Source: Sphaerolaimus hirsutus
Lineage: Eukaryota; Nematoda; Chromadorea; Monhysterida; Sphaerolaimidae
Assembly: GCA_964036195.1 (NCBI GenBank)
Contig: OZ038459.1
Span: forward strand, 2,663,206-2,727,205
Direction: 5' to 3'
DNA: 64,000 nt
Shown here: piece after piece, positions 1-64,000 of the stretch
How the letters are laid out: each line of letters begins with the position of its first letter
Numbering within the stretch: the first letter of the stretch is position 1
Translations under genes and position numbers: made by a program
The notes under the pieces: generated by a model
Told to the model about the DNA's origin: nothing
What the model saw: the letters and a program-made list of their open reading frames with translations, nothing else
Database searches by the model: none

Positions 1-39
1 AACAATGGTTTGCATTTTTGGTACAATGACTACTGAAGT

Positions 40-427
40 GTGCAGGGTGTGAAATGTCATGCAAGTCAAGTGTCAATTGTCATGACAAATGTCATGCAAA
101 GTGTAATTTGTTCATTCAAATCATCAAATATTTTTGTATCAAAATTTTATGTTTTTGTATCCAAATCATTTTGTATCAAAATTTTATGTTTTTGTATCCA
201 AATCATTTTGTATCAAAATCTGATGTTCACATAAGATTTGGATACAAAAACAACAACAAGATTTGGATACAAAACATAAAATTAGGATACAATGTGCTTA
301 ACACTTGACACTTTAACTTATATTTGTCATGACAATTCACACTTTACTTTACATTTGTCATGACAATTGACACTTTGCATGCCATTTTACATAACATTTA
401 ACACTTCACAGGGCTTGGTACAGGCCC
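40..427. mobile_element. Family A3 element
   Basis: The left arm (GTGTGAAATGTCATGCAAG) and right arm (ATGACAATTGACACTTTGC to ACAGGGCTTGGTACAGG) flank a central hairpin of TTTTGTATCCAAATC and GATTTGGATACAAAA. The same central motif recurs at 16345-16455 and 25435-25500. Confidence 0.6.
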
Positions 428-481
428 CAGTTCCCAAAACAGACAGTTAGAAACTCAAGCAACACAATAAAAATTTTACCA

Positions 482-620
482 AAAAAAATATGAATTTTTA
501 TACAATTTTACAAAAATTCGATTTTTTATACAATTTTACAAAAATTTCACAAAAATTCGATTTTTTATACAATTTTACAAAAAAATTACAAAAATTCGAA
601 TTTTTATACAATTTTTATTT
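482..620. repeat. AT-rich tandem repeat
   Basis: Four imperfect copies of AAAATTCGATTTTTTATACA with ATTTTACAAA spacers. The DNA to about 1190 is AT-rich and otherwise unassigned. Confidence 0.6.
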
Positions 621-1224
621 TAATTTTGAAATTTTCCATTTTATTTTATTTTATTCTTAAATTTTCTATTTTATTTTTATTTTTTTATTGTTATTTTCTG
701 AGATTCTGCCAACCCACACCATCTTCCCATATGTCTTCCCGTTCACATTCGCACTTACCTACCGTAATTCTTAATTTGTCAATTGCTAGCGGTGAAATGC
801 ATGCATGTCCCCTAAATAACTTTTTGTATAGCAACGTCTAGGCTTTTTTGACCCATTAATACTTGAGTAGCTTCCTAGTTGAACAGTTCCTCAACTTTCG
901 TGAGTTTGCTGTCTGTTCACTTTTTGGAAACGTGCATGTTTACTTTATTGTGTCTCTGTTTGATATCAAAAAATGACGTGTATTTTAATCAGACGCAGTG
1001 ATAAGATTTTTTGTAGACTGCCGCGCCGCTTTTTATCAGTTTTCCCGGGTCGAATTTGTCTGTTAACAAACAATTTTTTTATCCTGATAGATGTTTCCGG
1101 GTGGCATACCTTACCTACATAAATTTGCTTGCGATAGAAAATAGGCTATTTTCGCGCAAGATATAAACACCAGAAACCTTACTTGAGCATCAAAGAGCGT
1201 TTATTTGAGCATGCTAGATAAACT

Positions 1225-1530
1225 TTACTTAAAACCTAGTTGACAACCGAAATTTCCGAAACCGATAAATCAGCTTTCAACGCATTTTAGATTACCGGGA
1301 AAAGGCTAATGTTGACTGATTGAAAATGATTTACTCCGGTAAACTCGAATGTGTTCAAAACATATTTTTTAGTTTCTGACATCTCAGGTGTAATTTTTAA
1401 TTGGCCGAATTGGTCACAATCACAATGAGCCATTTTTGAACTCAATCAGCAGCAGTTGACCGACTCCCCATTCCGGTCAACTCAATTGCGTTTCAAACGG
1501 CTTCATCACATTCAAAAATACACTCTGTCA
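1225..1530. repeat. Degraded palindromic element (CAGCTTTGAACGCATTTGAG family)
   Basis: AAATCAGCTTTCAACGCATT and TTTACTCCGGTAAACTCGAA words are related to the cores at 2238, 2928, 6283, 9211, 20150 and 21488. The ends are unclear. 1536-1830 is a GC-rich island with no supported gene. Confidence 0.4.
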
Positions 1531-2237
1531 ACTAGCGTGTCACGGGCCCAAAACGGCAGTGAAAGTGACGCGTTCGCAGCGCATCGACGCATGTCGACGT
1601 GTAGGGCCCATCCATGCCGAACCGCGACTGCACAAACTACAGCCGCGGCGGCGGCCATTTCAGCGTCCTTGTGCCGCGGCGACCTTGCGCCCGGTCGGCC
1701 GTCTTTGCATCTTGATTCATTCCCAGATTCGAAAGTCTGGCACCTGCGGTCGCCCCCCGGTCGCTGTGGGTGGTAGTGTCCCGCTAGACATCTTGGTGTG
1801 GGAGACATCTCTAAAGGGAGTTTTCTAAAGGGATAAATCTTAGGTTTTGGATCTATGGGAAGGGATGATCTAGTCTGAGATTTGGTGCTCATGTGGGTTT
1901 TAAAAGAACTTCATTGCCAATGTGATTATATATTTGCATCAACAGTTTTTACATGGTATCATGTACTGTCAAAAAATAAGTGAAAAAGTTCCATGATTCA
2001 ATAATAAATTCCCACATCTGCAATGAAAGGCAGTGAATTGTGCTCACTAGTTAAGCATACACACGGAGATAATTTGAGGCTGTTATTCAAAACTGCTGGG
2101 CATGTGAAAACAAATTTCAGTTTCTGATCCTATTTTCCAAACCAACAACTGAAATTCACCATCGGATGCCTATAAGTGATGCTGCTTAAAGAAACTAGAC
2201 ATCATGCATAAAAATGAAAAATTCAATGTGCCTGTGC

Positions 2238-2422
2238 ACACTAGTTTTCACAGGAATTTTGAAAACTCACAAATCAGCTTAGAATGCATTTGAGTTTTCT
2301 ACAATGAGGTGGCTGTCAACTACAGTCGACAGAGGTTAAAAATGACTCATTGTAGAAAACTCAAATATGTTTAAAGCTCATTTATGAGTTTTTGAAATTT
2401 CGTGTGAAAATTAGTGTGCTTG
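2238..2422. mobile_element. Palindromic CACACTAGTTTTCAC element
   Basis: Left end CACACTAGTTTTCACAGG, right end CGTGTGAAAATTAGTGTG. The core is GAGTTTTCTACAATGAGG against CATTGTAGAAAACTC. 1831-2237 and 2423-2927 hold no gene or repeat that I can support. Confidence 0.6.
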
Positions 2423-2927
2423 GGCCAAAAAACAACAACAACCAAACAAACAATTTACACCCTTTGATGTCTGCCAGCACACAAAGAGAGATGTCTCTCG
2501 AGCCGATGTCTCGCGGACCACTCTCTTCCATTACACAGTGTATAGTGTCCACAGACACGCACCAGAAGTCTGGCACTGGGCCAAGTGTGGATGACCCCTG
2601 GCCGCGCTGTGAAAAGAAGTCTGACGCACTGCCAGCCAGCCCCACTTGACATTGGCCGGCTGTTTTCACTATTATATGCCATTGCGTTTATTCAGGTGGG
2701 GGGGGGCACCTGTATTTACACACTATTTACGTGACTGGGCTGACTTGGAAACTGCCTTTTAGTGCGGCAGAGACGCCTCGGCTCAGATACATATATCGAC
2801 TGCACACGGCCGGGTATTTACGCGTTTTATTTACCTCTGGCCCATTGAATACTATTTACTTCAATGTAGGTAATTTAGTGCCAACTTGTGTGTGTATGAA
2901 TGTATGTATTTGTTGTCGCCGCTCACG

Positions 2928-3110
2928 CTAGTTTACTAACGGATGTGAACTCAAATTGGTGCGCGTGAATTAGCTTTGAACGTATTTGAGTTTACCGGAA
3001 TGAGTTATTTGAAATCTCCGTCAACTGCAGTTGACAATAACCTCTCATTTTGGCAAATTCAGAAGCTTTCAAAGACTATTTATGAGTGTGCCAAAACTCA
3101 AAGATAGTCT
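2928..3110. repeat. CAGCTTTGAACG-family palindrome
   Basis: CTAGTTTACTAACGG on the left, TTAGCTTTGAACGTATTTGA in the core and GTCAACTGCAGTTGAC in the centre. Confidence 0.5.
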
Positions 3111-3384
3111 TTGAAAGTAAATCTTACTCAGTAAAGTAGTATGCGCGGCGCCACTATGTACATTTACTTTTCCATGTATAGTAAAATCGCACGCTATTTC
3201 AAACAGGATTGTTCTTTTGCTTACACTTGATATTGCTAGAATTTTGATTCGTCGCTGCATCTGCATGCCAAGCTAATTTTCGTGCCGCCGCGCATGGAGC
3301 GTGCCTATTAGCACTGCATCGCTCCTGAATTGCACACGCACTTGTTTTTGGGATTTTGGATTTTTTTAGTTTATGGCCCTGCAG

Positions 3385-3850
3385 ACACTAGTTGACAATG
3401 ACATTAGATGTCAACTGGGCCAACTGGTTTCCATTCGGATTTAAATTGATGTGTCGCGGACTGATGTTCAAAGACACACATACCGTATTTCCTCGAATTA
3501 CCCCCCGGGGGTTTATTGTTTCAGAGTGACAATTTTGAGAGAAAAACGTTCAAAATGCAACAATAACTGCCATTTATAAGTTTTTACAGCCTTATATAAG
3601 GATGTAGATGGTATATACGATGTTCTAACGTAACACAGGAAGTGTTTTGAACGTCTTTTATGCATTTCCCGGACCACAAATTTAAGTGCCTATTTTGAGG
3701 GGGGGTATTTCGAGGGGGGGGGGTATTTCGAGGAAATACGCTATTTACCAATATTGGCTTCTTTTGGACTTTGCCACATGTGCATCTGAAAATTGTCCTG
3801 CAATCAGTTAACTAAAATCTGAATTGATATGGAAATGAGTTTACACCCAG
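3385..3850. mobile_element. CACTAGTTGACA-family element, interrupted
   Basis: Left end CACTAGTTGACAATGACATT; the right part reads AATCAGTTAACTAAAATCTG. It is split by the family C1 element 3481-3743. Confidence 0.5.
3481..3743. mobile_element. Family C1 element
   Basis: Starts TACCGTATTTCCTCGAATTA and ends TTTCGAGGAAATACGCTA (one terminal base changed). The interior matches the C1 copy at 58149. Confidence 0.8.
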
Positions 3851-4929
3851 CATGTGTTGTGCTTTTAGTTTGTTTTGTCATTTTTTATAAGGGATAGGTA
3901 TTTATTGCTCTATCTTCTAGTTGAAAAATCTTCATTGCAACATTGAAAGCATTGTGGCAATTGTCTTACACATTAAACAGGAATTTTTTCATCATCTATC
4001 CTCCAAAATTTGGGATTCTTGGCTCGCTACATTTTTCAAGTTGATTTTAGCAGAAATGAATCAGACAGCTGATAAGACATCAGCAAAAACATGAATGGTA
4101 AAATTTGAGTAAAAATGCTTTGAAAGTCAGTTGCCAAATGCAACTACTTTAATATTGTCAGTGGATATCACAAGTTTGTGTGCATGTATATATGTGCTTA
4201 TTTTATTTCATTTACTACTTCATTATAAGACATCGACATTTGTTAGACTCCATTACCCCCAATTTGTTATAAATACCTCATTATAACCTCATATAATGTA
4301 TTTCAAACCTCGCAAACTGAATTTCCAAAATTGTTGGCCATGATCCAATTCAACCCCCCTCAGTGACAAGTCTGAATATTTACCGGGCAATTGCACACGG
4401 CACAGGTATGTACACACGTATGTATGTGTGTATTTATGTAAATATGTATTCCCTGCTCACATGTGTGCGTGCGTGTGTGTGCATTTTACTTACTATTACA
4501 CGCAAGGTTTGTTCTCTCTATTTCTGCGATGTGTATTTCCGAGCCGCCCAATACCAATGTTCTCGATCTGCGAGCTACCGTAAGATTTTGAGTTTGTACC
4601 CGTAGGTTTTGGCGCACGTTTTTTGTTGATTGATAGCTTTTGGGGTGATTTTTGTGCAACGTATTGCCGGGTATGTTTTCAAATTACGAGCCGGTATGTT
4701 AATTTTCTATTCATTAGATCACGTTCCACAGTTCTGATTTATCATTGACTGGAAATTTGCATTTTTTCGCATTGAATAGCGACTTTTTTGGCATGCATCA
4801 TTGACAATGAGTCATGGTTCCATTGTTCGGAAATCCGCGTAATTCATGGATAATTTCATGCGCTCGGTTGACCACCAGGGGCTCAATTAAATTAACCCAA
4901 CTATTTTTTTTGGAACTACCCGCTGCCAA
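3851..4929. other. Unassigned AT-rich stretch
   Basis: Contains TGTATGTGTG-type simple sequence near 4400-4490. No gene or bounded element recognised. Confidence 0.4.
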
Positions 4930-5189
4930 TGAGCATACTCAACGGACCGCAAAGTATGCGCCCAAAATTATTTATGTCTTGGTCGATAACGCGCGAGCTG
5001 AATACTTATGTATGCATTTTCACAAACAAAAATAATTAAAAAAAGAAAAAGGCGGAGTCGCGTACAAACGAGGAATGTTTTTTCCCGTCATGTTTTTTTT
5101 TTTGCTGGGATTATTATTATTTTTTAAATGATGACGTCATGATGGAGTGTTTCCTTCTGAAAAATGCATAGCATGCCCAAAGTATACCC
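4930..5189. mobile_element. Family G element, inverted older copy
   Basis: GCATACTCAACGGACCGCAA at the left and CATAGCATGCCCAAAGTATA at the right. The interior GATAACGCGCGAGCTG and GATGACGTCATGATGGAGTG are the reverse complement of 60950-61200. 5190-5796 is unassigned; an ATG frame at 5654-5796 reaches the next element at CCCAG|GTGGCAG but has no matching downstream exon. Confidence 0.65.
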
Positions 5190-5796
5190 AAATTTATTCG
5201 AGTAGTGTTTTTATAATTATATTTTTATTTTAGTTGCAAAAGTCTATGAAAGTGCTTGCAAACGCAGTTTGAGGTTGGATCCTTGTATTGAATGCTTGAA
5301 TATGTATCCAGGTAGCGTTGAAAAATTGTGATTTTGAGAAAATATCATTTGATAAAATCGCAGAAAATCTCACCAAAAAATAATCTATTCTCTACGAAAA
5401 GCTGGAAAAATATAAATATCTGAAAATTCCCAGAACAAAATAAATATTGAAATCTAAATTTTTATAGGCATTATAATTTCCCCCAAAAATGAAAATCTCC
5501 AACAAATTTTTTGGAGGAGTCTCCGTATGGTGACTTGGCACCTTGCCCACTTTTTGACATCAGTATAAATATAACTAAAAAAGGGTAAAACTCGGTATAT
5601 AACCATGTCGACATATAAAATAAATCGGTATAAAATGGTATAAAATCGACAAAATGGAGCAAATTTTAGCGATTTTGCGCAAAAAATCGGGGAAACATCG
5701 CTTGAACTTGGACGTAGGTCAAATCGCTTGGCTAGCTTGGACTAAAGGACAAGTTCCTAGACGTGAACCGATCCCTTTTTTTCCACTGCCAACCCA

Positions 5797-5988
5797 GGTG
5801 GCAGTCCCAAGCCCTGTAAAGTGTAAAGTAAAGTGTCAAATGTAAAGTAAAGTGTCAATCAAAACAAAAAAAAAGAAAAGATTATATTATTGAACTTTAC
5901 ATGACAATTGACACTTTACTTTACTTTTGTCATGACAATTGACACTTTACTTTACACTTTACAAGGCTTGGGACTGCCCCCTGGCGGC
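5797..5988. mobile_element. Family A1 element (intergenic)
   Basis: Starts GGTGGCAGTCCCAAGCCCTG and ends GGCTTGGGACTGCCCCCTGG. The loop CAAAACAAAAAAAAAGAAAA is shared with copies at 23690, 46257 and 50630. Confidence 0.85.
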
Positions 5989-6282
5989 ACACTGAAACTT
6001 TTCCGGCCCTGCCCTCACCCCATGGTGCGTCTATGTAGGCATTTCGGGCGCTCACCCTTCAGCGGTGTGCGCGTGCGTTTGTGCGCGCCTTCCCCAGGTA
6101 TTTTGGCGGCGGCGGCGGCGAAAATGCGACGCGTCGACGACATTTCGCAGTCGCGCCGTTCCCGGGTTGTCGGGTTTCGGTGTTCGGCTTTTTTTTGGCG
6201 TATTTTGGGTGAATATCGACTTTGAGTGGACTTTTTTGAGCGTGCGCGCGCCTGGTTTACTACGGATATTTTGGAAACTCAT
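5989..6282. other. GC-rich island with GGC triplet run
   Basis: GGCGGCGGCGGCGG at about 6107-6120 within a locally GC-rich patch. No phase-consistent exon found. Confidence 0.35.
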
Positions 6283-6636
6283 TTTTTAGGCTTTGAACGC
6301 ATTTGAGTTTACCGGAATGATGCAGTTTTTATCTCCGTCAACTGTAGTTGACGGTTATTTCATCCTGGGAAGCTGAAATGTTGTCAAAGCTGATTTATTA
6401 GTTTTTCAATGTTCTGTATAAAATTAGCAAACTCGTAGCGATGCGTATTATCGACTGCAAAATCTTGTATCGATTTCAGAGTTTCGCGTCTAATATTACA
6501 CCTTACACCTGACTTTACATGAAAATTTTTAGTATAAAAACGTCATTTCGACAGCGGAAATATCGAAGAAATAAAGTTGACGGCGAAAATTGCGCACTGA
6601 ATTGATGTTTTCACATCCGTGTCTGATATTTCAAAG

Positions 6637-7071
6637 TACCGTCTTTTTTCTAATAGAACGGCGCCGTTCTATTTTTTTCGTCAACTTTTTTTACCTGCCG
6701 TTCTATTGGAGGCTGCCGTTCTATTTTTTTTCATCAAACATTTTCACACAATTTTCATCTGAACATAGTGTTTTAGTGAGACATAAGTGACATTTTAATA
6801 TCAAATCATCAATTCAAACAAAACCAAATGTGAAAGCAACCACTGAATCATAATTCTGAACGGTCTGGGTGCCTGAACCACTAATTTCTCATATATTTTA
6901 GTGTTTTGGCACTCTTCCAACGTAATTTCTATTGGAGGTGGCGTTCTATTGAACGCTGCCGTTATCTTAGGTGTATTTTTTTCTTAGGTGTAAAAAAGTG
7001 CCAAAATCTGCCGTTCTATTGAAGGTGCCGTTCTATTGAAGGTATGCCGTTCTGTTAGAAGAAATACGGTA
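6637..7071. mobile_element. Family D element
   Basis: Starts TACCGTCTTTTTTCTAATAG and ends CTGTTAGAAGAAATACGGTA, with GCCGTTCTATTGGAGG words. A CAGCTTTGAACG-family palindrome lies at 6283-6425. Confidence 0.8.
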
Positions 7072-7310
7072 TTTCTAAATCTGCACTGGGTTTTCAGTAA
7101 AATATTCAAAAATGTCAAGTTTTTGCGCCGGAACTTTAGTTCTGGTGTTGGTTTCGTCTTGATTTTCCAGCCTTTTTATTGCTGTTTGCCGGTTGGATTT
7201 ATGTAGATTTCATTTCTTTTTCTCGTTCTTTTGAAATACAAATCCTCCTCGCGAATTTGTTTGCTCAGTATTTTTGTTCTTCCTATTTCTCTTTTTTAGT
7301 ATATTTTTAC

Positions 7311-7612
7311 TGGGGGCATTCCAAGACCCTGTGAAATGTTAAATGACATTTCAAGTGTCAAAAGTCATAAAATGTCCTGTAAAATGTAACATGTTATGTG
7401 AAAGGTCATGTAAAGTGTCAAAAGACATGTAAAATGTCCTGTAAAATGTAACATGTTATGTAAAATGTCATGTTAAGTGTCAAAAGTCTGTAAAATGCCA
7501 TGGAAAATGGCAAACACGTTTTACATGACAAGGGCACTTTACATGACTTTTGACACTTTGCATGAAAATTTACATTTTACAAGACATTTTACAGGGTCTG
7601 AAAGTGGGACCT
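7311..7612. mobile_element. Family A2 element (intergenic)
   Basis: Starts TGGGGGCATTCCAAGACCCT and ends ACAGGGTCTGAAAGTGGGAC. The arms carry TCAAAAGTCATGTAAA words. 7613-8085 is unassigned. Confidence 0.7.
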
Positions 7613-8085
7613 GAAAAATTAAGATTCTACCTTGATCGCATTCTATTCACGGCCCGTTGATTTTTTTGTACGCCTTTCAGAAATTTAGGACGGCCCGCAT
7701 TTTTTATAAATATATTTCTGTCTACGAGTCATTTCATTCCCAGTATTTTATTTTGACCAGAAAATTGCATTCCGTGACAAAAATGCGTCTGCTTCCAACC
7801 AGAAATGCCATTTTGAGGTGTTTTTTTATATTGTTAAATAGCGTGTTGCATAGTTTCGAAGGCGAAATTAAGTCACTTTATTTTATATTTGCGCGGCACT
7901 TGTGAATGCGGGGCCGATTTCAAATTTGGATGTGCGTAAGCGTAGCCACCTTTGTGCTCATCTAAACATCCATTTCTGGGCTAAAATGCCGGCTTTTTCA
8001 CCTGGGCCGCAATTCAATTTGAATGTAGGGCGCTTGCTTGACACTGTTAAAGGCGCGTCGTTTAAAGGCACAATTTCAGGGCTTT

Positions 8086-8369
8086 GGCCCTACATACACT
8101 AGTTGACAACAAGGACATCAAATGTCAACTGGTTCCCATCCCAATTCTAAGCTTGCTCACGAGCCGGCGAACTGCGTTCAAATGCAAAAGTGTTGAATCT
8201 CGTTGCAAATGAAGCTGTAGTGTTGAAAAACATTGTGGTAAAAATGTGAAATGTAAAAGGCGGGCATAAAGTATGAGTGTATGCAATAATGCGTAGTGTT
8301 ACTCGTCGGTGAGCTTCGAATTGGGATGAGAACCAGTTGACATTTGGTGTCCTTGTCAACTAGTGTGTC
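8086..8369. mobile_element. CACTAGTTGACA-family element
   Basis: Left ATACACTAGTTGACAACAAG and right CTTGTCAACTAGTGTGT, with TGTCAACTGGTTCCCATCCC against GATGAGAACCAGTTGACA inside. Confidence 0.75.
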
Positions 8370-8372
8370 GAT

Positions 8373-8640
8373 GGCGCACCGCACACTGAAATTTTGCGTT
8401 CAGCGTTCGAACGTTTTTGCACGCTGAACTACAAACGCTGAAATCAAAATCTAAAGAGCACAGCGTTTTTGAAGCGTAAAAATTTGGAATCTGCTGTATT
8501 TCGCTCAATTTGAACGCGAGCCGATTTTTTACGCTTCAAAAACGCTGTGTTCTTTAGATTTTGATTTCAGCGTTTGTAGTTCAGCGTGCAAAAACGTTCG
8601 AACGCTGAACGCAACATTTCAGTGTGCGGTGCACCTATGT
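8373..8640. mobile_element. Foldback element with about 100-bp arms
   Basis: GCGCACCGCACACTGAAATT pairs with CATTTCAGTGTGCGGTGCAC, and the arms continue through CGTTCGAACGTTTTTGCACG and AATCTAAAGA. 8641-9210 is unassigned. Confidence 0.8.
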
Positions 8641-9210
8641 CTATTCATGGCTTACTCGCGTGTAGGGCGCCTTAATTGAATCCGTCCCCAGGTATTTGCT
8701 TTCAGCTTTCCCAACCGAAGTTTAGTATGGTTTTGTTTCGTGTGTGCACAAGGTATCCTCCCTATTTATCCCATCATTTTTGCACCTGTGTTTGTTCACA
8801 AAAAGTATCTCCGAGAAGGCCCATTGTGTTTTCGAAATAATACCCATTGAAAATGTGCAAAGAGCATTTTAGCTGCGGTGCGCAAATGAATTTAGCGCGT
8901 ACTTGTCAGATGTGTGTTTTCTTTTTTACGAATTTTTCCAGCTATTTTTGTAGATTTTTTTCAAAATTTTTTTTGGATCTTAATGCTTTTTTTAAATTTA
9001 CTGGATCCCTTCATCTGATTTATTTATATGGGATTGGTTTTTTTATGAGACCCCCTAATTTTGCACATCTGGGAAGCCAAATTTGCTGCCAGTGTGCCAG
9101 GCGTCAACAAAAAGTGCCAAATTTAATTCATTTACTTATGATCTGAAATCTGCGACGGTTTTATTTTTGTTTTAATTTGATCTATACTTAGTGGATTAGG
9201 TTTTTTTGGC

Positions 9211-9424
9211 GCTGCACACACTAGTTTACTAACAGTAGTAAACTCATTTTGGGTGCTCATAAATCAGCTTTGAACGCATTTGAGTTTACCAAAATGAGGT
9301 ATCTGTAAACTACAGTTGACGAGGATTTTAAAAAACGTATTCTGGTGAACTCAAATACGTTCAAAGCAGATTTATGGGCACCCAAATTGAGTTTACTTGT
9401 GTTAGTAAACTAGTGTGTGCAGCC
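9211..9424. mobile_element. CACTAGTTTACT-ended palindromic element
   Basis: GCTGCACACACTAGTTTACT pairs with AGTAAACTAGTGTGTGCAGC. The core TTTGAACGCATTTGAGTTTA pairs with TGAACTCAAATACGTTCAAA. Confidence 0.8.
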
Positions 9425-9444
9425 ACTTTTTAAAGGGTGTGTGT

Positions 9445-9739
9445 CATTAAGACAAAAGCGCTTTAAGACAACAGTAGCTTTAATAGCACAAAAATGCTCA
9501 ATGAGACTTAAGTTCCAGGTCATGTCATGTTCCAATGAGAGAAATATAAATAGACGATAATTATGATAAAAAATATAAATAAATTGTGTAAAATTTTGGT
9601 GATGCAATAAGGCTGCAAGTATAGTAGTTAAAGTAGAATTGACACAATGAACTTTCACATAAACTTAACTATCTTCAAACACTACAGCGTTTTTGTAGCA
9701 TTAAAGCTACTGTTGTCTTAAAGCGCTTTTGTCTTAATG
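9445..9739. mobile_element. ATTAAGACAAAAGCG inverted-repeat element
   Basis: CATTAAGACAAAAGCGCTTT pairs with AAAGCGCTTTTGTCTTAATG; the arms run about 40 bp through ACAACAGTAGCTTTAAT. 9740-10407 is AT-rich and unassigned. Confidence 0.8.
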
Positions 9740-10407
9740 GGATACTCCCCTTTTTAAATAATACTCGCCTTCAAAGTGCACCTTATGTTTGAAAAAATTT
9801 AACTAAGAAAGAATATGCCCACTTTTCTGCGTGTGTTTTGAAGATTTCGGAAACTGTGCCAGTACCATTCCCACACTCAGTAATTTGTCAAAATTTCGTG
9901 TAAAATATTATACAAAATGTAATGCAAAATGTAAATTTTGCTTCATTTTTATTTAAATTTACGTAAGTTTAAAACATATCTATACGTTTTCGAAATAGTG
10001 TGTGATTTCGCAATACAGAAACACGCATAATTTCACGTTTCATTTTCATATTTCGCACTATTTATCTATGTAGAAGGTAGACACTATTCGTTCTTACGCT
10101 ATTTCACAATTTTCGCATCAAAGTTTACGCAGCTGAAATTACATCCATCTGTACCGCATCTCACCCTGTATTTCTATCACCTTTAGTTTTTTTGCATACA
10201 TAAATTCATAAACATTTTAAATAAATGACCTACATATTTATTTACTTGATCACATTAAAAGCAAGCTTCGAAATATCAAAACGTGATATATATTAAGGCG
10301 TACCTGTAGGTCAATATCTAGCATGTTACGTTTTTTAATGTTTTTTTATCATAGGTATATTTATCTAACTAGTCGCTTTTGTATCTTATTTCATCAAAAT
10401 TATACAT

Positions 10408-11338
10408 ACCGTATTTCCTCGAATTATCCCCCCTTGAATTGACCCCCTCGAAATACCCTCCCCCCAAACCTTTTAGCTATCTATCTATCCCAGAGGCCGC
10501 TCAGCTATCTATCTATCCCGGAGGCACAAGTTTGTGCTACTACCCATGACCACCCCCCCCCCAAATCGCTCAAAATCACCAGTTTTCATACTTTTTATAG
10601 ATTTTCACCTCCAAAATCACTAGTTCTTGTTCCTATTTACCTATTTTCAGCTATTTTAGTATTTACTATATGCTCTTGTATACCCATTTTGAGCTATTTT
10701 ACACCTACTGTTAGCGATTTTTCTCCCCTTTCTTCCTTCTACACCCTGAAAAAGCCTATATATCGAACCCCCGCAAACCCCCCCACCCCCCCAAACCCCC
10801 AAAACTTTGTTCCAGCTACCGTATTTCCTCGAAATATCCCCCCTTGAAATACCCCCCCTCGTTTGACCCCCCCCCCTCTCGAGACCACTATGAAACAATC
10901 ACCCCCCCTCGAAATACCCCCCCCCCAGATTGAGTGTAAAGAGAACGTACATGACAAATACTGCAGTTTGTGTTCTGCGTAGTGCAGAACACACGTTAAA
11001 ACAATGTCGGTATCACGTTAGAACAGTGTTTGTACCATCTACGTATTTACTACTATTAGTCTACAGTAGTCTCTACATGTCAGTTATTGATGCATTTTTC
11101 TACCCCAGCGCACATCACAAACAACGATTTTGTACTAGGATTTCAAAAAAGTTCTTGTGAAATAATACCCCCCCCTCGAAATACCCTCCCCCTCGTTTAA
11201 CCCCCCCCCCCTCTCGGGACCACTATGAAACAATCACCCCCCGGGGGGTATTTCGAGGAAATACGGTATATATCTATCCCGGACGCCGCTCAGCTATCTA
11301 TCCAACCCCCCGGAGGGTCAGAATCTAGGAGACCCCTG
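10408..11338. mobile_element. hAT-5-like sequence with family C insertions
   Basis: The right end reads TCTAGGAGACCCCTG, and interior words (AGCTATCTATCTATCC; AGCCTATATATCGAACCCCC) are the reverse of those in 22134-22910. The left side is broken by a family C terminus at 10409. 11339-11715 is unassigned. Confidence 0.55.
10817..11268. mobile_element. Family C2 element
   Basis: Starts TACCGTATTTCCTCGAAATA and ends TATTTCGAGGAAATACGGTA. The interior CAAATACTGCAGTTTGTGTT and the TCTCGGGACCACTATGAAAC words define subfamily C2, also at 17508 and 53821. Confidence 0.85.
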
Positions 11339-11715
11339 ATCGTCTATCACAATGTCATCCTTAACACTATCTACCTGTAATCAGCAAGGAATGTTAAGCA
11401 AACATTGCAACATGTCTGGAAATGATTCACGCTTAATTTCGCTCCTTTCAGCTATTCATTTGAAAGGAGTTAATGCGAAAGTTTACCGCATTTACGTCAG
11501 ACGAGACAAAATGTCATATTTACGATTTTTTTATGCAAGTAAAAAGTCTTGAAATCATGAAAATGCCAAATCCGTCACGAGCGGAAAGAATAATTTACGT
11601 TTGAAGAATATTCTATTTGATTGTGTTATTGGCTATACGCACTTTGTAGTTGACATCAAAATTCGTGTCAACTCAATTTCACTATTTTACTATTCACTAT
11701 TTTACTCAATTTATT

Positions 11716-12372
11716 TATACGCGGCGGACATCACACTTAGTAAGAAAACCTACCATAACCCATCTGAATAATGAACCAAAAATGATACAGTTTTTCATCA
11801 TAATATTTCGTTTTTACTGTGAAATAATTAATTACGAAAATTATCACAAGATTTTATTCACTAAATTGTGGTAGGTTTTCATACTAGGTGTAGGGTTCAA
11901 ACGGGATCCCGATCCCGGATCCCGTGAAATTCCGGGATTTAGCAGTCCCGATCCCGATCCCGAAAATTTTCTAATCCCGATCCCGATCACGAGAAACTCC
12001 AAAGTCCGGGATCCCGATCCCGGAAAAATTAGTGGAAATAATAAAAAGTGAAAAAATGACATTTTTGCATGCAAAAATGTGAACACAAACCCCCAGCGTC
12101 CATTTTATGCCAATTTTCTGGCATCCAACAGTGTTTTGAGACCTTTATGAACAACTGTGGATGCCAGAACATTGGCCAAAATCTCTATCCCAAGACCCCA
12201 ATACCGATCCCGAAAAAATGGCAATCCCGACCCCGATCCCGTGACCCCAATCCCGGCCAATCCCGATCCCGATCCCGATCCTGAAATCTCAAAAAAAAAC
12301 AATCACGATCCCGATCCCGAAAAGTCAATCCCGTTTGAACCCTAACTAGGTGTGCTGTCCGCCGAGTATACC
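11716..12372. mobile_element. AAACCTACCATAA-ended element with nested hAT-4
   Basis: The left end TATACGCGGCGGACATCACA to AAACCTACCATAACCC pairs with TGGTAGGTTTTCATACTAGG ... CTGTCCGCCGAGTATA on the right. The right arm is split by hAT-4. A sister fragment lies at 55597-55760. Confidence 0.7.
11891..12344. mobile_element. hAT-4 element with GATCCC interior
   Basis: Starts TAGGGTTCAAACGGGATCC and ends TCCCGTTTGAACCCTA. The perfect target duplication ACTAGGTG is at 11883-11890 and 12345-12352. The subterminal regions are runs of CCCGATCCCGATC. 12373-12751 is unassigned. Confidence 0.9.
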
Positions 12373-13186
12373 CATTTCTCTTATTCTGTTCGAAAACCAT
12401 TCAGTTTTTATTATTAACTATTTCAGAATGACATTATAATTGGAAAATGTCATGTTACCTTTATTAAACCATAAAACCAATGGGTTTACCGCACCATAAA
12501 AATAATTCATTGTCATTTTCCTATTTGCATTAACCGGACTTACCTACAAAATTGGTGGTTCAATTTTTGGCTAAAAAGTGTGCTTCTGTACTATTTGCTA
12601 ACTGATAGGGACAAAAGATTTATTTTCCCAAAGTCACCTGACGTAAATATACGACACGTGGCGTTTAAGCTTCTCATTTGAATTTTGAGTTGAGATGCCC
12701 ACTTTTTCAAACTACTTTAGATATTAAAATATGTATTTATTTCAATGAATATACCGTATTTTTTCTAATAGAAGAGTGTCGTTCTATTTTTCATCAACTT
12801 TGTACCTGTCGTTCTATTGGAGGCTGCCGTTCTATTTTTCACCTATTTCAGACATTTTTCATTTGAACATGGTTTTATTTTTTTAAATGAAACCTTAACA
12901 ATAGCTTTATACCGGAGCATCACTTTGAAATTTTATATCTACCTATTTGAATGGTTTGAACATTCTCCCCATCGATTTTTTAAACATTTTTTGGCGCTCT
13001 TACAACGTAATTTCCACTGCCGTTCTATTGGAGACTGTCGTTCAACCGGAGGGTGCCGTTCTATCGTTTTCGTGAGCGCAAAAACTTGCCAAAACCTGCC
13101 GTTCTATTGGAGGTGCCCTCCAATTGGAGATGTGCCTTTCAGCGAGATCTCGGCCGTAAAGTAAACCCGGCCGTAAAGTAAATCGG

Positions 13187-13481
13187 CATAGTTGTACAAA
13201 CGTATTTACGTTTACTCGATAAATACGTATACTCGAGTGCTGCGTAAATACGTTTACGTTTCCTCCCGAAAAATACCGGTACTCAGTTACTCGCGTACTT
13301 TTTGAAAGTACGCGGGTACAGAAAACGAGTATTCACAGATATTTACGTTTACTCACCTTTTACACAGCGTAAAAGTAGAAAATTTTTTACTTTACGTTTT
13401 CTTTATTCAGGTGTGACTAAAAATAAAAAACTTTACGTTTACGTTTACTTTGAAAAAAGTTCAGTACTTTAAACAACTCTG
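13187..13481. mobile_element. hAT-3 element
   Basis: Starts CATAGTTGTACAAACGTATT and ends CTTTAAACAACTCTG, with TACGTTTACTCGATAAATAC words. I could not read a target duplication. Confidence 0.7.
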
Positions 13482-13510
13482 CCGTAATGATGCCCGGCCT
13501 AAAGAAGCAC

Positions 13511-15420
13511 CAGGGACGTATCCAGGATTTTTGAGCGGGGGGGGCTGCTTGTTTACGGAGCCCGGCGAACGGGGGGGGGGGGGGCTCAGCCCCCCCCTAA
13601 ATTTTTTCCCTATATAGGGACGGAAAGGCGTTTTGGCGCTAGCGCCATACAAAGGCGCCACACCATGGCGTTATTGGCGTTGGCGCCAGCGCCAGGAACC
13701 GCTTTATATGTAAACACCTTCCCGGACAAGTTCACCACCCATTTTTTTATTTCACTTCGAATGCAATATCTCCGTCCATGGGGGTGTTATAAAGCTGAAA
13801 CTTTGTATATATAAAGTTGTAAGACCCCTCTACTCCCCAACAATGGGGGAGGTGCGGCGACTCACTACAGGGTGGGTCGCCCTATATGCAACAATTTTTT
13901 TGGCGTTTTTGGTGTCCCAAACAAGTTCACCACCCACTTGATTGGCTACACTGCGAGAGCCATATCTCCAGCTGTGATGACAGTACAAAGCTGAAATTTG
14001 GGGGATGTCTTGCCAACAACCCCCCTCACAAACACCAGTGGGGGGGCTGCCAACGACCCACTAAAACATGTGTCACTGCATATAAAGTTGACTATTTCTA
14101 AAAACAGCCCAAGTGTCCCAAAACAAGTTTATCACCCAGCTGCATTGAAAAAAATGTTGCAACAACATACCTAATATAAAACTGAATCGGGTTGGAACAC
14201 TATTTCAGCCAAAAACAAAATTTTTCAGTAGGCCACCCTCCCTGTCCCATAAACGGTAGAATGAAAATTTCACTTAAAACCATTTTTTTGTTTCACACTT
14301 ACAAAGTTGGTTTACAAAGTTCACTAGAGAATGGTCTAAGGTTCAAAGTTATGTAAACAACATAACCTCTAAAATGCCTCCATAAGGAAATTTACTTGGG
14401 GTGAATTCTATGATGTCAAAATGATGTCATTTCAGGAACAAAATTTGACACAATTTTCACTTTTTCATTCACCCCAAATAAATTTCCTTATGGAAGCATT
14501 TGAGAGGTTATGTTGTTTACATAACTTTGAACCTTAGACCCTCCCCTAGTGAACTTTGTAAACCAACTTTTTAAGTGTGATACAAAAAAATGGTTTAAAG
14601 TGAAATTTTCAGTCTGCTGTTTATGGGACAGGGTGGGTGCCCTATTGAAAAAAATTTTATGAGCAGAACTAGGGTTCAAATCTGATTCAATTTTTTATCA
14701 GGTATGTTCTCACAACATTTTTTTGTAATGCAGTTGGGTGGCGAACTTGTTTCTGACACTTGGGCTGTTCTTAAAAAAATTATCAACTTTATATGCAGTG
14801 ACCCATGCTTTAGTGGGTCGTCAGCAGCCGCCCCACTGGTGTATTGTGAGGGGGGTTGTTGGCAAGACATCCCCCAAATTTCAGCTTTCTACCGCCCTCA
14901 CAGCTGGAGATATAGCCTTCAAAGTGAAGCTAATCAAGTGGGTGGTGAACTTGCTTGGGACACCAAAAACGCCACAAAAATTGTTGCTTATAGGGCGACC
15001 CACCCTGTAGTGAGTCGCCGCACCTCCCCCCATTGTTGGGGAGTAAGGGGGTCTTACAACTTTATATATACAAAGTTTCAGCCTTATAACACCCCCATGG
15101 ACGGAGATATTGCGTTCGAACTGAAATAAAAAAATGGGTGGTGAACTTGTCCGGGAAGGTGTTTATGTAAATATGCATACATATACAGCGAAAGTCGCAA
15201 AAATATGCTCATTTCCGAGGATCTTTGTTTACAGGGACCGATCCGCTGAAAATACAATGCATGGGGAACACATTGCGCGCTTGCGCGCAAAATTTTTGAG
15301 AAACATAGAAAAATAATACATGAAAAGTTGCATTTTCCGGGACTTTTTAGGTCTCACCCCGGGAAGGGGGGGGAGGGGGCTGCAGCCCCCCCGCCCCCCC
15401 CCCCCCTGGATACGTCCTTG
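13511..15420. mobile_element. hAT-2 element carrying a long foldback
   Basis: Starts CAGGGACGTATCCAGGATTT and ends CCTGGATACGTCCTTG. The perfect target duplication AGAAGCAC is at 13503-13510 and 15421-15428. Most of the interior is a foldback. Confidence 0.9.
13706..15175. repeat. Long foldback, arms about 700 bp
   Basis: AACACCTTCCCGGACAAGTT (left) pairs with AACTTGTCCGGGAAGGTGTT (right). Pairing continues through ATCTCCGTCCATGGGGGTGT, CAGGGTGGGTCGCCCTAT and ACCTCTAAAATGCC, to a centre near 14445 (TCAAAATGATGTCATTTCAG). Confidence 0.85.
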
Positions 15421-15657
15421 AGAAGCACCCTCTACTTTACGGCCGGGTTTACTTTACGGCCGGACCATCCCCGTGCCTTTCTATTAGAGGAAATATGGTA
15501 ACTGCGCTTGGTGTCAGTTTTCACCTGTCACTTCTATTTGTGAACTCCATGGCAACGGAATACGGAAATTTGAACACCCCAGTGCCCATGGTTGAGTTGA
15601 CTTGAATTAATTCACATTCCGGTGCGATGGAATTCGATTTTGTCCAGTCGGATAGAA

Positions 15658-16078
15658 GGCACACACTAGTTGACAATGAAATCGGGTGTCACTGATACGC
15701 ACATCTGCCCGTTTTTTCACTTGACACTTTTTTAAGTGATTTTCAGATATGAGTGAAGTGAAAAACGCTGCGCAATGACATTAGTGAACTTTTTTCACTT
15801 CACTCATATCTGAAACTCTCTTGAAAAAGTGTCAAGTGACAAAAACGGGCAAATGTGCGTATCGGGCCTGCCCCGTCAACTGGGCCGACTGGTTTTCATT
15901 CACATTTTAGTTGACGGGTCGCTGAACGGTGTTCAAATGCACATATTTTACCAATATAAATATTTTAATGTCTATTCTACATCGCCGCATGTGCACTTGA
16001 AAATTGCCCTGCGACCCGTCAACTAAAATCTGAATTGACATGGAAACCAGTTGACATCCAGTGCGTCTGGGGCTTGTG
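15658..16078. mobile_element. CACTAGTTGACA-family element
   Basis: Left CACACACTAGTTGACAATGA. The centre TTCACTTGACACTTTTTTAA pairs with TTGAAAAAGTGTCAAGTGAC. The right part reads ACCAGTTGACATCCAGTG. Confidence 0.55.
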
Positions 16079-16271
16079 GTATTTTTTTGCAGAAATAGCT
16101 AATATTTATGGCATAGCCTTGAAATAAATCAATGGATTTCATTTCCGAATCCGTACTGAATTTCATGGGGCGCAGGGTTTATACTCAGGCGACATTACAC
16201 CCTACATTTTTCTGGAGGTAACACTCCATCATGACGTCATAACCGCAGTCCGCACTGAACTGCGGCTGACT

Positions 16272-16506
16272 GGTGGTAATCCCAACTGTAAAGTGTCAAA
16301 TGTAAAGTCAAATGTGAAGTCAAATGTAATGTAAAGTGTCAATTGTGTATCCAAATATTATTTGTTTCGTATCCAAATCTCATTTTTCGACATAAGATTT
16401 GGATACAAGAACATAAGATTTGGATACCAAAAATAAGATTTGGATACACAATTGACACTTTACTTTAAATTTGACACTTGACCTTACATGGCTTGGGACC
16501 GCCCCC
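16272..16506. mobile_element. Family A3 element (intergenic)
   Basis: Starts TGGTAATCCCAACTGTAAAG and ends CATGGCTTGGGACCGCCCCC, with a central GATTTGGATAC hairpin. 16507-16789 is unassigned. Confidence 0.75.
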
Positions 16507-16797
16507 TGAACCAGTTCGGGATGAAGTGTAGTGGAGTGGGGAGTCAGTTCATAAGTTTTCAGTTGGCTGTCTGCCAGCCGAAGACACAAATCATATCTTT
16601 TTGTAGAGTATCATGTCTGCCGAGTATAGCAGATTTACAAGTGACAAGTGCTAACCGATATTATCAGCGGTTAGTCAAGTGCCAAGTCAACTTACAAGTT
16701 ATAAATAACTAGTTAATTTTTTGATGGATTACGTGTCATTAATTAGCTTATTTGACCACTCTTAGTCTTAATTGTCTGTCACTCCCCTTATTAACAA

Positions 16798-17311
16798 CAT
16801 AGTTGTTAAAACGTATTTAAGTTTATTCGAAAAATACTTATACTCGAATACTGAGTAAATACGTTTACGTTTTCTCCGATAAAAATACCAGTATTCACCT
16901 TTATGCATACTTTTTGAAAGTACGTGAGTACAGAAAACGTACTTTAAGGGGCATTCACAGCATAACGAAAAAATCAATGGGAAGGTGACCGAAATTTTTC
17001 TAAGAAATACATATCACAAGAAAAATGCATAAATGTCTTCCAGAGTGAAAAGTCTAAAAATACTCACTTTTACGTTTTCTAAGAGAAAAATAATCGCTTT
17101 TACGTTTTCCAAAGTAACATTGAAAAAAATACTTTTACGTTTTCTCTGAGAAAAAATTGCTTTAACGTCCCCACAAAAGTATTTTACTCACATTTTATGC
17201 AGTGAAAAAGGTTACAAAATTTAATAACGTTTTCTGTACTCGACGGTGTGTAAAAAAATACCCCACTTTTACGTTTACATTGAAAAAAGTTGAGTACTTT
17301 TAACAACTCTG
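16798..17311. mobile_element. hAT-3 element
   Basis: Starts CATAGTTGTTAAAACGTATT and ends CTTTTAACAACTCTG. Flanks ATTAACAA and ATTTACAA agree at 7 of 8 bases. Interior words are TTTTACGTTTTC. Confidence 0.82.
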
Positions 17312-17507
17312 ATTTACAAACTTGTAAGGACTTATGAGTTACCGCTTTTCTTGTCACTTGTCTGTATGTGAAATTTGCCCCTGGTCACCTAATTTTCTAT
17401 CAGACTAATTTTTGATGAAATGAAACATAGGATTTTCAATCTCGAGATTCACAGTGCATTTCCCCCACTATAATAAATATCACATCTTTCTCAGCCAATT
17501 TTGTATT

Positions 17508-17928
17508 TACCGTATTTCCTCGAAATACCCCCCGGGGGGTGATTGTTTCATAGTGGTCCCGAGAGGGGGGGGGGTTAAACGAGGGGGGGGGGGTTATTAT
17601 TTCACAAGAAAATTTTTGAAAACCTAGTACGAAATTGTCGTCTGAAACGTACGCAGACGTCGAAAAATGCAACAAAAACCGCCATTTATAAGGTTCTGTC
17701 GACTAATATTAGTATGTAGATGGTATGTACACTGTTCTAACGTGACACCGACATTGTTTTAACGTGTGTTCTGCAGTACACAGAACACAAACTACTGTTA
17801 TTGTCATGTACGTTCCCTTTACACTCAATTTGGGGGGGGTATTTCGAGGGGGGGGTGATTGTTTCATAGTGGTCCCGAGAGGGGGGGGGGGTCAAACGAG
17901 GGGGGGGGTATTTCGAGGAAATACGGTA
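17508..17928. mobile_element. Family C2 element
   Basis: Starts TACCGTATTTCCTCGAAATA and ends TTTCGAGGAAATACGGTA, with two internal CATAGTGGTCCCGAGAGGG words. 17929-18790 is AT-rich and unassigned; 18860-19160 has hAT-5-like words (CTCCGGAGGGATAATAGCTG; ATATAGGCTTTTCCAAG). Confidence 0.85.
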
Positions 17929-19166
17929 TTTACCTTTGAAGTATACCGACCGGGCTGTTTTCTTCACATAGAATGTTACCGTATTTCGTCGAATAGAGTC
18001 GCGTGAAAAATATGCACAAAATTTCACCCATATTGAAGACAAAAAAGGAGTTAGAGCGTTGAGAAATTTGTGTTGATTTGAGGGAGGAAATCACATTTTT
18101 GTCTTTTTATTCAGACCGGATATGGTAGATTTCATTGTAAGGTGTGCTATATGACTGTAATTTTGGTATGCAAATAGTGAAAAGTCATTCGGGAAGCATG
18201 AATGCAGGTATATTTGGGCGCACCCACCTATTTATGACGGAATTTCTGTGTTAAAATGTGTATCAAATTTGTGACGCAATATTTCCTTCCCATTTTGTAT
18301 TGCTTTGCTATTATTTTACTTTTTAGATAGGAAGTTTTAGTAGATTTTATCTTTGCATTTTATGGCATTACTTTCATTATATTGGAAGGTTTGTGTTTAC
18401 TGGAAAGTTATATGATAATATATTTGGCTAACTGCTATTTTATAACAACTTATTTTAATTTTTTTTAGTTAAATGACAGTTTTTTTTCTCTAATCATTTT
18501 GATCGAATTTCTAGTTGTGAATTTTTCTCGCAAAAATCTCCGCACCGTTCCATTACCGCTTTTTTTTGCAAAAAAAGCTCAAGAAAGAACAAAAATGTAA
18601 AAAACAAGGAAATATATCCAAGATAATTACCTATTTTATGTGCAATTTGTTCCCAGTATGACATAAAACAGGAAAACTGTTTTTACCACACAAATTGCAT
18701 TTTTAACAAAAGCGCTGTGTAAATAATGTTCGCATGCACAGTACATAGGAACATTGATTACATAGGAAAATGATAAAAGCACGGTCATTAGCTAAATATT
18801 TAATATTTATAAGATACAACTGAGCCTAGATAATCCCCAATCTGACTTATTGCTTCCTTTCTTATCCATTTAGCCAAGGGGTCTAGTGGGGGGTGGTCAG
18901 GGGTTTTGTAGATGTGGTACCCCCGCGGGGGTTCATAGTGATAGCAAATCACTTCTCCGGAGGGATAATAGCTGAAAAAATATTTATTTTTTTTTTGGGG
19001 GGGGGGGGTTCGCGGGGGTTCAATATATAGGCTTTTCCAAGATATAGAAGGAAAAAGAGAGAAAAAGATGGTAAAAGTAAATAGGTAGGTGAAAAATAGG
19101 ATGAACGATTCGCAATTTATGGAACCCCCGCCCGCACGGGTCAAATCCTGGAGACCCCCGCATGCA

Positions 19167-19561
19167 TACCGTATTACCTCGAATTATCCCTCCTCGAATT
19201 AACCCCCCTCAAAATGGGCTGGGGAAATATACCCCCCTCGAAATACCCCCCTTCTGAATGATTTATTTACATCATGTACATAAAAAATACGTCATGTATG
19301 CAATGTACATGATGTATATTACTGCTAATTTGCATTTCAGCTACACATAGAGTAGTTTGTGTAGCTATCTACGTTTTTATGTCCAAATATATCATGTTTG
19401 GGCACATTTATTACCTGTTTTGGGTACGCAAATGCCGACTATTTACTACGATCCTTATGAAAATTTCTGACGAAATATAAAAAAAACCCTCGAATAACCC
19501 CCCTCAAATTTTGCTGGCGTAATAATTAACCCCCATGGGGGTATTTCGAGGTAATACGGTA
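19167..19561. mobile_element. Family C element (TACCTCGAATTATCC type)
   Basis: Starts TACCGTATTACCTCGAATTA and ends ATTTCGAGGTAATACGGTA. The interior has TTGCTGGCGTAATAATTAAC. 19562-20150 is unassigned. Confidence 0.82.
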
Positions 19562-20433
19562 TGGTATATATGTAGCTGTACTTGAATAAAGGGGGTGGGG
19601 GTAATGAAAAAGTCGATAGTTTACTGTCTTCCGATTTCGGATTGAAAAATGCTCAGTTCGCTGACATTTATTTTGATGCATGAATTTAGAATCTACATAT
19701 GACGTCACATGAATTTCTTATCTTTTACATGGCCTTTCTTACTAATTTTTGTCATTCACGACGGCAGCATGTATTTTAGCTTGGCTCCTTTTTCATGTGT
19801 CAATTTTTATTTATATAATTTTACCACAGTTTGTTGCACCTATTCATTTCATTGTTGCTCGTTGTTATCTTGATTTGCATCATCATTTGTGCATTTTGTG
19901 ATGCTATTTTTTCATTGAATTTCATTTCATGTCTACTTTTCTGCGCTGACAAGCGGCGAAATCGTTTGACCTTTGCCCAGTTTTTTTCTGTCGACAATTT
20001 TTATCGACATCGATAATTTGTCGCGGTTGAACGGTACTGCGTTGATAAGTTCACTCGATATTCATGATTTTGGCACTTTATTGCACGGTGTCTATTTGAT
20101 TTCATTGCGTTTTGCTCGAGTCTAACTTTTTTTATTCAGACCATGGTCCCAACCACACTCCCTATTCAGTTTACAGCCCAAATGTTTGAAACTGTTAAAT
20201 CAGTTTTGTACGCGTTTTAGTTGACCGCGATGAGGAGTTCGTCAACTGCTGTTGGCAGAGATCGGAAATGTTGCATTCTTGGCGAACTAAAATGTGTTCA
20301 CAGCTCGATTATCAGTTTCCGAAAATTCGGCCGTAAAAAACCCTCGATATTTCACCCAAAAAAAAATTCACTCAAAGCGCCGAATTTTTACAAAACTTAT
20401 GCGGCCGTTTCCGAAATTTCGCGCGATTTTAAA

Positions 20434-20683
20434 TACCGTATTTCCTCGAAATCCCCCCCCCCCCTCAAAATGGGCACTATGATTTTGTGGTCCGGGAAAT
20501 GCATAACAGACGTTCAAAACACTTACTGTGTTACGTAAGAACATCATTTATACCATCTACATCCTTATATAAGGCTGTAAAAACTTATAAATGGTGGTTA
20601 TTGTTGCATTTTTCACGTTTTTCTCTCAAAATTTTCACTCTGAAAAAATAAACCCCCGGGGGGTAATTCGAGGAAATACGGTA
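20434..20683. mobile_element. Family C1 element
   Basis: Starts TACCGTATTTCCTCGAAATC and ends ATTCGAGGAAATACGGTA; the interior matches 58149-58413. 20684-21480 holds nothing I can name. Confidence 0.83.
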
Positions 20684-21487
20684 CGTCGCCCCACGGAACG
20701 GACTGTACACCGAATAAAATAATTCGAGAATCGGGAAATCGGTCGCATTCATTCCATCATTCGTTCGATATATATTCGTAAATTATCGGTTTGCCGCGCG
20801 ACTGCAGTTGCACATTTTGCACGTACTTTGTACGCAAATGTGTCGCCGCCTATGATTGCGTATGAATGATTATCTAGGACTCGAAAGTCGACCCGACCCG
20901 GATTTTGTAGTTTTGATGGAAACATCGGAAACACGATTTTCAATCGGAATCGTTTTGCACGTCTTTGCTGATATTTCTCCTGCGAAATAATTAGTTGATT
21001 TTTCTTGCATGTACCTCAGTCCTCATTTTTCCGTTCCTTTTGCATTCTACACCTAGAAAAAGCAAAAATTTGAAACCCCCGCGCCCCTATATCCCTTGAA
21101 AAATGCATCTCACCGCTTATTAGTCAAGCTTTTTCTAAAAAAACCGGTTGAAGGAATCAAATCGGGTCGGGTTTCCAGCCCTAGTTTAACACTACCGGTG
21201 ATACCCTCCAGCTGGTGTAAATATCAGGTATGAAATGTGCGACCCAAGTTCGCCCGTGTGCCACTGTTCTGTCACTGTTTTCATGGGTGGGGATTTTTAA
21301 AAAAATTGCATGCAGTTTCATTGCATTTTTGCATTACCATGCTTTTATCGGAATTTTTTTTGGGCGTTTTGAAGTAAAGGCGCTTCTCATAATTTTTAGT
21401 TGACTTTGAGCCTGAACATAAGTAGTTTTTAACGTTTCTATTGACAAGTATCATTTTGACTTCGCTAGTTGCACAGTACACCGTAGA

Positions 21488-21675
21488 AATTTAGGTAACT
21501 CAGAAATCTGTTTTGAACACATTTGAGTTGACCAGAATGAATGATTTTCGATCACCATGTACATTAGTTGACAGACTCCGGATTCTGGTGAACTCAAATT
21601 TTCTTGGAATATACCATGGTATGTTCCAAGAAAATATGAGTTTCCCAAATTTCGGTGGTGTACTAGTGTGCGCCA
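21488..21675. repeat. CAGCTTTGAACG-family palindrome
   Basis: TTTGAACACATTTGAGTTGA with CTGGTGAACTCAAATTTTCT, and a central ATATACCATGGTATGTTCC. Confidence 0.5.
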
Positions 21676-21677
21676 GG

Positions 21678-21849
21678 TAGGGTTCGAACGATATGACTTT
21701 TCGATATCGATATTCGATATTCGATATTTTTTTCTGAAACTCGATATTCGATATCGATACGATATGGAACCTCGATATCGATATTCGATATTAAAAAATG
21801 GTCGATATCCGATATTCGATATTCGACACGTTATATCGTTTGAACCCTA
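21678..21849. mobile_element. hAT-4 element with ATATCG interior
   Basis: Starts TAGGGTTCGAACGATATGAC and ends TATATCGTTTGAACCCTA. It has the same termini as 11891-12344 but the interior is GATATTCGATATCGAT words. Flanks GCGCCAGG and GTGCCAAG agree at 6 of 8 bases. Confidence 0.78.
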
Positions 21850-22133
21850 GTGCCAAGTCAATCCTGTAAGTGAAAACGCGGTCAGAACAATTTTTCAGTT
21901 GACCGGTGGTCAACTGGTGCGTGCAACCGAAATTTTCACGTATTTGCTCAGTTGCAATGATCCTTCAATAAAATAATCATAGTTTGAAATGATCGATGAC
22001 ATTAAATCCGGATTTGCTTCTGTTTGCATATAATTTATTAATCGCCAGAATAGTTTCAGTTCCCTGAAATTTCATCGATTTACGCCATTTGAATTTCTTT
22101 TTGAGGGTATCAATTTTTAGATTATCTTCAAAT

Positions 22134-22910
22134 CAGGGGTCTCCAGGATTTTGGCCCTCGCGGGGGCTGGGTAGATAGCAAATCGCTCCTCCGGAGGGAT
22201 AGATAGCTGAAAAAATTTTCTGGGGGGGGGCTGGCGGGGGCACAATATATAGGCTTTTTCAAGGTTAAGAAGGCAGAAAGGGCAAAAAATCGCTAAGAAT
22301 CAGTTAAAAGTAGCCAAAAGTAGGTATAAAATGGCTAAAAATAGGTATATAACCATGTATATAGCCGGAAAGCANNNNNNNNNNNNNNNNNNNNNNNNNN
22401 NNNNNNNNNNNNNNNNNNNNNNNNNNNNNNNNNNNNNNNNNNNNNNNNNNNNNNNNNNNNNNNNNNNNNNNNNNNNNNNNNNNNNNNNNNNNNNNNNNNN
22501 NNNNNNNNNNNNNNNNNNNNNNNNNNNNNNNNNNNNNNNNNNNNNNNNNNNNNNNNNNNNNNNNNNNNNNNNNNCCAAAAGTAGGTATAAAATGGCTAAA
22601 AATAGGTATATAACCATGTATATAGCCGGAAAGCACGATTTTGAAGGTGAAAAACTATAAAAAGGTGCGAAAATTGGTGATTTTGAGCGAAAATTGGGGC
22701 AAAATTTCTCAAAAACCACTCCAGATAGATAGATAGCTGAGCGATTTGGGGGGGGGGGGGGTCTTTGGGGGTAGTAGCCAAAAATTTTGCCTCGGGATAG
22801 ATAGATAGCTGAGCGGCCTCCGGGATAGATAGATAGCTGGCCGATTTGGGGGGGGGGCAGCCCCCCCCCCCAGCCCCCCCCCCAGCCCCCCCCCCCCTAG
22901 GAGACCCCTG
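22134..22910. mobile_element. hAT-5 element containing the assembly gap
   Basis: Starts CAGGGGTCTCCAGGATTTTG and ends TAGGAGACCCCTG. The perfect target duplication CTTCAAAT is at 22126-22133 and 22911-22918. Interior words are GATAGATAGCTGA and long G and C tracts. Confidence 0.88.
22375..22574. other. Assembly gap of 200 N
   Basis: Exactly 200 N. The 61 bases before it (22314-22374) and after it (22575-22635) are identical, so the gap may represent unmerged contig ends. Confidence 0.95.
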
Positions 22911-22918
22911 CTTCAAAT

Positions 22919-23366
22919 GTCACCTCATAAATATTTGATGTAATCTCGTATTTATCGGGAAACTTTTATTCCAAGACCTCAAATATAGCCCCAAAGTTAT
23001 TCACAATGTTGCATAAAGTGTTAAAATGTCTATGTAAGTGCATAAAGTGTCGAAACTGATCGGTGCAAACGTTTGAACTCGGTCATTTGTAAAGGTGTGC
23101 ATTTGTTGTCAAATCACTGGATTTACTGATTTACATTTGTCATCTATTGTGATCGGCAGATTTGTAATCACGCACAGGGTGTTTTAAATATTTATCACAC
23201 GATGATGCGATGATTTTCTAAAAGTGAAATTTCCGACTTCATTTTTTTACGCATCATTTCTCGATTTTTTTCGCCCTACTTATTTTCATATAAATTTAAT
23301 ACTGATATTCATTTTGTCGAATGTAGGCCAATTTTTGCGTGCAATACATTTTATTGTTATCTGAAA
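22919..23366. other. Unassigned AT-rich stretch
   Basis: No gene or bounded repeat recognised. Confidence 0.4.
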
Positions 23367-23690
23367 TCAGAATTTCCTGATTAACTGCGACGCGCCTGGG
23401 GAACACCTTGTATTTAGAAAATATCGGGCGCCCCGGCGGCGCGCTGCACAACTTTCAACTTGGCCGATTTGCTCACAAATTTCATTTGGGCGTTCCGAAA
23501 GTCGTGCACACAATGGCCCATGTTCACTTAGAAGGAAAGGCACATGTTTGGCACACCACACATTGAAAATGAAAATTGGCAATATTAATTTGAACTCTTT
23601 TGGCAAGCGCATAACTAAAAAGGTCCTATCTTCAATCATCTGAATTGCATGAAATTTCTCTGCCATCATTTGCATTTCAACCTCCAGGGG
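23367..23690 (-). pseudogene. Open reading stretch of unknown origin
   Basis: On the minus strand about 107 codons are open, containing EKFHAIQMIEDRTFLVMRLP, HVPFLLSEHGPLCARLSERP and NEICEQIGQVESCAARR. It has no start of its own: upstream it runs into the family A element 23690-23882, whose end here reads CTGCCCCCTGGAG. I do not recognise the family. The composition looks more protein-like than most chance frames here, so it may be a transposon or gene relic. A chance frame is also possible. Confidence 0.2.
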
Positions 23691-23882
23691 GCAGTCCCAA
23701 GCCCTGTAGAGTATAAAGTAAAGTGTCAAATGTAAAGTCAAATGCAAAGTAAACTGTCATCAAAACAAAAAGAAAAGATTTTATTACTGAACTTTGCATG
23801 ACAATTGACAGTTTACTTTGCACTTGACTTTACATTTGACACTTTACTTTAAACTACAGGGCTTGGGACTGCCACCAGAATA
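23690..23882. mobile_element. Family A1 element (intergenic)
   Basis: Starts GGGGGCAGTCCCAAGCCCTG and ends GGGCTTGGGACTGCCACCAG; the loop is CAAAACAAAAAGAAAAGATT. 23883-24464 holds a partial family C start (ACTGTATTTGCTTGAGTAAT) and unassigned DNA. Confidence 0.85.
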
Positions 23883-24886
23883 CTGTATTTGCTTGAGTAA
23901 TTCCCCGTGAATGGGTTACCCCAACCCCCCCCCCCCCATTTGAGACCCATGCCAAGCTGATGTTGATGTGACATCCCCAAATTCATATGTTGTCCCATTG
24001 CACATTTAACCCAAATCCACAATAGGTTGCTTTTTCTCAAATCCTGAGAGGTTTCTCATAATCATCATTTCATATTGAAGAGAGCATGCAGAGTTATAAT
24101 TATGCCATAATTTATAAAATGTGTAATAAAATTATCAGTTAGCCATGGTCACTACTTTCCAAACCACCCTTTTAAATATAACAACACGCGTTTGTGCCCA
24201 TGTACATTCGATTTTCTACACTCCATTTTATTTATTCCCCCTTTGCGTGTGCACATGGGCGCCTGTTCTATATTATGCAAAGATTTCATTGGGTGAATTT
24301 AGTTTGTATTTGATCATCACAGACTTTGTTCAGTCAAGGTGTGGCCTATTAAAATGTGTTTGGATATATTTCGGAATTATTTGTGCCGTTTTGTTTACTG
24401 GAAGTATTTTGGGAAATGGTGTATTTTATTTGTATTTTATATTTTAAATAAGTATTTATTGGCCCTACACACACTAGTTTTCACCGTGACCGATGTGAAA
24501 ACTGAAATGGCCACATGGCCACATCCAGCCTACTCTTTTTGTATGCTATATGAGGGGGAGGATACTGTTGGGTATCCCCGCAATGGGCATCCCCATCTAT
24601 GTACCTATGGGCATCCCACTATGCAGGATACCCAAAACTTTCAATGTACCAATGGGAATCTTCAATGTACGGGTGGGTATCCTACCCCAAGGGTTTAACA
24701 ACCAGTAATAGGAGCTTGCACACAGGTTAGGCAGATCAAATTATAGGGAGTTAAAGTTCACGCAGCTGTTTAGGTGTAATCGATGCTAGCCAATCATTCA
24801 TATAAATATTCCAGATGTCAGAACCAGGGTTGGTAAAATCTTTATCTTGTTGCTTGTGGTTCAACCTGTTTATTCGCGGAGTTGTG

Positions 24887-25510
24887 GTGGTCCCAAGCCC
24901 TGTAAAGTGTCAAATTCCATTCATTCAGTCAGGGCCGTATCCAGGGGGGGGGGCGGGGGGGCTGCAGCCCCCCCCCTCCCGGGGTGAGACCAGAAAGTGA
25001 CCGCAAAATGCCACTTTTTCAATGTCAGCGTAAATTTTTTTTGCGCGCAAGCGCGCATTTTTCGCCAGACATCATGTATTATCGGCAGATTTGCTCCCTG
25101 TGGCCGAAATCATTATAAATATACTCAATTATGTGCTGTTTGCTGTATCTGTATGTATATTTACATACATATACAGCGTTCCATGGCGCTGGCGCCAACG
25201 CCAATGGCGCCATGGCGTTGCGCCTACTAGTGGCGCCAGCGCCATGGCGCCATTCCGCCACTCTGTATGTAAAATTTTAGGGGGGGCTGAGCCCCCCCCC
25301 CCCCCCCGCTCGCCGGCCTCCGTAAACAAGCAGCCCCCCCCGCTCAAAAATCCTGGATACGTCCCTGCATTCAGTCATTTTCAGTCAATTGTCATGACAA
25401 ATATAAATAAAAGTGGCAACTGTCAAGCAAAGTATATCCAAATCTTATGTTTTGTATCCAAATCTTGTTGTCGTTTTTGTATCCAAATCTTACATGAACA
25501 TTTGGATTAA
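24887..25510. mobile_element. Family A3 element split by hAT-2
   Basis: The left part GGTGGTCCCAAGCCCTGTAA is at 24890. The remainder, with TATCCAAATCTTATGTTTTG hairpin words, resumes after the hAT-2 target duplication at 25376. Confidence 0.65.
24930..25367. mobile_element. hAT-2 element
   Basis: Starts CAGGGCCGTATCCAGGGGGG and ends ATCCTGGATACGTCCCTG. The perfect target duplication CATTCAGT is at 24922-24929 and 25368-25375. The interior has ATGGCGCCATGGCG and G/C tracts. Confidence 0.9.
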
Positions 25511-25731
25511 AAAACGTATTTTTTACTTGTAAAACACACATCATAAAATTTCAATTGCCTAAAGTGACCTATGCTCACCTTTGACAAAACTTCATGGCTT
25601 TGATCAGTGTATGCTTTAATCCAGCACCTGTTACGTGTGCATTCCATAGGTGCACTAGTATTTTGCCATTGATGGACATTTTTTTTGGTGCAGTATAACA
25701 GACGCAGTGACATAGTGAAATAGACATGTAA

Positions 25732-25781
25732 TTGATCTCTATTTACTTACATGCACGCATGTGTAAGTAAATAGAGATCAA
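25732..25781. repeat. Near-perfect 50-bp hairpin
   Basis: TTGATCTCTATTTACTTACA pairs with TGTAAGTAAATAGAGATCAA across a short GCACGC centre. Confidence 0.9.
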
Positions 25782-25944
25782 TCAATCAAGTGTTGGGTGT
25801 GTGTTCTGGGATACCTAACGCGGCAAGCTTTTTAACAGGACTTGATACTTTACCTGTAAGGAATCTCTCATGTACAGATGGGAATCCTAATTGGGTTCCC
25901 TACTGTACAGATTCCCTATGCACAGATTCCCATCAGGAATCTGC

Positions 25945-26457
25945 CATATGAGGCATCTAGTTCCGAATGTCGGTAAAGACCAAAGTGTAAAAAAATGAGT
26001 TAAGTGCGGATCTGTGATAAGTGCACTTATTTATTCATGATAGCAAAAGAATTTTTTCAATATCTTATACCGTTCCCGAGATATATATATGCCGATTTTC
26101 AGAAAAAACAAAAAAAATCATCCGAAACAGGGTATCTCCACCCTCAAATTGGAAAAAATTCACTCGAAACAGGGTATCTCCAAAAAGAGCCACCAAAAAT
26201 TTCACTCGAAACAGGGTATCTCCACTGAATCTGCTGACCTGCTATCCATCAAATCATCATAACTCTAGCTATATACGCCGGCCGCAGGGTTTAAAATATG
26301 GAAAATGTAGACAATTCCATAAGCTTTTCAAAAAGTCTTGGGCAAGACTTGTCACTTTAAAGTTGCCCGCTCGGGCCAACTTTGAATTTTCAAATGCAAT
26401 TTTGGAAAAACCTAAAATGATGGAGATACCGACATTCGGAACTAGATGCCTCATATG
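25945..26457. mobile_element. CATATGAGGCATCTAG inverted-repeat element
   Basis: CATATGAGGCATCTAGTTCC pairs with GGAACTAGATGCCTCATATG; the arms continue through GAATGTCGGTA. Inside is a three-copy 42-bp tandem repeat. Confidence 0.82.
26121..26226. repeat. 42-bp tandem repeat, three copies
   Basis: CGAAACAGGGTATCTCCA occurs at 26123, 26165 and 26207, exactly 42 bases apart. Confidence 0.85.
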
Positions 26458-26608
26458 TGCTTTAGTTTTCAAAGTTTCAAAGTTTAACTTTCATTAATTT
26501 AAATACAAATTTAATTTAAAAAAAAATCATTCAACCGTGTTCATTAATTTGCATTTGAAAAAATTTCAGTTTTCACACGAAGTCACGGTGAAAACTAGTG
26601 TGTGTAGG

Positions 26609-28389
26609 CATATTAGATCATCTTTCCGGAGATATATGCTAGTGAAAAATGTCAAGGAAGGTGTTGTATTGGCGCCACACGCGCTAGATGTCAACTCAAT
26701 CCGTGTCAACTACATTTTAGTGAATTATGTGATTTCAACTTTCCTATCTTATAGAGCATAGTTAATTTTACGTCGTCATTTAATTTTCATTGTCTCTGAT
26801 AAGTGTGATGCTTAAAAGATTTTTTTGTGTTATTTAGTTGACATTGAGTTGACACGAATTTGCGATGTCAACTGGCCCACTGTGACAGTTTCCCAGACTC
26901 GGACAGCACAATTATTTTTCACACAAGTTGATAGTGAGTAAACAGCTAAAAATACCTTTTAAGCTGAAATATATTTTGATAAAATAAAACAATTTTACCC
27001 AAAATAAGCCAAAAGTGACAAAAAAAACTTCATGCACAGAAATTGATAGATGGACGATTTTTTTTAGTTTTGATGATGTTTGCAGGGTATTTATAGCCAA
27101 AAAATCACCCCTCTCATAACATTTCATCAACTGAACATCTCCAATATTTTTTCAATAGGTACAATTTATCGCTCACATGGGTGCTACTAGTTCATAAATA
27201 CGAATTTTTTGACCCATATAAAATAATAAAAATGTCAGTGTTTGAACAGCGATTCAACTGTTGCCATATGCCGCTATTCCGTTTCCATTTTTCATTGACA
27301 ATATTTCCATTTTCTACTCTTTTTACGCGCGCAATTTTATAGTCTCCACTTTTTTTCTACTCGCGGATAATCGATGTGGGAAATTTTATTATTCAATATA
27401 CAATATTATTCAATGTATTAGGTATTATTCATTTGACGGCGTCAATAGAAATTATGCATAGTGCGTAATTTGTGTTTTTGCCTTTAGAAAATGGCTGCTG
27501 ACTTCGTGTCGGTTAAAATTTTGTCGCTGGGAAGTTCTCAATTCTTCTTATGAAGAGTGTTTTTTTTTCTGACCCGAGCTTTGATTTTGCGAAACTGTTG
27601 CCAATTTCGAACCATTTTAAGTGCCCTGTAAAGTGACAAAGTGACACTGGAAAGTGGCTGGCTATATGAATTCGAACGTTTTTTTTCTGTTACGCGGTTT
27701 CCAACCATTTTAGTTAAGAGAGTTAGGAAATCTGGTGAAATTTAGTGTGGTTCGGACGATTTAAGATAGGATCTTTTTTAGTTTTGACTTTGAGTTATTA
27801 CTTTGCACAAAAAAACGTTTAAATTCATATTGCCACTTTCCAGTGTGCGCAGCCGCAGTAGGAAATTTTACGCAAAAATTCACATACCCAGCAAATTACT
27901 GTGTTGAAGTTTCAAAATGCGTCACAAACGATATTTTATGCGATCGTAAAACACTTTAGTTCACTTTATCAAATCAAAACATATACAATTGTGAAAGAAT
28001 TGCGTGCTAGGTATGCCTAATGTAAAAGATAGGACGCACAATCACAGGCCTCATTGTGCCCAATTCGTGTGTGTTTTTGCACACAATGCAGTCACTATTT
28101 ATTAGTACAAATGCCCTTTACAAACACGATCCACAATCTTGACAAACAGGGTTAGTAGATGGCAAAGTTGCTTCCCAAGAATGCAATTGCACATGTATAG
28201 GGGGTTGACTTGAGTTTTTAGGGGCTGAGTTTACAATTGAGGGTTGAGTTGATGGGTGTTTATAAATTAGGGTTGAGTTGACAGAAGTTTAAAAATAAGG
28301 GGCTGTTGACACAAGTTCACAAATTAGAGGCCGAGTTTATGGGAGTTGAGTTGATGGGTGTTTGCCAAATTAGGGGCTGAGTTTATGGG
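26609..28389. other. Unassigned stretch
   Basis: AT-rich. 26680-26890 has TCAACT/AGTTGA words of the CACTAGTTGACA type. From 28200 a loose GAGGCTGAGTTTATGGGAG motif repeats before the satellite starts. No gene seen. Confidence 0.4.
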
Positions 28390-31200
28390 AGTTAACAATA
28401 ACATTACCATAATCCTTAAGTGAGGCCCCCGGGGCTAAAAAATATAAATTGTGATATAATGCATTTGTGGGTTACTGATTACAATGATTTGAAATATGCA
28501 CTCCATTCTGACAGTACATTACAATAACCCTGAAATTGAACCCAAAATGGGGCCAAAACTTTCAAATTGTGAAATGATGCATTGTGGGTTTCTAATTGCA
28601 CTGATTTGATATATAATGCACTCCATTTTGACACTACATTACCATAACCCTGAAAATGAACCACTGGGGCCAAAAACTTTCAATTTGTGAAATGATGCAA
28701 TTTTGGGTTTCTGATTGCACTGATTTCAAATTTAGGTTTCTGATTGCACTGATTTGATATATGCACTCCATTGACACTACATTACCATAACCCGTTAATG
28801 AACCCATGGGGCCAAAAACTTTCAATTTGTGAAATGATGCAATTTTGGGTTTCTGATTGCACTGATTTCAAATTTAGGTTTCTGATTGCACTGATTTGAT
28901 ATATGCACTCCATTGACACTACATTACCATAACCCATTAATGAACCCATGGGGCCAAATACTTTCAATTTGAGAAATGATGCATTTTTGGGTTTCTGATT
29001 GCACTCATTTGAAATATGCACTTCATTTTGACACTACATTACCATAACCCTGAAAATGAACCACTGGGGCCAAAAACTTTCAATTTGTGAAATGATGCAT
29101 TTTTGGGTTTCTGATTGCACTGATTTCAAATTTGGGTTTCTGATTGCACTGATTTGATACATGCACTCCATTTTGACACTACATTACCATAACCCTCAAA
29201 ATGGACCCATGGGGTTAAATACTTTCAATTTGAGAAATGATGCATTTTCGGGTTTCTGATTGCACTCATTTGAAATATGCACTTCATTTTGACACTACAT
29301 AACCATAACCCTAAAATGAACCCCCTGGGCCAAAAACTTTCAAACCATAAAATGATGGATTTGTGGGTTTCTGAGTGTAGCGATTTCAAATATGCCCAGG
29401 GCTTAAAAAATTAGAAATTGTGAAATGATTCAATGTGGGTTTCTAATTGCACTGATTTGAAATATGCACTCTGTTTTGACACTACATAACCCTGAAAACT
29501 ACATAACCATAACCCTGAAAATGAACCTCTGGAGCCAAAAACTTTCAATTTGTGAAATCATTCATTTTTGGGTTTCTGATTGCACTGATTTCAAATTTGG
29601 GTCTCTGATTGCACCAATTTGATATATGCACTCCATTTTGACACTACATTACCATAACCCTAAAAATGAACCCATGGGGCCAAATACTTTCAATTTGAGA
29701 AATGATGCATTTTTGGGTTTCTGATAGCACTCATTTGAAATATGCACTTCATTTTGACACTACATTACCATAACCCTAAAATGAACCCCCTGGGCCAAAA
29801 ACTTTCAAACCATAAAATGATGGATTTGTGGGTTTCTGAGTGTAGCGATTTCAAATATGCCCAGGGCTTAAAAAATTAGAAATTGTGAAATGATTCAATG
29901 TGGGTTTCTAATTGCACTGATTTGAAATATGCACTCTGTTTTGACACTACATAACCCTGAAAACTACATAACCATAACCCTGAAAATGAAGCTCTGGAGC
30001 CAAAAACTTTCAATTTGTGAAATCATTCATTTTTGGGTTTCTGATTGCACTGATTTCAAATTTGGGTCTCTGATTGCACCAATTTGATATATGCACTCCA
30101 TTTTGACACTACATTACCATAACCCTAAAAATGAACCCATGGGGCCAAATACTTTCAATTTGAGAAATGATGCATTTTCGGGTTTCTGAAAGCACTCATT
30201 TGAAATATGCACTTCATTTTGACACTACATTACCATAACCCTAAAAATGAACCCCCTGGGCCAAAAACTTTCAAACCATAAAATGATGGATTTGTGGGTT
30301 TCTGAGTGTAGCAATTTCAAATATGCCCAGGGCTTAAAAAATTAGAAATTGTGAAATGATTTGATGTGGGTTTCTAATTGCACTGATTTGAAATATGCAA
30401 TCCATTTTGACACTACAAAACCCTGAAAACTACATAACCATAACCCTGAAAATGAACCTCTGGAGCCAAAAACTTTCAATTTGTGAAATCATAAATTTTC
30501 AGGTTTCTGATTTCACTCATTTGAAATATGCACTTCATTTTCACACTACATTACCATAACCATAAAAATGAACCCCCTAAGCCAAAAACTTTCAAATCAT
30601 AAAATGATGCATTTGTGGGTTTCTGATTGCAGCGATTTCAAATATGCACTCCATTTTGACACTACATTACTAAAACCCTGAAATTGAACCCCTAGACCCA
30701 AAAATTTCTTATTGTGAAATGATGCATTTTGCAGGTTTCTAATTGCACTGATTTGAAATGACTCAATTTCAACTCTACATTACTGTAAGCCTTTAATTGA
30801 ACCCATGGGGCTAATAAATTAGAAATTGTGAAATGATGCATTTGTGGCTTTTTGATTGCCTTGATTTGAAATATGCACTTCATTTTGACACTACATTACC
30901 ATAACCCTGAAAATGAACCCCCAGGGCCAAAAATTTTCAAATCATAAAATGATGTGTTTGTGGGTTTCTGATTGTAGCGATTTCAAATATGCACTCCATT
31001 TTGACACCACATTACTAAAACCCTGATAATGAACCCCTGGGCACAAAAACTTTCAATTTGTGAAATGATGCATTTGTGGGTTTTTTATTGCACTGATTTG
31101 AGATGTGCACTCCATTTCTACTCTACATTACCATAACTTTTTAAGTCTAACCCCTGGGGCTAAAAAATTGAAAATTGTGAATTGATGCATTTGTGGATTG
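28390..31200. repeat. Satellite array with higher-order period of about 465 bp
   Basis: Basic words are TTTCAATTTGTGAAATGATG, GGGTTTCTGATTGCACTGAT, ATATGCACTCCATTTTGACA and CTACATTACCATAACCCTGA in constant order. The marker CAAACCATAAAATGATGG recurs at 29341, 29806 and 30272, giving periods of 465 and 466. The long frames across it are repeat artefacts. Confidence 0.92.
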
Positions 31201-31289
31201 ATGATAGTGATTTTTTGAAATATTCATACCATTTTCCAAATTAGGGGCTGAGTTTACAGGAGTTTCCAAACTAGGGGCTGTGTTTACAG

Positions 31290-33060
31290 GATTTAGAGGG
31301 GGTCCCCATGGGGTGCCATTTTTGGGGGGTCTCCAGGGGGTGCCATTTTCTGGAGGTACATATGGGGGTGCCATTTCAAGGGGGTCCACATGGGATGCCA
31401 TTTTTTGGGTGGTCCCCAGGGGTGCCATTTTTTGGTGGTCCTCAGGGGGGTGCTATATTTTTTTTGCAGGGGGGGGGGGTCCATATGGGGTGCCATTTTG
31501 AGGGGGGGTCCCCAGGGGGTGCCATTTTTGGACAGTCCCCAGGGGGAGCCAACTTTGGGTGGGTCCCCAGGGGGTGCCATTTTTGTGGGGGTTCCTAGGG
31601 GGTGCCATGTTTGGGGGGTCCCCAGGGGGTGCTATTTTTGGGGGGTCCCAAGGGGGTGCCATTTTTAGGGGGTCCCTAAGGGGTGCCATTTTCTGGTGGT
31701 CCTCAGGGGGTGCCATATTTGTGGGGCCCTAGGGGGTCCCATTTTTGGGCGGTTCCCAGGGGGTGCCACTTTTGGGGGGTTCCCCAGGGGGTGCCATTTG
31801 GAGGGGGGTCCCCATTGGGGTGTCAGTTTTTGCAAGCCTCTGAGAAGTGGGTACCTAAAGCAGGATTCTCTCCAACCTTCAGTTGGGTTTTGTAGAGTCA
31901 CCAGGGGGAGCCAACTTTGGGTGGGTCCCCAGGGGGTGCCATTTTTGTGGGGGTTCCTAGGGGGTGCCATGTTTGGGGGGTCCCCAGGGGTGCTATTTTT
32001 GGGGGGTCCCTAAGGGGTGCCATTTTTGGGGGGTCCCTAAGGGGTGCCATTTTTTGCTGGTCTTCAGGGGGTGCCATATTTGTGGGGCCCTAGGGGGTCC
32101 CATTTTTGGGCGGTTCCCAGGGGGTGTCACTTTTGGGAGGTTCCCCAGGGGGTGCCATTTGGAGGGGGGTCCCCATTGGGGTGTCAGTTTTTGCAAGCCT
32201 CTGAGTAGTGGGTACCTATAGCAGGATTCTCTCCAACCTTCAGTTGGGTTTTGTGGTTCTCTACAATTTATACCACAAGGATTTACAAACACAAAAAGAA
32301 CAGCAAAGCACAAATGTAACCAATTGAAGATTACAACAAAGTTTGACACCTTGCAAAAACCACACTATCATATCACAAAACCTATACCACACAGAATGCA
32401 CAGGGTTCCCAGGGGGTGCCACTTTTGGGAGGTTCCCCAGGGGGTGCCATTTGGAGGGGGGTCCCCATTGGGGTGTCAGTTTTTGCAAGCCTCTGAGTAG
32501 TGGGTACCTATAGCAGGATTCTCTCCAACCTTCAGTTGGGTTTTGTGGTTCTCTACAATTTATACCACAAGGATTTACAAACACAAAAAGAACAGCAAAG
32601 CACAATTGTAACCAATTGAAGATTACAACAAAGTTTGACACCTTGCAAAAACCACACTATCATATCACAAAACCTATACCACACAGAATGCACAGGGTCC
32701 CCAGGGGGGTGCCATTTTTGGAGAGTCCCCAGGGGGAGCCAACTTTGGGTGGGTCCCCAGGGGGTGCCATTTTTGTGGGGGTTCCTAGGGGGTGCCATGT
32801 TTGGGGGGTCCCCAGGGGGTGCTATTTTTATGGGGTCCCAAGGGGGTGCCATTTTTGGGGGGGCCCTAAGGGGTGCCATTTTCTGGTGGTCCTCAGGGGG
32901 TGCCATATTTGTGGGGCCCTAGGGGGTCCCATTTTTGGGCGGTTCCCAGGGGGTGCCACTTTTGGGAGGTTCCCCAGGGGGTGCCATTTGGAGGGGGGTC
33001 CCCATTGGGGTGTCAGTTTTTGCAAGCCTCTGAGTAGTGGGTACCTATAGCAGGATTCTC
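31290..33060. repeat. G-rich minisatellite (GGGTGCCATTTTTGGGGGGT)
   Basis: About 28-bp units of GGTCCCCAGGGGGTGCCATT with variants. It is interrupted by a longer module (GTGTCAGTTTTTGCAAGCCT, then CTCTCCAACCTTCAGTTGGG) ending at about 31890, 32250, 32550 and 33080, and by a spacer (ACCACAAGGATTTACAAACA to CACACAGAATGCACAGGGT) at 32255, 32555 and 33080. Confidence 0.9.
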
Positions 33061-33706
33061 TCCAACCTTCAGTTTGGTTTTGTGGTTCTCTACAATTTAT
33101 ACCACAAGGATTTACAAACACAAAAAGAACAGCAAAGCACAAATGTAACCAATTGAAGATTACAACAAAGTTTGACACCTTGCAAGAACCACACTATCAT
33201 ATCACAAAACCTATACCACACAGATTGCACACTGCACACCATCATACCAAATCGCAAACTGTCTACATTTTACTACCGAGTTTCATGCCCAACCATTTTA
33301 CAGAAGTTTACAAAAATCCATTCCAAAACATTGCATCTTTGGTATTGGTCTTGTTATTGTTGGTAGATTACATACCGCATTTCAAAACACATGCCTAGCA
33401 TGTGGGCAAACTTAACTAAAGTATCATATTTTCTCCAATGGTATTAATTGTAGAGAACCACAAAACCCGACCGAAGGTCGGAGAGAATCCTGCTAGTCTT
33501 TTACAGTTTGCTAATATTTGTCACTTTACGCTGCACTTAAAAAAACTTAAATCACACCGCGTCCCCGTTTCTCTAAAAACCACCATTCACAAACCAAAAA
33601 CATCACATTTCCCCTCGCAGACGACACATCTAAACAAATCTACAGTCAAATTGAATCAATTTAAATTCACTCTGCAACCTCCCACTTTATAACCCCCGTT
33701 GGCAAG
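33061..33706 (+). promoter_or_regulatory. Upstream flank of the FAM43-like gene
   Basis: Contains the last spacer copy and, at 33449-33497, the CTCTACAATT/ACCTTCAG module in inverted orientation (GTAGAGAACCACAAAACCCG), so an inverted repeat of more than 350 bp span precedes exon 1. No promoter element could be assigned. Confidence 0.4.
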
Positions 33707-33749
33707 ATGCCATCTCTACCGCTGCCCAGCACTTCATCAGCTTTGTCAG
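33707..33749 (+). CDS. FAM43: FAM43-like exon 1 (start codon)
   Basis: The first exon encodes MPSLPLPSTSSALS plus the first base of a glycine codon, and ends at TCAG|GTGACA (phase 1). It was chosen because its phase joins exactly to the next acceptor (CCCCAG at 34169-34174), giving a split GGC codon, and because it opens with an ATG. There is no independent homology in this serine/proline-rich leader. An alternative would be translation from the ATG at 34219 inside exon 2, which would still leave the PTB domain intact. Confidence 0.6.
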
Positions 33750-36700
33750 GTGACACTTTTTAAAGTGGAGAAGTAAAAAGTTTATTTAGAAGTGGAAAGT
33801 GAAAAGTTAGAAGAAATGTGAATTTAGAAGATGTTAAAATTGAAGAGAAAAGTAAATTTATAAGTGAAAAGTGGAATGGCGAGTAAGAAGTTAGAAGAAA
33901 ATTAAATTTATTAGTGAGAAGTTGAAATAGGTAAGCAAGTTAACAAAAGTGTGAAGTGAAATTGCAACCAAATTCACAAGTGTGAAGTGAGATAGAAAAC
34001 AGCAAGAAAAAGTGAACTGGACACTTGTCTCTCAACTTTTTTAGCCTCAACTTAACTCGTCACTTCCCACCTCCAAATTCACCCTCCCTTCCAACTTCTC
34101 ACTGTCACATCTCACTAAAAACCCAAATAACCCCCCCCCCCCCAAAAAAAAAACAACAACCCCCCTAACCCCAGGCCTCCTATCATGGCCCTTCAATAGA
34201 GCCAAGCGCCGCAGGGGCATGTACGTAGTGAACGAGGCCAACCCCAGTTATCAGTGCGTTTACCTGGGCAATGTGGTCACTGTACTTGCGAAGGGGGACG
34301 ATTGCGTGGAGAAACCGTTGGCGCTCATTTGGAAGGCTTATCAGGTGGGTGGGGGGTCTCCAATGGGGGTTGGGGAGGGGGTACCCCCAAATCGAGCAGC
34401 TATCTGGCTATTTGTCCAGGAGGCAACTTTTTTGGCTACTATCCTCTGAACCCTGAATAGAGCAAAATTTTTAGAAATTGGCGCTTTTTAGTGAAAATTG
34501 GAGGAAAATCGCCAAAATTTACTTCAGACAAAAAGTAGCCCAAACTTTTCGTCTCGGATTACATGATAAATATCATAGCTGGAGCATTTCAGGGGATTTG
34601 GGGGGGGGGAGGAGTGGGCCATTTAATATCGCCCACCTAAATAGAAAAACCTACCCACGCAAAAATGTCAACTCGAAATCGCAGGCGCGTTCTCGGGCCG
34701 ACATGCGAATGCGGCTGACGATCACCAGACAGGGTCTCAAAGCGGAAACCGACGCCCAAGGCCTCACAGAATACTGGGCGGACAGGTGCCAGTCTCAGAC
34801 CCTGTAAAATGCCGTGTAAAGTGTCAAACGTCAGGGAAAGTGTGAAAAGTCATTTAAAATGCCCGGTAAAATGGCAAACGTACGTTTGCCATTTTACCGG
34901 GCATTTTACGTGACTTTTGACACTTTGCATGTCTTTTGACATTTTACAGGGCATTTTACAGGTTCTGGGACTGCCCCCAGGATCACCTACTGCGTGGCTC
35001 CGCCCACTTACCCGAAACTATTCAGTTGGGTTTATAAACACGAGGGGCGCAAAATGCGTCCCGAATTACGTTGCCACGCCGTTTTGCTGCGTCGATCGGC
35101 CGACCCGTCGATTTTGTCCGTAAAATTGGTCGATTATTTGCAGTCGGCATTGGCGGAATATCGCAGAGAAAAGGTGGCCAGAGAGAAGACTAGATTGGTG
35201 GGCACTTTGGTGGGCGACGGGTCGCTGCCTAGGTGAGTTCCGGGTACCCGGTTTCAAGGGTTTTGGTTTCGGGGTTTTTTTGTTGCGGGATTTGATTGTT
35301 TTTGGCTTTTCCCGATCTAGCAGAATCAATTCGAGTATTTACGGTTACATTTGTGTATGCGCTTTAATAGGCAAAAATAGGCGATCCACTGTACAGTGGC
35401 TGAAACCACTGAAATGTGTTAAAACTCGTTTGAATAGATTTTAGAGACAGACTATTGTTTTTGTCGTCTGGTGTGGAAATTGTTGTTGTTTTTTGTCTGA
35501 ATTTTTAACATCATTCCTTTTTATTCATTGTAAACATGAACGACGCTGTATGGACGGTAAAATAATAAAATCTGCAATGATTCAAAGCACACATGGCATG
35601 CGTATATGCATTTATTTATATACACCGTGATTACATTCCATGTAACTTGTATTTATTTGTATAAATGCTGTCGCTGTAACTGAATATTCAATTCATTCGC
35701 CCCATCAAGGGGGCTGTTCAAAAAGGGCTCTATTTTCCCTCGCTCTCAAGTTACATTAAATGACATTTTTATCACAATCCAAAAACGAATCCCACTAAAA
35801 TCTAAAAAAAATTCTAAAAAACTGTACAGACGCCGTGACGCGCTCAGTACTGGTGCCCGTCATTTCCGCCGGCCGGTAAGTAGGAGCAAATCGGCGCCGA
35901 AATTGGGCAGCATTAATGAGGATAAAGAGGCCGAAGAGGTTCGTTTTTGGATGGGTTTTTCAAATTTTGATTGTTTTTAGAATGATGTTTTTAAAATTAG
36001 ACCAGTTAGATAGGCGATTTTGTTATTTAAAACCGTTTTTACCTTTGGGTTGTGGTGTGGCTCTACGCACTAGTTTACGCCCATAATTTTCGTGACTAAT
36101 AAATCCATGGGCCTCCAATGGGAATATCCCGAAATCGGTTGGATATCTATTTATTTAAAACAAATTTTAAACGATTTTGCCCCAATTTTGACTCAAGATT
36201 CTGTTATCTTTCACCTTCAGAATAGCTATTTTTCTCTATATATGTCCCCATTTTAGCCAATGTTTACGTATAACTAGCTATTTTATCCCATTTCTAGCGA
36301 TTTTATATCCTTTTCTGCTTGTACACCTGTAAAAAGCCTCTTTATTGCTCCATACTGCAACGTTCTTAATCACTTATTGTATTGCGTAATTTGAATTTAT
36401 TTTTTCGTAAAATATTCCATCGTTTGTAGCATTCTGTACACAATTTTTTCCCACGTCCGGGTTTTCTTGTGTAAACTTGCACCCAGATAGGTTTTTTTGG
36501 CCAAAACGTCACAATGTTTGCTCTGATGTTCAATTTTTCCGTAAAGTTACCTAGCTGCGGTTTGTGAATATTTTTGCCGAAAAAGCGTATTTTTGTCTCC
36601 AGATTTTGCTAACGGTCACGTTCCACTGGCAACTTTTTGAACCTGGAATGTAAATATGTCCCTAAAAACTCCCAAATCTGGATGGAGAATTGTGTGAGGG

Positions 36701-39470
36701 CATGTGGGGAGAATACGTAAAAATAAATAAGAAACGTAATAAATAAATGTATAAAGTTCAAAAAGTTATTCAATAGTTCACATCAAATTACCTCCCCCCT
36801 CGAAATACTCCAGGTCTGACTGACCTTATTCCTGAAACTGAAAAAATATTGTACCCCTCGAGTTACCCCCCCTCAAAATTTGCACCCTGAAAAAATAAAC
36901 CCCCTGCGGTATTTCGGGGAAATACGGTCATCGTTCAAATAAGTAATAGAATAAGTTATTTTGAAGGCTCAATGGCCCCACACACACTAGTTGACATCGA
37001 CACCAAATATCAACTGGTTCCGTTCCCAATCCCAAGCTTGCATTTGAACCGTCGTTCGTTGGCTCTTCATCAAGCTTTCAATTGGGCTCAGAACCAGTTG
37101 ACATTTGGTCTCAATGTCAACTAGTGTTTGTGAGCCCAAGGGGGGAGGCACCCCCCATACCCCCACCCCCCAATCACACCCATTTACCCCCCCCCCCCTC
37201 AGGAGGAGCGCCTCTCAAACGCGCACAAGAACGGCGCTCTACTGGAAGAGCTCGACGAGGTCGACCTGGACGACGAGGCCGACTTCGAGTGCTGCGCCGA
37301 CGACGAGTGCAGCTCGAGCGCCAAGAGCGGCAGCGGGCGTAGGAGGAGGGACATGGAGGAGATGGAGAAGGTGGGTTGGGGGGGGGGGTGGAGAGTGCCC
37401 TGGAAAATGGCGAATGTCATGTAAAATGCCCTGTGAAATGGCACATGTTGTGTAAAATGCCCTGAGAGATGGCAAATGTTGTGTGAAATGCCCTGTGAAA
37501 TTTTAGATGTCTTGTAAAATGCTGTGTGAAATTTGAAATGTCCTGTGAAATGAGAAATGTCATGTAAATTGTCAAAAGTCATGTAAAATGAACATGGATT
37601 TTACAGACATAACTTTTGACACTGGATGTCATTTGACATTTTCCAGGGCATTTTACTTGATTTTTGACACATTGCATCTTCATGACATTGGCCATATTCC
37701 AGGACATTTTACATGACTTTTGACACTTAACATGACTTTTGCCTTTTTCTAATGTATTTTACATGACCTTTGACACTTTACATGACAGTTGCCATTTTAT
37801 ATAACAGTTGCCATTTTACATGACATTTGCCATTTACCAGCGCATTTTACATGCCATAAACACTTAGTCACTGGACACTTTCACCCAGGACGACACCAAA
37901 GCGTCACACGCGGCCGCCGCTGCAGCCGCCGCCGCGGCCATTTGCGTCCGGACGGATTTGATCGGAGAATTGGGCAGCACGTCCAGCGGCGCCGATACCC
38001 CCAGTCCGGGTGGCGATTCGGTTAATGACGCCGTGTTTTATGAGAGGTGTCAAAATGTGAGTTTGAGGTTTTGGGTGCTGGTTTTAGGGTGTTGCTCTGT
38101 GTTTACATTAATAAACGTACTTCCCCCGGAAAACGTAAAATTGAGTAATTTTTATAAATTTTGCCGCTCAAATGACTAATTCTCATATCCTTTTGCACAT
38201 TTTAACCTTCAAAATAACTATTCGATATGCATTTGGCTTATTTTAAGTAATTTTTGTTTAGGGTAATTTTCCCATATTTTCAGCTTTTTCTCCATTCTAT
38301 GCCTTGAAATAGTCTATCGAAATTCTCTATGAAATACGTTTTCTATACTCATGTACTCAGAAAAAGTATACCTAAACACGAGTACAGGTACTGTATCAAG
38401 AGGAAATTTTTACGTAAAATCAGTACTCGATTATACGTATTTTTCGAGTAAACGTAAATACGTTCCAACGACTTTTTTATGTTAAGGTAGGCACAATCTA
38501 CAACCCCCCACCCAACCCCCCCCCCCCCCCCTCAGGGCTCGCCCATGCTCCTGCACGTGGACCTGGAGATCGGCAACGACCTGGACCGGCTCCGCCTGGC
38601 CTGCTGCAGCGGCGACAACAACAGCAGCGCCGGCGGCAGCGCCCCAGTCGCCCGGCGGCACACGGCCGACACCGACTGCAACTCGGTCGCCAGCGACAAT
38701 TGCAGTTTCGACTCGGCTTATCACGATAAGAGCAGCACTGATACTGATAATGGCAATGGGGTGGGCAGGGATGGGGCGATTGTGGGGGGTGTGAAGCATA
38801 GGTGGGTTTTTTGGTGTGTTTTTTATTGTTATTTTTTGTGGTTTTACTTGGACGTGTGCCAAGAAGACTGACTGGAATACTTTTTTTGGTATTTCTGTAC
38901 GCGTACATTTGGATCAACCAACTTTTCACGATACACATAAAATATTTCAGCGGGGTTGTCGCCAATATAAATGACAGTAACGGCTAGGAATGGCACTTGA
39001 TTTTTTGCGTAATTTTTTGATTTCTCAGCGCATCTCAACCCCTCGTGTTTGCATTGACAATTCCCAATAATTTTCCAAACACTAGTTGAAAATTCCGAAC
39101 TAGTGTTTGGAAAATAAATTTGAAATTGAAACGTTGACAATGTGGGCTATTGGCGGGGCGGGGGGGCTCGGCACCGCAAATATCTTTGATTGTGCCGGTG
39201 CGCCGCCTCCCCATAGGGCAGATGAATAAATGCGCTGGGTGCCGATTTTTTTTACATATTTTTTTATTGAATCTGATTTTTCGAACAATAGTAGCACCCT
39301 CCACCTAAAACACACTCTTTATAACCATTTTACTCTCCCATAAAACTACCTGAATTCCCCACAGTAAACCCGTTCCCGTTACACTTGGCCCGTTGCCAAC
39401 TGCGAACCAGAACGACGATGACCTAAAAGCTGAAGATTCTACTCCGTCTGGCTTCATCATGTCGTTATGA
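33707..39470 (+). CDS. FAM43: FAM43-like PTB/PID-domain protein, complete nine-exon gene
   Basis: Joined coding exons are 33707-33749, 34175-34344, 34685-34785, 34981-35232, 35830-35938, 37203-37370, 37889-38056, 38536-38801 and 39365-39470. They total 1383 nt, or 460 residues plus TGA. All introns are GT-AG and every junction keeps the frame. A phosphotyrosine-binding (PTB/PID) fold spans about residues 30-170, with YLGNVVTVLAKGDDC, FSWVYKHE and LRCHAVLL, followed by RSKSAPKLGSI near residues 206-217. From memory these match the vertebrate FAM43A/B signatures YLGN, FAWVYRHE, LRCHAVL and RSRSAPKLGSI. The tail is acidic, then low-complexity (alanine run, serine and asparagine). Length is close to vertebrate FAM43A, just over 400 residues. 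PTB domains bind peptide motifs on partner proteins, but the cellular role of the family is poorly known. A G-rich minisatellite ends about 650 bp upstream. The family call is strong; exon 1 is the least certain part. Confidence 0.88.
33750..34174 (+). other. FAM43-like intron 1
   Basis: A 425-bp GT-AG intron (GTGACA to CCCCAG), phase 1. It is rich in AGAAGTGAAAAGT-type purine motifs, contains no recognisable element, and ends in a C-run/A-run next to the acceptor. Confidence 0.55.
34175..34344 (+). CDS. FAM43: FAM43-like exon 2, start of PTB domain
   Basis: Encodes residues 15-71, including LLSWPFNRAKRRRGMYVV and the diagnostic YLGNVVTVLAKGDDC. The acceptor is CTAACCCCAG and the donor is CAG|GTGGGT (phase 0). 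The basic KRRR cluster just before the PTB fold resembles the RSKRKK stretch that I recall at the same place in FAM43A. The following intron starts in a G-rich stretch. Confidence 0.88.
34345..34684 (+). other. FAM43-like intron 2
   Basis: A 340-bp intron, phase 0. Its first part (GGGGGTACCCCC, then AGCTATCTGGCTATTTGT and TTGGCTACTATCCTC) resembles interior words of the hAT-5 element at 22134-22910, so a degraded copy of that family probably sits here. Confidence 0.5.
34685..34785 (+). CDS. FAM43: FAM43-like exon 3, PTB middle strands
   Basis: Encodes residues 72-105 (RMRLTITRQGLKAE and LTEYWAD). This corresponds to the KLTVSAQGI strands of the PTB fold as I recall them from FAM43A. It starts in phase 0 after ATCGCAG and ends GAC AG|GTGCCAG in phase 2. 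The donor GT is the first two bases of a family A element that forms the whole next intron. Confidence 0.86.
34786..34980 (+). mobile_element. Family A element forming FAM43-like intron 3 (introner-like)
   Basis: The 195-bp intron is entirely one inverted-repeat element. It starts GTGCCAGTCTCAGACCCTG and ends TTCTGGGACTGCCCCCAG. The reverse complement of the 3' end (GGGGGCAGTCCCAGAACCTG) pairs with the 5' end, and the arms continue through TAAAATGCC. The interior forms a second hairpin around CGTACGTTTGCC. The donor GT and acceptor AG are the outermost bases of the element. Exon homology on both sides fixes the splice sites independently. AG stands at the end of the upstream exon and again at the intron end, compatible with a very short target duplication but not proof of one. 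Confidence 0.85.
34981..35232 (+). CDS. FAM43: FAM43-like exon 4, PTB C-terminal half
   Basis: Encodes residues 106-188 plus a split arginine. It contains ITYCVAPPTYPKLFSW, VYKHEGRKMRPELRCHAVLL and a helical segment LVDYLQSALAEYRREK, as expected for the last strands and C-terminal helix of a PTB domain. The acceptor CTGCCCCCAG is the terminus of the family A element in the preceding intron. The donor is CCTAG|GTGAGT (phase 2). Confidence 0.9.
35233..35829 (+). other. FAM43-like intron 4
   Basis: A 597-bp AT-rich intron (GTGAGT to ACAG), phase 2. No family A, C or hAT terminus was recognised in it. Confidence 0.6.
35830..35938 (+). CDS. FAM43: FAM43-like exon 5, SAPKLGSI motif
   Basis: Encodes residues 190-225. 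The stretch RPVSRSKSAPKLGSINED is the second conserved FAM43 signature. The acceptor is TGTACAG and the donor is GAAGAG|GTTCGT (phase 0). A strong-looking GTAAGT lies inside the exon at 35875-35880, upstream of the conserved motif, so it is probably not the normal donor but could give a truncated alternative product. Confidence 0.85.
35939..37202 (+). other. FAM43-like intron 5 with repeat insertions
   Basis: A 1264-bp intron, phase 0. It holds a degraded family C stretch (about 36790-36930, CTCGAAATACTCC to GGTATTTCGGGGAAATACGG) and a CACTAGTTGACA-family element (about 36978-37135). The last 60 bases before the acceptor are almost all C. Confidence 0.6.
37203..37370 (+). CDS. FAM43: FAM43-like exon 6, acidic region
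   Basis: A 56-codon, phase 0-0 exon: ALLEELDEVDLDDEADFECC and an SSSAKSGSGRRRRD linker ending MEEMEK. Codons are GC-rich (GAC, GAG, AGC), unlike the flanking DNA. The acceptor tract is almost pure C, ending CCCTCAG, and the donor AAG|GTGGGTTGGG runs into a G tract. FAM43A also has an acidic C-terminal half, but this stretch is too biased to align by eye. Confidence 0.75.
37371..37888 (+). repeat. FAM43-like intron 6, mostly family A arm sequence
   Basis: A 518-bp intron, phase 0. From about 37397 to 37862 it consists of family A words in opposite orientations: TGTAAAATGCCCTGTGAAAT on the left half and CATTTTACATGACTTTTGAC on the right. The outer 26 bases on each side do not match the element termini. 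Either the element sits inside an older intron or the ends have diverged. Confidence 0.65.
37889..38056 (+). CDS. FAM43: FAM43-like exon 7, alanine run
   Basis: A 56-codon, phase 0-0 exon with a ten-alanine run followed by ICVRTDLIGELGSTSSG and GDSVNDAVFYERCQN. The acceptor is TTCACCCAG and the donor is AAT|GTGAGT. The alanine run is encoded by mixed GCC, GCT, GCA and GCG codons. DLIGELG recalls the LISDLGELSF segment that I remember from FAM43A, supporting the frame. Confidence 0.75.
38057..38535 (+). other. FAM43-like intron 7 with partial hAT-3 element
   Basis: A 479-bp intron, phase 0. Bases 38326-38480 carry the TACGTTTTC and GTAAACGTAAATACG words of the hAT-3 family, but no complete pair of termini. 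The intron ends in a C tract before CTCAG. Confidence 0.55.
38536..38801 (+). CDS. FAM43: FAM43-like exon 8, Ser/Asp/Asn-rich tail
   Basis: Encodes residues 338-425 plus a split serine: PMLLHVDLEIGNDLDRLR, a serine/glycine linker, then CNSVASDNCSFDSAYHDKSS. The acceptor is CCCTCAG preceded by a C run and the donor is CATAG|GTGGGT (phase 2). There is no recognisable domain. Codon bias and phase continuity with exon 9 support coding. Confidence 0.72.
38802..39364 (+). other. FAM43-like intron 8 with a short palindrome
   Basis: A 563-bp intron, phase 2. At 39072-39115 it has a small inverted repeat (TTTTCCAAACACTAGTTG against its complement) carrying the CACTAGTTG terminus found elsewhere in the window. 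The rest is unassigned. Confidence 0.55.
39365..39470 (+). CDS. FAM43: FAM43-like exon 9, terminal
   Basis: Completes the split serine codon and encodes KPVPVTLGPLPTANQNDDD, LKAEDSTPSGFIMSL and TGA. The acceptor is TCCCCACAG. The protein therefore ends at residue 460. The phase match and immediate stop make it a convincing last exon, although the sequence itself has no recognisable domain. Confidence 0.7.
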
Positions 39471-40145
39471 CCGGGTCATTTAAAAAAGTGACATTGATAA
39501 AAAAGTCATTTTTGTATAGAGTTACTAAATTGTATTTCTATTTCAAGCTGTGATGCTTACGCGGACCTTTGAATGTTTTTTAGTTTGTTTGCAGATGTGT
39601 TTCAATATTTCAACGTGTTGTCGATATAGTTTCTCGTTTCTCTACATTTCCCAGTGTCAATGATGGAAAAAGTTATGAAATCGTTGAATAAGAAAAAAAA
39701 TAGATTTGAAAAACCCCTTCTAAAAGCGGTGGCCGTTAGATGATTAGTTCAAATTTTTCAAGAAATTATACCAAACAAAATGGGAGTATAATACGATATA
39801 GGTACTTTTTTGGATGACACTTAAAAAACATTTGTAAAGTTTCATTATTGGCACTTTTCTTCACTTTCTACAAGATGTGGGCTTTTTCAGCCGGCGGACA
39901 CTAACTTTCAAGGGACCACCGGCGCAGAAACAATTATAAAACGATTATTATGACTACTTCCTTCGACTTTTCGTTCATTCTCACTTTTTCCGCGTCTTTT
40001 TTATGATAAAAATTACATAATTATCCGCAGAAATGGGACTGTGTCCGTGTCCCAACTATTAGAACTATTGAAGAATGGCGTAAGTTTTGAGTCCGCTTTT
40101 GTGCACAATTCAATGGTGCGTTGTCAGTTGCGCGTGAATTTGACA
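39471..40145 (+). other. Presumed 3' UTR and downstream flank of FAM43-like gene
   Basis: AT-rich sequence after the stop codon with no gene or known repeat. I found no clean AATAAA, so the polyadenylation site is not placed. Confidence 0.35.
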
Positions 40146-40494
40146 TACCGTATTTACTCGAGTAACTTCCCCGGGGAGTTATTTTGTTGTCAGATATTTT
40201 TGAGGGGGGGCTATTAAAGGGGGGGGTATTCAAGTATGGCAATTATTTTTTGGGAAAATATTCAACCATGTGTCTATCATACATTATGTGCTGTGCCCTT
40301 TAGTAGTGCACATTGTAAATATTGTATATTTGCACACCGGATGTGCACCATTTGCATTCCATGAAAATTGCATTCTTTTGCTCGGTCTGGCTTCATCAAT
40401 TGTTTTTAAAGATATCTGCATTGTGCATAATCTTTCTTCTATCGGGGGGGGGGGGTGTATTCAAGTGGTGGGAATTATTTGAGTAAATACGGTA
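40146..40494. mobile_element. Family C-type element (ACTCGAGTAACTTCC)
   Basis: Starts TACCGTATTTACTCGAGTAA and ends TTTGAGTAAATACGGTA. Confidence 0.8.
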
Positions 40495-40874
40495 TTTATG
40501 TACATAATGTAAGTTGACTGTTTCACTGCTTCACTTAAATACTTTGCATGATTTGTCCCTGATTTCATAATTCGCTTATACTGAACTTTCTTCCAAAACC
40601 GTGACATAGCTTTTTCTGTTTTTTTTTTGTTTTTGGATGTACCGTATGTTCTCTGTTATTTGGTCGGCCGAAAAATAAGAAGTGCTGAAATGAACTCTTG
40701 AAATTGGGTGCTCCATTTTTCAGAGAAGATACGGTATTCGAGTTTTTCAGCTAACTTTGACAGTGTAGAAAAATTTAAAAAACTCTTGGAGTGATATTTC
40801 TTCACCGATCTTTTGATGAAACATAGTAGCAACAGAATATCTGAATATACTAAATACTAAAATATGGGATATAC

Positions 40875-40974
40875 TACCGGATTTGCTCGAAATACCCCCC
40901 TCTCGTCTAACATCCCCTCAAAATTTCTACCCTGAAAAAATAAACACCCCGGGGGTAATTCGAGGAAATACGGT
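40875..40974. mobile_element. Minimal 100-bp family C element
   Basis: Starts TACCGGATTTGCTCGAAATA and ends AATTCGAGGAAATACGGTA, with almost no interior. 40495-40874 is unassigned. Confidence 0.75.
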
Positions 40975-41070
40975 AAATACTAAATACATTACATTTCCTA
41001 CGATAAGAACGATTTTGACAAAGATAAATATTTTCACCAAAGGTTTTGGATGGATACGCATGTTTAAGTA

Positions 41071-41627
41071 CCGGGTGGCCCACGCCAGGCGCACGGTTTT
41101 GATTGGCCCCAACACATCAATTTTGAATGAAAACCGCTCGAATTTCGTATGGGGGTAAATAAATGTACCCCATTTGTTGTGTTAAGTGCACGGTTTCATA
41201 TCGCAAGATTTCGTGTCAGAACGTGAAAGAGTTTCATATTTACGTTTTTGAATGTGTCCCATTGTAGATGGTCATGTGGAGTGACGTTTTTTTTGCATAC
41301 GATGTGATAAATGTGAAAATTTAGTGATATTAATGTGTGTGCTTAACATACTAAATAGGGTACATTTATCTACTGTCATGCCAAATTTAGACTATTTTTA
41401 TGAATAATTGGTACTTTGGTAGACGATTGCCTGACATGTACCACGCTCAAATACGTATAAAACTTTGCTTCACGTTCCGACATGAATTTTTGTGATGTGG
41501 AACCGTGCACTTAACACAACAAATGGGGTACATTTATCTACCCATGTACCAAATTTAAGTAGTTTTCATTCAAAATTGACGTGTTGGGAGCCAATTGAAA
41601 CCGTGCGCCTGACGTGGGCCACCCTGT
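41071..41627. mobile_element. Mariner-like palindromic element, TA flanks
   Basis: CCGGGTGGCCCACGCCAGGC pairs with CTGACGTGGGCCACCCTG, and TA stands directly outside both ends. Long arms include GTGTTAAGTGCACGGTTTCA and GGGGTACATTTATCTACC. The GGTGGCCCA-type end and TA target fit Tc1/mariner. 41628-42201 holds a truncated family C copy (41803-41892). Confidence 0.78.
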
Positions 41628-42201
41628 ATATGTAGCCCATGCTCAAATAGCGTAGGCAGAAATCACTCCCACAAGAATTTATTTCTCCCGCTTGAACACA
41701 TTCGCCCCATCAGATTTGTACTTGTCATAATTAAGTTTCAGATTTTGACACTTGAAATAACACTAAAAATCTGAGCCAAGAAATCGACAAGACCGTTTGA
41801 ATACCGTATTGCCTTGAAATATCCCCCTCGAATTACCCCCACACCCCGAAAATTTGCACCCTGAAAAGTAAACCCCCTGGGGGTATTTCGAGGCACCTGC
41901 TTGGATAAGTTCGCCGCGCGTATGCATCTATATTTTGCGGTTTCTATAACTGTATAAAACACTTAATACATACATAGTAATACATAGTATACCGTAATTT
42001 TCCGGACTCATTTTTGTGAAACATTTTCATTTCGGCTGGGATTGAGAATTTGACGATCGGATATTTTTATTCCGTCTCATTTAAGTGAACAGTATTTCTT
42101 TTGAAGGAACGTTTTCAGCGACACTTAATCGGCACTTTGTTGTGGTTTTAAGTGGTATAATGTGTTCTTTTGTATTTTGCATCATTGAGTATAAATATGT
42201 A

Positions 42202-42475
42202 TAACGTATTTGCTTGAATAATCCCCTTGAATTATCCCCCCGTGTAACACGAGTGGGGAAAAAAGTAATTGCTTCCCGGGAATAATTCCCCCTTGTTATT
42301 GTGTTAATCAAATTTGGAATATTTTGTGGAATGAGTTCACAGAAACATGTGCTTGAGAATTTTGACGAAATGATAATCCCCCCCCCTTGTTGAAGCCCCC
42401 CCCCCCCCCTCGAATAATTCCCCACCATAAATACTGATGAAAAATGGTCGAAACGTGCTTCGAGCAAATACGGTA
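42202..42475. mobile_element. Family C-type element (TTGCTTGAATAATCC)
   Basis: Starts TAACGTATTTGCTTGAATAA and ends TTCGAGCAAATACGGTA. Confidence 0.72.
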
Positions 42476-42777
42476 TACCAAACCCGCGAAATCGGTGTTT
42501 TTTGTGTTGTCTGGACATGGTACTTTTTATTGTTTGCTTCGCAATCATACATATCGTTTAAATCCGTAAATATGTAAATTGTTTCGTTGTTGAAGTCCGC
42601 CGGCAGCATTGTGTCTCGAAGCCCGATCAAAATACGTTTCTAATTTAATTTTTCTACTTAGAATGGCATTTAGTTGACAGTTGACACTGGGGTGTCAACT
42701 GGGCCGGTTCCGCAAGCGGCAAAGTTAAAACCAAAGAAAAAGGACAAATGGTGAGTAAAGAGGCACCTGGTTTCGAT

Positions 42778-43047
42778 GGCCCTACACACACTAGTTGACA
42801 ACGACACCGAATGTCAACTGGTTCCCATCCCAATTCAAAGCTTGCTGATGTGTAACACGACGCATTATTGTAAATATACCCATAAATTATGCCGGCCTTG
42901 TAACATTCATTCGACACCTTTGCATGTGAACACGTTCGTTGGCGCGCCATGAAGCTTTGAATTTGGATGGTACCAGTTGACATTTGGTATCGTTCTCAAC
43001 TTGTGCGTAATCAGTTGACACCCTACCTATTTGTCAACTAAATAGTG
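42778..43047. mobile_element. CACTAGTTGACA-family element
   Basis: Left CTACACACACTAGTTGACAA; inside ATGTCAACTGGTTCCCATCC pairs with GGATGGTACCAGTTGACAT. Further TTTAGTTGACA / TGTCAACTAAA words stand outside on both sides (42670 and 43032), suggesting a second copy around it. Confidence 0.65.
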
Positions 43048-43429
43048 TGCTTAATGCCAATAAGTCAAAACAACAGAAATCCGGACACACATGCGCCCCC
43101 CGGGTGTAACTGGGGTTACAATTCATACATTTTTAATCAAAAAATTTCGCCCATTAGAAACAAGAGTGCTCGCTGCCATACAAATACCGTTTGGACATTG
43201 TTTACCGTGTTTTACGCGTGTGTGAAAGACTTTTTTTTCGACACAAATCTCGAGTTGTTTATTTTGCCTTGCTTGTTGTCGAGTATGTTTATGATGAATT
43301 TTTTTATAAATCGTGTCTCGTAAAGAGTAAATATTTGGAAACTAAAATTTGTTTCATGTGTTCCATGCCCATGTCAGTAAACGATCGAAAAAGTTTACAA
43401 TTAGGTAGTTGTTCTATTCGGGTGGAAAA

Positions 43430-43700
43430 GACCATACACACACTAGTTGACACCGGCATGTCAACTGGTGGGTCCCATCCCAATTCAAAGCTTGCTGACT
43501 CTTAACATACACATATTTGTGTATTTTACACATACTTCATGCCGGCCTTGTAAATATATCGCATATGCTGCAACATTTTTTAACACTACAGCTTCATTTG
43601 CAACATGATCAAACACTTTTACACCTGAACATCGTTCGTCGGCTCGTGAGCAAATCCTGAATTGGGATCGGGACCACCTGACGTGTGGTTGTCTGTGTAG
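43430..43700. mobile_element. CACTAGTTGACA-family element
   Basis: Left TACACACACTAGTTGACACC and CCCATCCCAATTCAAAGCTT; right GAATTGGGATCGGGACCACC. 43701-44150 is unassigned. Confidence 0.6.
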
Positions 43701-44154
43701 GGGGCAAAGGGTGCATTTTTAAATGAAAATTAGAGTTATCTTTTTTGCGAATTTTCAAAAGTGAGGAAACTCGTTTTTTTTAAATTGAATATTCGGTTAA
43801 ATATGGTCTGAAAACTCATTTCTAGATTTACGTCGCCTCTGAATTGTTTGACTTAAAATAAATGACCATAATGCACTTTTGAGGTCGTTTCTATTGGGAA
43901 CTTCTTTACCCAGCGGACACACCCGAATGCTTAACGGAACGGAATATACTTCTCAAATAAATACATTCCCAATTGTTTTCTCGCAATTATTTCATTCTTA
44001 CATCTACTTTAGTAAAAGGGCAAAACGATAAAAGAAATTTTTTGTACAAATTACTTGCAAATTTCTATTTTTTATTCACATGCGTCGTAGGGAGTCATTG
44101 TGCAGCATGGGCAGCGTCGTAAATACAGCTTAACAAGTGACTGGCACTCAACTG

Positions 44155-45055
44155 CAGAGTTGATATTGGGTATTTACGTTTACTCTGGAATACGCGTAAA
44201 ACTGCGTACTGATTAAATACTCGTGGGTACAATACTCTAATTGTATCAGTAGTTATAAAAGTATTTTTCTTCGTGAAAACATAAAATCTAGGTAGTATTT
44301 TTATGGGTATATTGGGATCTGTAAGTAATGCTACACAATCACCACAATTTGAGTGCAGAAATACATATACCGTACTTCCTCGAAATACCCCCCGCAAAAT
44401 GGACACTGAATTTATTACCCACCCCCTCGAAATACCCCCCCCCCAATTGTATGTAAAGGGAACATACATGACAAAAGCTACCGTTTGTGATCCGGACGAT
44501 GCAGAACAGACGTTAGAAACAATGACTGTTACGTTAGAACCTATTTTACACCATTTACATAATTATGTAAGTCTATAGACTCTTATGCATGGTGCTTTTT
44601 GTTGCATTTTTCGACGTCGGCGTACGTTACAAACAACATTTTAGTACCGGGCGTTCAAAAAAATTCTGACGAAATAATAAGCCCCCCTCGAAATACCCCC
44701 CCCCCCTCAAAATTCTCACTCTGAAACAATCACTCCCAGGGGGTATTTTGAGGAAATCGGTATTCATTTATGCTCGCATTTTTAGACAGAAATAAATGTG
44801 AAAATGTGTAAGAATGTGGGCATATGTGGTCACTTTACGGTTTGTGTCCATCCTTGAATATTCTGAGATACTGTGACCTAGAGTACCGAGATACTAGAGT
44901 ACCCAACTGTACGCGTACCTTTTTTGTGAGTACTGGGTACACCGGTACTCATGAAAAGTTACGCGTACAGTTGGGTTCTGGTACAAAAAAGTACTGTACC
45001 CATGAGTATTTACTCAGTACGCAAAGATAAATATCCATTGCCAATAACAACTCTG
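44155..45055. mobile_element. hAT-3 element with nested family C2
   Basis: Starts CAGAGTTGATATTGGGTATT and ends GCCAATAACAACTCTG. It contains the C2 element 44368-44762 (TACCGTACTTCCTCGAAATA to TTGAGGAAATCGGTA). I could not read a target duplication. Confidence 0.65.
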
Positions 45056-45460
45056 CCTTCAATCCGAAATATACACATCATATCAATAGGTTGGCCGCGA
45101 CAATACGTAATAGCAGAATGATTACATTAAATATAATTGCTTACTCGCCCGTTAGCTAAATATACCTGAAGTTAATTCGTATGGATATATTTAATTCTCT
45201 GCTAGTGTAAATGTACTTGGAAATTCTAATACTAATAATAAAATGTTTAATTTATTGTGGTATTCATTTTTGGATACTTATTTCGGCCCGGCTAATTAAA
45301 AGTGACATTTTTAGATTTAACGTTTCGTTTCCATTTACTGACAAAGGCCTAAATCAAACAATAAAATTAAGCATTATACATAAAAACACGACAGTGCTGC
45401 TTAGTTAATGAATTTCTGAGTTTCCGATTCACATTCTGAATTTTTTTTTGTCCGATTTCG

Positions 45461-45675
45461 GTATGTAAAAGCGCCATGGCGCTTGGCGCTATTCTGCTCT
45501 GGTGCCACTCCCGGACTAGTGATGTAAAAGCGCCGTGGCGCTGGCGCTTGGCGCTAGCGCCAAAGCAAAAAGCGCCATGGCGCTTTTTTGCTGTTGCGCC
45601 ATTGGCGCTTGGCGCTGTGCTATTGAAAAGCGCCATGGCGCTTTTGACGCTTTAAAAAGCGCCAAAAAGCGCCAA
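45461..45675. mobile_element. Degenerate hAT-1 (GCGCC) sequence
   Basis: TAGTGATGTAAAAGCGCC at 45518 plus GGCGCTTGGCGC words on both sides; termini do not pair cleanly. Confidence 0.55.
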
Positions 45676-45849
45676 TAAGTTAAAAAAATATCTTATTATT
45701 TTATTCAAAAATACCTTGTGGGTAGAATTTACATAAGCAAATGTGCTACTGTAAGTTTATCGCAGGAAAAACAAATCCTCTTATCGCCTATTTTTTAAAT
45801 GATGTCTCTGCAATTGCAAGAATATTCAACATTTTTGCCATATAAAGGC

Positions 45850-46160
45850 TCCACACGCACTATTTGTCAATGACACCCGATGTCAACCTGTTCCCATTCC
45901 AATTCAAAGTTTGCTGACAAGCCGACAAACGGTGTTCAAATGCAGAGTGTTGCATTAAAAATGTTGCAAATGAAGTTGGCTTAAAATGTTGAAAAAAATA
46001 TGGTATTTATGTGCGAATCGCGGTGCGATGTACAAGGCCGGCTTGAAGTATAAATATGTGAATACAATAATTTGTAGTGTTACTCGTGAGCAAGCTTTGA
46101 ATTGGGATCGGAACCAGTGGACATTGTGTGTCATTGTCGACTAGTGGTGTGTGCAAGGCC
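45850..46160. mobile_element. CACTAGTTGACA-family element, diverged
   Basis: CACACGCACTATTTGTCAAT and CCATTCCAATTCAAAGTTTG on the left; CTTTGAATTGGGATCGGAAC and CGACTAGTGGTGTGTGC on the right. Confidence 0.6.
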
Positions 46161-46254
46161 AATCCGACTGTGTAGCCCACACAGAAGATGAATGTATCCC
46201 ACCAAATTGGGAGGGGGGGTGTGGTGATGCGTCAGCCGAGGGAGGCCGCACATG

Positions 46255-46475
46255 GGGGCAGTCCCAAGCCCTGTAAAGTGTAAAGTAAAGTGTCAAATGT
46301 AAAGTCAAATGCAAAGTAAAGTGTCAATCAAAACAAAAAAGAAAAGATTTTATTACTGAACTTTGCATGACAATTGACAGTTTACTTTGCATTTGACTTT
46401 ACATTTGACACTTTACTTTACATTTGACACTTTACTTTACACTTTACAGGGCTTGGGATTGGCACCTGACCCACT
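46255..46475. mobile_element. Family A1 element (intergenic)
   Basis: Starts GGGGGCAGTCCCAAGCCCTG and ends GGGCTTGGGATTGGCACCTG. About 55 bp to its right are also shared with the inverted copy near 50565-50850. 46480-47040 is unassigned apart from TGAATCTCACATGCCC repeats at 46625-46800. Confidence 0.85.
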
Positions 46476-47048
46476 CATAATAGCTGACCGACAAAAATGC
46501 GGAAATACACATGTAAAAATGAAAATGAAATAGGTATACAGTGTCCATGAAACTCTAAGCTTTTTTCCACGTTAACCCAAAATGCCTACAGTAAAAAAGA
46601 GTGTGGTCATTCTAACATATTGTGGAATCACACATATTGTGGAATCTCACATGCCGCATGGTGACGTTAACATAATGTGGAATCTCACATGCCCAAAGGT
46701 TAATTTCACATCCCAAATGTGAATTTCACATGTCCAAAGGTGAATCTCACATGCCCAGCGTGAAATACACTGCCCATGGCCAAACGTGAATCTTTCATGC
46801 CAGCCCAGCCCATGCCATCTCTGCAGCGTTTGTCACAGCTTTGTATAATAAAACCATAACATAAACACATTAATAAAAAGGTGTGAATAAGTTTTAGTAC
46901 AACAAAGATCCAATGAAAAATTCAATGCAAGAAATGCAAAAATGCCATAAACAAGTAAGTTTAAAACAAAAATAAGTAAACGACTGCAGATTTTAAAATC
47001 TGCTGGCTTAAATTGATCGCAAAGGTAATTGCTGTTTTCCCTTGAAGG

Positions 47049-48415
47049 TAGGGACTAGTGATGGAAAAGCGCCATGGCGCTGGCGCCTGGCGCTAGCGCC
47101 AAAGCAAAAAGCGCCATGGTGCTTTTGGCGCTTGGCGCTAAAATGCTCTGGCGCCATTGGCGCTTGGCGCCGGGATCTGAGAGAGCGCCATGGCGCTTTT
47201 GGCGCTTGGCGCCATTTTCTGGTGGCGCTATTGGCGCCTGGCGCTGGCATTTTTAATGGCGCCAAAAAAGCGCCAACCGTGATTAGAAAATGGTTATAAT
47301 ACAGTGATCAATTTTGAGTACAACTGAATAAATATTGATAAATATAGGTGAGAAAAGGTGTTAGGAGACATAATATTTATTTAATATTGATTAGGTAATA
47401 TTTGGGGTCAATTGTATACACTGATTTTCCTCGAATTATCCCCCCTTGAATTAAACCCTCGAAATACCACTCGTTTTTAATAATGTACATCATGTAAATA
47501 TGCAATGTGCATGATGTATTATTTGCTGCCAATTTCCATCGCAGATACATATAAAGTAGTTTGCATATGTATATATTTATGCATCTACCGTATTTCCTCG
47601 AAATATCCCCCCTTTGAATTAATTAAAAATAAACCCCCATGGGGGTAATCCGAGGGGATTTTAACAATATAAACATTTTAGTGGTTGATTGAACTTCAAT
47701 GGCGGAAGTTAAATCGACTACTACGACATCAGCAGTGCCGGTGCGTCAAACGACGTACAGGAAAAAGTTTTTGGCGCTGGCGCTATTGGCGCTTGGCGCC
47801 ATTACCCTCTGGCGCCATTGGCGCTTGGCGCCATTACCCTCTGGCGCCATTGGCGCTTGGCGCTGAGGTTCAGAAAAGCGCCATGGCGCTTTTGGCGCTT
47901 GGCGCTATTTTGCTCTGGCGCCATTGGCGCTTGGCGCTGGGGGTCTGTTAAGCGCCATGGCGCTTTTGGCGCTTGGTGCCAGAAGTCTGGCGCTTTTTCC
48001 ATCACTAGTAGGGACGTACGCAGGACTTTTGAGCGGGGGGGGCGGATTGTATACGGAGCCCGGCGAACGGGGGAGGGGGCGGCGCCCCCCCCCCCCTAAA
48101 ATTTGGCCCTATAGTAAAGGAATGAAGCCATGGCGCTGGCGCCATTTGTAGGCGCCAGCGCCATGGCAGTATTGGCGTTGGCGCTGGCGCCAACGTATAC
48201 TATAAAGGTATATATTAAGACCTAGATATAGTTACTATGACTACGTGGGGCACTTTTATAATGCTGTTTGGACTCCTGAAGTTACATTAAACAACGCGGT
48301 GGGGTTTGCGCGCTACATTAAACAAAATAGCTTTACAGAAGTGCCATTCCTGGCAAATTTTTATGACCGGCCCGGGAACGGGGGCGGCCGCCCGCCCCCC
48401 CTGCGTACGTCCTTG
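47049..48415. mobile_element. hAT-2 element, host of a nested hAT-1
   Basis: The left terminus TAGGGAC is split from GTACGCAGGACTTTTGAGCG (48014 on) by hAT-1; the right end is CCTGCGTACGTCCTTG. The perfect target duplication CTTGAAGG is at 47041-47048 and 48416-48423. Confidence 0.88.
47056..48007. mobile_element. hAT-1 element inserted in hAT-2
   Basis: Starts TAGTGATGGAAAAGCGCCAT and ends GGCGCTTTTTCCATCACTA. The target duplication GTAGGGAC is at 47048-47055 and 48008-48015. The interior 47290-47760 is not GCGCC-type and holds family C sequence (47426-47660). Confidence 0.9.
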
Positions 48416-48423
48416 CTTGAAGG

Positions 48424-50310
48424 GTTTATATTTTCAGAGTGAGAATTTGATGATGGGGGTTCTTGACTGGAAGTGACTTAAAACTTGCATCTTAAATGAA
48501 TAAGACCCACAGCTGCGCTTTAATGAGAGGCTGCGCTGGCGCTATTGGTATTTATGTTGTTGCAACGTGAGGTGCCATGAGTCTGCCATGTGCATACACA
48601 CACTTACAGTACACATACACACACCTACGCACATCTGCATTCCTGTTTACACCTGTACACCAGTTAGCACCTTATTTGGCAGACTTCTATCAGTGTGCTT
48701 ACATCCAATATGCAACTTTAAATACCTGACATACTGCTCAATTGCCAGTCATTGATGAATTTATCCAGTATGACCAACTGCTTGCACAATCTTTGGGTCA
48801 ATACCAGCATCAACACTCCAAGGTGACCAAACAACTAAACAGTATCTGGCCAGGCCCAAACCTGATTTTATGCATATTACAAATGTCTTTTTTGTGCACT
48901 TCCACCTTGCATCACATTTACTAAGCTGAGTTTTCCTGTGCAGCTCTAGATTTTCTTGCTTCATTGCACTGCTTCACAGCTGCACTGCTTGGCTCAGCTG
49001 GACTGGAGTTTTTGGTGCTTTTGCTGCAGGCTGGAGGGTTGTAATGGCTGCCACTGGGTGCTTGGTAGTTAATTTATACCCTTTGCACTGACACTTGGAA
49101 GTTGTGCACATACAGTAAATAATTTTGAAAAAATCTCTGGAAACATAAAAAGACTATGTGATTTTTCCAAGCCTTTTTTCACATCTTTACTTTTCTTTTA
49201 CAAGACTTTCACTCAATTCCTCAATTCCAAGGATAGATCCAGATAACTTTTGAGTTTTCAAAAAGGTTCATGTTTATGTTAAATTTTGTGACAGATTGTA
49301 ATATGAAATGAAAACATTTTTAAAAACAATACAATAAAATTGTTTTTATTTTTTTGTGCTAGTGTATTGAATGTGACATCGTTGCAGTCAGTGTTCACTT
49401 GTTGTTCTTTTTTTGGCTTTCATTTACATACAAAATCAGCTGTTTGAATTGCACTTGTGATTTTTAAAAAATATTAAAGTGGATTGTATAAAAATATCAT
49501 TACTTGTTCTGCAGAAATGTTATTGAATTCAGTTTTTTTGTTTGATGTGAAAAAATGAGGGCTTTTTACTGTGATAATGTGATAATTACAGATACAGGGA
49601 TGTAATTTAAAATTTTTTTAAAATGTTTTGAGCATCACAACAATTTCTCCATCATCTTTGAACTTCTATCGCGAAACATGGTATCAAATGAAAGAGAAAA
49701 AAACTGGACATATATCTGAATTTTTAAAAATATTTATAGTTATAAAACGAATTAATTTAAAAAAATATGTATAACAGCACGAAAAATCTACAATACAGTC
49801 CCAAAAATCAAGCATATGTTTCTGCATCACATGCCGGTTTCAGCTTGTCCTACAAATTTGTACTTATTCAACATAAAAATATTTTGTCTGCAGCATTTTA
49901 CCAGAAAAATAGAAAAAAACAAAGATGGCAGCCATTTGGCTCATTACACAGACTGTTTAAATGAATTTGAAAACAAAATAATGGGTTTTCACAGAGGGAA
50001 CCTTGAAAACCAGCTTGTGTGGGGCCAATGTCAAATTCAAAATACTGTTTCCAAGAAAACGTAAAACTGAGTATTTTCAATTTTTCTAGTCATGAATATT
50101 TAGTATTTTTATGGTTAAAAAGAATGAAAGGAGCATACCCCTTTTTATATTTTTACAAGTTGCCCTTCAACAAGTTCATGGTTGTTTCTTAAAAAATCTG
50201 CATTTTTTACATTTTCTGTACTCAGATCCTTTCAAAACTATATGCAAAGGCGAGTAAAGGTACTTTTTGGGAAGAAATGTAAACATATTTAGGTACGCGG
50301 TAGCCAAGTA
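48424..50310. other. Longest element-poor stretch in the window
   Basis: About 1.9 kb, AT-rich, with a CACACA-type patch near 48595-48660. No exon with supporting homology and no element ends were found. Confidence 0.4.
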
Positions 50311-50314
50311 TGTA

Positions 50315-51051
50315 TACCGTATTTGCTTGAATAATACCCCTGGGGGATTATTATTTCATCAGACTTTTTTGAGGGGGAACTAATCGAGGGGGGAATTATT
50401 TGATAGGGGGAATTATTATTTCACCAACATTTTCAACCATGTGGCAGTCACAAGCCCTGTGAAGTGTAAAGTAAAGTGTCAAATGTAAAGTCGAATGCAA
50501 AGTAAAGTATCAATCAAAACAAAAAGAAAAGATTTTATTACTGGACTTTGACGATTGACAGTTTACTTTTACTCATTTTTACATGTGTATTTCCGCATTT
50601 TTGTCGGTCAGCTATTATGAGTGGGTCAGGTGCCAATCCCAAGCCCTGTAAAGTGTAAAGTAAAGTGTCAAATGTAAAGTAAAGTGTCAAATGTAAAGTC
50701 AAATGCAAAGTAAACTGTCAATTGTCATGCAAAGTTCAGTAATAAAATCTTTTCTTTTTTGTTTTGATTGACACCTTACTTTGCATTTGACTTTACATTT
50801 GACACTTTACTTTACACTTTACAGGGCTTGGGACTGCCCCCATGTTTCTATCAACTCATTTGATGAAAAATACTTTATTCACACAAAAACGTGTCATTTT
50901 TGTTAAAATTCGGCACAATAAATTGAGCAAATCTCTTTAGAGGGGATTATTCAAGGGTGGGGGGTAATTATTTTTTCCTCACTCGTCTTAAAGGGGGGAA
51001 TTTTTTGAGGGGGAGTTATTCAAGGGGGGAACTATTGAAGCGAATACGGTA
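50315..51051. mobile_element. Family C-type element with two family A insertions
   Basis: Starts TACCGTATTTGCTTGAATAA and ends GAAGCGAATACGGTA. A half family A element (50449-50576) and a whole one (50627-50846, AGGTGCCAATCCCAAGCC to GGGACTGCCCCCATG) lie inside. Confidence 0.72.
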
Positions 51052-51420
51052 CTTACGTATTTTTTGAGTAAAAGTAAATACGTTTTCGCAACAATGTTCG
51101 GTCTGCCAAAAGTCTCGTTTAACCGGTAATTATTATGTTAGCTTAATCAACTCAAAGCTCATGCGCTCCAGTCACATCAATTCGCGGAGTTACGTTGTGA
51201 TGATTCAAATTTGTCAACTGTCACTTTTTGTTAGCATTCGCGGCATGAATGTCGGCAATTCCATTCAATTATCAATTATTTCTATTAGTTTAGTCTATTA
51301 GAAACTTCTCCACCGCTTCCTATTTCAGAGTGAATTTGCGACTGGTAGGTTTTCCGTATTTAATATCCTTGAATAAGTTCCCCATTTGAGGTGAGTATGG
51401 GGTCAGCCAGTGTTTTTATA

Positions 51421-51490
51421 GTACCTAGGTATTTATGTATGCAAGTACCTAGGTATTTATGTATGCAAGTACCTAGGTATTTATGTATGC
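51421..51490. repeat. 24-bp tandem repeat, about three copies
   Basis: GTACCTAGGTATTTATGTAT with GCAA spacers starts at 51421, 51445 and 51469. Confidence 0.9.
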
Positions 51491-51720
51491 GCCGGGGACT
51501 ACACCTTGCACGCGTGGTTCACGCTGGAAGCGTGCCAACGATATTTAACACATGCGATTTTCAAACAGTTCAACAATTCATTTCTGCTAAAACATTATGC
51601 GTTAACGTATTCACAACAATGAAAAAACACTTGGCACTCGAGAAGACTAGCAATTAATAACCTCTACTTCCAAATTGATAAGTGTGTGCACCAGTCATAA
51701 ATATTCACCAGTTGGCTGTC

Positions 51721-52582
51721 TCGGACCCTGTAAAGTGTTAAGTAAAGTGTCAAATGTCATGTAAAATGTCAATCAAAACAAAAAATAAAATGTTATATTA
51801 CTAAACTTTGACACTTACCGTATTTCCTCGAAATACCCCCCCCCCCTTGAATAAACCCCCCTCGAAATACCCCCAGGTGTTTTTGAGCTGGGGAAAATCT
51901 AAAGCCCCCTCGAAATACCCCCAGGTGTTTTTGAGCTGGGGAAAAAATAAACCCCCCTCGAAATACCCTCCGTCTGGAATGATGTAAATACATCATGTAT
52001 ACAATGTATTTACATGATGTACTTATTGCTGCTAGTTTGCATATAGGTATGTACACCACATATACACAGTTTGTATAGCGATGTACGTTTATAGGTCCAA
52101 TATATTCTATTTTGTCATGTTGATTACCAGTTTTAGGTATGAAAAAGCGTGTTCCTTACTATGAAGTTCACGAAAATTTGTGACGAAATAATAGCCCCCT
52201 CGAATCCAATTTACATGATGTATTTATTACTGCCATTTTGCATCGCAGCTACAAATATACACTACCTAGTTGTTGTAGCGATGTATGGTTACGTGTCCAA
52301 TATATCCTATTTAATCACGTTTATTACCGGTTTTGGGCGTGTAAAAGCGTGTTCTTTACTATGAAGTTTCCGAATATTTCTGACGAAATAATAACCCCCC
52401 TCCTAATAAGCCCCCCTCGAATTACCCCCCTCAAAATTTCCACTCTGAAAAAATAAACCCCCTGGGGGTATTTCGAGGAAACACGGTACTTTAAATTTGT
52501 CATGACAATAGGCACTTTGAATGGCATTTTATATGACGTTTGACACTTTACTTTACACTTAACAGGGACTGGGATTGGCACC
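51721..52582. mobile_element. Family A element with nested family C
   Basis: Left TCGGACCCTGTAAAGTG, right AACAGGGACTGGGATTGGCA. The insertion 51816-52488 separates the arms. Confidence 0.7.
51816..52488. mobile_element. Family C element
   Basis: Starts TACCGTATTTCCTCGAAATA and ends TTTCGAGGAAACACGGTA. The left side has three TCGAAATACCCCCAGGTGTT-type units; the interior repeats TTACATGATGTA. Confidence 0.78.
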
Positions 52583-52883
52583 GGACGGTCACTTGCAACT
52601 TACTTTTTACGCAGATACTTCATGATTATATACCCGAGTTACGAAATTCGTACCGCCGCAGTGCCACGTTCCACATACCGTATTTCTTCTAATAGAAGAG
52701 CGCTGTTCTATTTTTTCGTCATCTTTTTTACCTGCCGCTCTATTGGAGGTGTTGTTCTTTTTTTCACCATTGCTTTAACACATTTTTTATTCGAACATAC
52801 GTAGTTTAATTTTTTAGATGTAACTTGATCCGACTAGAGGTATGGACCTTGACATCGGAGAATCAATTTGGCATTTTCATATC

Positions 52884-53753
52884 TACCGTATTACCTCGAA
52901 TTATCCCCCCTTGAATTAACCCCCCCCCCCCTCGAAATACCCCCCCTAAATTTCGGCTGAGGAAATAATAAACCCCCCCCCCCCCTCGAAATACCCCCCT
53001 AAAATTGAGTGTAACGTGAACGTACATGACAAATACCGCAGTTTGTGATCTGTACAATGCAGAACACACGTTAAAACTGATGATTAAGTGACGTTAGGGA
53101 AGGGTTTTTGTGTATACCGTATTTCCTCGAAATACCCCCCCCCCCCTCGAAATACCCCCCCTCAAAATGGACACTATGAACTTATAAACCCCCCCCTCGA
53201 AATACCCCCCCCCCCAAATTTAGTGTATAGAGAACGTAAATGACAAAGGCTGCGGCTTGTCATCTGGGTAATGCAATACACACGTTAAAAACGATGACTC
53301 TATTATGTGAGAACAGTGATTATACGTCTACACACTTATACAAGTCGTTAGAGTCTTATAAATGGTGATTTTTGTTGCATTTTCGACGTCTGCGTACGTT
53401 TCAGACGACAATTTAGTACTTGGTTTTCAAAAAATTTCTGGCGAAATAATTAACCCCCCCCCTCGAAATACCCCCCCCCCCTCGTTTAACCCCCCCTCAA
53501 AATTCTCACTCTGAAACAATAAACCCCCCGGGGGTATTTCGAGGAAATACGGTATACAGTAATATATGCCTATAAACACATAAATCTATGTGATGGTTCG
53601 ATTTTCCTACGTCTGCGTATGGGGAATTTCCGATAATTTCTGGCGAAATAATAGACCCCCCCCCTCGAATAAACCCCTCCTCGAATTATCCCAGCCTCAA
53701 ATTTTGCTGGCGAAATAATAAACCCCCTAGGGGTATTTCGAGGTAATACGGTA
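52884..53753. mobile_element. Family C element with family C inside
   Basis: Starts TACCGTATTACCTCGAATTA and ends TTTCGAGGTAATACGGTA. The inner copy 53115-53554 has ATTTCC/GGAAAT termini instead, so the two pairs can be told apart. Confidence 0.78.
53115..53554. mobile_element. Family C2 element, innermost
   Basis: Starts TACCGTATTTCCTCGAAATA and ends TTTCGAGGAAATACGGTA, with interior GACGTCTGCGTACGTTTCAG. Confidence 0.8.
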
Positions 53754-53820
53754 GGTATTTGAATGCTTTGAATGTTCCTGTCGTCCATTTTTTCACATTT
53801 TCTTTTAGCACGCTTCCAAT

Positions 53821-54280
53821 TACCGTATTTCCTCGAAATACCCCCCGGGGGGTGATTGTTTCATAGTGGTCCCGAGAGGGGGGGGGGTTAAACGAGGGGG
53901 GGGGGTATTTCGAGGGGGGGGGTTATTGTTTCACAAGAAAATTTTTGAAAACCAAGTACGAAATTGTCGTCTGAAACGTACGCAGACGTCGAAAAATGCA
54001 ACAAAAACCGCCATTTATAAGGTTCTGTAGACTAATATTAGTATGTAGATGGTATGTACACTGTTCTAACGTGACACCGACATTGTTTTAACGTGTGTTC
54101 TGCAGTACACAGAACACAAACTACAGTTATTGTAATGTACGTTCCCTTTACACTAAATTTGGGGGGGGGGATATTTCGAGGGGGGGGGGTGATTGTTTCA
54201 TAGTGGTCTCGAGAGGGGGGGGGGTCAAACGAGGGGGGGGGGTATTTCAAGGGGGGGGGGTATTTCGAGGAAATACGGTA
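53821..54280. mobile_element. Family C2 element
   Basis: Starts TACCGTATTTCCTCGAAATA and ends TTTCGAGGAAATACGGTA; closely similar to 17508-17928 (CACTGTTCTAACGTGACACC interior). Confidence 0.85.
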
Positions 54281-54408
54281 ATTGTCTATCTGCGGTTCTA
54301 TTGGAGACTGCCATTCTTTTCGTGAGTACAAAAATTGCCAAAACCTGCCATTCAATTGGAGGTGCCCTTCTATTGGAGTTATGCCGTTTTAGTAGAAGAA
54401 ATACGGTA

Positions 54409-54659
54409 AGCAGATCGGCTAAATAATGACTTTCATCAATTTCGTCCCATTATCAGTTTCATTGAATTAATGTGACGCACTTAACGTGACGAAATGTCAT
54501 GACAAATTACCGTTTAAATACCAGCCGCCGAATCGACACCCGCTGCCAGGCAACAGAAATTTGTGATGAAAAAGCGTCTCCGAGTTTTTCGTTTACGGAG
54601 ATTTAACTATTGCTCCATTTTGGACCATTTTTCATCTCGCTCGCGCTAAGGTGCTAATT
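54409..54659 (+). promoter_or_regulatory. Upstream flank of the channel gene
   Basis: About 250 bp without recognisable repeats directly before exon 1. It probably holds the promoter and 5' UTR; no defined site could be assigned. Confidence 0.35.
54566..54649 (+). promoter_or_regulatory. Possible upstream ORF before channel start
   Basis: ATG at 54566 opens 27 codons (MKKRLRVFRLRRFNY...) and stops with TAA eleven bases before the proposed channel ATG, in a different frame. If the transcript starts upstream, it would act as a uORF limiting translation. This rests on position only; no transcription start could be identified. Confidence 0.3.
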
Positions 54660-54713
54660 ATGTTTGCGGGCAAAGTATTTCAAGCAATAAGGAGTGCACG
54701 CTCTGTTTACAAG
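54660..54713 (+). CDS. K2P channel exon 1 (proposed start)
   Basis: Encodes MFAGKVFQAIRSARSVYK and ends AAG|GTTGGT in phase 0, which joins exon 2 in frame. It was chosen as the nearest upstream ATG exon with a usable donor and correct phase. It carries no domain, and a different first exon is possible. Confidence 0.5.
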
Positions 54714-57700
54714 GTTGGTTTTTATATCGTCTCTAAGGCCCTACGCACATTTGTTGGCCACAAAAAGCCAGACAACCATCACAGACGCTTAACTCTCACA
54801 TAATTGTCAACCTATGTTCCCTCGTTTCCCCCATAAAAAATACCCGTACTCACTTACCCGCGTACTGTTTGAAAGTACGCAAGTACAGAAAACGTATTTC
54901 TGGTAGGTGTTGTTTTATGTTTTTGAAGGTAAGGAAGAAAAGGGTGAAAAAGTCTATTTTAGCCAAAAAGACTAGCGTGAAATGGCCGAAAAGGCTGAAA
55001 ATAGGCGAAATTGGAACATAAAAATGGAGAAAATTTTAAACCTAGTGATTTTGAGAGAAAATTATGACAAAATTTCTCAAAAACACTCACTTTTACATTA
55101 TCCTGGGAAAAGTATTTCACTCACATTTACCCATGAGGAAAAGTTAAAAAATTACTTTACGTTTTTTATACTCAGTGGTGAGTAAATTATAAATACTTTA
55201 CGTTTGCGTATACTTTGAAAAAAGTACTTTCTTGAGTATTTTTAACAACTGTGCAAAAAAGCCGGACAAGCCATCATCCACCCAACTCTCAGCGCGGCCA
55301 GACCGTGTCGCCGTCGTCGGCCGCGCCGCTGCACGTGCTGCCGTCGACTTCATGCAGCAGCGGCGCGGCGGCCGGCCGCAACTGCAACGCGCCAAAATCC
55401 GTCGCCGAACTGCCGGTGCCAGTCCCGGACCCTGTGAAACACCCTGTAAAATGTCAAGTTTACAGTGATACCGTATTTCTTCTAATCGAACGGCGCCGTT
55501 CTATTTTTTTCGTCATTTTTTTTTACCTGTCGTTCTATTGGAGGCTGCCGTTCTTTTTTTTACCAGACATTTGCATACGATTCATGTACGATGCATGTAA
55601 ACCTACCATAACCCATCTGAATAATGAACCAAAAAATTTACAGTTTTTTCATCATAATATTTCTTTTTTACTATGGAATAATTAATTACGAAATTTATCA
55701 CAAGATTTTATTCATTCAATTATGATAGGTTTTCATACTAGGTGTGCTGTCCGCCGAGTATAAACAAAACCAAATGTGAAAACAACCCCCATATCATAGT
55801 TCTGATAGCACCCTTGATGTTCTCGCCACCAATTTTTATAATATTTTTGTGTTTTGGCACCCTTGAAACGTAATTTCTATCTGCCGTTCTATTGGAGGCT
55901 GCCGTTCTATTCTTTTCGTGGGTGTAAAAACGTGCCAAAACCTGCCGTTCTATTGGAGGTGCCGTTCTATTGGAGATATTCCGTTCTATTAGAAGAAATA
56001 CGGTATGTCAAAAGTCATGTGAAAGACCCTGTAAAATGTCAAATTAAAAATGTCAATGTGTTAAAAGTCATATAAAATGCCCTGGAAAAAGGCAAACGAG
56101 ATCGGGCATCTTACACGACTTTTCACACTTTCCGTGACATTTCACATTTTACTGGGTATTTCACATTTTACAGTGTGTTTTACAGGGTCTGAGACTGCCC
56201 CCTGGACGAGCCGCCGTCCTTCGGAAAAAGATTTTGCCGCCGCGTCCACAGCGTGGGCAAGTGGCTGTCGAACTTTTTGAAGTCCATTTTGCCAATTGTG
56301 GGATTGGTGGTTTTCTCGGTGCGTTGTTTTTGCTTTTAATGTGTCAGGGAAAGTGATGTAAAAGCGCCATGGCGCTGGCGCCTGGCGCTAGCGATAAAGC
56401 AAAAAGCGCCATGGTTGTTTTGGCGCTTGGCGCTATTTTTCTGTGGCGCCATTGGCGCTTGGCGCCATGCCGATGAAAAGCGCCATGGCGCTTTTGGCTC
56501 TTGGCGTTAATTCTGGCCGGCGCCAGGAACAAAATGCGTGGCGCTGGCGCTTGGCGCTAGCGCCAAAGCAAAAAGCGCCATGGCCATTACGCTCTGGCGC
56601 CATTGGCGCTTGGCGCTAAGCGTCGGAAAAGCGCCATGGCGCTTTTGGCGCTAGGCGCCAAAGTCGTGGCGCTTTCTACATCACTAGTCAGGGATTTAAA
56701 GGTCTTATTTATGTGGTGAAATATTGTTGTTCCACACGCACTAGGTAGCTTACAAGAAATACTACCGCAACTGATAAATCTGTTTGAAACTCACCATAGT
56801 GAATCATTTTTGATCGCCATCAAAAGAAGCACAGTTGTGAAATTGCACCTGGGTACTGGGAAAGTGTAAAATATTTTTTTTTGCACACATCCCCGTTTTA
56901 TACTTTTGAGAAAGCGACAAACGTGTACAAAAGGAAAAATTTCACACATGTGCTGAAAATAGGGATATACCGTATTTGCTTGAATAGTTCCCCCTTGAAT
57001 AATCCCCCCCTCGAATAATCCACCCCTGTAAGACGAGTAAGGAAATAATAATTTCCCCCTTGAATAATCACCCCTTTTTTCAAGATTTGACTAATTTGTT
57101 CTACCTAATTTTAACAAAAATGGCACGTTATTGTGTTTATAAGGCATGTTTCGGGAAATGAGTTGATGGAAACGTTCTTGAAAATTTTGACAAAATAATA
57201 ATTTCCCCTTGAAAAATTCCCCCCTCGAATAGTTCCCCCTCAAAAATGTCTGAAGAAATAATAATCCCCCAGGGAGATTTTTCAAGCAAATACGGTGAAT
57301 TATATTTGTCACAGTTGTTTTGGTTGAACAATGTGTATTTGTAAAGTGTATTTACGGTTACGCTTATCAGAAATACCAGTATTTTAACAACTCTGAAAAG
57401 CGGTTGACGGACTCCTCATTTTATTTAGTAAACTCGAAAGGGTCAAAAGCTGATTTATCACACCGACATTTCGGCCCGAAGACTACCGTACATCCTGGAA
57501 TAAGTCCTCCCCCTCGAATAACTCCCCCTCGAATAACTCCCCCCTCGAATAACTGCCCCCTCGAATAACTCCCCCTCTTGCGAGCGTGAGGAAAAAATAA
57601 CTCCCCCTCGAATAACTCCTCCTATGATCGATGCAAATGAGTCGTGTCACATTAAAAAACATTTCGATGAAGCCAGACAGACCAAAACAGCCATGGTCTG

Positions 57701-60700
57701 GTTCATCGAATGCAAAGCAGTGCAGCGTATGCAATGTAAACACAACATAATGTTTTACCTAAAGCGGTGATGTACGTAATTATGCACTGAGTACTCTGAC
57801 GAAAAAACAACTCCCCCCTCGAATAACTCCCCCTCAATTAACTCCCCCTCAAAATATTCTGACGAAAAAATAACTCCCCCGGGGACTTTTTCGAGGATTT
57901 ACGGTATTTACAAAAAACCGCGTTGTTTCCACTTTTTAAGATTGTCGGCGGCCTTCTATTTTACTGGATAGAAACGCAAAGTGTATACACGCACAATCAA
58001 AGTATGAAAGAGAACTTCGAGCGGTTGAAGAACGGTCTTTTTGAGAATATAATGAAAGACTTGAGAGGGGCGGCCGTATTAATTGGCAAGTCAAACGCGA
58101 TTGAAGGAAAAGTTCGGGTGAGTTCTGCAATGATGGCGCCACGCAAGCTACCGTATTACCTCGAATTACCCCCGGGGGTTTATTTTTTCAGAGTGAAAAT
58201 TTTGAGAGAAAAACGTGAAAAATGCAACAATAACCACCATTTATAAGTTTTTACAGCCTTATAAAAGGATGTAGATGGTATAAACGATGTTCTAACGTCA
58301 CACAGTAAGTGTTTTGAACGTCTGTTATGCATTTCCCGGACCACAAATTCATAGTGCCCATTTTGAGGGGGGGTATTTCGAGGGGGGGGGGGGTATTTCG
58401 AGGAAATACGGTAGTTTTCATTTCATGGTTCCAATTTGAAAACTTGATCGAAATCTTGTTCATATCCTTAAACAGTATTTCAGAAACTGATCATTTTTGT
58501 AAACTTCAATTTAATTGCAACATAATACTAGTGCGCTGAGTCTTAAGTGGTCAGTTACGGGATGGTGGAAGCGTTAATCAGCGTTCGCAACGCCATTCAG
58601 TTTTTGATCAAATTCGAACCACGAAAACTAGCTTGTGTGGCCACTAGTGATGTGAAAAGCGCCAGAACTTTGGCGCCAAGCGCCATGGCGCTTTTCCGAC
58701 CCCTGGCGCCAAGCGATAATGGCGCCAGAGCAAAATAGCCCCAAGCGCCAGCGCCAGGCATGTTGTTCCAGGCGCCGTTCAAAAATAGCGCGAAGCGCCA
58801 AAAGCGCCATGACGCTTTTCATAGGCATGGCGCCAAGCGCCAATGGCGCCACAGCAAAATAGCACCAAGCGCCAAAAGCGACATGGCGCTTTTTGCTTTG
58901 GCGCTAGCGCCATGGCGCTTTTACATCACTAGTGGCCACAACATACTGATAGCCCTTTTGTAAGTACATTTTCACGTGACAAGCAGTTTCACTTGAAAGT
59001 TGAGATTAGACGTTACTTGATCTATCACTTTAATAAACCACTTAACAATTTCAAATAGAATGCGTTGTGCTGCTGAAAAAGCTGCCGTGCGAATCAAAAC
59101 CTGTAAACAACAAAAAAAAACGATAAATTTTTTTGGAAACACCCAGGAAACAGTGGATACATTTGGCGACAACATGACTTGGTATGCGAAACATTCCCAA
59201 CATGAATTAGATCCGATCACTGCGATATATTATGTTTGTACTTTGTACACAACAATTGGTTATGGTGATATTGCGCCGTCGACAAATGGTTTGTTGGGGA
59301 TATTTTTTAATTCGATTTTTTTGTCAAACTTCTTTTGTGAGCGGCGGCTGTTTTGGGGGGGGCGGGCTGTTTAAATGTTTTAGGGGGGGGGGGTGTTTTA
59401 GGGGGGGGCTGTTTTAGGTGGACTGTTTTAAGGGGGAACTTTTTTTACATCAGTGTTTTCAACCGCATTTCTATCAATTCGTTCTTGAATTTAACGCCCC
59501 CATTAATTTCTGTCAATTTGCTAGGGGGAACTATTCAAACCGAGATTATGTTTCACCGAAGTAGCAGTGGGGACTATTCGAGCGAACTAATAGTCCCATG
59601 GTGCCAGTCCCAAGCGCTGTAAAACTCAAGTGTCAAATGTCATGACAAGTGTCATACAAATTTGTCAATGATGCAAAGTTCAGCAAAAAAAACGTTTCTT
59701 TTTCTCTCTTAATTTGATTAGCATTTTACATGTCATTTTACACTCGACTTTTCACTTTACGGCAGAGTTGCGAAAGCGTATTTACGCTTACCCGAAATAC
59801 CCGGGTAAATGGGTATTTATACTTACGCTTACGCTTACGCTTTCGTAAAATACCCGTACGCTTTTTTACGCTTTCCCGGCCAAAATACCCGGGTACTAAA
59901 AGCGTAAAAAAGCTTTTCACACAGTTACGTTTTACGCTTTTTAAAAACCGTAAAACCACAAAAAACACACGAAGTGAACGAGACTGCGTACCAAAAAAAA
60001 TTACTGCGTGTGTGCAGTAATGCACTGGAAATAGTGGCACATGTACAAATTGTGTCGCAATATGAATGTTTTGTGAATATGTACTGTGTCATCGAGCAAA
60101 ATCGATTAGAAATTTCAGATTAGAAATTTCGTTGCTGAAAATGGATCCCGACGACGATTTTATCGCCGTTGACAGCACTAACTCCACGTTAGAAGATGAG
60201 GATGACTTAAGTGTTGCTGCCGATGAATAACCAAACAAAATATAAGGGCAGAATATACTAAGTGGACATCCATAAAATGTCACAAAGAGCTTGATTTGGA
60301 AAGAATTCACTGAGCAAAAAGCCTCTAAAACATTTTTACGCTTACGCTTTTTTTACGCTTTCCTAGGTATTTTAAAAATACCTTACGCTTTCAGTATCCA
60401 TACTCAAAATTTGGAAAGTGTATTTACGCTTACGCTTACGCTTTCCAAAAATACCGGTATTTTAACAACTCTGCTTTACGGGACTCTGGGGAACTTTGGG
60501 GTTTGTACAATATTGAAATTTTGTCGATTTTTGTAAACTTTTCAGGTGGGAAAATATTCACAATTGTCTACGCTATCATTGGGATACCATTGGCGATGTA
60601 TTGCTTGACTGAAATCGGTTCATTGTTTTGCAAAATTATTATTGTTTCGTACAGACATTTACGAGCTTTGGTGCCATTCAGGTGAGCGGATATTAGGGGG

Positions 60701-63700
60701 CACACCCAGACCCTGTAAAATGTCCTGTAAAATGTAAAATGTAAAATGTCATTCAATGTAGGTATTCTGTTTTGTCACATGCCTATACAGGCCAAAAACA
60801 GGCCTTTACTTTACTATGATTCTTCACGAAAATTTTCGACTAAATTATGCCCCTCTCTCGATTAATCCCCTCAAAATTAGCACTCAGCAAAAATAAACCC
60901 CCGTGGGGTATTTCGTGGAAATATCGTTTACTAATAGGTATACTCGGCTGACCGCATGCTATGCATTTTTCTGAAGGAAACACTCCATCATGACGTCATC
61001 ATTTATAATACAAAAATAATTATAGCAAAAAAGAAAAAAAACATTTCGGGAAAAAAACATTCCTCATTTGTATGCGACTCCACCTTTTTCTCTTTTTAAA
61101 TATTTTTAGTTTTGTGAAAGTGCATAGGTACATAAGTATCCAACTCGCGCGTTATCGACCAAGACATAAATAATTTTGGGTGCTTACTTTGTGGTCCGCC
61201 GAGTATACTCAGATTTAAAAACCACAATTTCCCTGAAACTTTTCACAGATGGCGACAAAGACCAATGTCAAATGACCCCACAGCTGGTTTTCCATTTGTA
61301 CTTGCATTAGTGATGCTCATTTTGTGGCTTTTCGCCGCCACAATATTGTTCTCCATTATGGAAGATTGGAGTTTTCTAAACGCGTTTTATTTCATGTTTC
61401 AGAGCTTGACTACGATTGGACTGGGTGCGTTTTGATTTTTTTTTGATTTTTTTTTAACGGTGAAATGGAGTGGTCGCTTTTTTGAGATTGAAACTTGGAG
61501 ATGGAATTTCTGACCACCGGGGAATTTCAGTCACACCCAATCTGAATTTTTATGTACAGTGTAAAATGCGATGCAAATGTCATATAAAATATCAAATATT
61601 ATACCGTATTTCCTCAAATTACCCCCCGTGGGGTTTATTTTTTCACAGTGAAAATTTTGAGAGAAAAACGTGAAAAATGCAACAATAACCACCATTTGTA
61701 AGTTTTTACAGCCTTATATAAGGATGTAGGTAGATGGTATAAACGATGTTCTAACGTAACACAGTAAGTGTTTTGAACGTCTGTTATGCATTTCCCTGAC
61801 CACAAATACATAGTGCCCATTTTGAGGGGGGGTATTTTGAGGGGGGTATTTCGAGGGGGGTATTTCGAGGGGGGTATTTCGAGGAGGGGTATTTCGAGGG
61901 GGGGTATTTCGAGGGGGGGGTCTTTCGTGGAAATACGGTAGTTACTTTAGTGGTAATTTGACTGTAAATACATGAAACTTTACTTGACATTTCACAGGTT
62001 GCAGGACTTGACGGCAAATTGTGAAGTGTCAAAGCTTAAAGTAATGTCGTGTAAAATGACAATTACAATCATTAAAAACTTTTGACATTTTGCGTTCCAT
62101 TTAGCAAATTTACTTTGCATGCCATTTGACACTTTAGTGACACTTTACATGGCACGGGACTGCCTTAGGGTGGCAAACAGCACCAATAAAAAACCCAAAT
62201 TCCAGGCGATATCACCCCAAAAGACAAGGGCAATCTTTTACTTGGCTTTTTGAACATATTCGGCGGCATGGCCATGCTCAGCATGATGTGGAACCTGGCG
62301 CAGATGAAATTGGAAGCGTTCACTGCGGAAATGTCGCTGAAAATCAAGCAATCTTGGCTCACATTGGCGGAAAAGAGTGCGGATGATAAGATTTTGGTGG
62401 TTGAAAATAATGATGCGGTCAGGTGCCACTCCCGCACCCTGTAAATCGCTCTGTTCTATGTCAAATGCCATGCAACTGTCAAAAGTCATGTAAGCGTCGC
62501 AAATGGTGTGGGGTGGTGGGGGGGGGGGGTAACACCAAAATAGACCTGCTATCTATCTATTCCAGAAACAAAACCAGAAACAAAACTCTAGTGAACCCCC
62601 CCCCCCCCCCTCCCCCAAATCTGCCATTTACCGTATATCCTCGAAGAAGTCCCCAGGGGAGTTATTTTTTCATCATCGTTATTGAGGGGGAGTTATTTTT
62701 TCATCAGAAAACTTGGACTCGATTCATTGTAAATATGAATGCATTCTGTCAACTCGTGTAATCCAGGTATTTAACAGTTTTACAAAAACTAAAGGTGTGT
62801 ATACACCGCAAACACATTATGTATCTGCTGTCGCTGCCATACATTACCATTCTTTTTTATTTTCATGGATCATTTTTGTCAAGTTTGTACCATATTTTTC
62901 ACCCAGAGTGGGGGAGTTATTCAAAAGGGGGATTTATTCAAGGGGAAGGATTTATTATTTCGTCAGAGGTTTTGAGGGGGAGTTATTCAAGGGGGGGAAG
63001 TTTTTCGATGGGGGGTCTTATGCGAGGATATACGGTATCTGGAATGATTGTTGTGGACTATTTATCCCAGTTTTTGCTCGAAATCACTGAATTTTTTAAA
63101 CCGTTTTATACATCTTCACCTTCAAAATCCAGGACATTTTATACGCTTTTGAACCGTTGCATGACATTTTACATTTTACAGTGCATTTTACAGTGTCTGG
63201 GAGTGCCGCCCAGTAAAAAGGGAGGCGTTTCGAACAAGAAAAAGTTGGCAAAGAAAGCGGTGAAAAAGCGCTTGGATCAGGAGAACACTATATTTTCGAA
63301 AATGATGGGAAACTCGTTGAGGTTTGTATATTGTAATACATGATTTACATTAGTATATTGTTCCCAGGTTTCTACGGACAAATATTTTTTGGGAGATTTT
63401 CTGAAATTATACTTTCTCAAAATTATTTATTTTTTAGCAATTATAGCCCCACCCAACCCAACAACCAACTAGTGACGGAATGGCGTCAAGGCGTTATGGC
63501 GCTGGCGCCAATTAAGAGCGCCGCAGGGTGCCGCGCCATGGCGCCATTTTTCTGGCGCATTCCGTCACCACACAAAGCCTACGTACGCAGGGACAAACTA
63601 ATCGAGGACTACGAGAAAATGACGCGCACGCAGCACGTAGCCGTGCAAACGTGCGTCTCCACAGTGGAAGTTAGCGTGCAAACTGAACAGGTATCACTCC

Positions 63701-63921
63701 CGCACCCTGTAAAATGCCCTGGAAAATGTCAAATGTCATGCAAATGGACAAAAGTCATGTAAAATGTCCTAAAATGTACATTTGCCATTTTGCAGGACAT
63801 TTTACAGGGTCTGGGAGTGCCTGCAGATAAAACTGGTGAAACGGAAATTACACCCGGGCACGGGCGCCGCCCCCAGTGCCGCTGGCAGTGCCACGCCTAG
63901 GGCCACCCCTTATGCGCACAG
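54660..63921 (+). CDS. Two-pore-domain (TWK/KCNK-type) potassium channel, 3' partial
   Basis: Twelve exons are visible: 54660-54713, 55293-55415, 56211-56318, 57941-58117, 58555-58634, 59059-59288, 60546-60681, 61249-61424, 62206-62422, 63214-63321, 63591-63690 and 63827-63921. The gene runs past the window in phase 2. All junctions are GT-AG and phase-consistent. The order is TM1 (ILPIVGLVVFSIVGGLLFYW), an extracellular cap, pore 1 (YTTIGYGDIAPSTNGG), TM2 (IFTIVYAIIGIPLAMYCLTE), a basic intracellular loop, TM3 (FVLALVMLILWLFAATILF), pore 2 (SLTTIGLGDITP), TM4 (LGFLNIFGGMAMLSMMWNLA) and a basic cytoplasmic tail. GYG and GLG are K+ selectivity filters; two subunits assemble into a background (leak) K+ channel in the plasma membrane. 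The family is certain. Exons 1, 2 and 5 are less secure. The introns are loaded with transposons, and three of them end exactly at family A termini or close to them. Confidence 0.92.
54714..55292 (+). other. K2P intron 1 with partial hAT-3 element
   Basis: Phase 0. It contains hAT-3 words from about 54838 to 55252 (ACCCGTACTCACTTACC; AAAACGT; the end TTTTAACAACTGTG) without a matched left terminus. Confidence 0.5.
55293..55415 (+). CDS. K2P channel exon 2, cytoplasmic N-terminus
   Basis: Encodes a low-complexity leader RGQTVSPSSAAPLHVLPS, then GRNCNAPKSVAELP. The acceptor is CAACTCTCAG and the donor CTGCCG|GTGCCAG is in phase 0. GC-rich codon use contrasts with the flanking hAT-3-like intron sequence. 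The two other frames are also open but are arginine-rich and do not match the phase of exon 3. The donor is the first base pair of a family A terminus. Confidence 0.6.
55416..56210 (+). mobile_element. Family A element as K2P intron 2, with family D inserted inside
   Basis: The intron starts GTGCCAGTCCCGGACCCTG and near its end reads GGGTCTGAGACTGCCCCCTG, the two termini of one element. Inside lies a complete family D element (55469-56005), which in turn holds AACCTACCATAACCC-family sequence (about 55597-55760). The 3' terminus reads CTG where the other introns have CAG, so the acceptor used is probably GACGAG six bases downstream. The phase fits (0 to 0). Confidence 0.75.
55469..56005. mobile_element. 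Family D element inside K2P intron 2
   Basis: Starts TACCGTATTTCTTCTAATCG and ends TTAGAAGAAATACGGTA, with repeated GCCGTTCTATTGGAGG words near both ends. Confidence 0.8.
56211..56318 (+). CDS. K2P channel exon 3, TM1 start
   Basis: Encodes PPSFGKRFCRRVHSVGKW, then LSNFLKSILPIVGLVVFS, the beginning of TM1. The phase 0 start requires the acceptor GACGAG|CCG. The element terminus CTGCCCCCTG lies six bases upstream and would have been the acceptor if it read CCCCCAG. The donor is TCG|GTGCGT (phase 0). Confidence 0.8.
56351..56686. mobile_element. hAT-1 element (GCGCC type) in K2P intron 3
   Basis: Starts AAGTGATGTAAAAGCGCC and ends GGCGCTTTCTACATCACTA. The 8-bp target duplication GTCAGGGA is present at 56343-56350 and 56687-56694. 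The interior is made of GCGCCATGGCGC and GGCGCTTGGCGC words. Confidence 0.88.
56968..57297. mobile_element. Family C element (TTGCTTGAATA type) in K2P intron 3
   Basis: Starts TACCGTATTTGCTTGAATAG and ends TTTTCAAGCAAATACGGTG, with internal TCCCCCTTGAATAATC words. Confidence 0.75.
57484..57906. mobile_element. Family C-type element in K2P intron 3
   Basis: Starts TACCGTACATCCTGGAATAA and ends TTCGAGGATTTACGGTA, with at least six CCCTCGAATAACTCC words inside. Its right end is 34 bp before exon 4. Confidence 0.75.
57941..58117 (+). CDS. K2P channel exon 4, TM1 end and cap
   Basis: Encodes IVGGLLFYWIETQSVYTHNQ, completing TM1, then the helical extracellular cap segment SMKENFERLKNGLFENIMKD up to NAIEGKVR. 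The acceptor is TTTTTAAG and the donor is CGG|GTGAGT; phase 0 at both ends. A membrane helix ending in YWIE is typical for this channel family. Confidence 0.9.
58149..58413. mobile_element. Family C1 element in K2P intron 4
   Basis: Starts TACCGTATTACCTCGAATTA and ends ATTTCGAGGAAATACGGTA. The interior (ATGCATTTCCCGGACCACAA; GTTTTGAACGTCTG) is shared with copies at 3481, 20434 and 61602, defining subfamily C1. The intron is 58118-58554. Confidence 0.85.
58555..58634 (+). CDS. K2P channel exon 5, cap loop (boundaries uncertain)
   Basis: In the frame fixed by exon 4 (phase 0) and exon 6 (phase 2), the exon reads LRDGGSVNQRSQRHSVFDQI RTTKTS, ending at the weak donor TT|GTGTGG. The acceptor may be GTCAG at 58551-58554 or AATCAG at 58576-58581, which is in the same frame. 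A hAT-1 element starts ten bases later (58645), inside its GTGGCCAC target duplication. If the element is removed, the exon would extend through GHNILIALL to a much better donor, GTAAGT, now at 58960, also in phase 2. So the exon may have been shortened or broken by the insertion. Confidence 0.45.
58645..58931. mobile_element. hAT-1 element at the exon 5 edge of the K2P gene
   Basis: Starts TAGTGATGTGAAAAGCGCCA and ends GCGCTTTTACATCACTA. The perfect 8-bp target duplication GTGGCCAC is at 58637-58644 and 58932-58939. The 287-bp interior is GCGCCA-rich. Eight-base duplications and TAGTGATG-type ends are typical of the hAT superfamily. Confidence 0.9.
59059..59288 (+). CDS. K2P channel exon 6, pore 1
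   Basis: Encodes MRCAAEKAAVRIKTCKQQKK, NNF-type loop residues, YAKHSQHELDPITAIYYVCT and the first selectivity filter TTIGYGDIAPSTN (GYG codons at 59258-59266). The acceptor is CAAATAG and the donor is AATG|GTTTGT (phase 1), making a split glycine with exon 7. The match to the K2P pore is unambiguous. Confidence 0.95.
59289..60545 (+). other. K2P intron 6 with family A element split by hAT-3
   Basis: Phase 1. It holds a G-rich stretch (59350-59440), a family A copy from about 59600 (GGTGCCAGTCCCAAGCGCTG) and a hAT-3 element inserted near its right end. No exon is seen inside. Confidence 0.7.
59763..60473. mobile_element. hAT-3 element in K2P intron 6
   Basis: Starts CAGAGTTGCGAAAGCG and ends ATTTTAACAACTCTG. 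The perfect target duplication CTTTACGG is at 59755-59762 and 60474-60481. Subterminal TTACGCTTACGCTTTC words repeat on both sides. In the centre, 60140-60229 is a short acidic reading frame (MDPDDDFIAVDSTNSTLEDE...) ending TAA, possibly a relic of an encoded protein. Confidence 0.88.
60546..60681 (+). CDS. K2P channel exon 7, TM2
   Basis: Encodes GKIFTIVYAIIGIPLAMYCL, then TEIGSLFCKIIIVSYRHLRA LVPF. TM2 has the highly conserved GIPL motif. The acceptor is CTTTTCAG and the donor is CAG|GTGAGC (phase 2). Spliced to exon 6 it gives APSTNGGKIFTIVYA, the usual K2P arrangement after the first filter. Confidence 0.95.
60682..61248 (+). other. K2P intron 7 with family A fragment, family C fragment and family G element
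   Basis: Phase 2. A family A-like start (ACACCCAGACCCTGTAAAAT, 60703) is followed by a partial C element (60840-60930) and a TATACTCGGC-ended element (60950-61200). Confidence 0.6.
60950..61200. mobile_element. Family G element (TATACTCGGC ends)
   Basis: Left end GTATACTCGGCTGACCG, right end TGGTCCGCCGAGTATAC. The interior includes CACTCCATCATGACGTCATC and CGCGCGTTATCGACC. An inverted, older copy lies at 4930-5189. Confidence 0.7.
61249..61424 (+). CDS. K2P channel exon 8, TM3 and pore helix 2
   Basis: Encodes the loop WRQRPMSNDPTAGFPF, TM3 (FVLALVMLILWLFAATILFS), IMEDWSFLNAFYFMFQ and SLTTIGL plus a split glycine. The acceptor is TTCACAG and the donor is CTGG|GTGCGT (phase 1). The E-W-F-AFYF pattern before the filter is a family hallmark. 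Confidence 0.95.
61425..62205 (+). other. K2P intron 8 with family C1 element
   Basis: Phase 1. It carries the C1 element 61602-61940 and family A-like words from about 61990 to 62163 that end CACGGGACTGCC, 42 bases before the acceptor. Confidence 0.65.
61602..61940. mobile_element. Family C1 element with expanded subterminal repeat
   Basis: Starts TACCGTATTTCCTCAAATTA and ends TTTCGTGGAAATACGGTA. The right side has seven consecutive GGGGTATTTCGA-type words, against one or two in sister copies. Confidence 0.82.
62206..62422 (+). CDS. K2P channel exon 9, filter 2 end and TM4
   Basis: Completes the GLG filter and encodes DITPKDKGNLLLGFLNIFGG MAMLSMMWNLA (TM4), then the cytoplasmic segment MKLEAFTAEMSLKIKQSWLT and DDKILVVENNDAV. 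The acceptor is AATTCCAG. The donor GTCAG|GTGCCACTCCC (phase 2) is the terminus of a family A element. Confidence 0.94.
62423..63213 (+). mobile_element. Family A element as K2P intron 9, with nested family C
   Basis: Starts GTGCCACTCCCGCACCCTG and ends TGTCTGGGAGTGCCGCCCAG. The reverse complement of the end (GCGGCACTCCCAGACACTG) pairs with the start. A family C-type element (62629-63036) is inserted inside. The donor and acceptor are the outermost bases of the family A termini; phase 2 is preserved. Confidence 0.82.
62629..63036. mobile_element. Family C-type element nested in intron 9
   Basis: Starts TACCGTATATCCTCGAAGAA and ends TGCGAGGATATACGGTA, with GGGGGAGTTATTC words inside. Confidence 0.78.
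63214..63321 (+). CDS. K2P channel exon 10, lysine-rich tail
   Basis: Encodes a strongly basic segment, KKGGVSNKKKLAKKAVKK, then RLDQENTIFSKMMGNSL. It starts directly at the family A terminus TGCCGCCCAG and ends TTGAG|GTTTGT (phase 2). The cytoplasmic basic cluster could contact membrane lipid, but this is a guess. Confidence 0.85.
63322..63590 (+). other. K2P intron 10 with a hAT-1-like inverted repeat
   Basis: Phase 2. At 63472-63568 TAGTGACGGAATGGCG pairs with CGCATTCCGTCAC, and the interior has GGCGCTGGCGCC words. Flanking octamers do not match well, so the insertion is old or altered. Confidence 0.6.
63591..63690 (+). CDS. K2P channel exon 11, cytoplasmic tail
   Basis: Encodes DKLIEDYEKMTRTQHVAVQT, then CVSTVEVSVQTEQ. 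The acceptor TACGCAG lies about 20 bases after a degenerate hAT-1-like inverted repeat. The donor is GAACAG|GTATCACTCCC (phase 0). The VQT...VQTEQ stretch is repetitive in sound but too short to call a motif. Confidence 0.85.
63691..63826 (+). mobile_element. Family A element forming K2P intron 11 (introner-like)
   Basis: The whole 136-bp intron is one element, starting GTATCACTCCCGCACCCTG and ending GTCTGGGAGTGCCTGCAG. The reverse complement of the end reads GGCACTCCCAGACCCTGTAA and pairs with the start. The arms continue as TAAAATGCCCTGGAAAATGTC against GGACATTTTACAGG, with TGTACATTTGCC in the loop. No other insertion is present. Confidence 0.86.
63827..63921 (+). CDS. K2P channel exon 12 (gene continues past window)
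   Basis: Encodes IKLVKRKLHPGTGAAPSAAG, then SATPRATPYAH plus a split codon. It starts right after the element terminus TGCCTGCAG and ends CACAG|GTTTGT (phase 2). A further exon must lie to the right. A new TACCGTATTT-type terminus starts at 63947, already in the next intron. Confidence 0.75.
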
Positions 63922-64000
63922 GTTTGTGAGGGTGGGACGTAAAAATACCGTATTTCTCCGTGTAAACCGCCCCCCCCCAATGCACGATGCCCGGGGCTTT

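Follow-up and report, generated by a model that had tools for sequence, protein, structure and literature searches.

The window, that is, the whole 64,000-nucleotide (64-kb) stretch of Sphaerolaimus hirsutus DNA analysed here, contains a FAM43-like gene on its plus strand, in which the original prediction placed an intron at 34786–34980. This intron has 195 nt, GT...AG ends and phase 2. The upstream exon finishes with GCGGACAG, the intron runs from GTGCCAGTCTCA to GACTGCCCCCAG, and the next exon opens with GATCACC; at the boundaries themselves CAG is followed by GTGCCA, and CTGCCCCCAG by GAT. The flanking exons encode a PTB domain. The Pfam profile PID_2 (PF14719) matches the spliced protein over residues 19–161 (E = 1.5e-59 for the core; E = 2.6e-66 for the longer model) in one stretch that runs over the junction of WADR and ITYCV. 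Homology thus fixes the splice sites, just as had been proposed. Without splicing, the frame meets a stop soon past WADR. The coding regions of vertebrate FAM43A/B are not known to contain introns. The palindrome at this place has two arms (34785–34881 and 34882–34978) of 97 nt each, which are 87% complementary and separated by zero spacer. With ten bases on each side, the intron RNA is calculated to fold at −135 kcal/mol against −57 kcal/mol for shuffles (z = −16), and a fold of this strength would keep both splice sites near each other. The claim that the intron is a single inverted-repeat transposon was borne out with one refinement: the element proper is best read as 34786–34977 (192 bp) and the final CAG of the intron as the target-site duplicate of the exonic 34783–34785. 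The features of this gene are as follows.

34685..34785, plus strand: FAM43-like coding exon with CAG at its end, in which ...WAD is followed by the AG of an Arg codon (PID_2 across the junction)
34783..34785, plus strand: CAG, the copy of the 3-bp CWG target-site duplication that lies in the exon (as other copies of the element show)
34786..34980, plus strand: intron, one family A element (34786–34977) plus the duplicated CAG (palindrome, consensus and junction check)
34978..34980, plus strand: CAG, duplicated target providing the AG acceptor (duplication established on other copies)
34981..35232, plus strand: next FAM43-like coding exon, ITYCV... (PID_2 homology)

Elsewhere in the gene, intron 5 (37371–37888) consists mostly of decayed family-like repeats; it may be old and share this origin, or it may have been invaded later. 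Some ordinary host introns in the window (34345, 37203, 38536) start G-rich (gtgggtgggggg) or finish C-rich (ccccccccccctcag), and such ends could pair much as the element ends do. A long repeat region at 31150–33400 carries open frames of the GGVPxGCHF type on both strands, and 22303–22650 is a run of N.

The terminal motif of the element, with up to three mismatches allowed, occurs 23 times in the window and not once in 100 shuffles. Two further introns with both family A ends lie in a two-pore K+ channel gene on the plus strand, which was identified by the Pfam domain Ion_trans_2 (E = 1.2e-35). Removal of either intron joins two open frames in phase. The main copies outside FAM43 are listed below.

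62423..63213, plus strand: channel intron with CAG before it and T after it, both ends being family A element ends (GTGCCACTCC...GCCGCCCAG) with other sequence between them; its junction falls outside the conserved domain
63691..63826, plus strand: channel intron of 136 nt, a single shorter element (GTATCACTCC...GAGTGCCTGCAG) between CAG and ATA, phase 0; junction outside the conserved domain
55416..56204, plus strand: possible fourth case, GTGCCAGTCC...GACTGCCCCCTG between CCG and GAC, with a coding-like exon on either side, upstream of the channel exons; splice sites putative
7310..7613, minus strand: family A copy, flanked on both sides by CAG when read in element orientation; no gene recognised
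23685..23878, minus strand: copy of subfamily B, of the AAGCCCTGTAAAGTGT type, flanked on both sides by CTG when read in element orientation; no gene recognised

The element at 55416–56204 has CTG at its 3' end, lacks AG at the element end and has an uncertain acceptor; judging from their position, the coding-like exons around it probably belong to the channel gene. The remaining copies in the window lie where no gene was recognised or within apparently ordinary introns. One of the latter, at 60694 in the channel gene, lies roughly twelve bases past a donor of ordinary appearance. At 46251–46468 and 50627–50843 there are inverted copies of one subfamily B element with a flank in common on one side, which suggests local duplication rather than two insertions.

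A genome-wide look at family A found more than a thousand exact core 5' ends (GTGCCASTCCCAGACCCTGTAAAATG; 1122 matches in the 348.5-Mb genome, 0 for the reversed control). The 3'-type end (GGGGCASTCC...) has 1171 exact matches, again with 0 for the reversed control, so both types of end are similarly frequent. When CWG was required in front and as many as two mismatches were allowed, the 5' pattern gave 8055 and the 3' pattern 7040 matches, two sets that overlap because the patterns differ at only two positions. Among the exact core 5' ends on contig C1, 77 of the first 100 follow a CWG (P = 1.5e-94 against an expectation of 1/32). No exact end motif was found in viral contigs, a set from which records near this genome are possibly excluded. 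The family size, with many copies apparently within coding sequence, suggests that the FAM43 element belongs to an introner family that has been mass-producing introns.

Two sets of copies were studied. The positional sample comprises 99 of the first 100 exact matches to CWG plus the 5' end on contig C1, the missing one (L009) being already in the other set; a recognisable 3' end is present in 89 of these 99 copies. The similarity-chosen set comprises the 39 other best-scoring places in the genome; the reference copy is itself exonic, and the set leans slightly to CAG ends. A consensus was built from 41 copies (these 39, the FAM43 element and one channel intron), to which individual copies are 93–98.5% identical and the short channel copy 80%. 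Its arms (2 × 99 bp) are identical save at three positions, all in or beside the splice sites: the middle base of CWG, which comes from the host target, and intron bases 2 (T of GT versus G) and 4 (C versus G). GT at one end, with G at the corresponding mirror position of the opposite end, was observed in 74 of the 89 positional and 33 of the 39 similarity-chosen copies.

The end triplets (5'/3') of the 89 positional copies are CAG/CAG in 38, CTG/CTG in 28, CTG/CAG in 10, CAG/CTG in 2 and other combinations in 11. The triplets agree in 66 of the 78 copies with CWG at both ends (Fisher P = 1.3e-10), and the result holds without eight near-duplicate loci (36 CAG/CAG, 26 CTG/CTG, 9 CTG/CAG and 2 CAG/CTG; P = 7.6e-10). 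The 3' triplet was allowed a shift of up to two bases to reach CWG, a rule with no bias to CAG or CTG. This agreement indicates that CWG is a 3-bp target duplication, and the possibility that it is part of the terminal inverted repeat (TIR) is ruled out by the same sample; the similarity-chosen set supports duplication weakly (P = 0.027), and the window copies alone are indecisive. An 8-bp duplication of the hAT type, with ends that begin at CAG, was rejected by eye, as the flanks beyond CWG differ. C stands before the 5' triplet in 52 and G after the 3' triplet in 48 of the 89 copies, which points to CCWGG as the preferred target.

All 39 similarity-chosen copies have a core of 190–196 bp flanked by CAG or CTG, and once by CGG. 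When the element is removed and the frames are read in the direction that places GT first, the empty junction is open over ±75 nt in 38 of them, L035 being the exception, and 30 of the 39 are open in antisense. The open span has a median of 375 nt in sense and 333 nt in antisense against 177 nt at control positions; GC at the junctions is 0.60 against 0.43 in controls. Since antisense frames are also open, open frames alone carry no strand information, and codon scores are too noisy to decide the coding strand of individual copies; the argument is carried by Pfam matches. Thirty-seven spliced products were scanned, all but those of L032 and L043, which nearly duplicate L014 and L019. A Pfam domain crosses the junction in 13 of them, ten with E < 1e-4 (7tm_1, ABC_tran, UCH, kinase, Ig, PhoLip_ATPase_C, Glyco_transf_92, DHC_N1, 3-PAP and GH63) and three weakly (FYVE_2, VWD and Tmemb_cc2). 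No junction-crossing domain was found in the other 24 scanned products, of which 23 have no match at all and one (L022) has TPR repeats adjoining the junction. The end triplets of the 13 domain-crossed copies are CAG/CAG in five, CTG/CAG in six and CTG/CTG in two. An antisense Pfam control gave no match in ten frames drawn from 20 loci, a weak control in that six of the ten loci already had a sense domain.

Of the 89 positional copies, 66 are open in sense, against fractions of 0.28–0.30 for random or CWG positions and 0.47 for CCWGG positions in the window (P = 2e-19 and 3e-7), and 61 are open in antisense. Many of these copies thus appear to sit in exon-like sequence, their exact share being imprecise. 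Pfam was run on 20 protein-like sense frames picked by eye, a selection that is a poor gauge of the exonic share. E1_dh (L082) and AMP-binding (L099) clearly cross the junction, VWD (L063) and DUF4715 (L092) do so weakly, 7tm_1, PI-PLC-Y and TUDOR adjoin it, and 13 of the 20 frames are without a match.

The following course of events would account for the FAM43 intron. A short non-autonomous palindromic DNA transposon would have inserted at a CAG in the FAM43 coding exon and duplicated its 3-bp target (CWG). The element opens with GTGCCA, which would then act as the 5' splice site directly behind the original CAG. At its other end CTGCCCC, together with the duplicated CAG, would serve as the 3' splice site. 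Excision of GT...CAG would exactly restore the mRNA that existed before insertion, and repetition of such insertions into exons across the genome would make family A an introner family. The usual donor is GTRAGT, which GTGCCA matches poorly. We hold with high confidence that the FAM43 intron was gained from a CWG-duplicating palindromic transposon of an introner family; the anatomy of the element, the target duplication, the genome-wide copies and the restored reading frames and domains are read directly in the sequence, and we infer both the splicing and the direction of change. The earlier suggestion of intron gain by an introner is thereby supported, as both ends of the family are found at exon–exon junctions of many unrelated genes. 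Predicted introns of this kind number three in two genes of the window, 13 of 37 scanned copies are crossed by a domain, and the family has TIRs and a CWG duplication, as introners may.

CTG targets bear on the acceptor. The 5' end lies at CTG in 41 of the 89 positional copies, and a sense insertion there would read ...CTG, then GT....CCCC CTG, an intron ending in TG. Three sense CTG/CTG copies lie within domains: L033 (kinase), L045 (P4-ATPase) and L082 (E1_dh), the last in a gene that we take to be BCKDHA. For L082, no in-frame, stop-free GT-AG alternative was found with the donor at −30 to +60 and the acceptor at −60 to +45, and use of an AG 12 nt downstream was ruled out, none being in frame. 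In-frame GT-AG alternatives number four for L033 and 18 for L045, and every one changes residues. Keeping the L082 protein intact would take a TG 3' splice site. Taking both sets together, the 3' triplet is CAG in 18 of 50 CTG-target copies, while only 3 of the 66 copies at CAG targets have CTG there (P = 1.5e-5; the positional sample by itself gives 0.012). With near-duplicates removed, 16 of 46 CTG-target copies carry an AG end and 3 of 63 CAG-target copies lack it (P = 6e-5). This asymmetry is as expected if splicing selected for AG, although the slight lean of the similarity-chosen set to CAG ends has to be borne in mind. It counts against a reading in which part of the family does no more than disrupt exons, some supposed introns being insertions into dead genes or dead alleles that are never spliced out. 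That reading draws on the CTG/CTG insertions (28 of the 89 positional copies), which have no AG at the element end. We regard it as improbable, since the FAM43-like gene keeps an intact PTB frame and has itself as the sole close match in the genome, besides one weak match of 41% on contig C4. If CTG-target copies are spliced at TG, one mechanism would yield two kinds of intron: an instant GT-AG intron at CAG, and at CTG a GT-TG intron that the spliceosome would remove until a T-to-A change supplies AG. On this view splicing would have shaped the palindrome, which is asymmetric only at the donor, and a large class of introns ending in TG would be tolerated. We offer this extension tentatively, as an idea that we would bet somewhat against.

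An alternative origin is that an old FAM43 intron was invaded by a transposon and its original sequence was then deleted all the way to both splice sites. Family copies are indeed seen within apparently ordinary introns, such as the one at 60694 described above. However, exact trimming at both ends would have been needed in FAM43, twice in the channel gene and again in the 13 domain-crossed genes, and a CWG duplication with one exonic and one intronic copy fits insertion into an exon; invasion of an old intron is therefore very unlikely. The spread of copies as spliced RNA by reverse splicing, as proposed for fungal introners, agrees with the coincidence of copies and predicted introns, but we find it scarcely credible given the CWG duplication, the terminal inverted repeats, the nearly perfect palindrome, the copies where no gene was recognised and the matched CTG/CTG pairs, for which it does not account.

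Insertion of a DNA transposon into exons raises the matter of its class. The NuwaI group of PHIS (PIF/Harbinger-ISL2EU-Spy) transposons is described as producing a 5'-CWG-3' duplication, having TIRs that usually start with GGG and occurring only in animals (PMC4482050). Family A resembles it in the CWG duplication, as expected of a NuwaI MITE, with matching triplets in 66 of 78 copies and another 3' triplet in 11 of 89. Its 3' end is mostly GGGGC (48 of 89 positional and 26 of 39 similarity-chosen copies) and may correspond to the GGG start. It differs from that description (PMC4482050) in its 5' end, which starts with GTG (GTGCC in 89 of 89, as the search pattern demanded), and introns are unmentioned in the part of that account drawn on here. 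The genome has at least 163 matches to the profile DDE_Tnp_4. Two of these loci were read for a cognate transposase, and neither is bounded by family ends within about 2 kb. Family A is probably moved by a transposase of the NuwaI/PHIS type. At one locus (L152, about 551–749 on the reverse strand), a subfamily B palindrome forms an apparent intron, with CTG before GTGGCAATC...TTGCCCCCAG and GAC after it, that separates two in-phase exons of a Harbinger-type transposase gene. Ten of the listed places share a DDE_Tnp_4 score of 33.4 bits, L152 among them. From this one locus, subfamily B apparently forms introns as well.

Introners are already known and are a leading explanation of bursts of intron gain; family A adds an unusually legible mechanism, a large animal family in which every step (target, duplication, donor and acceptor) can be read. 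CAG is a usual exon end, and the link to a CWG-duplicating group of transposons offers a mechanistic reason why new introns fall after CAG. The CTG insertions form a natural test of how far a 3' splice site can vary. In the tunicate Fritillaria borealis, non-canonical introns have reportedly been traced to inverted-repeat elements; family A would likewise be a source of inverted-repeat introns in an animal, and differs in that most examined copies have GT...AG ends. In the titles and abstract openings of open-licence literature, no work was found that links introners to CWG duplications, and the single work there that names both 'introner' and 'Harbinger' concerns fungal genomes. Gozashti et al. 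(2022; PMC9860276) have described introners as introns whose shared sequence reaches close to both splice sites. They are made by non-autonomous elements, are enriched in genes and in many cases carry TIRs and short duplications (PMC9860276). In most of the families described there, insertion followed by splicing keeps the length of the mRNA, and among animals and land plants introners are given for two groups only, both of them animal (PMC9860276). The introners of Chrysochromulina carry their own donor and take the acceptor from a 4-bp duplication, with no TIR (PMC9860276). Family A follows the same division of labour, as the element brings the donor and the duplication gives the acceptor, whereas its duplication is a 3-bp CWG and its ends are TIRs. 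Set against the introners described in that work, family A stands apart as a nearly perfect palindrome whose asymmetry lies at the splice sites.
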